Made by a program: the position numbers and the translations under genes. Shown here one piece after another: positions 1-64,000 of a stretch of DNA of 64,000 nt; positions within the stretch are counted from its first letter, which is position 1; each line of letters opens with the position of its first letter. The notes beneath the pieces were generated by a model. That model had not been told where the DNA came from. It saw only the letters and a program-made list of their open reading frames with translations, and ran no database searches. Source of the stretch: Styela clava (taxonomy: Eukaryota > Chordata > Ascidiacea > Stolidobranchia > Styelidae); contig NC_135251.1 in the NCBI RefSeq assembly GCF_964204865.1, positions 15,438,001-15,502,000 on the forward strand, read 5' to 3'.

Positions 1-328
1 CGCGTGGTATCGGATATACGAATAGTTTCCATTCGCTATTCGAATATTGTGTCCAGCCCTAGGTCGATCATGTTCAAAAATCTCGTTTAGCAAGGATAGG
101 TAGTGAAAAATAGAAGCAAGATTGAAAGCGCTTTCTAGCAAAAATTGGAAATTTCTTGGAGGCCCCAATCCAGAAAGTTTTTAGAAGTACATCAACCCGC
201 AGCCTAGTGTAATTTGTATAAGTTCATCGGCTGGTTGAATTTCAGTTATGACGTAATATTCTTTCAAAAAAGCAATTTTTCGCGGAACACCTGAAGCTCT
301 TTCGCGGAACACCGGTTGAAAATCACTG
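1..328. mobile_element. right end of a hAT-like non-autonomous element, cut by the window edge
   Basis: The stretch ends with a repeated CGCGGAACACC motif followed by CGGTTGAAAATCACTG, which is the reverse complement of a hAT-type terminus beginning CAGTG. The next eight bases, CTCTATAG at 329-336, have the same form as target duplications around other hAT elements in this window. The left end is outside the window, so neither length nor duplication can be confirmed. No coding sequence was recognised. Confidence 0.5.
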
Positions 329-828
329 CTCTATAGTATACGCTATGACTATTATGTAATACGTTCCTTGTCTGCACGTCTGAAAAGCGAATGGACAGAA
401 CAATCTCATACCAACCAAATTCGTGTGATTCTGCTAGTTTAATTGTATTAATACTAAATACACTACTAGTTCAACTTCATATGTTGAAAGTTATTAGGAA
501 CACAATATCATAAAATATGAATAAAATTTTGTCCAAGTTCGATACTTTTCGCTGGATAAAGAATATCAATAAATCTACAATACTATGGATAATCCACTAC
601 TAACGTTGCGAGTTGTCGGGAGAAAAATTTCAAATTCTAGTTATCGCAATTGTTTTCATGCAGGTTTGCATTGCTACTGGAGGTATTTCAATATCAAAAT
701 ATAGTTTGAAAACACTTTAATCAATAGCAATGTGTGTGAAGCTTCTAATAACTGTAAATTCAGTATTTTGCGATTGTTTTCAGTTTATTCTAACTTGTAA
801 CTGTAGCACATGCTGTAAATTGTCGAAT
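329..828. other. non-coding stretch upstream of the first MS4A-like gene
   Basis: AT-rich sequence without a coding region I can support. It presumably contains the promoter and 5' untranslated region of the gene starting at 829, but no clear TATA box or other site was identified. Confidence 0.4.
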
Positions 829-2951
829 ATGGTCCGTCCACGTCATCCGGCCATAAAGTACAAGCCTGTCTTCCAGAAACTGGGGGTAAAAAAAATTTCA
901 TGTTAATACTTATAAAATATAAAAAGAAAATATTTGATATATATTCTTTTAGAATATGTAGTAAATGGAAAAAACAGCTTTTCCTTGCATGCGAAATAAT
1001 TAAGAATTATACTCTCTGTTTCAGACTAGTCAGACGATTATTGGACTTATTCATATGATTTTGGCAGTTATCTCAACAATATTATCACCATCATTATCAT
1101 CATATTGTGCAATAGCGATTGGAGTGCTGGTTCGTATTGCGGGACATTCACTTACTATATTGAACCTTTTTTAATATTAGCACAAACTAGCGTACACTCA
1201 TGCTAAATATTTTTATTTTTCACGTTCTCGCTCGGAACATGACAATACTTCGACACAAATTTACATCAAATGATTCGAATTGGCATATCTACGATTTGTT
1301 CATCGTAAATAGGACTTACGTAAACTACTAACCATTAAACTTGGGTGCTGGCTCAGGATCAATGCTCTACTATAAGGCAATAGTCACACATACGTACTGT
1401 CTATCATGCCATTTCGCCTACAATTATACCCGATTGTTCTTTATTACGAAATATTCAATTCATCCTTTGCTTTTATCACATTTTCTTCATTCTTGTTCTA
1501 GTACCTAAGCACCGGACTTGTGGCTTCCTCGACTTCTAGAAGTCCCACCAACTGCAATGTAAGTTTCATTGTAGCAAAAATTTTCATATTTATATATAGC
1601 TTTCACTTACTTACCTAGATTAAAATAATATGCTATGCCGTTATTTGGCAAACTCAGTTCATTACTCGAATCGACCCAAACTAAAATTCGACTTTAGTTG
1701 AATATTATCTGGCGACTTGACCATGTGATTGAATGAAATTATTGCAGTTTACCCATCGGTCTTTTTTTTTTATCCCATTTTGATTTCCGTAACATTGCGT
1801 GGGGGTTATTTTTCAGCTGTATTAAGAAGATGTACTTTTTGTTCTGTAGATAAATTTATATATTTTTCTTATCACTTTCATTTTTTGAAAGCTACTTTAC
1901 ATTAGTGACTTTTCTGTCATCAATTCGTTGCTGTGGTGTAGATTGTCCCTATAAGTTATCCCAAACGCTGGTATTTGCATTTCAGGTGACTGGAGGAATG
2001 ATCTTGGCTATTCTTTCTATTTTGGCATCAGGAGGAACAACGGCGCTTTACATTTGTATATTCATATTAATGGGAGAATCTCCGCGTGTTGCGGTAAGAT
2101 GAATATGCATAACAACAGTCTAAGTTAATAAGATAAAGGTAGCACTTGAACTGTTCAAATATTTCTCCTTACGTAACCCTTTTTTAGATATAATCGTTGT
2201 TCCACGTCCTGACAAAGTAAAAAACGTTGATGAATGTTGTAACTAGGAAACCTATTTTGTAACGCCAGATAAGTGATATGGCTAGATTTGGTCCACCCTT
2301 TCCTCTCAAGTTCATTACATTGAAGAAACTCGTGATTTTTTGGCATTTTAAATTTAAAAATATTTTTACCAGAGCGCAACTGAGATTGGACTTCTTATCG
2401 GTGGATTTACCTTAAATGCTATTGAGCTTTTACTTGCTATCGTGCACTCAGTATATTGCTGTAAAGGTGGTTGCATCTGCTGCAGAAAACAACAGGTACG
2501 TCCGATTAGAATTGTAAATGGATTTTAGTGTTTATACGTTATGGGAACGTTGTTTCCAAGCCACAAATAGTATGCTGGTTGTTTCAAGTTATTTGGGTGT
2601 GGGTTTCCTCAATTTGCCCAAGTATATATTACTTCCTTAAAAACGATTAGAACCCACTAGCAGAGTTAGCGCCAGATGAAGCAAAACGGGTAGGGAAAAT
2701 ATCTAAACATTTTTTCTTCAAAATTGTTCTAAATTGCAATTAAGATTTTTCCGAATCCAATCAGAAGTTAATAGGGAATAGTCAAGAAATTTTTCTTCTA
2801 CTCCGCAAAGAATGGGTTGTATTAATGCTAGATCCAATTTCAGCATTACAGGCCACAACCGACTACAAATGTTGCAGTGATAATCATACAACAATCAAGT
2901 GCGGAACTACACAAGATTGACAAGACGATGTTGTGGCATTGTCAACTATAA
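829..2951 (+). CDS. MS4A-like four-transmembrane protein, gene 1 (six exons, 185 aa)
   Basis: Exons: 829-885, 1025-1129, 1502-1558, 1986-2093, 2373-2495 and 2844-2951. All introns are GT..AG and all junctions are phase 0. The product has a short cytoplasmic N-terminus (VRPRHPAIKYKPVFQKLG), then hydrophobic segments from exons 2, 4 and 5, and a Cys-rich segment after the last one (YCCKGGCICCRKQQ). The layout, the 19-codon third exon (YLSTGLVASS...NCN) and the segment ELLLAIVHSVYCC match the other MS4A-like genes here. The MS4A/CD20 family are small membrane proteins of the plasma or endosomal membrane, often associated with receptors. It is the most divergent member: exon 3 reads LSTG where others have IISG. 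The last exon has two possible acceptors (CAG before 2844, or CAG before 2852); I prefer the first because the resulting peptide (TTNVAVII) resembles the paralogues. AATAAA occurs at about 3193. The family call is by motif and architecture only. Confidence 0.78.
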
Positions 2952-3486
2952 GAAATCATTAGCTTGCTACTAATTAAAAAATAATCAGTGTCAGCCTTTT
3001 TTTCTGTTTTCCACAGCTTGCATTTAATATGCATGGCGTTATTGATTGAAAATTTTACTGGATATGCCAAATGCTTCATTGAAATAAACATATGTATCAA
3101 ATATGTCTACATAATCATCAGTCTCTATTTCTTGGACTATTTTATGGCAAGAATAAACGTATATACATATCCCGAGAGATTGAACTTGTGCAAATAAACA
3201 TATCAATTAAATTCTAAAGTCGCTGTCAGAGGGAAAAGCTTCGAAGTATTTATTCATCATGTAAGATCCAAATAAAACCGACGAGAAATATATTTGTGAA
3301 ACATTGAGAATATATTGAATTCACATTTTTTATTAAAAAAATTCTGTCCAACTGGTTTGATTTCGGGACTGGGAATCAATATTGAATAATTGAATTATAT
3401 ATGTTTTTTTCTATGATTTTATAAGTGACGATCCAACGAGAGATTACACGCTCCCACTGAGAGGTAAAAAAGACTGATGTTCAGCC
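2952..3486. other. 3' flank of MS4A-like gene 1
   Basis: Contains the likely 3' untranslated region, with AATAAA near 3193 and again near 3269. No further gene is supported. Confidence 0.4.
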
Positions 3487-4008
3487 CAGCGGTTTCCAAA
3501 CTTTTTGTTCGTGCGGCGCCAAATAATCAGATAAAAAAACGCGGTGCACGTACACGAAAAAAATGCTGCTTTCAAATGGAACTCAAGTTTGTGATCGGTA
3601 ATGTGTACTTCATGGCTTTTGGAGTTTGTAAACATGTAGGCCTAAAGAATAAAGGCAAAAGGTCAACTCCGCTTCCTCATCTGTGCCTGATTTACTTTGG
3701 AATGCTAGAATTATCACGCATGTTCGCTAAACTCGATTCAGCAGCTCAGCTCAGCAGCCGCAGCTCGCAAAATTGCAGCAGCAAGTAGTGTGTGTTTATC
3801 TCTATCGTTACGTAACAAGTAAGTAACAGAAAATAAACGACATAGAAAGATAAAACGAATATATTGCTTCATATACACATCTTTAAAACAAGAAACGATA
3901 ATACATTTATAATAAATGCAATACGTGAAATATTCAATCATATTTTAGTTATGTAACACAATCCTGTTAATATTTGCGGCGCACTTAGCAACTCGCCGGG
4001 AACCGCTG
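3487..4008. mobile_element. hAT-like MITE with CAGCGGTTTCC termini
   Basis: The left end CAGCGGTTTCCAAAC and right end GGGAACCGCTG are imperfect inverted repeats of the hAT type. The inner ends GTGCGGCGCC and GGCGCACTTAG also pair. About 522 bp long and too short for a transposase; the reading frames inside are chance. The flanks (GTTCAGCC and CTCTAGAC) match at only four of eight bases, so the insertion is either old or its right flank was altered by the next insertion. Confidence 0.6.
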
Positions 4009-4016
4009 CTCTAGAC

Positions 4017-5263
4017 CAGTGGTTCCCAACCTTTCTACCCTGACGGACCGGTAAAATCAAATTAAATGTAACCGCGGACCGGCAAAAATTGAAATGACCG
4101 GAAAAAAAAAGAATAACATATATTTGCGTAATATAATGCAATGTCGGGCACTCAATATGCTTCTGAAAAAAGGCACACTTACAAACATTTCACATTGCGA
4201 AAAACTATCAAATAATGTGCCGGCCAAAAATTGGAATGGGCGAAACATAAAATAATACCATATATTTGCGTAATGAAATGCAGTGCTGGGCACCCATTAT
4301 TCGTAAGAAAGGCATATAGAAAACATCTCACAAAAAAACATGTATAATACATGCCAAAACATGTACAGACACAATTAACTCTAGTGGGAATTTTGCTCCT
4401 GTTTCGTTTCCAATATAGGATTGCAAACGAGGCCTCAAAGGAGTTTCTGTAACACGTAGCTCTGCAGTGGCGCGCAGCCGATTCCTTTCTTTCGTTTTAA
4501 TTGAATCTAGTGACGAAAATTTTATGAGTAACTGGTTAAAATACGCACAACAGTTTGATTGCTCGATTACTTAGCGATGGGTATTCTTATGAGAGATTTC
4601 CAAAATTGTGTTAGGTGATTCTTTTTTAAATCTGGACTGTAAAATCACAATTTTAATCAAGCTTTTTTTTTCATCGGGTCCATCATATTAATCCCTCTGC
4701 AGTTGATCGACGCCTCAAACGAAATGAATTTACGTTACAATGACAACGCCGTCGATAACTTGGCACCAGGCTCAAAATCCTAATGTGTCTGTTCAAAGTA
4801 CTGGAAAACGTCTCTGCCGCCCATGCTTTTTTGCGCGTCTCGTGACCACCTGCAAGGTCGCAACAAGTTCATATCTTACTGGAATATTATACTGTTCTTG
4901 ACTGTTTTCTGGTTTACAAAGAAATATGCTTAACGTTATATATGGATGATCATATTAATCAGGAAAAGCACGCAGAACAGAAAAAGACACGTGCCGATTT
5001 TTAGGATTCCAAATCTTTCGAGATTTCATGGAGCGCATTCGCGATGAATCGGAGCCGAAAAGCGTGATTGCTTGGCGCCAAGATGTCGCGAAAGACGACG
5101 CCAAAATGTCGCGAAATACGGCGCAATATGACGGCGGAAGAAAAATTGCGTAATAAACCAACGCAACTTCGTCTTCGGAAAAGCGATTGAGACAGCATCA
5201 AAATAAGGAAACTTTTCGCGGACCGGCATAAAAGCTTCGCGGACCGGCGGTTGGGAACCACTG
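4017..5263. mobile_element. non-autonomous hAT element with perfect 8-bp target duplication
   Basis: The termini CAGTGGTTCCCAACC and GGTTGGGAACCACTG are inverted repeats, followed inward on both sides by a CGGACCGG motif. The element is flanked by CTCTAGAC at 4009-4016 and 5264-5271, a perfect 8-bp target-site duplication as expected for hAT. About 1247 bp, with no intact transposase. It abuts the MITE ending at 4008, whose right flank served as its target. Open frames in it at 4955-5291 are probably incidental. Confidence 0.85.
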
Positions 5264-5271
5264 CTCTAGAC

Positions 5272-7589
5272 GATTGATCTACAGAAACCACTGCAGTGCC
5301 AATCTTAACTATATTTATCTGTGATATATATATTCGCCAGTAATTTGGTCTGCTGGTAAATCTGTATTTTCATTGTATTAAAAAGCTGAATAGAAAGATA
5401 AATAATGGATGTGAGGATTATCTAATAGATGTTTGTTGGACAAAAATCCAAAAATATCAGTCTATCCAATACTGAATCCGTAACCGATAAGATTAAACTT
5501 AAACCACTTTAAAAACCACTTGAAATGCTCCCAACAAATATATCGGAAAAGGGGAAATCAGCGTCATCTACTTAATTAAAAGTAAGGATACGACATGTAC
5601 CACACGCATTTAGAAAGGAGGCAAAATGTCTCTGACCTCGAAAAAATTTACCATATTCATGGAATGACGTACTCAGCATCTCAAATTGTGTTGAGAGATT
5701 ATTTAAAAGTAGGTAACAAATGGCAACCTCATAATTGAGTTTTAAAAATAGTAGGGAAAGCATGGTCAATTGAAGATATATATGGCCAACGCTATTCAAC
5801 AAACAGAAAAACATGGCATGCCGTAAATACTGAAAGAAATTTTGGTCGCGTGAAATTGTCGCCTTGAGCACTCGCATAAGTCATGTTTTATTTAAGTTAT
5901 TCCATTAATAATTAAGCTATAACATTTTACTTCCACGTAGTGTAATTTTTCCTTAATGCCCACAGATGTACAATAAGGAAAAAGAATAACGTCGTGTAAA
6001 ACATGTTGTAGTATTAGGCCCTACTTGAGAATTCAAGATTCACAGGCTGGAATGCAGATGACTCGCGTTATTGAGTGATTTTAAATAACCAAAAACGATT
6101 AGTAATCAAGGGGCGCGATAGATCACATTTATACTCAGTTCTTAAAGTGAGATGTATGAACTACAAAATAAGGCCATAGGCCAAAAGGCCTCGCGTTTTT
6201 TGACCGCTAGTGCAATTTTAATATAAAAGTAAGCGCGAAAGCATTAGTTTGGGCTCAACAAGCATTTCATTAAATGCACGCATGTTTTCTTATTATAAAA
6301 AGGAAGTACAAAATCAAATTCAAGAACAGTCCCAACAAATTCACGTATACCGTTTATCTAGAAGTTCTCCTGGCAGTCATGCGTTCTATTCTTAGCATTC
6401 AAGGCTGAATATTGGTAAATTTGCTGTTCTCGCACGTTAGGCTTTAATTACTTCCTTTTTCATTGTCGATTCATTTATTTAATTTTATCGTGGTCGGTGT
6501 ATTTCGTACATTCATTTTAGGATGAAGAACTTTCTTACTTGGCCAAGAATTGATCGATTGAATAGGAATCTTAGAGATTGTTATTATGGGTGGAATCGAT
6601 TTTATCAAATTAGAATTGATGCCTTGCATGTAAACAGGTACTCAATAATCTTTGTAACGTCTAAAATGGTGTGGGATCACTTTCGGATAAAAGCTACCTA
6701 GCAATTTTACCGAATTCTAAATATTTATTCAATTTAGTCGCCAGCGTTCAGTATCTATCCCAACTTGGAATGGGGTCGCCTATTAAGATCCAGCATCTGT
6801 TTGACTAATGAAAAGCAAATACACCGTTTAGCCTCATATTATGCTTCAAATTGCGTAATAAATGTACTTTCTACGTCAGAATCATAATAGTTAGCATGTA
6901 AAATACCGATATGCCAAATGTGAGGAACAAAGTTTAACCGAAAATGCATTTAAGATGATTATTAGGCAAATTTTAAAGTTAAATCGATTAAACCACTCAT
7001 TCATCAGTATTTTCGGGATGGTAATATAAAGCAATAATTTTTTGATGAAAAATATAATTTTGTCATCAGATTGTGTGAATAAATTCGGAAGGACATTCGT
7101 GCGGTGCATTTTAATTGTATAGTTTTTAAGCCTTTTTTAATCCAACTTGTAGCACAGATCAGTAACAACGAGTGTTAACATTTCGGATTAATCCCTTTGT
7201 AAATTATCAGTGATCACCCCTCGATATTGACGAAACGCTCTGGTCGAATTAGTTAACAGCAACGTCAATAAATCTATATATTTTTATTACTGGTGCGTGT
7301 AATTGGCAAACGAAACAGGCCGTGACTTTTGTCAGTGAGATAAAGAGACAACAGATTATTTTGCAAGCATTTGTAATCTTTTATCTGAACGTGAACAAAA
7401 GTTTTTATGTTCATATATTTTTTATTCCGTTATTTTAGGTTAATAGCTGAAGGCCTTGGGCGCAGAACCAGTGATTGGGGGAGGAGTATACTGCAATATG
7501 GGATAACAATGAAGAAATTTGTATTCATATCGTACCAGGTATCGAGCTGGCAAAAAGGCTGAAGGTTATAAAAATTTAGTACTGTAATA
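5272..7589. other. gene-free stretch between hAT cluster and LRRC3-like gene
   Basis: AT-rich sequence with scattered short reading frames on both strands. None has splice context or recognisable protein motifs. I see no gene in it. Confidence 0.4.
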
Positions 7590-7799
7590 ATGGTTTTAGG
7601 TTGGGAAACTGATCGGACGACTGAATTATATGAGAAACTGCGATCACTGGATCACCAGGTCGAGGAGAGACTTAAAACTGTTCAAAAAATAAAGTCGAGA
7701 AACGTAAAACACGTCGCCGCAGCGAGAAGCCCATCAATCTTGCTACAGATTATTATCCAAAAGTCACTAACAATTCGAATAACATTATGTGCGAAATAA
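7590..7799 (+). CDS. possible short coding exon upstream of the LRRC3-like gene
   Basis: A 69-codon frame whose first 40 residues are charged and helix-like (heptad-like LYEKLRSLDHQVEERL), unlike the hydrophobic noise nearby. It is not recognised. A splice acceptor (TTGTATTGCAG, ending about 7850) lies between it and the next ATG at 7868, so this region could belong to an upstream untranslated or alternative exon of the LRRC3-like gene, or be an unrelated remnant. Its role is undecided. Confidence 0.25.
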   Translation: MVLGWETDRTTELYEKLRSLDHQVEERLKTVQKIKSRNVKHVAAARSPSILLQIIIQKSLTIRITLCAK

Positions 7800-7867
7800 A
7801 CCTACACAATATCTAAATTGGAATATTAATTTTTAATTTTTGTATTGCAGAAATATATACAGTAATA

Positions 7868-10800
7868 ATGTATCAAATGCGGCATTTTGGTAGATTTTCA
7901 GTAATTTTGATTATTTTTAATTTTACTCGAAATGTGTCATCAATTGCGACAAGACGACCCCAGAAAATGAATTGCCCCGTTGAATGCTTTTGTGGAGAAG
8001 CAGTTCAACTTCTTCGTCCCCCAAAATCTTTGAACACGACGGCAGAAAAAGGTAGATTTATTCAAGAAAATACGAACGAAGAAGAAAATATAAGCAGCAT
8101 GATATTAGTTAATATTCTTCAAAGTATTGCTAATAAATATTACGTTTACTCGTCGGAATACGCGGTCATCTGTTTTGGACATAACGTTACTTCAATTCCA
8201 CAAAGTGCGGGGAAACCAATTAAGGTGAGTTTGAAAAATTGTTCAGGATTTTCCGAACCACAAGGGCGACTTCTTCGGGCGTAGGTGTGAAAAATCTATT
8301 TTATTGATTATAAGGTTAGAATATATAGCATGTTAGAACTCTAAAGTTGATTCGTATCATACTTAATAATTTCTACTGTATTGCTTAAATAGTGAACCGG
8401 AGAAAACAGAATCTCGACTCATACTCTGACTTCCGACTCTAGGAAGTTTAATTACGACCGAGGCACTAAACTCCGACTCCACAGCTAATATAACAATAAT
8501 ACTAAATTGCGACACAAAGGTTTTAAAGTTAATGATTGCCTTTTTTGTTTAGGGTGTTTCAAATGATGGCAATTTTGTCATCCCAGCGCAATCGTCTATT
8601 CTTGTGTTACGGCACGGATCCATTTCAGCTATAAAATCCATTCAACTACAAAAATTTCTCCGTGTTCTGGATTTATCTTATAATCAAATACGATTCATTG
8701 CAAGTGACGCGATGCAAGGACTCAGACGATTGCAGGTATAACATATTATGCTGTTATATACATAATATTATACAAACTTCAATCATCAAACTATCATAAA
8801 TACAATGGTGACAAAGAAACTTACTGAGTATAATGTGTAAATATGCCACATTCAAAACAGGCTTAGTTCTCCCCAAAATCAGTTCAATTAAGATATTCCT
8901 TCCACATATTTTGTCGGTGCCGTTTGCATTACCCAGTACCCAGCAAGTACCCAGAGAAAAGGTTTGTATTAAATAATGCACATTTTGTACTGTACCTTTG
9001 GAGTTATGCAAACGCAACAGCCTTTCATATGCAACAATCGGAATAAATATCAAAATAAGGTGAAATATTGTCGGTAAAATATAAAAAGTCAATTCATATC
9101 GTCACCAAACTGTTTTGTTGGGACGATTAAGTACAATCTATATTCTATACAATACAATATTGATCAGAGTAAAATGGATAAAATGTATTGACATTGAAAG
9201 TTTTCGGTTTTGTAAATTGAAAAATTATATCGAATTAAGTCGTAGTTTATATTGTTGGCATGATTCAAAACGGATGGTGGATACGGGAAATTCTTTCTAC
9301 TTCTTTTCCGAAGAAATTCTGCTAAAAATTTGTATACAATATATAGGCTACAGGGAGGGTTCTCGCGCAAAAAAGGGCATAAATTAGAGTGAATCGTTAC
9401 TAATGGGAAGGGAAACGCTGCAATAAACTTTAAATTTAACATAACCGAGCAGATATATTCAGCTTACAAATTTGATAGACGATATTACCGGTTTAACATT
9501 GAACTGTTGATGCAAAACAATCCCAGAACTCAAGATCAAATAACAAGCGCACAGACAGGCGAAAGCAAGGAAAAATTTAGATTAGTTTTAAAAAAATTAT
9601 GACATCATAATTATAAATTCCGTCACTAAAAATTACCATCTATGGCGTAAATATACAGTACACAAATTTTTAGCTTTAGGTGGTAATACTTCAATCAAAT
9701 ATTCCCTCATTATCAGGTATTGAATCTCCAGCACAACCTTCTAACACAAGTTGAATTCCTCAACGAAATATTTCTTCACCCTATTGATGCTGTCAGACTG
9801 TCAACGATATTACTGGAAGGAAATCCAATTATATGTTCTTGTGATTTGGTTCGCATTGTATCTTGTACAGTACGCAGAGATGATGCTTCTTGTTTGCTCA
9901 TGATTGAGGTAATTTAAAAACTATGAAATTTGTTTTATTAGATAACCTATATATAGGTTCGTCAATGAACTAAAAATATTAGTATTTGCTCAATTCCAAA
10001 ACGCATACAATCTATGGGAAGTTTTGTTTTATATTTGCTAGTCTACTTGATTTTTATACGTTATTATAGTTATTATACATGTTACAGGAAGATACAAAGA
10101 ATTCTGTTGACAATAGGAAAAGTGAGTACTCTATGTTTAAAATAACACGATCGAAATTTGGTATTTTTCAATGATTTTACTTTACTAATTTCTCAATTTT
10201 ATCTAAATTCAGGTCAAACACTGATTCCATTGTCTTATCTCAGTTACATATCCGAAGAAATGATGGCTTATTGCGTAAATCCTCGGGTAAGTAATTTTTC
10301 CCGGTGTTTGTTTCCTGGTATTCACAACACCATGTATAATTAATGTTGGTGGCGACTCTTTAAAAAATTGTTTTCATTTTTCAAATATAAATACGATAAA
10401 TAGTACTTCACTATTCCCTTGTAGACCACCGAAACCAGACATTTAAAAACACCAACTCTGGGTTTACCTTAAAACCCGAAGACTTTTTTTTATGTAAAGT
10501 CATCTATAAGTACATCTGTTCAATTCTTGAAATGACCTCAGCGTATACGTACAATTTTGGGTAGGGTACTCATGTAGTATGTGAACCAAGATGGCGTACA
10601 CCGGAACATGTATGTGTACCAGATTAGAGTTGGGCCAAAATTCCAGATATAAATACTACGGGAGTCACTTGGCTAGTCCCCGAACTCGTAAGAAAACTAA
10701 AATAAGGAAAATTAGAATAAAATTATGTCCTAATCCTAACATGGATACACATACCACGTTCCGATGTCCGCCATCGTGGTGCACATACTACGGGAGCGCC

Positions 10801-11970
10801 CAATTTTGTCCTTGCGAATAAAAATAAATGCTATGTAACATAACGATATTTAAAACCAGAACCAGTTCTGCATCGGAGTGATGTAGTTCATTCCACTGTT
10901 TAAATTTACTTATCCTTCATTGTATATCGTTTGCAATGTAGCCCACGTACAAAAGCAACGTACTGCACTATCGAACGAATTTTACTGCATAAATGTTTTT
11001 ATTAACATTAATACTTATTTTCATATTTAAGTAATATGATGCAAGGTATTTTTATGAAATTGTAACACGCTTTTTGTTGAATTGTATAACTTCGATTAAT
11101 TTAATTACGTTGCTTTAACAACTATGCTCCAAATTTCGCTATTGTACTTAGGGTTTGGTACTCCAAATATATATAGTTGGCCCATGTACAGTTCGGCTTT
11201 CTAGATTACCGCATCCTAAATTTTCAATTTAAACAATATTCCTTCTCTCAATTTTGTACAGCAATCAGACGGTTGTTGCGAATTTATGGTTTTGCATTAA
11301 AACTGGTTATTTGGATTTCCTGACTTACCTAATGAGTAAATTTTACTCTTACTTTTTAAACACATTTTATTTATTTTTCCAGTACCCATTTTCTGAGTTT
11401 GTAAAAATTCAAGAAAATAATTTTAACAATCTGTTGTTGGATTATTCTGACTATGAAGAAAGATTATATCGACCACGTGACATAGGGAACAGGTTAGTTA
11501 GATGCAGGATAGGGCCTAAATATTTGCTCCAATGAAATATGAATGAATGTAACTAATCCTCTTTGTTTGCAGTATCACACATTTTATAATTTATTTGTTA
11601 TGCAACCGTCATAAGTAACATGACAAAAATAAACGAAACATGTAACTAATGTTTTATTTTCAGCCAAACAAGAATAAAAAAGATTGATTTCCCTTTGCTT
11701 TTGACCATGCTGGGATGGTTCCTTATGGTCGTCATTGGATTATGTCGCTTTATCAAAAGTAATACGTACGAGTATGAAATGCACAAAGACTACCTCATGA
11801 AATTGGATGAACAACAAAATTCAGAATTACAGAACGTCACAAATGTTGAAGTTCAAAACAGAGCGAGTGTTCCTGTTTCTGTAATTCGGTGTCCTATAAT
11901 TACAGTTGAAGATGATGATGAAATAACGAAAGCAGATTTCAACGACGGGAAAAATGAACGGGCGAAATGA
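7868..11970 (+). CDS. LRRC3-like leucine-rich repeat membrane protein (seven exons, 418 aa to first stop)
   Basis: Exons: 7868-8224, 8553-8735, 9717-9908, 10088-10121, 10213-10286, 11383-11492 and 11664-11970; the phases join without a break. The N-terminus has a signal-like stretch (FSVILIIFNF) and a Cys-rich LRR cap (CPVECFCGEA). Exons 2 and 3 carry leucine-rich repeats (LRVLDLSYNQI, VLNLQHNLLT) and a C-terminal cap (NPIICSCDL). The last exon holds one transmembrane segment, LLLTMLGWFLMVVIGLCRF, then a short tail with EYEMHKDYLMKL. This closely resembles the transmembrane and juxtamembrane region of vertebrate LRRC3/LRRC3B, where a TMLGWFTMV-type segment is followed by ...HLEYLKSL. Family members are usually near 260 aa; this one is longer because of a linker after the N-terminal cap and a longer tail. 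A splice acceptor just upstream of the ATG suggests a spliced or trans-spliced leader. In-frame coding continues after the TGA (separate entry). Confidence 0.8.
10580..10810. repeat. dispersed repeat in an intron of the LRRC3-like gene
   Basis: Contains ACCAAGATGGCGTAC near the left and ACATACTACGGGAGCGCCC near the right, with an internal AAATACTACGGGAG. Related blocks occur inverted or rearranged at 29440-29530. Confidence 0.4.
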
Positions 11971-12114
11971 ACAACAAAGGAAATTACTACAGAAGTTTAC
12001 TCAGTAATACAGGAAAATGGTGTAGCTGTGCCAATTGATGCGAACAAGGACGCCCTGGAAATGTACCTTTTACGTAAAAAGCAATCCCTGTCGGGCAAAA
12101 AATTAGTTCTGTAA
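11971..12114 (+). other. in-frame coding-like extension beyond the LRRC3-like TGA stop
   Basis: Directly after the TGA at 11968-11970 the same frame stays open for 47 codons to a TAA at 12112-12114. The peptide is polar and mixed like real coding sequence (EITTEVYSVIQENGVAV, then DANKDALEMYLLRKK) and continues the acidic, charged character of the preceding tail. It may be a readthrough extension, an allele with a recent premature stop, or a sequence error. The bases after the stop are ACA, not the CTA context known to favour readthrough. AATAAA lies downstream, near 12252. Confidence 0.5.
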
Positions 12115-13423
12115 CATTTCAAATCACTATTTGCCTGAGTTCTTGTGATACTTTCAACATGCGGCATTCGTAACTTCAAGATTTAGTCACCACATACTTC
12201 TTCGCAAAATACAGGACGGTATAGGCAAACGCCTTCGAAATTTGATGAAATAATAAAGATCAAAACGAAATAGCATCAAATCTTTTACAGCAACGGTAGT
12301 CTGACCACCAAATCACTAAGATGCAATCACGGAACCACGGGTAGGTGCGCAATTTCTTTGATGACGTCTTCACATAAAATTTCAAGTGAAAAGCGAATCC
12401 CATAAAGCCCACAGAAATTGAAATAAATAAAAGTAAAAGCATTCTAGCAACAACAACAATATTTAACTGCTAAAATAAAAAAGCGATTTTTTTCTAAAAA
12501 CTAACTAACTATTCTAACGACATAATAACAAAACGATCCATGGGGCTAAAAAAGAAAGTGATCGTTTTTCCAATAGTCATATAGATGAGGAAATCACTGG
12601 ATGGTTGAGCTCTCTGTGTTTGATCAGATTTACCGTATACGAGTGTAATTCGATTTACGAAATCCGCTTCCAAGGTTTGCTTGTTTAACTAGTGTATAGG
12701 AATGTATAAGAAAACTTTCTAAGTTTTCATTTCCAACTTCATAATATGTATTTATTTTTTGACTATTATTTTGCTTGTTTCGAAATATCATTTTAGTAGG
12801 CATCACATTTCTGCGATACCGCGGTGAGAAATTCCTGCAGTATACGATGATAAAGCGAAAACGATTTTAATCAGGATAGCTTGAATGCCGTTAAAAGACT
12901 AAATGCAATCGATAGCACGTAATGAAATGAGCATAAAGAAAGAATAATATTATGAACACGGAAGTTATACGTAGGTCTTTGTAATTTTCCTAGTTCTCTT
13001 CAATCAGTTTTTACACTATGCCACGGAAGGTTTGTATCCGAGATTTTTAACCTGTGGCGTCATCACGGTTAGACACAGAGTTCTAATCACTGATTTGCAA
13101 CACAAAAACTGTACTTGTATGCTTAATGTTTTTATTTTTAAAATGCAGCTCAAGCATATAGGAAACAAAATATATGGTATATTCCATAAAATATATATCG
13201 CGATAAAATACTGTAGCGGGTTGTCTAATTGCTTATTTACTACGATGCTCAAACTGGCAGTGTATTTCAAGTTTCAAAAATATCCTTAACATCTGCATGG
13301 GTCTGCTGAATTTCAATTTTATAACAAATTATATATTACAATTACATTGTATAGCAGAGCTATAATTGCTTTGCAGTTGTTAATGGTATTGGTAAATCTT
13401 CCCGATTAAAGACACCAGTATGT
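12115..13423. other. convergent intergenic region between LRRC3-like and MS4A-like genes
   Basis: Holds the 3' ends of two convergent genes. A minus-strand frame at 12442-12260 begins with a signal-peptide-like run (MLLLLFISISVGFMGFAF), but no continuation or splice support is visible and I do not call it a gene. Confidence 0.35.
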
Positions 13424-16400
13424 TCACAAAGGTTGTTTCTGAAACAAAACGTACAGAGAAACAATATGAGTGACTATATATCGTAGTATTATAACATTCA
13501 GTATTACACATTCACATGTATATTTAGCTATGAATAAATTACCTGATTTGGACTTCCTTGTGTATACGGCGGAGGAGCATATGACGACTGTAAAATAACA
13601 ACATTAAAGATATTAATGATATCTAATGAAACATAGTAGTGAGGCGTCACACGCCATAAGATTCAGGCATTACCACCTAATAGAATCATAACATTCCAAG
13701 CAAAGTAAAATTAATTAACGTGAAAACGAGCAAGTAATTTACGCATGGGTAAATAATATAAATACTGACTGCACTGTTACGTCAGTAACGTGGAATTGAA
13801 TGATTGTGATGTATGGAACTTAGTAAACGCTGTCAGATGATATCACTGTGTATACATAATAATTCTCGTAATACTATGTACGTGTATTGCACAATAATAG
13901 CAAAACCATTCAACCAGTTTTGATATTGTTTTATTCACACGGTCGTATATTTTTTAAACATCATCCTACTCGTCGCAATATTGGAAAAGTCTAACATAAA
14001 ATCATAGAAGGCTTACGTATACACAATAGTGATTATTTTGCTATATATTCATGGAATATATCCCGTTATAGCCAGCCCAACAATTTATGATTAATAAAAA
14101 AACTGCAATACATTCTTCAACTATCAAACGTCTATCGTTAAGTGCTCGTTGAATCAATATTTTGCCCTTTCTTCCGGTCTTTTGCCAAACAGAGCAATTA
14201 AATTTATTTTTGGTTTATAAATGGGCCATATTATATGTCTCGATGTTATAATGAATATTATAATTTAACCTGAGCTTGTTGCTGCTGGCCTTGTTGGTAT
14301 CCTGGAGACTGGATTATATATGAAAGAAAACAAAAAATTGAAACACCGCAGCGTAGCAGACGTTTTAACACAATAGAAACACGGGTAATATATTAGCTTT
14401 GTGTCATTGAGTAAATTCACCCTTCGCTGGATAGGAATTTGACAACGAATGAACGCTTTGTTATGATATTTCTACAAATAAAGAGACACGTCGACTGTAA
14501 TGATTTGACACAAGCTTATATCCAAAAGTTAGAATGACTAAAACAACATTATTCATTTCAATATCGACAACATTATCTGAAGTCGATTGAAATAATTGTT
14601 CAACATACTTGTACTTGCGGGTAGTTTTGGGCTGCCTGAGATTGCACCATAGGTTGTTGCATCTGTGGATAATACTGCTGAGAGACTACAGTTGGTTGGC
14701 CTGAAATCAAGAATAAACATAGAAAAACCGGTTGACTCATTGGTTATTCGACCTATGATCATGTATATGCATACCGTAAGGTTGTGCCATGGGAACTTGA
14801 ACGGTGGGTATGGTCATCACTGTAGTAGTTGCCATAACTCTTCCCTGTCAAACAAACGTTAACAAAGATACGTTATGTTGATAGAAATGCTGGATTACGT
14901 TCCGTTTTTGTTTTTCTGTTATGGCCATATTACAAAATGCTCTGCAATTTTTACACGAACGAGGGTCCAAAGCTAAACCATTTTACACGCATCGTATTCG
15001 AACTAAATTTTGTAGACTAGATAAAAATGCCATTTTTACTCTATCTTTTTTTTAAACAGGGTGTATATGGCAGTTGAATAGGATTTTGAAACGAAAACAC
15101 TCGACTAAAACTCGGACTCGGATAACCGCTAATGAGTTTTGAGTTGGGACTCGAAGATAATTTTGAGCAATTCGTGGAAATAGAAAAAAAATGAAGAAAG
15201 TTAAAGATTTAACACGTAGATTAATGCTGTAATAAAAAAAGTCGACAAGTTAAGAATAGGAAATATATAGTTCGTATTGATGCCGATGTCCATGTTAGCA
15301 ATACAAGTTTAATTATAAGTATTAACTATTCAAAGTTTGACTTTAAAACTTTACAATAAAGTTGGTTTACCGCAAAATTAAATCGAGGTGGCAATATGAC
15401 TTACATGTCCCAACTATATAATGACCCTGGCTCGAATCGACTTGGGAAACATTAAAATTTGCTGAGACTTGACCGAAGAAATAAAAGTTACTTGCTTTCA
15501 TACAACATACCTGGTAATTATTCTGCCCGCATGATCCGCAACAACAGAAGGAGGAATGAATAATAGCTAATATGCAGGCGATGAATGCTAGAGCTGCAAT
15601 TGTAGCGTGGATTCCTTGAGAAGAGCTCTTAATAAAAAGAAAAGATAAAACATGTGTATAAGATTTCTATGAGAGGTTGATCCTAATATTTAAATGTGAC
15701 GTAATATTACCAAACTAGAGATTTATATAAATTGTATAAGGTTCATGAGAGAAGAGATATGACGCGGTTATACCTTCTCTTTAAACGGGCTAAGGTTTCA
15801 AAAATAAAAATTCTTTTCTGGGTATCGGTCTTCAAATTTCACGCAAGACGGTATAGCTGCATGCTTTGCTATTTACGCCTAGCAATGTTGGATTCTATAT
15901 TAGTCAAGTCAGGCTTTAAACTGTGTTCGAACTTTAAGTGTTAAGTAGCTCACAAAGATCGGGTATTACCCCTTATTGTGATGAAGACGGAGGACGCAGC
16001 CTTTGCTGCATTTTTATCAAAATTTGGGCTCAGCGTTATTGCTATCGCAATGGAAGACAATGTTGATATTGACGTAACACAGTATACGAACAATATATAT
16101 ATAATATATATATAAGAAACAAGCAGTATACCAAACACCCCCAACCGCAATATCCTGCCAACGCAGCTTCCGAAATTCCTACGCAGAACGACACGATTGC
16201 AGTTAATATTGAAACAACCATTCCAGCAATTACCTATAGAAATACAACAATAATAATAAAGGGCATACTGCTTCGCCGAACATCGAAATCTAACAAGACA
16301 GTCCTTACAAACAGAAAACAGTTAAAGACCGTTTCTACATTTGCGACGGTATGGGATGGGGTTACCATTGGAAAAAAAATTGGTTAACTCTATAGTAAGG

Positions 16401-18610
16401 ATAATAGATAAAATAAAACAAGAGAGCAATGCTCAAATATACGGACAAAAACGACAAAACATAGTTGTATCAACAGTTTTACAGTCTTACGGACAGCAAT
16501 TTAACAACAAGAAGAATAAATATACGAACAACAATTTAACAAAACGATCCGTAGGTCCACTCCTATAAACGAATTTCCGATAAATTGGATAAAGGGAATT
16601 CTCGCATATGAAAATACTCGTCGATCTTCTGATATTGTTCATGGAATTGAAAAGGGAATTCAGAAAGCAACCCGCAAATTGAGACCGATCGTCGTCGTAA
16701 TGAGACAGCAATTTCTGTATGAGCCAGCGTTGATTGAGAATGAGCCAAAATTTATTTAGAATGAAAGAATAAATACTTACGTTGCAAGAGTGTGCTCCAT
16801 AACCTGTGGATATTGCCAATGCTCCCGAAGCCACATACTGAGTAAAATTATACACAAGTTAAAGACACTGAATGATGGTAAAATATCACAGTCAAATCCT
16901 AAAACCACAACTGAGCTTTTGATTCGTTTTCTTGGATTTTATTTATCTTAGTTTAGGTCAAAACATGGGGCTATAACCCAACCTATACGTTAATCTATGT
17001 TGAAATAAATCAAACAAAACAGATCAAAAATTTGTAGTGAAGTAATAAAAAAATGGCTGTCACGCAATAGCATAATATTACCAGATTAAGCTTTCAACTG
17101 GTAATTGGATGAATTAAACGTGGATAAATTATGACAAAACAAGAGGAAATTATGAGTCAGTATCAGCCGTCACAACTCACAAGCGCTTCGAGGAAATGAA
17201 TTAAAACAAAATAGCTGTCTATGGGACTATATTTTCCATTCTAATTTAGTGAAATCTCTGTATACCAAGTGCGTCAACATAGAATAAATGTACGGCAGTT
17301 TGTTGAAACATATTTCATAAATCATTTTAATTACTTCTCATTATCATATAGATCAGAGGTGGCCAACTTGCTCTCGACCGCGATCGCCTAAAATCTTTAA
17401 AATAGCTCACGATCGACTGATCGGTAATAAGGTCCTACACAAAAACGAATGTAGAATATGTAGATAACTGCACACACGCATATATATAAAAAAATTCAAC
17501 CGCTGCCAATAAGAAGCCGTTGTGGGCGCATTCTTAATAAAATCGACATAAAATTTGTACTTTTCATGTTTCAATTAAGTTGTTGATATGGTTATTCAAT
17601 TGAAACCGAAGAAAATGTTCCATCATTTATTTAAGATTTTTTTTCAAATTATACAATTCAGATATAAGGCGTGCCTAATTTTTAGTCGCAAGAGTTGAAA
17701 ATTCTTCAAGAAACCTTACCAAGTATTCATGTATTATCTAAACAGCAAAAATAAATATTCTCAAATTATGAATGTTACATGACTGCTCAAACTTCAGTAT
17801 CTAATTTACAATTTCCTCCAATTTCGATTCTTCGATCGCTTGGAAACAGAAAACATTGCGCATTTTGATGACACTGCTGCCCTAGCGACTAAAAATTGTC
17901 ACACTACTTTTTAGACAATACCCTTCGCATACTGTGAAGTTGTTGTAGGATCGTTTGTCAGTCAAGACACGCGATATTCGGCCCTTCATTTTTAAACCTT
18001 GGTAGCGGCAAAACTTGCACTTTCCGGTCGATCACAATTGACGTCTTGGCCATACCCAGGATATAGATAACTACGGACGTGTTTGACTTGCGGGAACACA
18101 CACTTATTTTACACTACTAAAAACTTCTAAATCGCTACATGGTAATCGCTACATTTCACAAAACATCTTACCCATCCTCCACACCAAATTCCGGATCCAA
18201 CGTATCCATAGTATTGTGGACTCAGCGCAACACCTCCTAAAATTATACTCAATACCCCAACAGATAACAGTGCAATCTGGAATTAAATTTTACAACTAAT
18301 CGAACGTTGACACTGCTATAGTTGAAGATTATAGAGTCGACATATGGATAATATACATACATACGCAGCAGGCCATTTGAATTGCGATGTGAGTCGGTAA
18401 GTTGATTCATGCGTTTGATTTCAAACCAACTATTTTTCAAATCTGAAATTGAATATAATTCTGTTGAACGACTACACAACTTACCCCGAGTCCAGTAAAA
18501 ACTTTCGCGAATTTTTTAGCAGGGTGGTCGACTGGAGGAGGCACAACCGCTGGTACCTGAATCACTTGAGTGTTTGGTATTGCCTGAGTTGTTGTGATAG
18601 TTGTTGCCAT
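13424..18610 (-). CDS. MS4A-like four-transmembrane protein, gene 2 (ten exons, 255 aa)
   Basis: Exons on the minus strand: 18610-18485, 18276-18172, 16837-16781, 16233-16132, 15627-15511, 14844-14775, 14700-14609, 14308-14270, 13587-13543 and 13438-13424. Phases are 0 except one phase-1 junction after 14775, and the frame runs to a TGA at 13426-13424. The N-terminus (MATTITTTQAIPNTQV) is Thr/Pro-rich. Exon 2 supplies a transmembrane segment ending in GIWCGGW, exon 3 YVASGALAIS, and exon 5 the last transmembrane helix with CILAIIHSSFCCCGSCG. The tail is Gln-, Pro- and Tyr-rich (SPGYQQGQQQQAQ). Exon lengths and phases parallel the gene at 38266-41778. The donors of exon 4 (GTATAC) and exon 8 (GTTAAA) are weak and may be placed slightly wrong. 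A hAT element occupies part of intron 2. The family call rests on the MS4A-like W-GG/IISG-type motif and topology. Confidence 0.78.
17354..18060. mobile_element. hAT-like element in intron 2 of MS4A-like gene 2
   Basis: Left end CAGAGGTGGCCAAC, right end GGCCATACCCAGG; inside both ends the sequence carries CGACCG/CGGTCG and GCGATCG/CGATCAC motifs. It is flanked by perfect 8-bp copies of ATATAGAT at 17346-17353 and 18061-18068. About 707 bp with no transposase. It lies within an intron and should be spliced out. Confidence 0.75.
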
Positions 18611-21600
18611 TTTCCTCGTGCTATTGCTCTAGTCATTTAACTGTATCTTATAAAATAGTTTATATTTATATCGTAAAAAATGAGAAAATATTGATAACAT
18701 CAGAAAATGATATATATGTATATATATACATAAGTCCACCAATTCAGTCGAGTAAATCATCATCGTTGTTCAAGAAGTTTATATGTAGCCTGATTAACTT
18801 TAGAATCACCATGATATAAATTAAAAGCTAAAGAGAAGCTAATCATTCAGCGTTCAATTGATCGTAAACCGAACTATTTTTTTTAGAAAAAGTAGAGGCA
18901 ACGTAACCAACACTTTATTGTTAGGGATTTCATGTTATTGTCTCTTCCATGGATAGAAACCTTATTTTTAACATTATTGAAAGTAAAAATATAGCTCTCA
19001 GATGCATCTGTCGAAATAATAAATATGCCCGGGAATAAACTCCCTCTCCGACACTTCTATAATGATGTGACATCCGGCATTAACAAGAGCGAATGTTAAC
19101 AATAAGTAAATCCAGCAATTCCTCAATTTACTATGATCGCTTACAGCCTTAAACCCATACTCGAAGTAGTCTTCACAAAAGGTTACAAAAACACAATGTG
19201 TATGAGGTAGGTTTATAAAGCTATTGAATACTTCGGCCCACTTTACTGTCAACATATGTACAATTTCATCACTTGCTCAAATAATTGAATCATCGATTTT
19301 ATATCATGTACATCAATGTGGATTTTGATTTAATATATTCAGCATGATTGATAGTTCATAAGCAAAAATCAACATATCATTTTCGAAATTTTCAATCTTT
19401 TTTATTACCCTGCAAAAATATGGTTTCGGATAATCATTCTGCATATCTTCAAGGCGTCAAAATACATAATAATTTTCAGCCACTCCCTATCACCAGAGCT
19501 TACATACAATATATATTGTTACATTACATATGATTTTGTGCAGGCCCATACGAATCGCAACGTTTACCAACACAACTCTTTCAATACTTGCAGTGATATA
19601 TGAAATCGACGAAGAAACGAAACTTGTTGAAATGAAAGTGGTTCCATATTTATAATTCCGACTAATTTAACAGGTATTTGCAAGTTAGTGAAAATTTCAT
19701 CCCTAGCAGGCGGATGAAACAAATTTTACCAAGTAAATACCGACTGAGCTGATTACTCGACTGTTTATATTCGATTACTACATAAATACGTTTTACTATA
19801 ATATTACTGATTGTGCCTACTTTTTTACCTACTAGCTTACTTTCAAATATCGTCCTGTGTATCCTACCTATCCTTCCCAATGAAACATAGTACAACAAGT
19901 CTGAAGTCATTAAAATCACAATGAGGTTTGCGCACACATTCATGCAAATCGCCAGACAAAGAGAGGTACGTCGCGGCACATACATCTGTGACATTTCCTT
20001 CAGGCTGTGCGTGAATTTAGCCCTGTTTTGCACCGGCCCCAATTTACAATCAGGAATACAATAAAATGTGTCTCGGTGAAAGCAAACAGCTGCGATGTTT
20101 TTTTCGGTGCCTAAAATCCCGATATATCCTCTGTTCAGAAAATAAGATATAAAAACTATGCGGATATAAAAACTATGATCATAAACCACCAATGCATTCA
20201 ACGTTGTTTTTTTCAGCATATAACTTCTAAAGCACTACACTGTGTTGAACTGTTGAAAAAAAAATTTTCGTCTACTAAAATAATAGTCATCCATTCACCT
20301 TATCGGCGGACATTGTCGGATGACACAATTGTAGATTTTGTCGCCTTTCTCGACGTATCAATTGAATAGACCTCTGGTGAACGCGGGATACTGGTACTTG
20401 ACAATAGAACGTCAATACGACGCTAATTGCGTTTATTACACACACATAACCTCGTGTGCGTTTTGTTGAATAATATTGAAAATCGCCCGATTTAAAAGTT
20501 AGAAAAGAGTATGTTTTTCCCATGCTTAAATGTCAGAAGAATAATAGGCACACAAAGTGCAAAGATTGGTGACCAAAAATGACCTAAAAAAACTAAATAT
20601 CTCATTCAATCTCAAGGATTAAAAACGTCAGTAAAATTAATACACACAGGAACTAGTTGCATAACGAAGTCGACTGTGGCAATCTCCAAAAGCATTAATA
20701 CTGTGCAAATAAACAAATATCATTATGTGGGCGATAGTTTAAAATGACACTTCCGAGTTTAATGAGCTTAGCCGTACTGCAGTTGAATTATTTTATTAAA
20801 GTTTTGAAATCAAACCAATGTTTGCCCAATTTGTATTGTCCCATTTTTTTGTTTCACATATATATAGTAAACATTCAGTTTAACGCAGACACCCCGCCCG
20901 GGAACCCGTTGCTATTCCTCTATTTCAGGGATTCTCGAACAGGCAGTCTATCTGTGGTCGGAGCATAGTAGTACATAATTGCGCAACAGAAGACGTTGCA
21001 ATCACAACAACATTGTAATCTATTACGCGGTCAACAGCCACATTTTACCATTTGCTTAATTGAAACAAGTAGCTTATTTACTTGAGAACCACGAAGTAAT
21101 AGCGCTATAGTCAAACGTTTGAATTTCTAGTATGAAATCTTAACTCTGGGGTGCTCTATTCAGTCTATTGTATCGCAGCTATGTCACACAAAAACAGTCA
21201 CACAGATATTTTTTACGCATTGTACATATACACCAGTGAGTTAAAATAGAGAAACTTGACAACAAAAAATAAAAACGCCGGAAACAAAAGTCAAATGCAA
21301 AAAATGTTGTAGCAAATCATAACAGGAAAACGGAATAGTAACTTCTTAAAATGTCAAAGGTTTTCATGAAAACAAGAGAGCAATGATCAAATATATGGAC
21401 ACGAAAGCCCAAAAAAAAAAATTTCACTAACAATTCCCGAATGAAATACCAAATGATTCGGGTCACAACTATATTAGCAAATATCTTTCATTACCGATAC
21501 CATAGTCTACCGTGCCCCAAAAAACCTCCGACTTCCGCTAAGCACGAGATCCGCTGACGTACGATTGCGAAACGGGCAAACGGCTATAATTATTTTTTAT
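18611..21600. other. intergenic stretch upstream of MS4A-like gene 2
   Basis: Includes the presumed promoter side of the minus-strand gene. One long open frame exists on the minus strand at 20219-19662 (185 codons) but has no recognisable domain, no splice context and odd composition, so it is not called as a gene. TATATA runs occur near 18713-18730. Confidence 0.35.
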
Positions 21601-21835
21601 TACTTATCGATCTCAATCGGTAAGTATATTGATAAGTATTTTTCTGTCTGTTTGTCTGTTAGACACTCGCGATATCTCACGAAAGCGAGAGGTTGAATCT
21701 GCTTCAAGTTTTGCATGTGCATTTATCATATCTTAGAACAGAAGACTATTGATTTTGGATAAATTATGTCGTAGCATTAGCGAGTTATTAATTAATTAGT
21801 GATGGAGCACGCGGTGTCGCTATTGAGTCAGAGCG
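21600..21835. repeat. dispersed repeat, copy 1 (inverted copy at 37082-37335)
   Basis: Contains TTATCGATCTCAATCGGTAAG, a CTGTCTGTTTGTCTGTTAGA run, then GATATCTCACGAAAGCGAG and a segment ending near GCGGTGTCGCTATTGAG. The same blocks appear in reverse complement at 37082-37335. It is a mobile-element-like dispersed repeat of unknown class. Confidence 0.6.
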
Positions 21836-22769
21836 AAGGATACACGCCGCTAGATAGATAAGTCGGCGGCCTCCTACCGCTATTTCGGATTCAACTTTGT
21901 AAAAAAATGACAATACGATTCATAGCTCCCTTCCGTGTCCAAAAATAACGCTTCTACATAAGTCATTTTGAAAATTAACTACCGGACTAATTGCCAGTGG
22001 TTGACGATTGTATTATTCGATTGTTATTATTCGATTGTAAGATACGTATTCCGAATCTCGATTTTCGTTAAATATTCAGGTTACTTAATATTGCTGATAC
22101 CAGCACGTTTCGCGACATTTCTGTGGTATATGTTTGATATTTCCTCTTATAAATATTCATGCTAAGCTAAGTGCAGTCCGATTTTCGTTGCCAGACGCTT
22201 GCATCGAATTGAATACCCAATACACTGCGATTGCAAGTTTCAGTACAAGAAACGACTACGCTACTTTAAGTGGAATATATATATGTTACATTTAGCACCT
22301 GTAGTTTTGTAATTGCACCGATACACATGACTATGTAGAAACAGGTACCTGTATAAATATGCTATTTGAAAAAAAAGAAATTACATTACTGACAGTATGC
22401 TATTTATCAACATTATAATTTTTAAAATCTAATAAATCAGTTGAGAACATTTGGAACGCAAAATATTTCGAATTCTGAAATTAAGATGAATTACATGGCT
22501 AGTACATTAGTAAACGTTGTGTCAACAGTCAACACGAGTACGTCAACAAGACGAAAGGAACTATCGATAATCCATCTTTCACAAAATTACCAAAAGTTAT
22601 TCATTGGAGTAGGGGTGAGTACTTGTTAACAAAGCTAACAAATACAATCATTAAAGCTGCTTCATATTATTTCATCATCTCTAGCAATAATAGTAATCTC
22701 AATATCGACCAGTATATATATATGTATAAATTTGATACCTGACCTGGCAATAAATAAAATCACTGAGAA

Positions 22770-23015
22770 CATGAAGTCATGAACATGTGTAAATAAAAAT
22801 GTTACTTGTCTTGAGCCCAAATTGATGACCACTTGGTTTGGACTTCTCGCCGCCCTTCGTTCATGTAACCGCCGGTTGGTTAAATCCTCCACCATCAAGT
22901 GCATGTATCTGAAAACAAAATACCTGGCCGAGTAACCCCAAACCCGGGCGAGAGGCCGTGGTTCGCCATGTAAGGCGTCTTTTCGGCTTTCGTCTTCCCC
23001 TGAATAAATATTTAA
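22770..23015. repeat. dispersed repeat in intron 1 of pseudogene A1
   Basis: Contains GGGCGAGAGGCCGTGGTTCGCC followed by a GGCGTCTTTTCGGCTTTCG block. Related sequence lies in the duplicate intron at about 30390-30560 and, outside the duplication, at about 63390-63510. It is therefore a dispersed short element, perhaps SINE-like; no tRNA fold was recognised. Confidence 0.45.
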
Positions 23016-23993
23016 ATCATACCCATTTACATGCTATTGGAATACCATGGTTAAAAGTTATCATATTACTATGTATAAGCCATTTTCAAGCAAAGGTCTA
23101 CGCCGTCTAATGAAGCTGAACAATTGCATGAGTGAAGCAGTAACGATCTGTATTTTATTACTAGTCTATCCAAATTGCTATCGGTGTTGCAACTACAATT
23201 TTCGAGGGAATAGATGAATCTAGATATATTAATGAAATCTACCCCTACTATCGTTCTGTCATATGGAGTGGAGGTTTGGTGAGTTACAATAAGATTCCAA
23301 ACAGGCTCATTTGTGTTCCTAATATCTGTCGTGTTTTGTTCAGTACATCATCTCTGATATTCTCGGGATCGTTATTGCAATGAAACCTACAAAGCGAAAA
23401 GTGAGTATATCAATGTTTTCTGTCGCGGTTTAGGTACTCCGCTCATTGTCACGTTTTTACTCTTATCTCCCTCTCTCTCGCTATATCAATCTCCCTATCT
23501 TCCCTCGTTGTTCCTCTCTTACCTCGTTGTACATTCACTGGCTGGACTATGTTGATAATATCCCTTATCGTTTTTTCAGCTGAATACCGCTGTAGTGGTG
23601 TCATGTTTTACTTGTATTGGGTCGATTGCTGCTTTCGGAGTATCTGTGGGAAATCTCAAATGGTTTTCATGGGTCTGCCATCAACCAGTTCAACGATACT
23701 GTGTGGTAGTATTAATTATTTCATTGTAAAACAGTAGCCAATAATTCAGTGTTTACATGATTTTTAAATCTTATTCAAATATTTGATATCATATGAAATT
23801 AAGATATTTCTGGTGGTCGAGGTCGCCTTGTCAGGACGATGAAATTCATCTAAAAAGTCCCAAAGCTTAGTATCAGTTTTGTTCGTCCATTGCCCTAAAG
23901 TTCGAAGTTTAATCATACCTATATAAACATAAAGATATCAAGGTAAAGTTCAACATGCATTCAGGAACAAAATTGTAAACATATAGTTTTCAA

Positions 23994-24628
23994 CAGCAGT
24001 TCTCAACCTTTTATGGCTCGTGCTTGGCCCATTTCCGGTGGCTTTTCGCACTCGTGGCCCCCCTGTTCATCATTTTAAAAAAACTAGACGCGTTGGATCG
24101 TATTATGTAGTTACGACCTTTTATGGAATGCAAAAGCAAACCACAGTCATGAAAGTCAAAGCTTTTTAGTAAACAATCAATGGGAATCTTGTGCTTGGGA
24201 CTGTCTGACTAGGTTCCTTGTATTAGGCACCGTCTGTGATATAGCCAGACGAAAGTCACTGTCAACATCAAGACGGTTTCTAGATTTTCTTTTGATGGTA
24301 GCAAGATCAGTGCAAATAGGTAGTTTTTACATGCAATAGGGGTGCTTGGCATAGTCAATGTTGCTTCCTTGTCGAATCTAATTCACTTGGCAGCCAAGGC
24401 ACCGATATCATTTTTATCAACGGCTTTTACCTTGGGATAATTTATGTCACGGTGGTTTTGGAGTTTAGATGGATGTAATGATTCATTGCTCATTACATAC
24501 GAGAAATGCAGGCATTGCGCACATTCTCTGTCATTTACTTTGGTAAAGCCAAAGCCAACGTAACTGTCGTTCCATTTTCGTATTTTAAGCATTAGAAATA
24601 TAGGATTCTGAGTCTATGAAAACCACTG
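23994..24628. mobile_element. hAT-like element in intron 4 of pseudogene A1
   Basis: Left end CAGCAGTTCTCAACC, right end GAAAACCACTG, flanked by GTTTTCAA and GTTTATAA (six of eight identical). It is absent from the paralogous intron in the right block, which shows the empty site. About 635 bp, non-coding. Confidence 0.65.
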
Positions 24629-25764
24629 GTTTATAACTTCTTAACTAATTTTGCAGATATTCGGAATATACTATGCTTAGCTCTGGCTTTCTTGTAGGGA
24701 ATGTGCTCGGTTTGACACTCATACAATGCTGCGTCTACTACTCTGTGTTGGTTTTAATTCAATATTTTCGATTACTTTGACAATTTATATTTGTTATCGT
24801 TGTGAGGTCTAAGTATTTTCATACTCAAGTCCATAACGTTTTGCATCTCGTTGGCCCAAAATTGTTTAAATTACCTATCTTATTTATATGTAATGCATCA
24901 CTAATTTTTATTTTTTTTTATTTTTAGCAGAATAAAAAACGGAACAGTACCAGCGGAACCGTTTCCTCTGCAATGACCTATGTAAATCAAAACACGATAA
25001 TACCGCAACAGCCATCTGATAACTCCTATTTGTAATAATTATGGCTGGAAATTTCAGGGAAAACACTTTAACCGTTAACTGGATAAAATTGACCGGTTAA
25101 CCGCAACGTGACGTTTGACGTAATAAGTTATGGTTCAATTAAGCAAGTTTGGTCCCATATCATTTATGTGACAGAACATTCAGTCTTTGATGTGCAACTT
25201 CTACTTTAAAGAAAAGAAAACAGTATCACCTCCGGTCAGGAGATACCAGCTCTCCGTGTTACGAGCTACTGAGACTACAAAGACTTATAGGGAAGAATTG
25301 CGCGTTTGTAATTGCCAATTTACGCGTCACTTTTAAAGCAGTTCTTGTCAAATACGACTAGAAAAAAATCTTCGAGATAGTGAATTCTATATAACTGAAG
25401 ATGTTGGGAAACTTTGGACATAAAGTTTGTTTTGTATGGCTAATACATTGACGGTAAATAGAAACATTCAAACTTTCCACCATGTTTTTTTCAAAATGTT
25501 CTGATTTAATTTTATCGATATGCATCATGAAACACTGCTTTTGAAACTTCAAATTTGTAATGAAATTTTACTGTTACGAAATTCTTATTTTTTTTCTTAT
25601 AAGAGTTATAATCATTATGCACATGGTACGTTTTCCTCCCAGATTCGATGTTATAATGCTCAAATGATGCTTATACCGAAACTCTTTCTCAACTTAGCTG
25701 ACGTGAGTAAATTGCTGGAACAGCTATCTACTCCATCCCCTACCTTTTTCTTCCAACTTTTCAG

Positions 25765-27815
25765 ATCGCTGAAGTAGCCATCGGAGCTCTGTGTGTGTGT
25801 CTTGGAATAGCAGTTTACATTGTCATACCTTTGCCGTTCAGCTACATTGGAGCAGGATTATGGGGAGGTATTCACAGCTCGATTTTCCTATGTTTGTATT
25901 TTAAAATAACTTTTTGCATAGTCATGGCCACGGGACAGCATTTTTGTAATAAATATTATACAATCGTATGATAATGAATTTTGTTAAACGTTAATATTTT
26001 TATTTTCAATACATTATATCGGACAGTCTTGGAATAGCTTCGGGTGTGAACCCAAACGATTGTAATGTATAAGTTAACTATAATATCTAATGCACGTTTA
26101 CAATACACATTATAGTTGTAGTATCATCATTATCATTAAAAGTTTAAAGGACTTGATGCTCTTTACGAGTATTCACATATCGTTGATGTGGGTTATCTGC
26201 ATTGTTTTTGTTTATCATGTTTCAATATTCATCATTTTACATATGGGTTGTAATAAATCAAGTGCTACATGTATTTTCTTACAGGTTGTGGCCGGGCTTG
26301 TTATTTCCATACTTGCTATAGCCTAGCGGCTTTCGGCGCAGCGATCGTGGATGCTTTGGCTGCGACATTCTGGGCAGCTCTTACAAATGGGGTGAGTAGC
26401 CGATATTTAACCTCCTTCTTCAACTATTTCTTTTGACGTTTACCTATCAAAGAATTGATATGTATGCTTTTTCTAGACTATAGTACATTGGTTGGAATCC
26501 ACGGAGCTTTAGCATTTCTATCATTTGTCGAATTCATATTGGCTATTGTTCATTCCGTATATTGCTGCTCAGTTGGCTGTGGAAATCGTACACATCAGGT
26601 GAAATTATAACACTGGCAACAAATATCTCTATCTATTGGGGTTTTAATCGATATATGAATCTACAAGAAGAGGGACAAGAAAAGATAGAGTGTTAAAAGC
26701 AGTGGCGGGATTCAAAATTTTGAGAATGAGTTCTTTTTCATGTCGAACTCACTAACAACAGGTTGAAAAGTAGAATATTTACGCTATTGCTAATGGATGT
26801 AAATTATAACATTACCCCTTTTTCATGGAGTGCCAGACAAATATGTCACAGCCTATAGATGAAGTTTATTTTCCCTGTTATAGGTATACGGTGCATTTAT
26901 GAAATACCTATCTGTCGATTTTAATATATATATAATGTTTCTATGACGCACCTTGCGCTTTCATTTCTGCAAACATAGTTTTAAATATTTTTTTTTTAAT
27001 TTTTCAGGGCCACGTGGTAGCCTCAACTACAGTGATGACCGTTTCGGTGGGAAATCAAGGTAATACATTTTTCATCATCAAAAGCGCGTCGCACTTCCAT
27101 TCTTTTCTTTTCAACAAATCCCACGTACTTCATTTCAATAAACCTAGGCTATCAATCTTACGCCAATTGGAATGCACAGTCTCAACAGGTAAAATATTGT
27201 TAGTTTGATGTATTTCCATTCTTATTCGAGACTCTATGCCTCATCAGGTCAAGTCTATTTTCAATAAATTCTGTGTATTGTTATTCCAATAATAAAACAG
27301 CTACTACGACTCGTTCTAATAATACTTCATTAGACCTCGAATATATTTTGTATATTTTCAATCAAAGATTGTTCACCACCATGCGCGCGACAAAATATAA
27401 ATTTTTTTTGATATATACCAGAAAATGGGATGGCCCAAAATCTGAAACCGAGATCTGTGGTGAAACATACGCGGTTGCCAATTCGGACATTCGAGCGATA
27501 TTTCGTATCTTGCACTCGTAGATTCAGCTGCTACACCCGAAATCACATCACTAAACACCATGTCCATACGGAATATCACATACGTGAAAATCCTTTCTCA
27601 GAAACGATAAAATTTCTTTGCAACACTGTCTATCGTACACTTGATGATATCAATAAACTTTGTTTCAGATGCAGCAGGCAGCTCCGGTTTATACACAACC
27701 TGATGTAAGAAACTTAAATAGAGCGGTTTAAATTATTAAATCTTTGTTCGTTTTAACTGCCGATGAATTTATAACCATCAAATCGTTTCTATTTCAGAAA
27801 ATTGCAAACGCGTAA
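25765..27815 (+). pseudogene. MS4A-like pseudogene A2 (left copy of the gene at 38266-41778)
   Basis: Exon equivalents: 25765-25867, 26010-26066, 26285-26391, 26477-26598, 27008-27059, 27148-27188, 27669-27704 and 27798-27815. There is no first exon: the sequence jumps from the 3' flank of A1 to just upstream of exon 2. Compared with the intact copy, exon 2 has lost its donor and two codons. The exon 3 acceptor is CAA instead of CAG and its donor has two extra bases. Exons 4 and 5 each carry a 2-bp TA insertion that shifts the frame. Exon 7 has an in-frame loss of 18 bases. The AATAAA present after the intact copy is altered here. This locus cannot make the full protein. Confidence 0.85.
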
Positions 27816-28338
27816 CATGGTGTTACTCTGTGGTATACTCTACCGTCCAAGTCATACGTGAAGCGTCAATAACATATTTGGATGACAAAAATATATATCA
27901 AAGAAATGACATGATATTTGACAAGCTAGTAGTAGATGGTCTTGAGCTTGCTTATGTATACATTGGTTGCTGTTGCTTTACTTGATATATAAACGTAAAA
28001 CACTGGATATCAAATAGACTCTCTCTCCCTATATATATATATATATATATATGTTGTTACGGTATTTCAACGAAATGTCAGTTGCTATCGATTCTTCTTT
28101 TACTGCTAGCTGACCACTGATGGACGATAGAAAGTTAGAATACGACAGGAGGGGGTAAAAACAGTCGAGGAAAGTCTTGAAATAGACTTTCGATATCAGT
28201 GATTCAATCCGTTATAAACGACCCTAATTAAATAAACCGCCATCCCGCACCATTGATTAGCGCTATCCCCGCAAAATGAGTCCGTTCAAATTCGCGCTTA
28301 ACATTTGAACTTCTACAACCTGGAAACCGGGATCCCCC

Positions 28339-29254
28339 CACACACACATACAGTACTGGAATAGCATATGCAATTTGGAAATATTGAACCAAGCTAAAAT
28401 AGTATTTTGAAAAAAATATACAGCTATCTGACAGTAGGGTTACTTTCCTCTGAGGTGAGTTTTCTTCGCTTCTGACTGAAAACATGTAACCTTGTTGAAA
28501 TTTCAAAATAAAGAATAAATATAAATAACAGAATACAATTAATATGTATGATTGCCAAATTAGATTATATAGTATTTCTATAACTATTTGTTTTTATTAG
28601 GAACGATTTAGGGATAATTAATTTTTTATCTATTTTAATGGGGATAAAATAACATTGAGTAGAGAAATCCGTCTTCAATTCTATAACTGTTATATATATC
28701 GAAGCTTCGCGATTATTCCATACAATCGTCAGTGTCAGCTGCTGTAAGTTTAAAAACTAGATTATTCTCACAAATAAGCATTTCACTTATCTGATTATGT
28801 CAATAAAATAGTTTTGCATCACGTCGAGATATCAATTTTGGTAAAGGGGAATATCCATGTTTGAAAATGTCAAACTTTGATCATTGATCCTACTGACCTG
28901 AGAGATCAATAATTCATTTAAAAAGAACGTGCCTGCGGCTGTTATAGTATACGTGAGAAAATGCATATCTAGTTTGAAGTGTAAAAAACTAACAATTTAT
29001 TGTACTGTACAAGTATATTTCTGCCATTACAGAAGCAAGCCACTATTCTGGAAATGTTACAGAATGTGTAGGTAATGATATGGTAAATTTAATCGTTATA
29101 GGAAAACTAAAATTATAACATAGCTGAACTTCAATTTAACCGAAGAATGAAGGGAAAGTGAGAGGATAACAATCCTAATTTAATTTCGTCGGACAGGTCG
29201 TAGCGACGAGCAATTTTCCTCAGATTTGTCGTCCAAGTTAAAAAGCATTTTGCA
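28339..29254. other. spacer between the two duplicated blocks
   Basis: No gene or element recognised. A TA dinucleotide run lies just upstream, at about 28031-28051. Confidence 0.4.
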
Positions 29255-29439
29255 ATTGTAAGATACGTATTCCGAATCTCGATTTCGTTACATATTCAGG
29301 TTACTTAATTTTTCATTGCTGATACCTGCAAGTTTTGTAATATTCCTGTGGTATACGTTTGATATTTCATCTTATAAATATTTATGCCAAGTGCAGTCCG
29401 ATTTTCGTTGCTAGACGCTTGCATTGAATAGTTAATACA

Positions 29440-29530
29440 CCAAGAAGGCGCACAACCTGAAACCCTAATCTGGTACACATATTGTGTTGTACGCCATCTT
29501 GGTGCACATACTTCGGGAGCACCGAAAAAG
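29440..29530. repeat. dispersed repeat related to 10580-10810
   Basis: Shares GTACGCCATCTTGGT (inverted relative to the other copy) and a CACATACTTCGGGAGC segment with the intron of the LRRC3-like gene. It is not present in the left duplicated block at this position, so it likely inserted after duplication. Confidence 0.4.
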
Positions 29531-29601
29531 ATACTTATAGGATGAGCAATTTGAAAAAATGCTTTACTGACAGTAATGCCTTTCATTAACATTATAATTA
29601 C

Positions 29602-32600
29602 ATGGCTAGTACATCACTAAACGTAGTGTCAACAGCCAACACGAGTACGTCAACAAGACGAAAGGAACTATCGATAATCCATCTTTCACAAAAATACCAA
29701 AAGTTATTCATTGGAGTAGGGGTGAGTACTTGTTAACAAATACAATCATTAAAGCTGCTTCGTATTATTTCATCATCTCTAGCAATATTTGTAATCTCAA
29801 TATCGACCAGTATATATGTAAAAATTTGATACCTGATCGGGTAAGAAATAAAAACAACCGTTATTCAAATGCGAATTAACCGGTAGCCTATTTTTTCAAA
29901 ACTCATCTAAAATTCCTGATGTTACCGATGGTGAAGCTTTATTTATGCATAAATGTTTTGCTAAATGATAATCACTGGTCAAATCTACAAATGTGTGGGG
30001 TCGTTAAAAATGAGAAATGTCTGCGGAAACAATATCGTAAAAATTTCGAATGCTATTGTTTGTTATCATTTTTTACTTGGTACACTTTGGACTCAAAATA
30101 GAAAGGAATGATCAAAGGGCAACCCTTTTTAGCTACAGGTACATTTTACGAAACGTGACACCTTATAAATAATTGAAATGGTGTAAACCAATGTAATACT
30201 TTTTCTAGGTTATTGTTCATATGAATTGTTACAAATAATATATCCAATTTGATTATTTAAATAGTGACCTTAATACTTGCATTCAAAATATTAACTAGAA
30301 TTAAATGAGAATTATTATGGCGCATTGTTCACAAGTATTCACTTGACTTAGAAATCACGTGATGAATCTCTCGACGGAGAATTGACGCTCAGAACATGAA
30401 GTCATGAACATGTGCAATTCCGTCAATTCTGTGCATATGAAAACAAAATACCTGTCTAACTAATCCCATACCCGACATGGACCGGGCAAGAGGCCGTAGT
30501 TCGCCATTTGATTAAGCCGTCTTATCGGCTTTCGTCTACCTCTGAATAAATATTGAAATCCTATTCTATTTACATGCTATTGGAATGCAATGGTTAAAAG
30601 TTATTATAATACTCTGTATAAGCCATCTTCGAGCTAAGGTTGACGTCGTCTATATGGAGCTGAACAATTGAATGAGTGAAATAACGATTTGTATTTTATT
30701 AATAGTCCATCCAAATTGTTATCGGTGTTGCAACCACAATTCTTGGGGGAATAGATGAACTCAGATATATTAATGGAATCTATCCCTACTATCGTCCTGC
30801 CATATGGAGTGGAGGTTTGGTAAGTTACAATACGAATTCAAACATGGTCAAATGTTCCTAATATCTGTCGTGTTTTGTTCAGTACATCATCTCTGGTATT
30901 CTCGGGATTGTTATTACAATGAAACCTACAAGGCGAAAAGTGAGTATATCGATCTTTTTTGTCGCGGTTAAGGTCTTCTGCTCACTCTCCCGTTCTTACT
31001 CTTATCTATTTCTCTCTCTCGCTACCTATCTCTATCTTCTCTCCTGCCTTTGTTGATGCCTCGTTGTACATTCACTGGCTCGACTATGTTGATAATATCC
31101 CTTATTGTTTTTACAGCTGAATACCGCTGTTGTGGTGTCATGTTTTACTTGTATTGGGTCGATTGCTGCTTTCGGAGTATCTGTGGGACATCTCAAATGG
31201 TTTTTATGGGTCTGTCTTCAACCAGTTCAACGATACTGTGTGGTAATATTATTTATGTCATTGTAAAACAGTAGCCAATAATTCAATGTGTACATGATTT
31301 TTAAATCTTATTTAAATATTTCATATCCTATCAAGTTAAAGTATTTCTGGTGGTCGAGGTCGTCTTGTCAGGACGATGAAATTCATCTAAAAAGTCCCAA
31401 AGCTTAGTATCAGTTTTGTTCGTCCATTGCCCTAAAGTTCGAAGTTTAATCATACCTATACAGTGGCGGCGCGTCGATAGGGCCAACCGGGGCAATGCCC
31501 CGGTTGTTTTTTCGGTATAATAAAAAATATTCGAAAAATACCTCAATATCGGTTGCACAGAATGTCTACACTAGCCATATTCTCCCGACATGGTTCATTT
31601 TTCGCTCGCAGAGCCTTCGCCGAACGTCGACGGGGCGACGCCGATTTTGCCCCGGTTGCTCATTGTATATCGTATTCTCTCTTTTATCTTCCACTCGCCG
31701 CGTTTGTCTCGTTTGTTTTCTGTTTCTTTTACTAAATCATCGGGGCCGATCGGGGCTAGCCCCGAAATTATGACGACACAATGCCGACGTTTCTTACAAC
31801 AACGTGTTGACAATGACATATCCTGCATTCCTTCTCGTTCGTTGGTTGCTTGAAGAGTTGATAGTTTCCTCGCCTTCGTTTTTGTCGCTTGTTTCGCTAT
31901 TTGAATCAGTTAGAGACCTTTAGTCCATTTGCTTTCGATTTTCCACATTCCTTTTGAGCTCCTCACTTCTTTCCGGCTTCGCATTTCTTAGCCTTAGACC
32001 TCATAATGAATAAGGTTGATGCACTACTTCGCACTCAAGTTTTCGCAGCTGCCGCTGGAACAAAAATTAGAGGTACAACGTCTTGGGCCTTATCAACCAA
32101 AAATTGTTCACTGGAACAATCCCATGAAGGAGGAAAGCGTCGGCGTACATTCTGCGCAGAAACTTGGTATAAAAAACACGAATGGTTGTGTTACAGCGAG
32201 GACAAAAATGCACTTTTTTGTTTTTATTGCCTACTTTTTGCTACTGCCCGTGACTCACGTTGGTGTAAATTTGGGTTTAGAGATCTTAAACATCTTTCCG
32301 AGCGTGCTAGGGATCATCAATCTTCTATGGAGCATCTGGACAATGCAGTAAAATACCGAACATTCGGAAATGTTAATATTGCAGCACAGTTGGATGAAGG
32401 ACGCGCGGTTTCTATTCGTCGGCACAACCAAAACGTCGAGAAAAACCGCCATGTTCTCGGTCGATTGATAGATGTTTTGAAGTTCATTGGTTGTCACGAG
32501 CTGTCCCTCCGTGGGCACGATGAACGGGCTGGCTCTTCTAATAGAGGGGTATTTTTGGATATGGTGGAATACACCGCATCCCTAGATACAGTATTGAGAG

Positions 32601-34964
32601 ATCATCTTGATGCCGCAACTGTTTCGAAAGGGACATCTAAGGATATCCAAAATGATTTGCTCGACTCAATGTATAAAATTTATTTACAACATTTGGCTCT
32701 GGAAATTGAGAATTGCCAGTTCCTTTCGATTCAGTCTGACGAGACAACTGACATCACGTGCGTTTCCCAACTGGCTGTGATTTTTCGGTTTGTGAAAGAT
32801 GGTAAACCTACCGAGAGATTTCACAGCTTTGTACCAATCATTGATCGCACGGCTTGCGGGATATCGGCTGTACTGAAAGAAGTGTTACAGCCTTACAACG
32901 CGAAGTCAAAATTGATAGCTCAAACTTATGACGGCGCGGCAGTCATGAGTGGGTCGAAACATGGTGTTCAAGTTTATATAAAAGAAGATTTTCCTCATGC
33001 GCATTTTTTACATTGTTATGCACACCAATTTAACCTCGTTATTAAAAATATGTGTCTTGATACCCCTCTCGTCCGTATTTTTTTGCAAATGTTTCGGGGT
33101 TTTCTTCATTTTTTTCCGTTTCGCCGAAGCGCTCTGACCTCCTTCGCCAGATATGTAGCCACCGTCTCCCAGCTTGTGCACCAACACGTTGGAACTTCCA
33201 ATCACGCGTGGTGCAGGGCGTGTCCGAAATTAGGTCTGAGCTCATTGAGTGTTTCAATGGCATTCAGAGCTCTCCGGTTTGGGACGAACGCTCTGTGAGG
33301 GAGGCGGCAGGTCTAAAGCGTTTGCTAGAAGATGGTGAGTTTTCATTTTTTCTCCACAATATTCTATCACGTGGATGTATTATACGGCGCATTGCAGTCA
33401 AGGCTAATGGATGGAGCGTCTGTGCAGTCGTGTATTTCAGACTTCTGCGATGCTGTATCTCGTATCCGGGAAACAATAAAATACGACGACACATGGAGTG
33501 CTTCTTTACGCCGCGGGCAAACAACGCAGCGTTTGATTTTGTCTGCAAAGGAATGCTGTGACATTCTGGTGAATCAAATAGGCGATCGTCTGCGCACTGA
33601 ACACCTTGCGGCGTTCTCTTTGATGAACCCCAAAAATTTTTCAAAATTTGCACGTCAATTTCCCATCCATTTGTTGGCTACTGTCTCCACATTTTACCCC
33701 ATGATAAACGTGGGTAAATTGGAAAATGAATTGCGATGCATATACACCAATCAAACTTTTTTGAACATCACATCAACTTGCGCGCTCTATGGGTTCCTTA
33801 TAGATAACACTCTAGTAACTACCTTTGCAGCGTCTGCAAAATTTCTGGACATCATTTTGACGACGCCTATTTCTTCCGCCGACGCAGAGCGAACATTCAG
33901 CACGCTGAAGCGTATTAAAACGTATCTCAGAAACACAATGAAGCAAGATAGATTAAATTTCTTGGCTGTTTCATCCATTCACAGAGACGTTATTTCTGGG
34001 ATGCATGACTTTAATCAGCGCGTTATTGAGCATTTTGCTTCCAAGAAACCGCGGCGTGTTGCATATATGTTCAAGCAGTAGAAGTCTAGCAGCATATATA
34101 TCTATGAGTGAGCGACGCATGTCCTTATCTTTGCATTACTTTCCTTTCTTCATAGTAACGTTTAAACCTTATTTTAGGTTTTGTCTGCTTTTCCGAAGTT
34201 TCTGTTAATATGTCATTGTATTTATCTGGGTAAATATTGCCTTTCCTTTTGAAAGAGGTTTCAAAATAAACTATGTCTATATTTATTAATCCCTTGACTT
34301 GGACCGGTTTTAAAGACACTTTCTTATCGTTAAAAATTGTCGCTTTTGCCGATTGGTTGTTACCGATGGAATGGTTTTTATACTCATAAAATGATGGGAG
34401 AACTTACAGCGCTCATCCTGTCCCCGTAGATGGGGGTGACTTGGTCCCGCAGTAGCTTGCCCCGGTTGTCAAAATGACCACGCGCCGCCACTGCCTATAT
34501 ATATAAACATAAAGATATAAAGGTAAAGTTCATGTATTTGGGAACACAATTGTAAACATAAAGTTTACATTTACAACTTCTCAAATAATTTTTGCAGATA
34601 TTCGGAATATACTTAGCTCTGGCTTTCTTATCGGGGAATGTGCTCGGTTTGACACTGATACAATGCTGCGTCTACTACTCTGTGTTGGTAATAATTTAAT
34701 ATTTTCTATTACTTTGACAATTCATATTTGTTATCGGTGTGAGGTCTAAGTATTTTCCTACTCAACGTTTTGCATCTCGTTTGGCCCAAAATTGTTTAAA
34801 TTACCTATCTTATTTATATGTAATGCATCACTAATTTTAATTTTTTTTATTTTTGGCAGAATAAAAAACGGAACAGTACCAGCGGAACCGTTTCCTCTGC
34901 AATGACCTATGTAAATCAAAACACGATAACACCGCAACAGCCATCTGATAACTCTTATTTGTAA
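29602..34964 (+). CDS. MS4A-like four-transmembrane protein, gene 3 (six exons, 203 aa)
   Basis: Exons: 29602-29721, 30706-30819, 30883-30939, 31117-31242, 34598-34687 and 34860-34964; all junctions are phase 0 and the frame is open to TAA. The N-terminal part is Ser/Thr-rich with RRKELSIIHLS. Exon 2 ends in AIWSGGL and exon 3 reads YIISGILGIVI, the MS4A-type W-GG/IISG signature at the start of the second transmembrane segment. Exon 4 and exon 5 (LALAFLSGNVLGLTLIQCC) give the third and fourth segments. The tail is short and polar (NKKRNSTSG...QQPSDNSYL). It is the intact partner of pseudogene A1. Intron 4 is 3.4 kb because a hAT transposon sits in it in the same orientation. Confidence 0.8.
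30390..30560. repeat. dispersed repeat in intron 1 of MS4A-like gene 3
   Basis: Duplicate of the element at 22770-23015, with GGGCAAGAGGCCGTAGTTCG and a CGTCTTATCGGCTTTCG block. A third diverged relative lies at about 63390-63510. Confidence 0.45.
31461..34493 (+). mobile_element. hAT transposon with TTF/ZMYM-type transposase, inserted in MS4A-like gene 3
   Basis: The ends CAGTGGCGGCGCGT and ACGCGCCGCCACTG are 14-bp inverted repeats. CCTATA flanks both sides (31455-31460, 34494-34499), and the paralogous intron near 23910-23930 shows the empty site. Just inside the left end is a perfect hairpin, CAACCGGGGC-AAT-GCCCCGGTTG. The element is 3033 bp and carries one transposase gene in the same orientation as the host gene. 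The six-base duplication is shorter than the usual eight, so two bases may have diverged or been lost. Confidence 0.88.
32006..34081 (+). pseudogene. hAT transposase (TTF zinc finger plus hAT dimerisation domain) with two frameshifts
   Basis: The first frame (32006 to about 33080) begins MNKVDALLRTQ, then has a TTF-type zinc finger (WYKKHEWLCY...FCFYC), a catalytic-core segment (SDETTDITCVSQL), DGAAVMSG and the HCYAHQFNLVI motif. At a run of seven T (33078-33084) the homology moves to another frame containing APTRWNFQSR. Near a run of six T (33346-33351) it moves again to the frame ending at 34081, with YHVDVLYGALQSR and the dimerisation signature PISSADAERTFSTLKRIKTY. The family resembles ZMYM1-like transposases. 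Two disruptions make the copy inactive as read, but both lie at T runs and could be sequencing errors. Frames that overlap it on both strands are incidental. Confidence 0.85.
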
Positions 34965-35709
34965 TAATTATGGCTGGAAATTTCAGGGAAAACACTTTAA
35001 CCGTTAACCAGGTAAAATTGACCGGTTAACCGCAACGTAACGTTTGACGTAATAAGTTATGGTTTAAGCAAGTTTGGTCCCATATCATTTATGTGACAGA
35101 ACATTCAGTGTTTGATGTGCAACTTCTACTTTGAAGAAAAAAAAACAGTATCACCTCCGGTCAGGAGATACCAGCTCTCCGTGTTACGAGCTACCGAGAC
35201 TACAAAGACTTATAGGGAAGAATTCGACTTATAGGGAAGAAGTTTGTAAATGCCAAGTTACGCGTCACTTTTAAAGCAGTTCTTGTCAAATACGGCTAGA
35301 AAAAAATCTTCGAGATAGTGAATTCTATATAACTGAAGATGTTAGGAAACTTTGGACATAAAGTTAGTTTTGTATGGCTAATACATTGACGGTAAATAGA
35401 AACATTCAAACTTTCCACAATGTTTCAAAATGTTCCGATTTAATTTTATCGACATGCATCATGAAACACTGCTTTTGAAATTTTAAATTTGTAATGAAAT
35501 TTTACTTTTACAAGAATTTTATTTCACAAAACATGAAACTATTCAACTAACTATCAATACAATTTTTCTTAACACCAGCAACGGGGCCCATACACAAAAA
35601 TATGAAAAAATCGACCGTATTAACCTCCTAAGAAGGATCCGCCATCATTTTCGATGTATATTTAAAAGGGTTGGTTCAGTAGTTACAATGATATTTTTGT
35701 CCCAACAAC
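34965..35709. other. 3' flank of MS4A-like gene 3
   Basis: The sequence matches the left block until about 35515 and then becomes unique to this block. No gene seen. Confidence 0.4.
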
Positions 35710-35713
35710 AAGT

Positions 35714-36443
35714 CGTCAGGCTAATAATTGAATTGCGTAAGTCATTTTTGGCGGTTTTGAGTTTTATAAAATAGGTATTTATGTAATGCTGCGCACCTGT
35801 CTGTTAACTCAGATTTTGTTTTAGGAATTCCGAAACCCTTAAAAATTGAAATTTTGTATGACATGCACATTTGTGCAATTGTTTCGTCATAAAGAATTTT
35901 CGGTGTTACCGTAGGACTATTGTGACGTCACAAATTTGAATTTATACTACAGTATAGGAAGGCGTGCACTTGTGATATTTACTGTCTGAATTCAATTCAC
36001 CTTGATTGGCTTTTATATAAGGGTACATTGCTGTTTTATTCTTTATATTTAATTTTAGTCTTATTTCGGTGGGTGTGCAGAGCGTGTTATATTGATGAAA
36101 TACATATTTTTAAACATAAACAATAATGTAATTGAAACAGATTAGCTATTTTGGGGATTAGACATCGTAGATACTGAGAATAACATTCGTTATTGAATTG
36201 TTTGGTTTTCAGGACTGTTTGGTTTTCCCCAAGTCATAGACACAATTCTGCGTAAGTCGCAGTGCGCCATTATGACGACACATAACTGCGTCATACAAAT
36301 TAACTTAAATCCGGCTACGATCTAAAAATTGAACCTTGGCAAAATATCGACTCTCAATGGCATAACAATATCATTAGGAAGTTTTTTACGTTTTTCTCAA
36401 AACTGCTAAAAATCACTTACGCAATTCGGTTATTAGTGTGACG
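35714..36443. mobile_element. MITE with CGTCA-CTAATA termini and 4-bp duplication, copy 1
   Basis: The left end CGTCAGGCTAATAATTGAAT and the right end (reverse complement CGTCACACTAATAACCGAAT) are inverted repeats, flanked by AAGT at 35710-35713 and 36444-36447. A related element at 43360-44181 has the same termini. About 730 bp, with no transposase. Confidence 0.7.
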
Positions 36444-36447
36444 AAGT

Positions 36448-38265
36448 ACACCAACCGTAACGATTCAGCAAACCAATCCATCGTTTTACTTTGTATCCGA
36501 CAATAGATACAGAATTTTAGACTTGGTGTTAATCGAAGCAGTTTTTGTGTTTTACCAGACCTGTTAATCGCACAAATCAAAGATTGTATGAATAATAGAG
36601 GAAATCATTTGCTACTGGTTACACGGTTTTTTTGTATGTTAGCTTGTCAATGAATCAATTTCAGAAGCTGACTGCCAGTTAGGTTATGGCAACAGATAGA
36701 TGGGGTATTTCTGAGTCGAGATCGGTCGAAAATTCTTATACGCAGCCGTTTCTGTAGAAAGCGTATCTGATACTTTAATTTTATTTAAAAACCAAACTAT
36801 TTCTGAAAAAACTTTTCCTCGAAATTATTTGCTATTATCGTCAAAAACGATTTCATTCAAAATAGTAGATTAGGTTGTGGTCTTTTTTTATTGCTGTCAT
36901 TATTACAAAAAAAACATATTTAGATCACCAGAATCTTGGAACAGACGTGAAAATCTTGCCGCAGTCACCATATCACCTTCTAGAAATGAAACAACGCAAC
37001 AAACGAGAATATCGGTCGGAGACCGAAGACTTATCGATTGAAAGTTAGGGGATCCCCAAAACAGAAACTGCGGTTTCGATTCATCCGCTCTTACTCCATA
37101 GTGACACCGTGTGTCCGATCACTAATTAATTAATAACTCGTTAATTATACGACATAATTCATCTCAAATCGATAAACTTCTGATCCGAGATATGATGAAT
37201 GCACATGCAAAATTTGAAGCAGATTCAACCTCGCCTTCGTGAGATATCACGTGTATCTAACAGACAGACAAACAAACAAGCAAACAGACAAATACCTATC
37301 AACATACTTACCGATCTTAAGATCGATAAGTAATAAGATCGATAAGTAACGATCTTAAGATCGATAGGTAACAACACTAAAGATTTTTTACGTTGGGTAT
37401 TTTTCGCTGATTTTGCTATTCAAGTTGAATAAATATACCGTTTATTTAATCGGACAAATTCTTTAGGAATTGTTGAGGAACAAACATATTATATTGTTCG
37501 TTGGCATCCTTTACAAAGTACAGACAATGGCGAATTCAACGTTTTTTGTGTTAAATAATCGCGGTAAATCAGCTTTGTTTGATCGGGCCCTCCAAGTGTT
37601 GTGTTTTTCTCGGAGTTTCCCTCTTTATACGGGGTAGTAGTTGTTATAACTACAAAGTACATTCGAATTAGCTTGGCGTATTAGAGAGTCTATTATGACT
37701 AAATTGCCATGGAAATGCCAACAATAATCCAGGCACGAGTGAGTTAATAAATTTTTTGCCAAATACTTTGGCGCCATTGAACTCAAAATTTCGCATAAAA
37801 GCTCACGTTGGATTTGTAGAAAAATCCGCTTGTATGTGTTACAGATAAATTAGCAGTAGCGGATTTGCTGAGTAAATGTGTTGTAATAGATAGCGTTGCC
37901 GATTAAAAATCGCCATAAAAAAAGGTGAGTTGAGTTAAGGAGAATTCTAGACTCTATGATAGACCAACCGTAGAGCAGCTCATTTTATATAAATGCTATC
38001 AGGTATTCCATTAGGGTGCAATGTCGAGTTTGGGCCGGGCTTGTGTTTTTGTTTGAAACATATCAACCATTTAAGACTTGATTTTGATGTTTTTGACCCT
38101 GGGCAATTCAACAACAAGCCTCTTGTTAGTTAACCGAAAAGAAATAGCGTAGAAGAAATATCAACTTTCATGATTGTAAATATTACCTACTGTCACGCGC
38201 CAGATTATTTTAGGAACTTGAGTTTTGTAGTTATATCCTATTGGACAAATTCAAAGCAGGAGGCA
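36448..38265. other. gene-free stretch upstream of MS4A-like gene 4
   Basis: Contains the inverted dispersed repeat at 37082-37335 and palindromic ATCTTAAGATCGATAAGTA motifs at about 37312-37372. Otherwise no gene is supported; the 3' part should contain the promoter of the next gene. Confidence 0.4.
37082..37335. repeat. dispersed repeat, copy 2 (inverted relative to 21600-21835)
   Basis: Carries the reverse complement of the CTGTCTGTTTGTCTGTTAGA and GATATCTCACG blocks seen at 21600-21835. It is followed by three partly palindromic GATCTTAAGATCGATA units, which may be part of the element terminus. Confidence 0.6.
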
Positions 38266-41200
38266 ATGACAACCTACGCTACCACTCAACCGCTTCCAGC
38301 ATCATACATAGTTCAGTCACCTGGTATTGTTACTGCAAATGAAGAGCCACATCGCGCAACAAAAAATAAAAGCACTTTTCTTGGAATTGGGGTTTGTTCT
38401 TATGCCATCAATAAATAATAGGTTCAAACTAGATTGATGTCACATTGGTCGTGGTATTAATACTTCTCATTGCCGTTTTGATAAAATTCACATCTAAATC
38501 ATTTTTATTTCGCGGCATAATAACTCAATAATGTGAGCAAATTCATGGATTGCTTTATCAAAAACTACGAATGCTTTTGTGAGATTGTAATTTGTATTTC
38601 AACGTTAATTATGAAAACCTATGAAACGAGTATATAGGAGTTATAATAAACATGCATGAATAGGTTTTCCTCCCAAATTCGATGTTATAATGCCCAAATA
38701 ATGCTTACATCTGACCTCTTTCTCACATTCTTGCACAAATACAGAACTTAACCAGCAATTCGAGTTTTTGCTGATGTCTTCACTTTCAATTTCTGAGTGA
38801 TTTGCTAGAATAGCTATTTCCTCAACCTTCTACCTTTTTTTCCCAACTTTTCAGATCGCTGAAGTATCCATCGGAGCTCTGTGTGTGTGTCTTGGAATAG
38901 CAGTTTACATTGTCATACCTTTTCCGTTCAGCTATGTTGGAGCAGGATTATGGGGAGGTATCTGGGTAGGTATTCACCACTCGATTTTCTTAATTTTGTT
39001 TTTTAAAATAATTCTTGCATAATCATGGCCATGGGATATCCAGCACCGTTTTATAAAATGAGAGATCCTGTTGTTATCTTATTTAAGCCAATTTTTTATG
39101 GTCTCAAAAGTAAATTCGTTTTATTTTTGCTGGAGGGTAACCGCCTGCATGCTTTTTACAGTTTTTTTGCAATAAATATTATTCACTCGTATGATAATGA
39201 ATTTTGTTTAATATTGATAAAATATTTCTGTTTCAGTACATTATATCGGGCAGCCTTGGAATAGCTTCGGGTGTGAACCCAAACGATTGTAACGTAAGTT
39301 AACTACAATAGCTAATGCACGTTCACAATACACATTATGATAGTATCATTATAAGTCTAAAGGACTTGATGCTTTTCACAGGTATTCACATACCGTTGCT
39401 GTGGTCTATCTGCATTGTTTTTGTTTATAATGTTTCAATATTCGTCATTTTACATATGGATTGTAATAAATCAAATGCTACATGTATTTTCTAACAGGTT
39501 GTGGCCGGGCTTGTAATTTCTATACTTGCTAGCCTAGCGGCTTTCGGCGCAGCGATCGCGGATGCTTTGGCTGCGACATTCTGGGCAGCTCTTACAAATG
39601 GGGTGAGTAGCCGATATTTAACCTCCCTCCTCTACTCTTTCCTTTGACGTTTGCCTATTAAAGAATTGATATGTATGTATGCTTTTTCTAGACTAGCACA
39701 TTGGTTGGAATCCACGGAGCTTTGGCATTTCTATCATTTGTCGAATTCATATTGGCTATTGTTCATTCGGCATATTGCTGCTCAGCAGGCTGCGGAAACC
39801 GTACACACCAGGTTAGATTGTAGCACTGGTAACAAATATTTCTATTTATTGGGCTTTTAGTATATATATATATATATGTATATAACAAAAACGAAGTGCA
39901 CGCACAACCATGGTGTAAAATTTTAGGAACGGGTTCTCATTGTTGTCGTCGAATTCCCTAACAACGGGTTTTCTCAATTCAGACGACCATGCTGAACTGA
40001 ACCCCAGCTATTCCCATGGTTTCAAGCCAGCCAATCAAAACATTGAAAAGTAGAATACTCACGCTATAGCTAATGAATGTAAAAAAGGGTTTTTATATTA
40101 CCCTTTTTCATGAAGTGGTTTGAACTTTTGTGCATAACGAGCTGTCACTGGTCAAGAAGTCAGTCATACGTAATGAGAATAATCTTTGCTACTTGTCATC
40201 CTAGAGCTGACATGGGCAAACTATGGCCCGCGGGCAAAATCTGGCCTATTTGGTGATTCAATCTGACCCGCCTGATGCTGCTATAAATTTACGCTTTTAA
40301 TCAATTCGGCATGCACTACATAGTTGTTGTTATTGAAATCTGTATGGTGCAATAGGCTTGTGGATTATGATCGTAGTTTGTGTAAGTTATATTTTAGGTT
40401 GGCAATTTCCACAACCAAACTAAAACTAAATTTTGATGTTTTAGCTAATAAATAGCTCAAGGAATTTGTTGAGTTTGTGATTAAATTCAGTTTTGTTACG
40501 AGGCTTATTATTTTGCTCATGAAACACTGTAAATAAAATTCTGTTTATAAAATGTAACTTTTTACGTCACACTTACATCACCCGCCAGTCAAGATTTTTG
40601 CCCCTGGTCCAGAAACCTTGCCCACCCCTGTCCTGGAGTCTAGATCTAATCAAATACGTCACAACCTATGTGAAGTTTATTTTTACTGATATATATATAA
40701 ATATAAGTACACGGTGCATTTATGAAATACCTATCTTTCAATTTAAATATAAATATATATGTTTCTATGACGCACCTTGTGCTCTCAATCCGGAAAATAT
40801 AATTTTAAATAAATTTTCAAATGTTCAGGGTCGCGTGATAGCCTCAACTACAGTGATGACCGTTCCGGTAGGAAATGCAGGTAATGTATTTTGCATCATT
40901 GAGAGCGTTTCGCACTTTCCAACAAGACCCATGTACTTCATTTCAATTAATCTCGATACTTACATTTTAATAGGCTATCAACCTCAGCCACAAGTTCAAA
41001 CTTACGCCAATTGGAATGCACAGCCTCAACAGGTGATATATATATATAATGTTTGTTTGATATGTATTTACGTTCTCATTCGAGACTGTATGCCTCATAT
41101 TTCACTGTGTATTTTTATTCTAATAATTTAGGGGGGGGGGGGGGGGGGGCAGTTACTACAACAACTCGTTCCAATAATTCTTTACTAGACTCCGAATTAT

Positions 41201-41778
41201 ATTTTGTATATTTTCAATCAAAGATTGTTTACTACCAGACATGTGACAAAATATAAATTCTTTGATACGGTCACGTGAAAAAAACAGTTAAGTCACGTGA
41301 AAAAAACAGTTATATACTGCAACTCGTTCTAATAAGTTATACTTTACAAGACTCCGAATATATTTTGTATATTTTCAATCAAAGATTGTTTACTGCCAAG
41401 CATGCGACAAAATATGAATTCTTTATGATACGACCACTTGAAAATAGGATTTCCCAAAAACCCCTAACAGATTTGGACTTTCAAGTGATATATATTACCT
41501 TGCAAAGGTGAATTCAGCTTTTACAACCTAAATCATCTTGCTAATCACCATGTCCACATGGAAAAATACATGCCAATACAACGTGAAAAACCTTTCTCAG
41601 AAACGATAAAATTTCTTCGTTTCAGATGCAGCAGCCAGCTCCGGTTTATACACAACCTGATGTAAGAAACTTAAAACTTAAATATAGCGGTTTAAATTTT
41701 CAAATCTTTGTTCGTTTTTACGGTGACTCATTTATAACCACCAAATCGTTTCTATTTCAGAAATTTGCAAACGCGTAA
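38266..41778 (+). CDS. MS4A-like four-transmembrane protein, gene 4 (nine exons, 227 aa)
   Basis: Exons: 38266-38391, 38855-38965, 39237-39293, 39498-39602, 39692-39811, 40829-40880, 40974-41032, 41626-41661 and 41761-41778; together 228 codons with TAA, unbroken. This is the clearest MS4A member: GAGLWGGIW runs into YIISGSLGIASG, the family's hallmark, followed by a loop with NPNDCN, a third segment (VVAGLVISILASLAAFG) and a fourth (LSFVEFILAIVHSAYCC). The tail is Pro/Gln/Tyr-rich (YQPQPQVQTYANW, QQPAPVYTQPD). AATAAA lies at 41963-41968. It is the intact partner of pseudogene A2 and a parallel of the minus-strand gene 2. Its role is likely a plasma-membrane or endosomal adaptor as for MS4A proteins, but ligand and partner are unknown. 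Introns 5 and 7 hold a MITE and a long G run. Confidence 0.85.
40207..40630. mobile_element. hAT-like MITE in intron 5 of MS4A-like gene 4
   Basis: The termini CTGACATGGGCAAACTA and TTGCCCACCCCTG pair as diverged inverted repeats. The sequence GGCCCGCGGGC just inside the left end is typical of this hAT MITE class. Flanked by TCCTAGAG (40199-40206) and TCCTGGAG (40631-40638). The left block's intron lacks it. Confidence 0.75.
41131..41149. repeat. run of 19 G in intron 7 of MS4A-like gene 4
   Basis: An uninterrupted G homopolymer preceded by TTTA and followed by CAG. The matching intron of pseudogene A2 has no such run. Its exact length may be unreliable. Confidence 0.8.
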
Positions 41779-42900
41779 CAAGGTGTTGCTCCGTGTTATA
41801 CTCTACCTTCCAAGCCATGTGAGAAACGATAACAACATATTTGGATGATAAAAATATATATCAAAGAAAAGACATGATAGTAGTAGTAGATCGCTTTGTG
41901 CCTATATATGTATATATTGGTTGCTGTTGTTTTGATATATAAGCTTAAAACACTGAACATAGAATAAACTTGATATATATGCTGTTACGTAATTTCAACG
42001 TAAGATGTCAGTTGCAACAGATTATAGTTTTTACTACTAGCTTACCACTGATGGGCGATAGAAAGTTGGAAAAGGAGCCACAGAAGATACAACGGGAGGG
42101 GGCAAAAACAGTCGGGGGGAACGACTGCCGATATCAGTAATTCAAGCTGTTATGAACGAGCCCAGATAAATAAACCGCTTCCCTACACTATTGATCAGTG
42201 TCATTCCCGCGAAACGAGTCCGCTTAAATTCGCGCTGAATATTTGGACTTACTTCAGCTTGAAATTCGGGATCTGACCCCCGATGACCTCAGCTCTTAGA
42301 TACCTAGAAACGCCTTAAATCTCGTGATAAACACTGCAACCCAGGAACAATTTTCTTTCGAATCAGTAATTGCTGTCAACCAATATATTGCATCACTCCA
42401 CATAAAAACGTAAGACTCGCGTCGAATGTAATAACTTTTACAAGAGAAAAAACGTTTTATTTACTTTAACTGGATTTAACATTCAACTATTTTTTTTAAT
42501 GTGCAATAACATTTTTGCAATAATAACAGCCATACAACATAATGTACCAAAATGGCGAATATAAGTTAAAGATCCCGATAACATTGATAAACACTTTGTC
42601 AAGTATGAGTAACCTATAAATTCAGGCAAAATCTGATCTAATTAAGAGTAAGCCAATATGTACTAAATTGTATTGTGGGAATCAACAAGAGGTGGAAACG
42701 ATTTCAAGAAAATGTTGCGTTCTGACATTGAAGCAAATAGTATATTTATACGAAGCATCGTTCAAAAATTAATGTACAACTGACAACATTATGCTGAGTA
42801 ACAGCAACATCATCATAAATTGTCATGTGGTCGGTTGTACGTTCATATCACAAAAAGGGGCAATGAAAAATATGTATTCCAGTGAAAAGCATCAAATGTT
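41779..42900. other. convergent spacer between MS4A-like gene 4 and the TGF-beta ligand
   Basis: Contains AATAAA for the plus-strand gene (41963), the end of the duplicated block (about 42282), and TTTATT at about 42456-42461, which may be the polyadenylation signal of the minus-strand ligand gene. Confidence 0.45.
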
Positions 42901-45900
42901 TTAACGACATGCACACGAGTTTGCTTTGAGGTTTTTGAGAATCTTCTGGAAGAAATATTCTTCATCTGAATATCCGGTATAATATACATTTTTATACGTA
43001 TGAGGAACGCAGCATACGGTCAAATCCGGATTAGTGCCTAAACTCTGCCAGAACAAAAATTTTATTATTTTTATTTCATTTATTAGTACTTCTCACCAGT
43101 GTTCCCTCTAGGAAAATGTTACACTGACCAAATGTTTGTTTATGTTTGTTTTAACGTGCATTAAGGCTGAGCAGAAACCTAAATGGTCCACAAATTATGT
43201 GAAATATTACAGTAATATGATATATTATAAAAATGCGCCAGACTTTGTGGGCTCGGCTAAAACTAGCCCGTTCCAAATGATTTCAGAGAATTCGAGGTAC
43301 TTGGAGGTAACAGGCACGTATGTGACATCACAATGAACAGTGGCAAGCAAACTACATATCGTCACGCTAATAGCCGGATTGAGTAAGTCATATTTACCAG
43401 TTTTGAGAAAAACGTAAAAAACTTTTGAATGATATTGTTATGTCATTGAGAGTCGATCAATAATTTGCCATGGTTCAATTTTTTGATCGTAGCAGGATTT
43501 AAATTAATTTGTATGACGCAGTTAAGTGACGTTATAATGGCGCACTGTGACTTAGGCAGAAATGTGTCTATGACTTGGGGACATACGCAATTTTGCAACT
43601 TCACTATATGCGCCAGTCCTGAAAACTAAACATTCCAAAAACGAATGTAATTCTCAGTATCTACACAATGTCTAATCCCAGAATAACAGTTTCAATTACA
43701 TTATTTTTTATGTTTAAAAATATATATTTTATCAATATAACACGTTCTGCACACCCACCGAAATAAGACCAAGATTAAATATAAAGAATAAAACAGCAAT
43801 GCACCCAATATAAAAGCCAACCAAGGTGAATTGGACTCGGACAGTGAATATCACAAGTGCACGTCTTCTATACTGTAGTATAAATTCAAATTAATACGCG
43901 CTAAGCTAGAATCCGAGATGCAAAAACTCGAAAGTACTTCGCCGAGGTTATTTTGCCTTTGTGACGTCACAATAGTCCTGAGGTAACAATGATAATTCAT
44001 TATGACGAAACAATTGCACAAATGTGCATTTCATACTAAATCTCTATTTTTATGGGTTTCGGAATTCTTAAAATAAAATCCGAGTTAACAGACAGGTGCG
44101 CAGCATTACATATAAATACTTATTTTATAAAAAACTCAAAATCGCCAAAAATGACAAAGCAATTCGGTTCTTAGCGTGACGATATGGAACGTAGAAGGGG
44201 CTTTCTAGCTAGGCGCTAGAAAATATGAGTAGGAGCCACGATTTGGAAGCGTAATGTTGCAAGTGCGCGAGAATGTAAATTTAACAAAGCAAATAGTCTG
44301 GTGGTACTGCGCATTGCGCAGTTGCGCACCTTAGAGGGAACCTTGCTACTCACCCGAGAACTGCAAAATCATTGAAGTGAAAGTTATACTTACCTCTGAA
44401 ATAGCGACAGTATGATAAGTTACATTTAAATTTGCTGAAGCTAATGAGCGCGGACAATCTCCCATACATTCTCCGATATCAAACATTTCATCTTCGTACT
44501 CTGGATGACGAATTCTCAGTCTCTGTTCAAAACAAGTTCGACGTAGTTAAAACTACAAACAGATGCAGTAATTGCATTCCATTGAATTTAGGTTTAACCA
44601 AACCAAATTTTAATCATTAACGTTTTTAATTTAATTTGCTCCACTCCACATCCTATTTCAAATGAATCATCAATAAGAATTATTGGATTTGGATTGGCAT
44701 TTAGAATTTGTATTGGTCACAAATGGTCGGGGTCACATGCAAAAAGGAGCAATGAAATGAGCGGCGATAATGAACATTGAAAGTGTTATTGATCTACCGT
44801 GAAAAAGATATATTTTGTCAAAATCCGAGTGATTTAAATGCATTTAAATCGCCACATTGAGTTTTCAATACGTAACACTAACAAATACCTATAAAATGAA
44901 ATATTCGTAATGGATAGTTTATCAAAATATACGGCCAGTTATGACTCAATAAAGCATTACAATGTATTATGTGCTGCTTTAGAGTTTAGAGCACGTAGCG
45001 CAAAGTCACGTGATTACAAACCCTGTATGCGTTTGGGCTTAGTCGATGAGACATTCTTCTACATTTTCGTGGCGTTCTCGTTGCAGCTGTTGGTGGAGGT
45101 CTTGTGTTTGCCGGCACACGTCGTTGGCGACTGCGGTTGGACTTTTCGACGCTTCTTTTTGCTCTCGCCGAGACTGTATACAAACGTAATTAGGCTGTAT
45201 GGGTAAACTCAATAGTATAACTGGCGCTTTAAAGCAAGCAAGAGTCGTCATAAAGCATCCAAATTTGAAAACACAGACAGTTAACGCATGACGCTGATTA
45301 TTTGTCTACGATTTAATAATTGCGCAACGTTTTAGGAGCAAGATGGCATTTATGAAACGAGGTGTGTTTTTATCTTTGGAATATCCTTTGTCTGACTTGA
45401 TGACGGTTGCTCATGGCAACAAAACGCCCCGCCATATTTCATTTTTCAATGTGTATGACGTCGCTTTGGGGAAACGACTGCTCTAGACGCATATGAAAAT
45501 CTGAATTTAAATTACCTCGATTTACTGTACTCTTTTCATTCGATGACGTTCCAGTTCCTAGTAAAATCTTCATGATATCATCATTTCCGTCTTGCTTGAT
45601 AGCATCTGCTTGCGCTTCATTATTCTCTATCGGAACAAGTTTAGGCAAGTCATTCTCTGACATTCCATCTGATCTGACCGAAGGTTTCACAAAAGCACGA
45701 GCCAAATGTGGCGAAATGTCTTCTTTTGGTTGAGTGAAGTGCAAAACAAGACCCACAACTTGTTCCACAACCGATATTCTGGTCTTAGTTGCTGTGTGCA
45801 TACCGCCAGCAATATATTGCCGACGAGGCAGGACACGAATGTGAAGTTTCAACAATTGATCACCGGCGATTCTCCATTCCACCAAGTTTTGAAGGTCAAG

Positions 45901-47645
45901 GTCTAGCATCATTATATTTCCCTTAGTAGATGGACAGGCTGACTGAAAATGTGAAACATTTTAAAATATCATGATGTCATAGGATTGCCACCTCATAGGA
46001 CGTCTATACTCTATATGACTTTAAAAAACGCGAAGATAGGCCTACTTCACAAGTAAAAAATTGTCAAGTTGATCACATTCGTACCTGAAAGTCGGCATGA
46101 ATCCTAGATTTACTAACATTTCTCCAAGTAGAATAAACCGCAGTGCGATATCTTCCGAAGTTTTCTCCGATTTTGGAAGGGCTAACACGATGCAATATCA
46201 ATTCTCCGGCTGTCAAATCCTGCATGTGCAACCTATGAACGCAAAAAAAACAATTTGAGTAATTGTTCACGTTACACATCACGCGTCTATCAAAGCTAAA
46301 AGTGAGGGTTATGAAAGACAAGAACTAAATTAAAACAGTTGCATACTTTTTTGAAATTGGAGCAAATGAAGCAATTCCTTCTTCTCCTGTCCATCTCTGA
46401 TTCACGACTTTCAACATGGCAACTTCGTTGTCTTTTCTTTTTTCGAATAGCGACGTCCATTTTTCTTTAACAGATTCCGATCGCCTCCAACACGAACAAA
46501 TCTCGTCCAATAATCCAGTTCCCAATTCCGTCAGACCATTCTTCCACATTCCAAGATCTAAAAATAATCACATTGTTATATCGCATATTCGTTAAATTCC
46601 TGGTGAAGGGGAGATTATGACATGATCATAGGATTGGGATCACAAACGGAGCACCGAGATGACGTGTTTGTTGATTAGGAAGGGCTTTGTTTGTGCGATT
46701 GAATTCCTAAAATATGTAAAGCTCGATCGAGAGACGAAAACATTTGATCTATAAGTTTAACCTCATATATAATCTATAAACTTACTCTTAAAATACTTGA
46801 ATGCCATTTCTTCAGATGATTTTGTAGTGATGTGTTGATGTACATCTCGACCCGCATCTGTAAAAACAAAGCAACGTTAAGTCACAACAGCGTCATTTAC
46901 AAGTTCGCGAAAAGCTAGATTAACATTTTAAACGTGAAAACATGAATACAAAATTCAAGGTGTACCATTCACTATGCACTGTCGTTAGGTGGTAACTTTG
47001 AAAATCCATGATTCAATCATGTGATCTTACTAACGTAGATACTCACCGTTTTCTTGAATTGTGTTTGGCGGTTGATTCTGTCGCGCTAATTTTCTACAGT
47101 GTGCAATTGCATCTTCAGACAATTGGCCGATTCTAAAAAAAGGCCAACAATTTGTTTTGAGCTTAAACGACAAACGCTGGACACAACTTTTCTGAATCTT
47201 TTTAGAAAATTAATAATAAAAAATACATTAACTTTTTAGTCGTAAAGATGGAAATGTTTTCTGGAAAAAATTATTTTATTTTCTCGTCAATTTATGCCAT
47301 TAGTGCATACTATTATTCGTATTAATATCCAAACGTGTTTCACCTTTGTTTCGAACAGGTTTAAGATTCTACAACCATGTCAACCAATCAATTATTATTA
47401 GACCATTTTTCCCACGGAACCTAATCAGTTCAGCATGGCACTAACGATAACTACCAAACGTTTCCTTAATTATAGAAAAGTAAAAATTAGACTCCTATTT
47501 CAATCAGTAAATTAGGGAGAAATAAATAATACCTTTGCTTGCCTTTCATACAAGTTTTAAACGCTTGTCGCTGTTGAACTGTTGAAGTTGCTACACAAAA
47601 AGAAAACAATGACACAAATATAATGAAAGTTGAAAGAGTTGCCAT
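42901..47645 (-). CDS. divergent TGF-beta superfamily ligand preproprotein (nine exons, 493 aa)
   Basis: Exons on the minus strand: 47645-47533, 47132-47047, 46857-46786, 46557-46347, 46232-46085, 45942-45516, 45173-45022, 44522-44394 and 43044-42901. The lengths sum to 494 codons and every phase joins. A signal peptide (LSTFIIFVSLFSFCVA) leads a propeptide with VEWRIAGDQLLKLHIRVLP, similar to other TGF-beta propeptides. A furin site RAKR ends the propeptide and a second basic site RQRR follows eight residues later. The mature domain has all seven cystine-knot cysteines: one in RKCRRM, two in CMGDCPRSLA, CC in TVCCVPHTY, and the final CACR. The spacings from the CMGDC motif to CC (30) and from CC to CAC (31) equal those of BMPs, and LNVTYHTV corresponds to the BMP LNSTNH region. 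The usual tryptophans between the first two cysteines are absent. It should be a secreted dimeric signal; which subfamily cannot be told. Exon 1 could start at an earlier in-frame ATG, but the chosen one fits the signal peptide. Confidence 0.88.
43097..44345. mobile_element. Tip100-like hAT element in the last intron of the TGF-beta ligand gene
   Basis: The left end CAGTGTTCCCTCTAGG and right end TTAGAGGGAACCTTG are inverted repeats. They are flanked by CTTCTCAC (43089-43096) and CTACTCAC (44346-44353), seven of eight identical. Near the right end are GCGCA repeats typical of this group. About 1249 bp; most of its interior is a second element (43360-44181). Confidence 0.8.
43360..44181. mobile_element. 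MITE with CGTCACGCTAA termini and 4-bp duplication, copy 2 (nested)
   Basis: The ends CGTCACGCTAATAGCCG and (reverse complement) CGTCACGCTAAGAACCG are inverted repeats, with ATAT on both sides (43356-43359, 44182-44185). Internal blocks (a TAAATATAAAGAATAAAACAGC region, and sequence around CCGAAATAAGACC) match copy 1 at 35714-36443. It is inserted inside the Tip100-like element. Confidence 0.75.
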
Positions 47646-48929
47646 TTTCACAATTAACAAGATGAGTTTGGGTTGAACTAAAATATATCTGAATATATGA
47701 ACGTCAGTTAATGCAGTTGAAAAGATGTGCGTAAAAAAATCATGCAGCAACATTTTTCTGGGACAAGACACTTTTCAAATTACCGATGTTAATTAAATTA
47801 CCGCACTTGTTATCTGTGTCGAATGAAGGCACATGGCCCTACTTCTAATAATACGCTAATTTCCTTCTAAAATGAGTTATACTTGGCTGACAACGGTCTA
47901 GGTTGGAATTGGCTTTCGATCAGCCATTTTGACATTCCATTCGCAGAATTAGGCTTTTTCCGATTGTCAGAACGGTAAAACCGTCTGCGGTACAGTAGTT
48001 TTCTTGTCATTTCTCTATAATCTTTTAGCCAGTTTCAAGCTGCGCTGTAAACTTGAAGTTCCAAGAAACGAAGAAGACGGCTTTTGTCACCATGACTATG
48101 AACTAAGAAATATCACAGCCTCATGATCTTGCATAACATCACACTTTTTTAATACTAAACTAGCATCGACTAAGAAAAACCACATCTTAGGGTTTCGGCA
48201 ATAAGCTACAGACTGGCGCCATGTGAAGTTGGCCAACGCGACAACAAATTATCAGATCACCCTATTGCTCTACAATGAACCCAGAACTTACGATTGGCTC
48301 ATGTCAATTATTCGTCGACTCAGAAATACGTTTCGTTTGTTTATAAACAAACAATTCAATCTGAAACAAAGAGTTCGGTAACACTGATATCTGCAATTTT
48401 ATTAATTATCGCAAGGTGCTCAGAATGTATAGCCTATTCTACCGTCTAAAACAAACCTTATCATGAACCAATTTTCTGATGAAGAGGTTTAAAATTCTAA
48501 AAATGTAAATACAATATGTGTGTTTTCAAAAGGGAGTAGATAAACTATATGTAACAAGATTGCAGTGTAATTGCACAAATACTGACGAAAATTTCATTAA
48601 AGAGCGTGAATTTTTTGTAGTCACTGCACTACGATTGTTGCATCAGCTTCGATTACCCACAACCTGAGAAATGATATATACTCGTATATATATATATAAA
48701 CTAACCCTGCTGTAACACTAAGGTTCTGTACAGCTGGGAGCCATTCGGATGAACTACAATCGTTTCGTAATCATATGCAGAGTTTGTACATTCAGAAGCC
48801 AAGAGCGAGTTTGTTTTTTTTATCAGTGGTCAACATAACTAGACGATGTATGTGTATGCATACTTTCTTTGTGTTAAGCTAATATTTGCAACGCCGCCTA
48901 TCAACGGTATGAAGTTCAATGGGACTGTG
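47646..48929. other. 5' flank of the TGF-beta ligand gene
   Basis: Presumed promoter side of the minus-strand ligand gene. No element, RNA gene or second coding region was recognised. Confidence 0.4.
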
Positions 48930-49145
48930 CGGTGACCGTACATTTGAATCCACGTACATTCTGAACCCATGTGTATATCCGCAGGTTCAATCTATATGCG
49001 GGTGCCAAAACCCATGGGTTAGGGTTAGTATAGGTTCAAATATCCGTGAAACAAAAAAAATTTCCATAGGTGCAATAGCATGCAGGTGCAATTGTCATGG
49101 GTTCAAATGTACGTGGGTTCAAATGTAATAGAACCGGACTGTGCA
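48930..49145. mobile_element. small inverted-repeat element (MITE-like)
   Basis: ACATTTGAATCCACGTACAT near the left end pairs with ATGTACGTGGGTTCAAATGT near the right end. Between them are several GGTTCAAAT or CATGGGTT units. About 200 bp, non-coding. An open frame across it is a by-product. Confidence 0.5.
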
Positions 49146-49744
49146 TATAATGAAATAAATAAAGAATTCTTTGAAGTTGACCTAGGAACTTTCGGTTACC
49201 TTTCATTCAGCTTTTAAGAAAAATTTGTTTTTTTGTTTGTTTTAAATAAAACAGACTTTTCATTATGTTTTTTATGTTATGATTGTAAAATTTACTTATT
49301 TGTAAAACACGTCTCAGTACTGTACCCCTTGAAAATAAAATGTCTCCCAAAACCATCCACGTTGTGTTATAGGATGATATGCCCTTTGAATCAACTAACT
49401 TTTGTTTGTGTGTCATCAATTCTGCCACCCTCCCAAATCTATAGAATGTCACTAAAATGCAGTTGAATCGTGAAAGAGAGCAAATTGTTGAGCAACTTTT
49501 TGATTGTAATTTTGATCTGTACTGTATTTTGTATTAGATATATTTTCTCTCTTGTTTTTTATTTCTCTCTCGATGATACCCGCAAGATGGAACAACTATG
49601 AATCTTCGTAAAATATATATACTTTAGCCGTATTTTTTTGAGTGAAAAAGTTTTTAATCGAGGCATTTTGGTAGTGGAATCTTGTTTGTTGAAATCTAAA
49701 AGTAATGCTTAAATACATATTCACTACAACAACAACAATAATTC
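49146..49744. other. gene-free spacer
   Basis: AT-rich sequence with only short frames; nothing supported. Confidence 0.4.
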
Positions 49745-50050
49745 AGCCAGACCAGTGATTCCCAAAGTGGGCGATATCGCCCCCCAGTGGGCGAAAACGA
49801 TACAGAGGGGGGCGAAAAAGTCTAAGGGGGCGATAGGGGGGCGATTTCGCAAAACCTGTTTTATGTTCGGCGCACTTAATTCTGTACTCTGTGTGCATTG
49901 GCAGGCTTGAATCATGTGGGCGATATTCACACGCGAAAGAATTTCTGGTCTCGTCTTCGCAGTAAGGTGAGGTAGTTATCCCAGTGCGTATCCCAGTGGT
50001 CGGCAAAATACGGCCGGAGTAAAATAATCTGGCCCGGGACGATTCACTGA

Positions 50051-50546
50051 ATGGACCTTTCCCCGACTTTTGACTGCGGTAAATTTTTCACCATTTTAAA
50101 ATTTTCGGTGCTTATTTTAAGAGTGGTTTCGCGAGTTGTTGCCTGTAAAATGGGGTATTTGTTTCAAACTATCATTCTAATACACACCATTTAACAATCT
50201 GTTTTATTAAAAGTACCGATAAAGAGTTTTAGCCTAGTCTATCACAGCTATTTCTACACTCATTTTTGATTGCTGTATTTAAACTGAAACTCATAGAAAG
50301 ACAAAGTAATCATTGACTTATTTGATTTATATTTGAATTTCCGAAAAACAACTGAAAACTAACGAATATAATTCAAAAACGCGAAAATGAGGTAGTGTTT
50401 ACGACCACGCCTGAAAATCTGTCTGAGTGAGAGTGTCTGAGCGCCTGAGCGGATGCGAAAGGGGGCATTGTTACGTTTTTTGCATCTTGCTGATTGGCCA
50501 ATGTCACGAAGTAAACAAGGAAGTCTATGCCCGGGGAAATATCCAA
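50051..50546. mobile_element. MITE with ATGGACCTTTCCCCG terminus, copy 1
   Basis: The left end ATGGACCTTTCCCCG is clear, while the right end (CGGGGAAATATCC) has diverged. The interior matches, in the opposite orientation, the element at 62636-63114, for example the block TGATTGGCCAATGTCACGAA. About 496 bp, third level of nesting here. Confidence 0.7.
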
Positions 50547-50977
50547 ACGGCGGTTTTGACGGTGAATTTTTTTTATTTATAATCTACGCTCGAGGAGTAT
50601 ATTACATTTTTCTAAGTAACAGAATTTATCGTGAGACACGTTTAGACTAAATTATACTATATCCTAACAATTTAGTGAACAGCCACTCGTTTAACGAGCC
50701 TACAATTTAATTATAATTAAACAAATGAAAACACGCAGCAAAGTTGATGCTGAGTGCAGGGGTTCAATAGCGCAGTAAATATTCCAATATATTGCAAAGC
50801 AATAAGGAAATAAAATTCATAATCTATTCGAGAGATTCATCACTGCTTAATTTTTGTAAGAATGTATCTTCTTAGAAAGAAAATATTTATCAAAGTTTCA
50901 CAAATCATGCAAAAATATTCACTTCGATGTTTGGAAGTACATATTTGTGCAAACCATTATTTTCGAAGATGAACATT

Positions 50978-51253
50978 ACAAAGAACAAGCAAAGAAGTGG
51001 GTTTGGTGATGCCCATTTAGAATCTGTTTCAATCTTGGCATCGTAAAGCTATCCAGCGTGATGCAGCAACGTGACAGTGTCACATTAAATATCATTGTAA
51101 TATATTTTTAATAAGACAAAGAACAAGCAAAGAAGTGGGTTTGGTGATGCCCATTTAGAAAATGTTTCAATCTTGGCGTCGTAAAGCTATCCAGCGTGAT
51201 GCAGCAACGAGACAGTGTCACATTTAATATCATTGTAATATTTTTTTAATAAG
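50978..51253. repeat. tandem duplication of a 138-bp unit
   Basis: Two adjacent copies each begin ACAAAGAACAAGCAAAGAAG and contain GTGATGCAGCAACG and a GACAGTGTCACATT segment; they differ at only a few positions. Lies inside the nested hAT-like element. Confidence 0.85.
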
Positions 51254-51652
51254 ATGACTGAGTTGAGTTCACGTATTGTCGCAGTTTTTGCGCGCTATTC
51301 CGTTTTCAACTTTCAAAAAATATATGCGACCCGCAAAAGACTAGCAACTCTGAATTTTGTCTTGCAAGCGACATAAAATTTGCCGACCCCTGGGCCGTAG
51401 CCGATAATCAGTCACGGCTTCTTCCACATCCGAGTCAATGAATCCAAAAACAAATGGCTGGTTAATTATGGACTGGTGATCGGACTGGAGGCCGTGATAG
51501 GATGAGGAATCGGGGATGAATTTTTCCGAAATATTTTGGTGCAGGTCATCAGGCTGTACGAATGAATGAGATCATTATTATAAGTTTGGGAAAATTGACT
51601 TTGTTTTTTTTATTTTAATGTGAAATGGGGTGAATTTAGGAAGTGAAATGCT

Positions 51653-51859
51653 ATGAGGCAAGAGTACACGCCAGTTTTTGAGGAGGTAGAACCCTGGATT
51701 CTTTCCTTTCCGACCTATTATATGGTGAAAAAGGGGTTTTCAGCCGTGCTACTATTGCTATTAAAACAACGAAATCACCTTTTCATCAGTAAACGGGGTA
51801 ATTTTAGATATAATAAAAAACTCGCTGAAGAACACCAAGCTCATCTATCTCATTAAAAA
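51653..51859 (+). pseudogene. C-terminal remnant of a hAT transposase (ZBED/SCAND3-like)
   Basis: A 67-codon frame containing FPTYYMVKKGFSAVLLLL, KQRNHLFISKRGNFR and EEHQAHLSH at its end. This resembles the dimerisation region and C-terminus of hAT transposases in the ZBED5/SCAND3 group (FP-x-YLVEKGFSAV, RGDLR). It belongs to the surrounding hAT element, of which no other coding part is left. Confidence 0.6.
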
Positions 51860-52069
51860 ACACTATAAACTATGATTTGTCTTCTTATTTGGTCTGTACT
51901 ATATTCGTTTCAGACTTTATATTTTTTGTAGTGCAGGGGGGCGATGAAATTGCATAAACTACTTTAGGGGGGCGATGGTCAAAAAAGTTTGGGAACCACT
52001 GAGCCAGACGATCAATATCTACGCTACCGTAGATCACACCATATGGGTAAAGCTGTAATCGTTGGTGTA

Positions 52070-52317
52070 CAGTGTTCCCTCTAAGGTGTGCGCGCGCACA
52101 CAGCTTTCAGAGGCTGCGCACACGCATAGATTTACTGCGCACAGACGTATTTCGATGTAATGTAACAATGTGCTCGGTTGGCAGGTTGAGAAAGTTTGTT
52201 GTTGGCCCACCCATTACCCGGTTAGAACGCCAAAATTTCTTCATTAGTTTTTGCACAAATATTAGTCATTTCCAAAAAAGTGCGCACACATACTACAAAA
52301 AATTAGAGGGAACATTG
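52070..52317. mobile_element. Tip100-like hAT MITE
   Basis: The left end CAGTGTTCCCTCTAAGG and right end TTAGAGGGAACATTG are inverted repeats, with GTGCGC motifs inside each. 248 bp. The flanking eight bases (TTGGTGTA, TAATGGTG) do not match directly. Confidence 0.6.
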
Positions 52318-52659
52318 TAATGGTGTAGCGTATCGTTTATACAAAAATGATTTTTCTAAGTCCAAAATATCTTCTAATTATATAATCTGATGTCAATATT
52401 CCCTTCAATTCATGCTATTTTAATCTATTTATGAATTATCAGTCTTAATACAACCAAATAGAACAGAAAGGGTACAATGAATATAACAGTCATCACAATA
52501 TAAGAAAACAATACATACAATTGAAACTGAAGACACACCCTGAAATCAAGAAAAACCCTAAAATCCGGTACACAACTGGTCATTTGCATGATACAGGCAT
52601 TTTAAAAAACCATACACGATTATTTAGATTCTAGATTCTAGAATTAGATACAACGCAAT

Positions 52660-54732
52660 CAAGGTTCCCTCTAAGCTGCGCAACCGCGCAATACCACCAG
52701 AACATTTGCGCAGTAAAATCTCATGCTCGCGCAGCAACATTTCGTTTTTAAATCGTGGCTCATATTTCATATGTCATTTATATTAACGCTCAACTAGAAT
52801 GCTCGTTTTATGTTTCACGCGTATTCTGGTTAACACTAGTCATGGTGATGTCACACACGTGTCTGTCACGAATACCTTGATTTCTGTATGCCAGCGTGGG
52901 TCGGTTTTTAAAATTTTCATCGGCGCTCTGAACTTCGTGTTGTCGACCCGGCAAAATCTTGTTATTGTCCGTAGTGTAATCGAAGAGATGAAGATATGGG
53001 ATGGTTTAGAATTTGAATAGGTATCAAATGTTGCAAAGCTGGAATTTGAAGAAGAGCTGAGTTTAAGCGAGTGCTAGCACTGTCGGCTCTTAAATCTCTA
53101 GATTGGTACACACGTGGCCATGAGCTTAAACTGAATGATACCCATGTTATATAGCAGGGATGGCGAACCACTGACCCGCGGGTCACAAAGTGACCCACCG
53201 CGTTTTATCCGTGACCCGCCAAGGCACGAATAAAATTTAAAAAATGCTAACATATCAGTGATAAAAATTTATAAAACCGGCCTTGAATTAATTTAACAAT
53301 TAAAAACTATTATAATGTACCGTCAGTTGGGCAGTAGGGCTGCGATCGCTCATATTCAAATGTGGATTCAAATGGACGCATGTTTCAATGTCTGCACCGC
53401 TGTGTACCGTTATTCATTTATTGGCTCTGACATCGTTTATAAAATAACAATGCAATTAATCTGTTCATTTCTCGCAACGTCTTGTTTTTTTCGGAAGTGC
53501 ATCTGTATACTGTTTTAGGGGTTATACGAGAACTAGATGCTACTTTGCATTTTATTAGTTTCTCGCCTACAATGCCATTGAGAAAACAAAATATTTCAAA
53601 CTTGAAATAAAAACCTAGGAATCTGAAATAACAATTGGGCAGTGTAAAAGTGTCTTAATGTGGCTGAAAGCTGATCAAAAAATATAACACTATCAGAGTG
53701 GAATTCTCTCCAACTCTTTGAAATATTTTGCCACATAATCATAAACGTTTTTGGTAATTCATATGCGTTATTTCGTACTCCAATTTCATAAAATCGAGTG
53801 CCATATAAAGTCCCTGATAGAAGCGTTGCATAAGTAAAGCCCAAAACTACACCAACACCAACAGAAGCTTATAAGATTTGTTCCAGAAGTTTCATAATTA
53901 TAGATACAAACATTGATTAAGTAACTGTGACCCACTCACTTCTGTTACGCGATAAAAACATAATTTTTGACCCATTCATTGCCATTCGCCATCCCTGTTA
54001 TATAGCATTGTTGTAAGCATGTTTCACCAGAAATTACTAAAAAAAAAGTTTTAAGCGTTTTCATATTCAGCATATTAACCAAAACCAATAATATACTAGT
54101 TTTCTTTATCTGACGTGTAAGTGAAATGTCAATTCAAGGAAGTAAAGCTAAAAATAAAAAAATTAATTTTAAAGTGGAATGGCTAAATACAACAGTGAAG
54201 TGTTCGACACTAATTTGCAATCTTGATACCGGTATGCATAAGCTAAAACAACTGCTAAACTTTGCAAAATTTATTGCTTGTCAACGTACACTAAATTGCC
54301 ACATTTATGGTGAAGCAAAAATTACGGCTTCGAATTTTTGATAAGCATAGACTTCGTCGCCAGGGAAGAAATCATGCGGAGCATAAGACAAGCAAAATTC
54401 ATACTATGATTTTGATGAAAGCAATGATGTTTCAACAACAAAAATGTGGAGATTGTACATCAAGTATTGTACTTTGGATGATTGTCGATTGATTCAGCAA
54501 TAAACACAACAAACATGGACAAAATGTATAAACCTTGGAGAGGCACGAAACCAAAGAGAAGCTATTCGAGTTAAACGTGTGCTTTGTTCGCATTCCGACA
54601 ATACATAATAAGCTACTATTACTACATTTCACAAAGTTTGCAAATAATTTAGGATTCTGCTCAGCCTTAAAATATTCTTGCTCAGTAAAAACAATATTTG
54701 CGCAGTGTGAAATTTTCTTAGAGGGAACACTG
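52660..54732. mobile_element. Tip100-like hAT element with a nested hAT element
   Basis: The left end CAAGGTTCCCTCTAAGCTGC and right end TTAGAGGGAACACTG are inverted repeats, flanked by AACGCAAT (52652-52659) and ACCGCAAT (54733-54740), seven of eight alike. It has GCGCAG repeats at both ends. 2073 bp, of which 843 bp is the element at 53155-53997. An open frame at 54126-54341 may be a transposase trace, but no motif is recognised. Confidence 0.8.
53155..53997. mobile_element. hAT element nested in the Tip100-like element
   Basis: The left end CAGGGATGGCGAACCACTGA and the right end TTCGCCATCCCTG are inverted repeats; GTGACCC and GACCC motifs follow inside. Perfect 8-bp duplications TTATATAG lie at 53147-53154 and 53998-54005. 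843 bp, no transposase. Confidence 0.85.
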
Positions 54733-54740
54733 ACCGCAAT

Positions 54741-56172
54741 TGAAAACCACTGTCAATTCTTGGTACGTGGTAGTGGTCTCAAGAAATCCATAGCGACCCG
54801 TTCCATAGGAGAGCCGCTCAGTAGTTGTCGTAGATCACATTGTTTACGGCCATGTGTCATCTTAGCCGCAGCACATGGTTTGCAAAATCGAATGAACATT
54901 CTTCTGAAAAATTAATTTTCCGCAGAATTTACTCAGATAACTAGGCTCGGCGGTATGGTCAGCATATTAAACAAAGAGATACACATTTTATTATGAAAGT
55001 TCTTGATGCAAGTATTGCTAATTGCACAGAACTTATTTTAACAAACTGACAGAACTACAATACAAATTACACTACAGAAACTTGCAACTATTTGTACATG
55101 ATAAAATTTACAACACGGTGTACATCGCCAAAATATATTAGAAAAATATACTACATGCATGGAACGGAGGATAACGATATATATCAAGGTTACAACAAGA
55201 ACATCTAATATTCTGGAGTGTATGAAATAATATATATTATATATCTATGTGACTTGAGCTCCTGCTGCAGTTTTATTAGCATACTGTTTTTCAATAATTT
55301 TATTTGCCACCTCTTTTGCGTGGATATTTAACCTTATATTAACAAAACGTTTCAAAATTTTAAAAGCGACATTGTGGCAAGATGGAAAATTATATTTCAA
55401 GCAGTCAACTTTAACTGTCACAAAAGTAACTTGGCAAACATATATTATGAAAGGCATTAATATTGGCGCTAAATATAGTTTCTACGTCGCCCAAAAATAC
55501 GATTGCGTTTTTGGATGGGTGGCATAAATATTGGGTAAAACTATCAATTTTTATCATGCGTGTAAGACCGAAAATGAGTTAAGTAACGATTGATTAAACA
55601 TGGATAATAATTCCTAAAAAATGCCAATATAAATACGTTTGGTATCTGATTATGGGACGTAAGTAAATGTCAAAACCAAAAAAATTGGAAGACCGCGTTT
55701 ATAGGGTTCTGCCGGAAACATGAAGGCAAATTTTTCACTGTTGGATATCATTAAAATTACAATTAAGTTTTATCAACGGAAAGGTGGAAGACATGATGGC
55801 GTCGCTAGATCACCTAGTAAATATTTTACATTTTCCGACGCGAAAGGATCGTAATATCCTGACAATATGTTTATTGAATGCTGTAACACCAGTCGCGGCG
55901 ACTGGTCTTCAAATTTTGTACGTTATAATGCGCAACTCGTACGCTTCAATGAAATTCATTATGCCGCGCAATGGGCTAGCCATGAGACCGTTTATATTCT
56001 ATGAGTTTTGCAGCAACTGTTGCAACAGCTCGTTAAATCACGAAAAATTGTCCCGAGAAAATTTGGACATTTCATCAGCTTCTCGAATGATTAATGCAAA
56101 ACGCAGGCTTTGTGTGAACAGGTATCACACTACCAGTTCAAATAATATCTGCTTTAAACGTATGTTTTGGAT
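54741..56172. other. gene-free stretch with one possible transposase trace
   Basis: A minus-strand frame at 55457-55245 (70 codons, with ILKRFVNIRLNIHAKEV near its end) looks like the C-terminus of a transposase of unknown type. A plus-strand frame at 55784-56287 runs into the next element and has no recognisable domain. Nothing else supported. Confidence 0.35.
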
Positions 56173-56859
56173 CAGGGGTCTCCAAGTCAAAATACGTCAC
56201 GGGCCACTTTTTGATAATTTATCGATGACGCGGGCCACAAACCAACAAATTTGGTACAAAAATGATACACAAAAAAAAAAAATCTGAATATATTTGTTGA
56301 AATTATACTTGAATCTTACACAAAACGGGACATGAAACATATTCATTTACTTGTGCTGGATATTTGGCACCGTTTTGTAGCGATGAGAGACTCGATGTTT
56401 GGCCTTGTTTTGCGTTGGTTTGCTAGTCTTAAGACAGCATGCAAACGCTCGTCTGTTAGTCGTGAGCGAAAGGCTGATTTGTTAACTTTAATTGTTGAAT
56501 CAAAAATAATGCTGCTATTACTTCACAGGCTTTCCTTCAGCGAAAAAACGCGACTATTTCGCAATCATCTCACTTATGGAAAAGCTTGCTTCCACTGAAG
56601 CTTCACAAGTTTTGTTTATGCCTGAAAAAAAAATTCCCTGTTCCATCAGTGAAAATTTTAATTGCGATGGCTTTTCGTGACGAATTGTTTCAGTATAGAG
56701 ATGTTGTTTTCCCCCTATGTAATGAGCCGTAATGTCATCGAATGTTGTATTCCTTTCGAAAAGCAATAATTGCACAACATATGATCCACTGAACCTTGTT
56801 ATTATGATTTAATACAAAAAACAGATCTGTGTTGTGCTGTGCTGTGTTGGAGATCCCTA
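56173..56859. mobile_element. hAT-like MITE (CAGGGGTCTCCAAG)
   Basis: The left end CAGGGGTCTCCAAGTC and right end GTTGGAGATCCCTA pair as inverted repeats, with CACGGGCCAC and GCGGGCCACAAAC blocks typical of this class near the left end. The flanks TTTTGGAT and CTTTAGGT match at five of eight bases. 687 bp. Confidence 0.6.
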
Positions 56860-57154
56860 CTTTAGGTTAATGACGTTTCACGCTTGCGAGGGAAAGCGAT
56901 ATGTGTTTTTCATAAGGAAAGCAGAACTGTTACGTTGCAACGTAATTGCGAAACGTCGCTGCGTAACGAAGTGGTTAGGTTGTTTAACTCAAGTTCGCGC
57001 AGCGGACATGTGAAGAATTAGAGAACATTGAATAAAATAGCTTATACAATTTTACAAATAGGTTTTTCAAAAAAATTTTACGCTTTTCAATTTTGCCGAT
57101 GTTTGTACGATAATCGCGACATTTTATCTCTATCTCATAATTAGTCTTCTAGAT

Positions 57155-58651
57155 CATAGGTTCTCAAAGTGCTCCGTACGGAGCCCCAGGGCTCCGCGAG
57201 AGAAACCCAGGGGCTCCGCGAGCTATTCGATTACTCTTCGAAATACTGACTCAAAATTTTGTAACTGTTGAAAGAAGCAATAACAGCGTTGATAAAATCT
57301 GACAACAATACAGCCTCGAAATATGGTAAAGAGGCTGAATTAAAAATGACATTATTTATAAGCAGGAGCGCAGCCAGGATTCTTAAGAGGGAGGTGGTTC
57401 AAAATTGGAATCGGAAATTTCCGCGCAACATTCTTCGCCATTAAAAAAACGGATAACGAGATTTCTGTTGCGTAAAATATTCAATCCATGACCGATGCGA
57501 GCATTCAACGTGTCTCTTCGTTATAATGTAATTGTGATCATCGTTACTCAAGTTTGATTCGAGATTAGTATTAGTATTACTTAAATGAAAGAATACTATT
57601 CTAAAATAACATAAAATATGTAATAAACTGCCAACAATAAATAAAGTGGAGTCGTATTTTCGCGATCTTGGGATTCGTCAAACTTGATTTGTTCTTTCGC
57701 ACCTGAGATTATTTTTAAGCAGGATATCGCCGTTTAAAAAATCACAATGTCTGGGCAAAATACGAACAATTAGAATTTATTTTATTGCATTCGGCTCCGT
57801 CGGTAGTTTCAGATTGAAAAAAGGTACATCGTGGATCGCGTGCACAATTGATTGCGTGCGGCTTCGTCGGTAGTTTCAGAATGGGAAAAAAAGGTACATC
57901 GCGCGCACAATTGACTGTGTTTCGATTTCGCAGTTACTACGACGAAAACCTAACATAACACCAAATTTTGTGATTTACAATGTCTATAAAAGCGTTTTCA
58001 ATCTGAGGTGAGTCTGCTGAAGCCAAACGTGTGATCTTCCATTTTAAGTTTCAGTTTTAATATTTTAGAATGCCGTTTTTCAATCAAGAAATTTGAGTTG
58101 CGGATTTATCTCTTTATTAATTATAATTTTTAACATTTCGTCGCAGATGACTATTATATGGTAACATGTTTTTCACATTGAACTCATAATTTCCCACGAG
58201 AACAAAAAAGGAATTAACGTCGTCATTGTGTAACAATACATGTATATGCCGAGGGAAATTTTTGATTTAAGGAGAATAAACACCGGCGTAAAGATGTTCA
58301 AAACACGCCATGCTGACGAAAAAAATCGGCGATTGTAACAAAATAAAATCGCGCACGTTATTAGCGGCCTGTTAAGTCTTCCAAAAATGTCAAAAGAGAA
58401 AAGATTCGACCCCTAATTTATTAATATGTTCGTCAAGTGTCAAATTTACAGCTTTAGTATGAAATTCAGATTCATTTATGGCTTGTGTTAATCCTATTAA
58501 AAAAGGTTCAGCATTTTAAATAAGTAAAGTACTTTTAACTTGCCCAGGAATATTAATCTGAAAGTAACAATTTTAACATTTATTTTGGGGCTCCGCGAAT
58601 AATATTCAACTTTTCAAGGGCTCCGCAACACCAAAAGTTTGAGAACCCCTG
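57155..58651. mobile_element. hAT element with perfect 8-bp target duplication
   Basis: The left end CATAGGTTCTCAAAGTG and right end GTTTGAGAACCCCTG are inverted repeats, and GGGCTCCGCGA blocks follow inside both ends. Flanked by TTCTAGAT at 57147-57154 and 58652-58659. 1497 bp. No transposase recognised. Confidence 0.85.
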
Positions 58652-59076
58652 TTCTAGATTGTCTCTCAAACAATATAAAACTTGTCTAAATATAATATAA
58701 GGTTAGTGAGATATGAGGTTTCAAAGTTGCATAACTCACACGGGATAATAAGATAGAAAACTATCGCAACTTTCACGATACGCCGCGTTCCCGGACACAT
58801 AATGGCGTCCGATTTGCATCATGGCACTCGGTGTCTCCACTTGGTTTATAGTCACTCTGGATAACGCTTAGTCTCTAGAAGTCTAGACTGCAGGGTGGTC
58901 CAAGGTTGTCGGCTTCGCGGCCCACACTAATATTTTATTTTTGTATTGTTCGCGGGCCGCAATAGTGCACAATAGGTAAACAGTGCAATACAAAACAACC
59001 ACTCTAGAGTCCAACTCTAGATCTTCATGTATATAGTCCTGTGGCTGCGGTTTATGATCCGAACGGCGCTTCAGGC
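58652..59076. other. spacer with a hAT-like left end
   Basis: CAGGGTGGTCCAAGG at 58891, followed by GGCTTCGCGGCCCAC and, about 45 bases on, CGCGGGCCGC, looks like the left end of another hAT MITE. Its right end was not found. No gene. Confidence 0.4.
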
Positions 59077-59336
59077 GACAACTGCAGATAGATGAGGGTT
59101 CTCTGCTTGGCAAGTTCTAATCATTTCCTCCGTGTATGTGTCCATCCAGTTACAGCCTTTTGTATCTCGGGAAAGTCAGAGTTGAAAAGAGGTGCTATTA
59201 GCAGACGACAACTGCAGATAGATGAGGGTTCTCTGCTTGGCAAGTTCTAATCATTTCCTCCGTGTATGTGTCCATCCAGTTACAGCCTTTTGTATTTCGG
59301 GAAAGTCAGAGTTGAAAAGAGGTGCTATTAGCCGGA
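59077..59336. repeat. tandem duplication of a 130-bp unit in the retrotransposon remnant
   Basis: Two adjacent near-identical copies begin GACAACTGCAGATAGATGAG and end with GAGGTGCTATTAGC. On the minus strand each copy reads as part of a pol-like region after RNase H. The units differ at about two positions, so the duplication is recent relative to the element's decay. Confidence 0.85.
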
Positions 59337-59443
59337 TATTGATAACAGGGTACAGTAAAGTAGACACACAGTCCGGGCGCTTACAGCGTTTGGTTTGACG
59401 AGGCAGTCCATCTGCATTACCATGTTTAGTCCCTGCTCGATGT

Positions 59444-59785
59444 TCAAACCTGAAGTTGTGTGAACAGTGTAGAAATCCAGCGAACCACCTTCCCTTCTGG
59501 TTCTCGGAAATTTAAAATCCACTTCAAGCCACAATGATCAGAGCGAATCAAAAAGTGTCTGCCCCACAGATAATGGCGAAAATGACGTACTGATTTAACC
59601 ATCGCCAACAGCTCCCTCTCTGTTGTACAATACCGACGTTCCGTCTTAGATAGAGTCCTACTGAAATAAGCATGTCCCCCCCCCCTTGCAGTTGTGATAA
59701 AACAGCACCAGTAATACTCGCGTCGGTGTCCAAAATAAACTCCCCTTGAACCAAACGAAAAGCCAGAATATGAGCTGACACTCAT
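59444..59785 (-). pseudogene. RNase H region of Ty3/Gypsy-like pol
   Basis: The motifs are LDTDASITGAVLSQLQGGG in one frame and FSRTLSKTERRYCTTEREL, KSVRHFRHYLWG and IRSDHCGLKWILNF in another, the standard RNase H block order of Ty3/Gypsy pol. The frame changes near a run of ten C (about 59680-59690 on the plus strand). Not functional as read. Confidence 0.8.
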
Positions 59786-59788
59786 AAT

Positions 59789-60450
59789 TCACGTTTTTTT
59801 AATCCAACGAACCAGAGGAGATGCTAGGGTGGCATAACCAGATACAAAACGCCTATAATAGTCGGCAGTTTCCAAGAAACTTCTAAGATCTGATATTACT
59901 CGAGGCGTTTCCCATTCGACTATTGTTGCTACATTGGGAAGATCACAGCAAACTCCTTCGGAAGAAATTTTGTATCCAAGGTAGGTAACTGATTGCCAAC
60001 ACAACTGGCGTTTAGTCGGCTTATGTTTCAAACCAGCACCTCGAATGAAAATCTCCCTCAAACTGCTCAATGAGGCGTCAAAATCCCATTCGTGGGCTAA
60101 AACATCATCCAAATAATTTGAACAACATTTCCCGACTGAAAACGGTTTTCTTTTTGCCAGGCAGATCAACTTCTACCTGGCAGTATCCACTAGCTAAGTC
60201 AAGTGTTGAGAACCAGCTTGATCCGCTAAATGACCCCACGATGTCATCTATTCGAGTTAAAGGGGAACCATCTATGTAGGACCTGTAGGTAATTGAATTA
60301 GGTGCCTAAAATCAATACAAAAACGCGTACTACCATCTTTCTTAGGTATCAGAACAATTGGTAACGAGTGCGGGCTATCACTCAGCTCAATCACTTCTTG
60401 TTCAAGCATCTTGTCAACAGTGTCCTCCGCTATTTGTCTCCTTGCCCAGC
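59789..60450 (-). pseudogene. reverse transcriptase region of Ty3/Gypsy-like pol
   Basis: On the minus strand the upstream part reads IVLIPKKDGSTRFCIDFRHL (the fingers motif). After several stops comes SNYLDDVLAHEWDF with the YLDD catalytic motif, then AGLKHKPTKRQL and VTYLGYKISSEG, typical of Ty3/Gypsy. The block order is correct but the frame is broken between the two parts. Confidence 0.8.
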
Positions 60451-60472
60451 CAAGACGCCGGGCAGAGGCGTA

Positions 60473-61020
60473 GCCAGAATATTTTGCTCCCGGGGCAAAC
60501 TATAAAATTGGCGCTCCGACCTCCACGTTCAATCATATTTTCTATTACATTTAATTGTATATGAAAAAACAATTCAAATTTTAATGGAATATTTCATTTA
60601 AAGAAGAGGTAAAGCTGTACAAAATATAGCACATGTCTATTATGTCCCACTCAGTTACTGTCAAAGTTGATTTACATAGTCTACAATAAATTTATTTTTC
60701 TTGATTTCACTGTCGCAAACTGGTTAATCACGTCATCAAAATCTGTTTTTTCCAATGTTTCTTTCTCAACACTTAGAAGTGTTAGATCACTGAGACGATC
60801 ATGTCCCATTGATGCACGCCAATACGACAAAATAAGTTTCAATTTGCTGAAAGACCGTTCACAGCATGCAATTGAAACTGGTATTGTTAACAAAATCTGT
60901 GGAGAAAATCGCAGATTCGGGAAAACGTCGTCACCAAAAGACACAATAAAGCCAAGAAAAGCCAAAGGAGTTTCTGGTTGACCTTCAGTTACTGAGCAGC
61001 ATTCTGCAATCTCCAATTTC
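60473..61020 (-). pseudogene. hAT transposase C-terminal fragment inserted in the retrotransposon
   Basis: On the plus strand CAGAGGCGTAGCCAG at 60473 looks like a hAT terminus. On the minus strand, from about 60985 to 60681, a frame encodes VSIACCERSFSKLKLILS, RASMGHDRLSDLTLLSVEKE and DFDDVINQFATVKSRK, the hAT dimerisation region of ZMYM1-like transposases. Only the C-terminal part is present. The right end of the insertion is not defined; the frame runs on into the gag-like sequence. Confidence 0.7.
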
Positions 61021-61084
61021 GGTGAAATTTTGGCGCTCCTGTACCTTGGCGCCAGGGGGCATATGTGTCCCTGTTGTCCACACC

Positions 61085-61290
61085 GAAAACTGGATTTGGA
61101 AAATCTCGTGCCCAATGACCCGTTTGCTTATAGTAGGGACATGGCCTAGAGCCGTAGACGGTGGTGTAAGAGTTGGTGGTCTGCGACAATCACTGATTCT
61201 ATGTTCCACTTGACCGCATCTGAAACAAGGGATAATGGAACTTGGGGATACACGGGATCTCGTTGGTAATATCAGCCCCAAATATCTCAT
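61085..61290 (-). pseudogene. gag zinc-knuckle region of the retrotransposon
   Basis: Two CCHC-like motifs in different frames: CFRCGQVEHRISDC and CPYYKQTGHWARDF (the last Cys replaced by Phe). They lie upstream of the reverse transcriptase in the expected gag-pol order. Confidence 0.6.
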
Positions 61291-62334
61291 CGTTAGAAAT
61301 TGCTACGGTTGCTACGGTAGCTTAAATTTGGTTCCCTCTTTTGTGGCTTGCCATGGCCTTTCATAACTTTAATATCTGGTAGCCAACGACATTACATCTT
61401 TCAACATGGCGGATTGCAAAGGCCAATGTGGAAATGAAACTTGTATAACCTTCACAAAAATTGCGATTTGGCCAAGTCATTCTTAATCCTTATCCTAAGG
61501 CTTCAATTATGGATAAGCTCGACTAGCTAGCTGTTTCAATGCACCGCCAAATTCATTATTGGTTTCTCTTGCCAGCTTCGCGGACTGACCGAAAACGGCT
61601 CGAAGCATTTCAATACCCCCTTCACTTCGAAATACTTTTTAAAATGGCGTACGATAGCCTCAAAGCATTCACGTTCGTTCACAATCAATTCAATGACTCA
61701 GAGCATTGCCTACCATGCAAATGCCTAATTCACTCCCCCATCGTGTCCACATATATCCCAACCATTAGACTCGGCTATAGCCTTAAAATGGTACAAAAAT
61801 GAGCCCAAATGTTTCGATCAATCAAATTTATCCGGTTGTCGTTCCGGCCTGAACATAACCCCTCATCACATGTTCCAGTGGAACCCTTTGCTATACCGGT
61901 ATCATCCTATTGACTAACATAACAATATCTAAGCCTATCCAGATTTAAACACATTAGGTCACCTATTTAAGAACTAGGGACAATTTTACAGACTTAAAAA
62001 GACCCAAGAACACTAAAAATCTAACTGAAACAACCGCAGCTACATTACTGCAATCCACAGCCTTCTCTAACAGGATAACAAAAGAAAGAGTGACAGTGCC
62101 GTAGCGTCTCGGTGTCTCCAAAGTTAAAACACAAAATATAGCAGTAATATCAAATAACAGCATTCAAAAGACAAAAAAAAGCATGTCACGCTTTAATCAA
62201 CCAATGAGCATATATGCTCATTGATTCAACGAAATCGAGTAGGTTTATTTCATTTTTTGTCTAAATAAGCCAGGCTGATCGGCGCGGCCGATGGCGCATC
62301 GCATTCACTTGTCATAGTGTCACGGTAAAAAAAA

Positions 62335-62563
62335 TGTTGCTTCTGTGGTTGTAGAATGTAGATGAATCAGAAGACTCAAGAATTCAGGATTGGTTGTTTA
62401 TTGCACGGCAACTCCAATATCAAACTTAAAACAGCATAACAGATTACATCACTAAAGAACTAAAAAACACGACCGCCCGCCAGCGCAGCAGCCGCAGAAA
62501 AAAGGGGAAAAGACATAGGTAGTTTTTTTCTTACGTGTCAGTGGTCGGAGTCCAGATCCGACA
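62335..62563 (-). repeat. LTR of the Ty3/Gypsy-like element
   Basis: On the minus strand it begins TGTCGGATCTGGACTCC and ends GAAGCAACA, with an AATAAA signal before CAACCAATCCTGAATTC. A primer-site-like stretch (ACCGTGACAC) and an ATG (TGACAAGTG following) come directly after. The 229-bp length is estimated from TG..CA borders only. The second LTR is not seen. Confidence 0.6.
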
Positions 62564-62635
62564 AAACAGCATTAAACAAGGGTAAACATACTAGTCTATA
62601 AACATAAAAAAAATATATACACACAATGGACCTTT

Positions 62636-63114
62636 CCCCGAGCATCGACTTCCGTGTTTACTTCGTGACATTGGCCAATCAGCAAGATGCAAAAAGTGAC
62701 GTAACAATGCCCCCTTTTCCCATCCGCTCAGACACTTTTCTCACTCAGACAGATTTTCAAGCGTGGTTGTAAACCTCGTTTTTGAACCCTATTCGTTTGT
62801 TTTCAGTTGTGTTTCGGAAACTTAAATAAAAATCAGATAATTCAATGACCACTCTGTCTTCCTAGAAGTTTTAATTTAATTGCAGTAATAAAAATTAGTG
62901 TAGAAATAGCTGTGATAGACTAGCCTGAAATTTTTTACCGGTACTTTTAAAAAACAGATTGTTGTGTGCGATGAAGCATAATGATGGTTTGAAACACATA
63001 CCCCATTTTACAGGCGCTAACTCGCAAAAGCACTCCGAAAATAGCACTGAAAATTTTGCAATGGTAAAGTATAGGAAGAATTTTACGGGGGTCAAAGGGC
63101 GGGGAAAGGTCCAT
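62636..63114. mobile_element. MITE with ATGGACCTTTCCCCG termini, copy 2
   Basis: ATGGACCTTTCCCCG at the left and CGGGGAAAGGTCCAT at the right form a perfect terminal inverted repeat. The interior matches the copy at 50051-50546 in reverse orientation. 479 bp. The flanks show no clear target duplication. Confidence 0.75.
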
Positions 63115-64000
63115 ATAAACACGGACACTTTAGTGTTTAGTCCGTGACAATAGCACCTTTTGGGTAAGCGAACACGCACTACTTCTTGTATCAATACCTT
63201 CCCACCTAAAATCTGTACGCTTCAAACCTTACTTGAGGTTTGGTTTACTTTTCCAATTCTATAATCAGTTTTAATTATTTTGTTTTTATCAATTTTTTTA
63301 TCGTCTGTTGCTGATTATGGAGTCGAAATAAACTTATCGTTATACCTCCGATTACCCTATGTGGGTTCGTAGAGGCTGCTTCATCACCCGTCGAGTCCAT
63401 GCATCTGAAACAAATAACTGACTATCTAACCCCACACCCGACAAGAACTAGTGATCGGACGAGACGCTGTGGTACGCGATATTGTTAATCCGTCTCATCA
63501 CTTGCACTAAATTGTTCTTTTCCGTTCTTACTCCTCAGTATCCTGTCACAACTGCTTTATTCTGTCGCGTGATGGCGCTATGGATCGAATTCATATTTAA
63601 CATTATGTGTTAGTGAAGTCGACCGATGGAAGTTCTCAGAATATTCTAAGCCGATCTTTGAGCTTTCAGACCAAGCTCAAATCACGAGCAAATTACTGAA
63701 CTACCGGTACCGTATCAGGTTGAGATAAAAATAGCTTTCATTGAATATGATGATTTTTAAAGGATAATGAAAGCCGCAGCGGGACAGCAGGAAGAGTATT
63801 TGAGAGCCGCATGCGGGGTTGCACATCACAGATCGAGATAGCCTAATCTATTTTGAACTCGTCGTACAAGTTATTGTCATTTTACACTCAGACATCTGAA
63901 CATTACCTTGAAAAGCTATGGCTGTATGGTAACACATTTTGATATGTCAAAATCTACAGATCTAAGGAAATGACAGTTGAAGTTGAGACAATTGAAGTAT
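63115..64000. other. gene-free right end of the window
   Basis: Contains at 63390-63510 a diverged relative of the dispersed repeat in intron 1 of the duplicated MS4A-like genes. No gene supported. Confidence 0.4.

Follow-up and report, generated by a model that had tools for sequence, protein, structure and literature searches.

A candidate TGF-beta superfamily ligand gene of Styela clava without the fingertip tryptophan pair and with changed residues at the type II receptor knuckle

The window analysed here is a stretch of 64,000 nucleotides from the ascidian Styela clava (RefSeq assembly GCF_964204865.1, contig NC_135251.1, positions 15,438,001 to 15,502,000), to which all coordinates refer. 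It holds on its minus strand, between 47645 and 42901, a ligand gene that we model as nine exons encoding a prepropeptide of 493 codons with no internal stop. All eight introns are of the GT-AG type and the joining phases are consistent. The initial annotation had opened the gene at 45173; the three C-terminal exons lie where it placed them, but our model extends the gene upstream to 47645. The proposed exon 1 (47533-47645) has a GT donor and joins in phase, and would supply an inferred ATG start codon followed by a signal-peptide-like N terminus, MATLSTFIIFVSLFSFCVATS, whose hydrophobic stretch resembles a signal peptide when judged by eye. The propeptide is completed by exons 2 (47047-47132) and 3 (46786-46857), both placed by AG/GT boundaries and phase, and by exons 4 (46347-46557), 5 (46085-46232) and 6 (45516-45942, 142 codons) of the gene model. 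Exon 4 is the second-best codon-usage segment in the window, a ranking that is partly circular since the codon model was trained on the same gene. The features of a TGF-beta propeptide are seen here by eye, with no Pfam or PDB match behind them: searches with the propeptide returned no Pfam family at E<=0.01 (the best being DUF1281, E 0.11), no PDB chain at E<=10 and nothing in NCBIfam. An Rfam search of the window also returned nothing.

The mature ligand is encoded by the last three exons. Exon 7 (45022-45173) carries two furin-type sites, RAKR (45154-45165) and RQRR (45118-45129), followed by a Pro/Thr/Arg-rich arm and the codon for the knot cysteine C1 (45061-45063). Basic cleavage sites thus precede the C-terminal mature domain, and they lie close together before the arm, as the initial annotation had described. 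Exon 8 (44394-44522) encodes the remainder of finger 1/2, devoid of Trp, then GECMGDC and a wrist region with PRSL and an NVT sequon. Exon 9 (42901-43044) runs from CCVP to SCACR and the stop codon, and the alignment places Tyr and Thr in it at the equivalents of BMP2 Ser88 and Leu90. The candidate ligand domain is thus spread over the last three exons, whereas in the lamprey, zebrafish and human TGF-beta genes it occupies the last two, according to the passages available from PMC8931421.

Exons 7 and 8 are separated by intron 7 (44523-45021), whose three-frame translation contains isolated Trp residues and no Trp pair, and exons 8 and 9 by intron 8 (43045-44393, 1349 bases). The latter harbours a hAT-like element of 1249 bases (43097-44345) with inverted ends CAGTGTTCCCTCTA and CAAGGTTCCCTCTA and near-identical 8-base flanks, CTTCTCAC and CTACTCAC. 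This end motif occurs 6 times in the window, where 0.2 occurrences would be expected, and two of the six belong to this element. The same inverted ends would also delimit two further possible elements (52070-52317 and 52660-54732), the pairing of their ends being our interpretation. Pieces of hAT-type transposase were found at 31958-33298 on the plus strand (DUF4371, E 6.9e-18) and at about 60762-60923 on the minus strand (Dimer_Tnp_hAT, E 3.7e-6). Also on the minus strand are a retroelement RNase H domain (about 59465-59671, E 2.2e-20) and a weak, below-cut-off zinc knuckle (about 61183-61230, E 0.0015). A possible leucine-rich-repeat protein gene occupies about 7817-8735 on the plus strand, with an LRRNT-like start (E 0.019, below the cut-off) and an LRR_8 match just below the cut-off (E 4.5e-6). 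Two near-perfect two-copy tandem repeats were noted at 50978-51254 (138 bases) and 59072-59332 (130 bases). Over positions 1-14999 and 48001-62999, a six-frame Pfam search gave LRR and transposon-type domains only.

The last three exons (45173-45022, 44522-44394 and 43044-42901) encode a TGF-beta-type domain, as first proposed. The mature region contains seven cysteines, the knot cysteines and the interchain one, in the order C, CxGDC, CC, CAC, which agrees with the superfamily order C, CxGxC, CC, CxC. Pfam TGF_beta (PF00019) matches it with 36.1 bits, above the gathering score of 27 (E 1.2e-8). This match covers profile positions 20-104 only, and exon 7, which has no match to the domain HMM, is therefore linked to the rest not through homology but through its splice phase, one Cys and its furin sites. 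Among PDB chains BMP3 ranks first (E 3e-4), ahead of an activin/BMP2 chimera, activin A/B and BMP2; those of AMH, BMP6/7 and GDF15 come lower, with E between 0.1 and 0.5. Against an HMM built from 18 BMP-type ligands the mature domain scores 20.2 bits, while shuffles with the cysteines held fixed (500 made, 498 reported) average 1.9 bits with a maximum of 14.6; the likeness is weak, but it goes beyond the cysteine pattern. With the same HMM, AMH reaches 44.5, LEFTY2 33.2 and GDNF 14.2 bits, the last being no better than the top shuffle. Given the seven-cysteine pattern, the protein would very likely fold and dimerise as a usual TGF-beta ligand.

The distances from CxGDC to CC (30 residues) and from CC to CxC (31) had been read as BMP-like. 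They do equal those of BMP2/4, but they are not diagnostic, because BMP5-7 have 31/31 and the other subfamilies are off by one to six residues in a comparison set of 35 ligand sequences, of which BMP8A, GDF3, GDF6, GDF7 and LEFTY2 were misread by the script on these two spacings. For AMH and GDNF, two of its four Trp-less members, the sequence was verified through its score with PDB chains.

The distance between C1 and C2 is 31 residues under the 45022/44522 junction, and the modelled mature domain contains no Trp anywhere. The length of 31 is uncertain, as it depends on the choice of donor: on a provisional splice matrix, which also underlies the donor filters used below, the donor at 45021 scores 1.7 and that at 45009 scores 2.6. 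The latter shares the same acceptor, would render coding the 12 bases at 45010-45021 (VCNH), and gives 35 residues with an extra Cys. The Trp-less segment of 31 residues described in the initial annotation therefore stands for one junction, with 35 residues for the other.

That annotation had also allowed for another exon between 45022 and 44522 that would restore the usual Trp region, and such an exon was sought by enumeration. Between C1 (45063) and C2 (44468), with GT or GC donors, 21 of 536 two-exon choices are open and none contains Trp. Without a splice-score filter, 137 of 8649 three-exon choices are open; 33 of these 137 contain at least one Trp, and a Trp pair occurs in none. All 33 fail the donor-score filters and were set aside for that reason, and the four open three-exon choices that pass contain no Trp. 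Among the 12 shortest of the 33, six use the same open stretch of intron 7, NWPYILINYPLRIFHFIGIC (44940-44881, minus strand), which is followed by a stop, carries one Trp and is faintly finger 1/2-like by eye. A finger 1/2 HMM returned no row for it, and it would be a chance occurrence or a relic. Over the six frames of the window (stretches of at least 12 residues) this HMM gave nothing above 8.0 bits. Its eight best rows all lie outside the gene, the best row inside it being exon 8 (rank 33 of 186, 2.9 bits). The motif W-x(1,2)-W-[IVL] occurs 11 times in the six frames of the window; within the gene span on the minus strand there is one occurrence, located in intron 1 (frame 47372-47440), and none in introns 6, 7 and 8.

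The Trp pair of fingertip 1/2, a mark of BMPs and activins, is thus missing from the model and from every enumerated choice. In the comparison set, where the segment from C1 to C2 measures 25-28 residues, it contains two Trp in 31 of the 35 ligands and no Trp in AMH, GDNF, artemin and neurturin. The premise of the initial annotation that known family members carry these residues does not hold for these four. As stated in PMC8256043, AMH lacks the two conserved Trp 'present in all other ligands', in activins and BMPs these Trp accommodate a Phe of the type I receptor, and type I binding by AMH is judged likely to be altered; the review PMC9256959 also notes the loss in AMH. In the literature passages and abstract openings covered, no TGF-beta ligand other than AMH is described as missing the pair. 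Loss of the pair is hence precedented in AMH and, within the comparison set, in GDNF, artemin and neurturin.

A second alteration, absent from the initial annotation, concerns the type II receptor knuckle. In an ungapped alignment with BMP2 starting at CC, on which the comparison depends, 9 of 37 residues are identical, and Ser88, Leu90 and Leu100 of BMP2 are replaced by Tyr, Thr and Gln. Where BMPs and activins have a small residue and Leu at BMP2 positions 88 and 90, the candidate has Tyr and Thr. The Leu90 equivalent is Leu in 27 of the 35 ligands compared, the others being AMH, GDF15, GDNF, artemin, neurturin, INHA, TGFB1 and LEFTY2, the last misread since it has no CC. Of these, AMH, GDF15 and the three GDNF family ligands (GFLs) rely on different type II receptors or on co-receptors. 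TGFB1 differs at 88/90 yet signals, and such a change is therefore no proof of lost function. The AMH residue that corresponds to Ser88, counted from Cys525, is L535, and PMC8256043 considers a clash between L535 and the aromatic triad of ActRII/BMPR2 likely. By analogy, the Tyr of the candidate would be expected to clash in the same manner. Other BMP marks are kept: the wrist Leu at C+4 (BMP2 Leu51) and an NxT N-glycan sequon one residue off the BMP2 site. Finger 1/2 is too divergent for its contact residues to be aligned. The altered receptor contact put forward in the initial annotation is well supported by sequence, and is widened by the changed type II knuckle; the receptor step itself would be a consequence of these changes.

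The kinship of the domain was approached with subfamily profiles and trees. Among 16 groups scored, activin gave 23.5, BMP2/4 22.1, BMP3 19.5, GDF15 18.7, BMP5-8 16.5, AMH 14.9 and GFL 12.0 bits, gaps that are too small for assignment. In trees of the mature domain, the candidate adjoins the GFLs when all columns are used (support 94/93, its end branch of 6.87 being the longest in that tree), when the C1-C2 columns are removed (76/76), and when the AMH, INHA, LEFTY2 and GDF15 rows are removed as well (66/90). None of the starred sets contains the candidate row. Clades with AMH, BMP3, GDF15 or activin are not rejected (p-AU 0.26 to 0.72; 0.59 and 0.72 with AMH, and 0.26, 0.35 and 0.37 with BMP3), and the placement with GDNF likewise survives the tree tests. 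Long-branch attraction likely affects the position of the candidate. A search for relatives in viral contigs gave 100 pattern matches, of which none was confirmed.

Compared with known ligands, AMH resembles the candidate in lacking the Trp pair of fingertip 1/2, in its bulky residue at the Ser88 equivalent and in its seven-Cys domain. AMH and Dpp share the highest identity with it from C2 to the end (19/71). AMH differs by a C1-C2 segment shortened to 25 residues, against 31 or 35 in the candidate, with 2/25 identities across it, and Pfam includes an AMH propeptide model whereas the candidate propeptide has no match of this type. With BMP2/4 the candidate shares the spacing, the wrist Leu and the shifted sequon, and with BMP3 the SCACR end (11/37 identities from CC on); it is distinguished from both by the missing Trp and by Tyr/Thr in place of Ser88/Leu90. 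GDF15 is alike in having a changed type II knuckle. Membership in the Panda/Maverick/GDF15 group was considered and rejected on the marks given in the available passages of PMC4564238: that group has nine cysteines and no wrist Leu, whereas the candidate has seven cysteines and retains the Leu.

Several explanations can be weighed against these data. In a lineage that evolves fast, a ligand of the BMP5-8 or BMP3 type could have diverged to this extent and continue to signal through BMP receptors by other contacts, its Trp having been lost by drift or by intron sliding at the exon 7/8 junction. BMP3 as best PDB match, the 30/31 spacing, the BMP2-like wrist Leu and NxT sequon, and the unrejected BMP3 clade all point this way. 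BMP5-8 genes also carry two introns in the mature-domain region, one within the Trp motif, and both would match those of the candidate in position. However, the candidate has Thr where most of the ligands compared keep Leu90, and the activin and BMP2/4 profiles score above those of BMP3 and BMP5-8; we regard this explanation as possible but on the unlikely side.

An invertebrate member of the GDNF-family type, acting through a GFR-alpha-like co-receptor and RET instead of type I/II kinases, would account for the Trp-less fingertip and, by eye, for the acidic DE before the second strand, both as in GFLs, and the best trees do place the candidate beside GDNF, artemin and neurturin. These placements lack starred support and involve long branches, the CC to CxC distance is 31 against 27-28, CCVP stands in place of CCRP, the GFL profile reaches 12.0 bits where those of BMP2/4 and activin reach 22-24, and no GDNF chain appears among 23 PDB matches at E<=10, all of which makes this origin improbable in our view. 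Least probable of all is a true transcript that differs from the model, with a Trp-bearing segment from intron 7 or from a distant exon and exon 7 or 8 misread: the donor of exon 7 is weak, this exon has no HMM match to the domain and the single-Trp stretch of intron 7 is partly spliceable in some three-exon choices, but no enumerated choice yields a Trp pair, the single-Trp choices fail filters built on the provisional matrix, the finger 1/2 HMM stays at or below 8.0 bits in the six frames (exon 8 at 2.9 bits), and exon 7 carries the furin sites, a correctly placed C1 and an in-phase join.

The reading that we consider probable is that of a fast-evolving secreted ligand which would have lost both canonical receptor epitopes, in parallel to AMH, and would use altered receptors or act as an antagonist. 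The product is predicted to be a secreted, furin-processed member of the TGF-beta superfamily, one that no longer has the Trp pair of fingertip 1/2, into which the Phe of the type I receptor fits in BMPs and activins, and that has Tyr/Thr at the knuckle positions used for ActRII/BMPR2. With the pair absent and the knuckle residues changed, both the knob-in-hole type I contact and the standard type II contact would be unusable. The ligand would then probably follow the AMH mode, with a receptor set that is modified or of low affinity, or may compete as a poorly signalling partner.

A bolder version, that a non-vertebrate ligand lost both epitopes independently of AMH and acquired a dedicated receptor pair, seems to us rather unlikely; if true, it would mean that the same pair of changes can redirect the TGF-beta fold again and again. 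The present basis is one divergent gene, known here from its sequence. If a second lineage besides AMH has indeed lost the Trp pair and altered the knuckle, it would offer a natural experiment in receptor switching, and could bear on the means by which AMH, lacking the knob-in-hole contact, engages its type I receptor.
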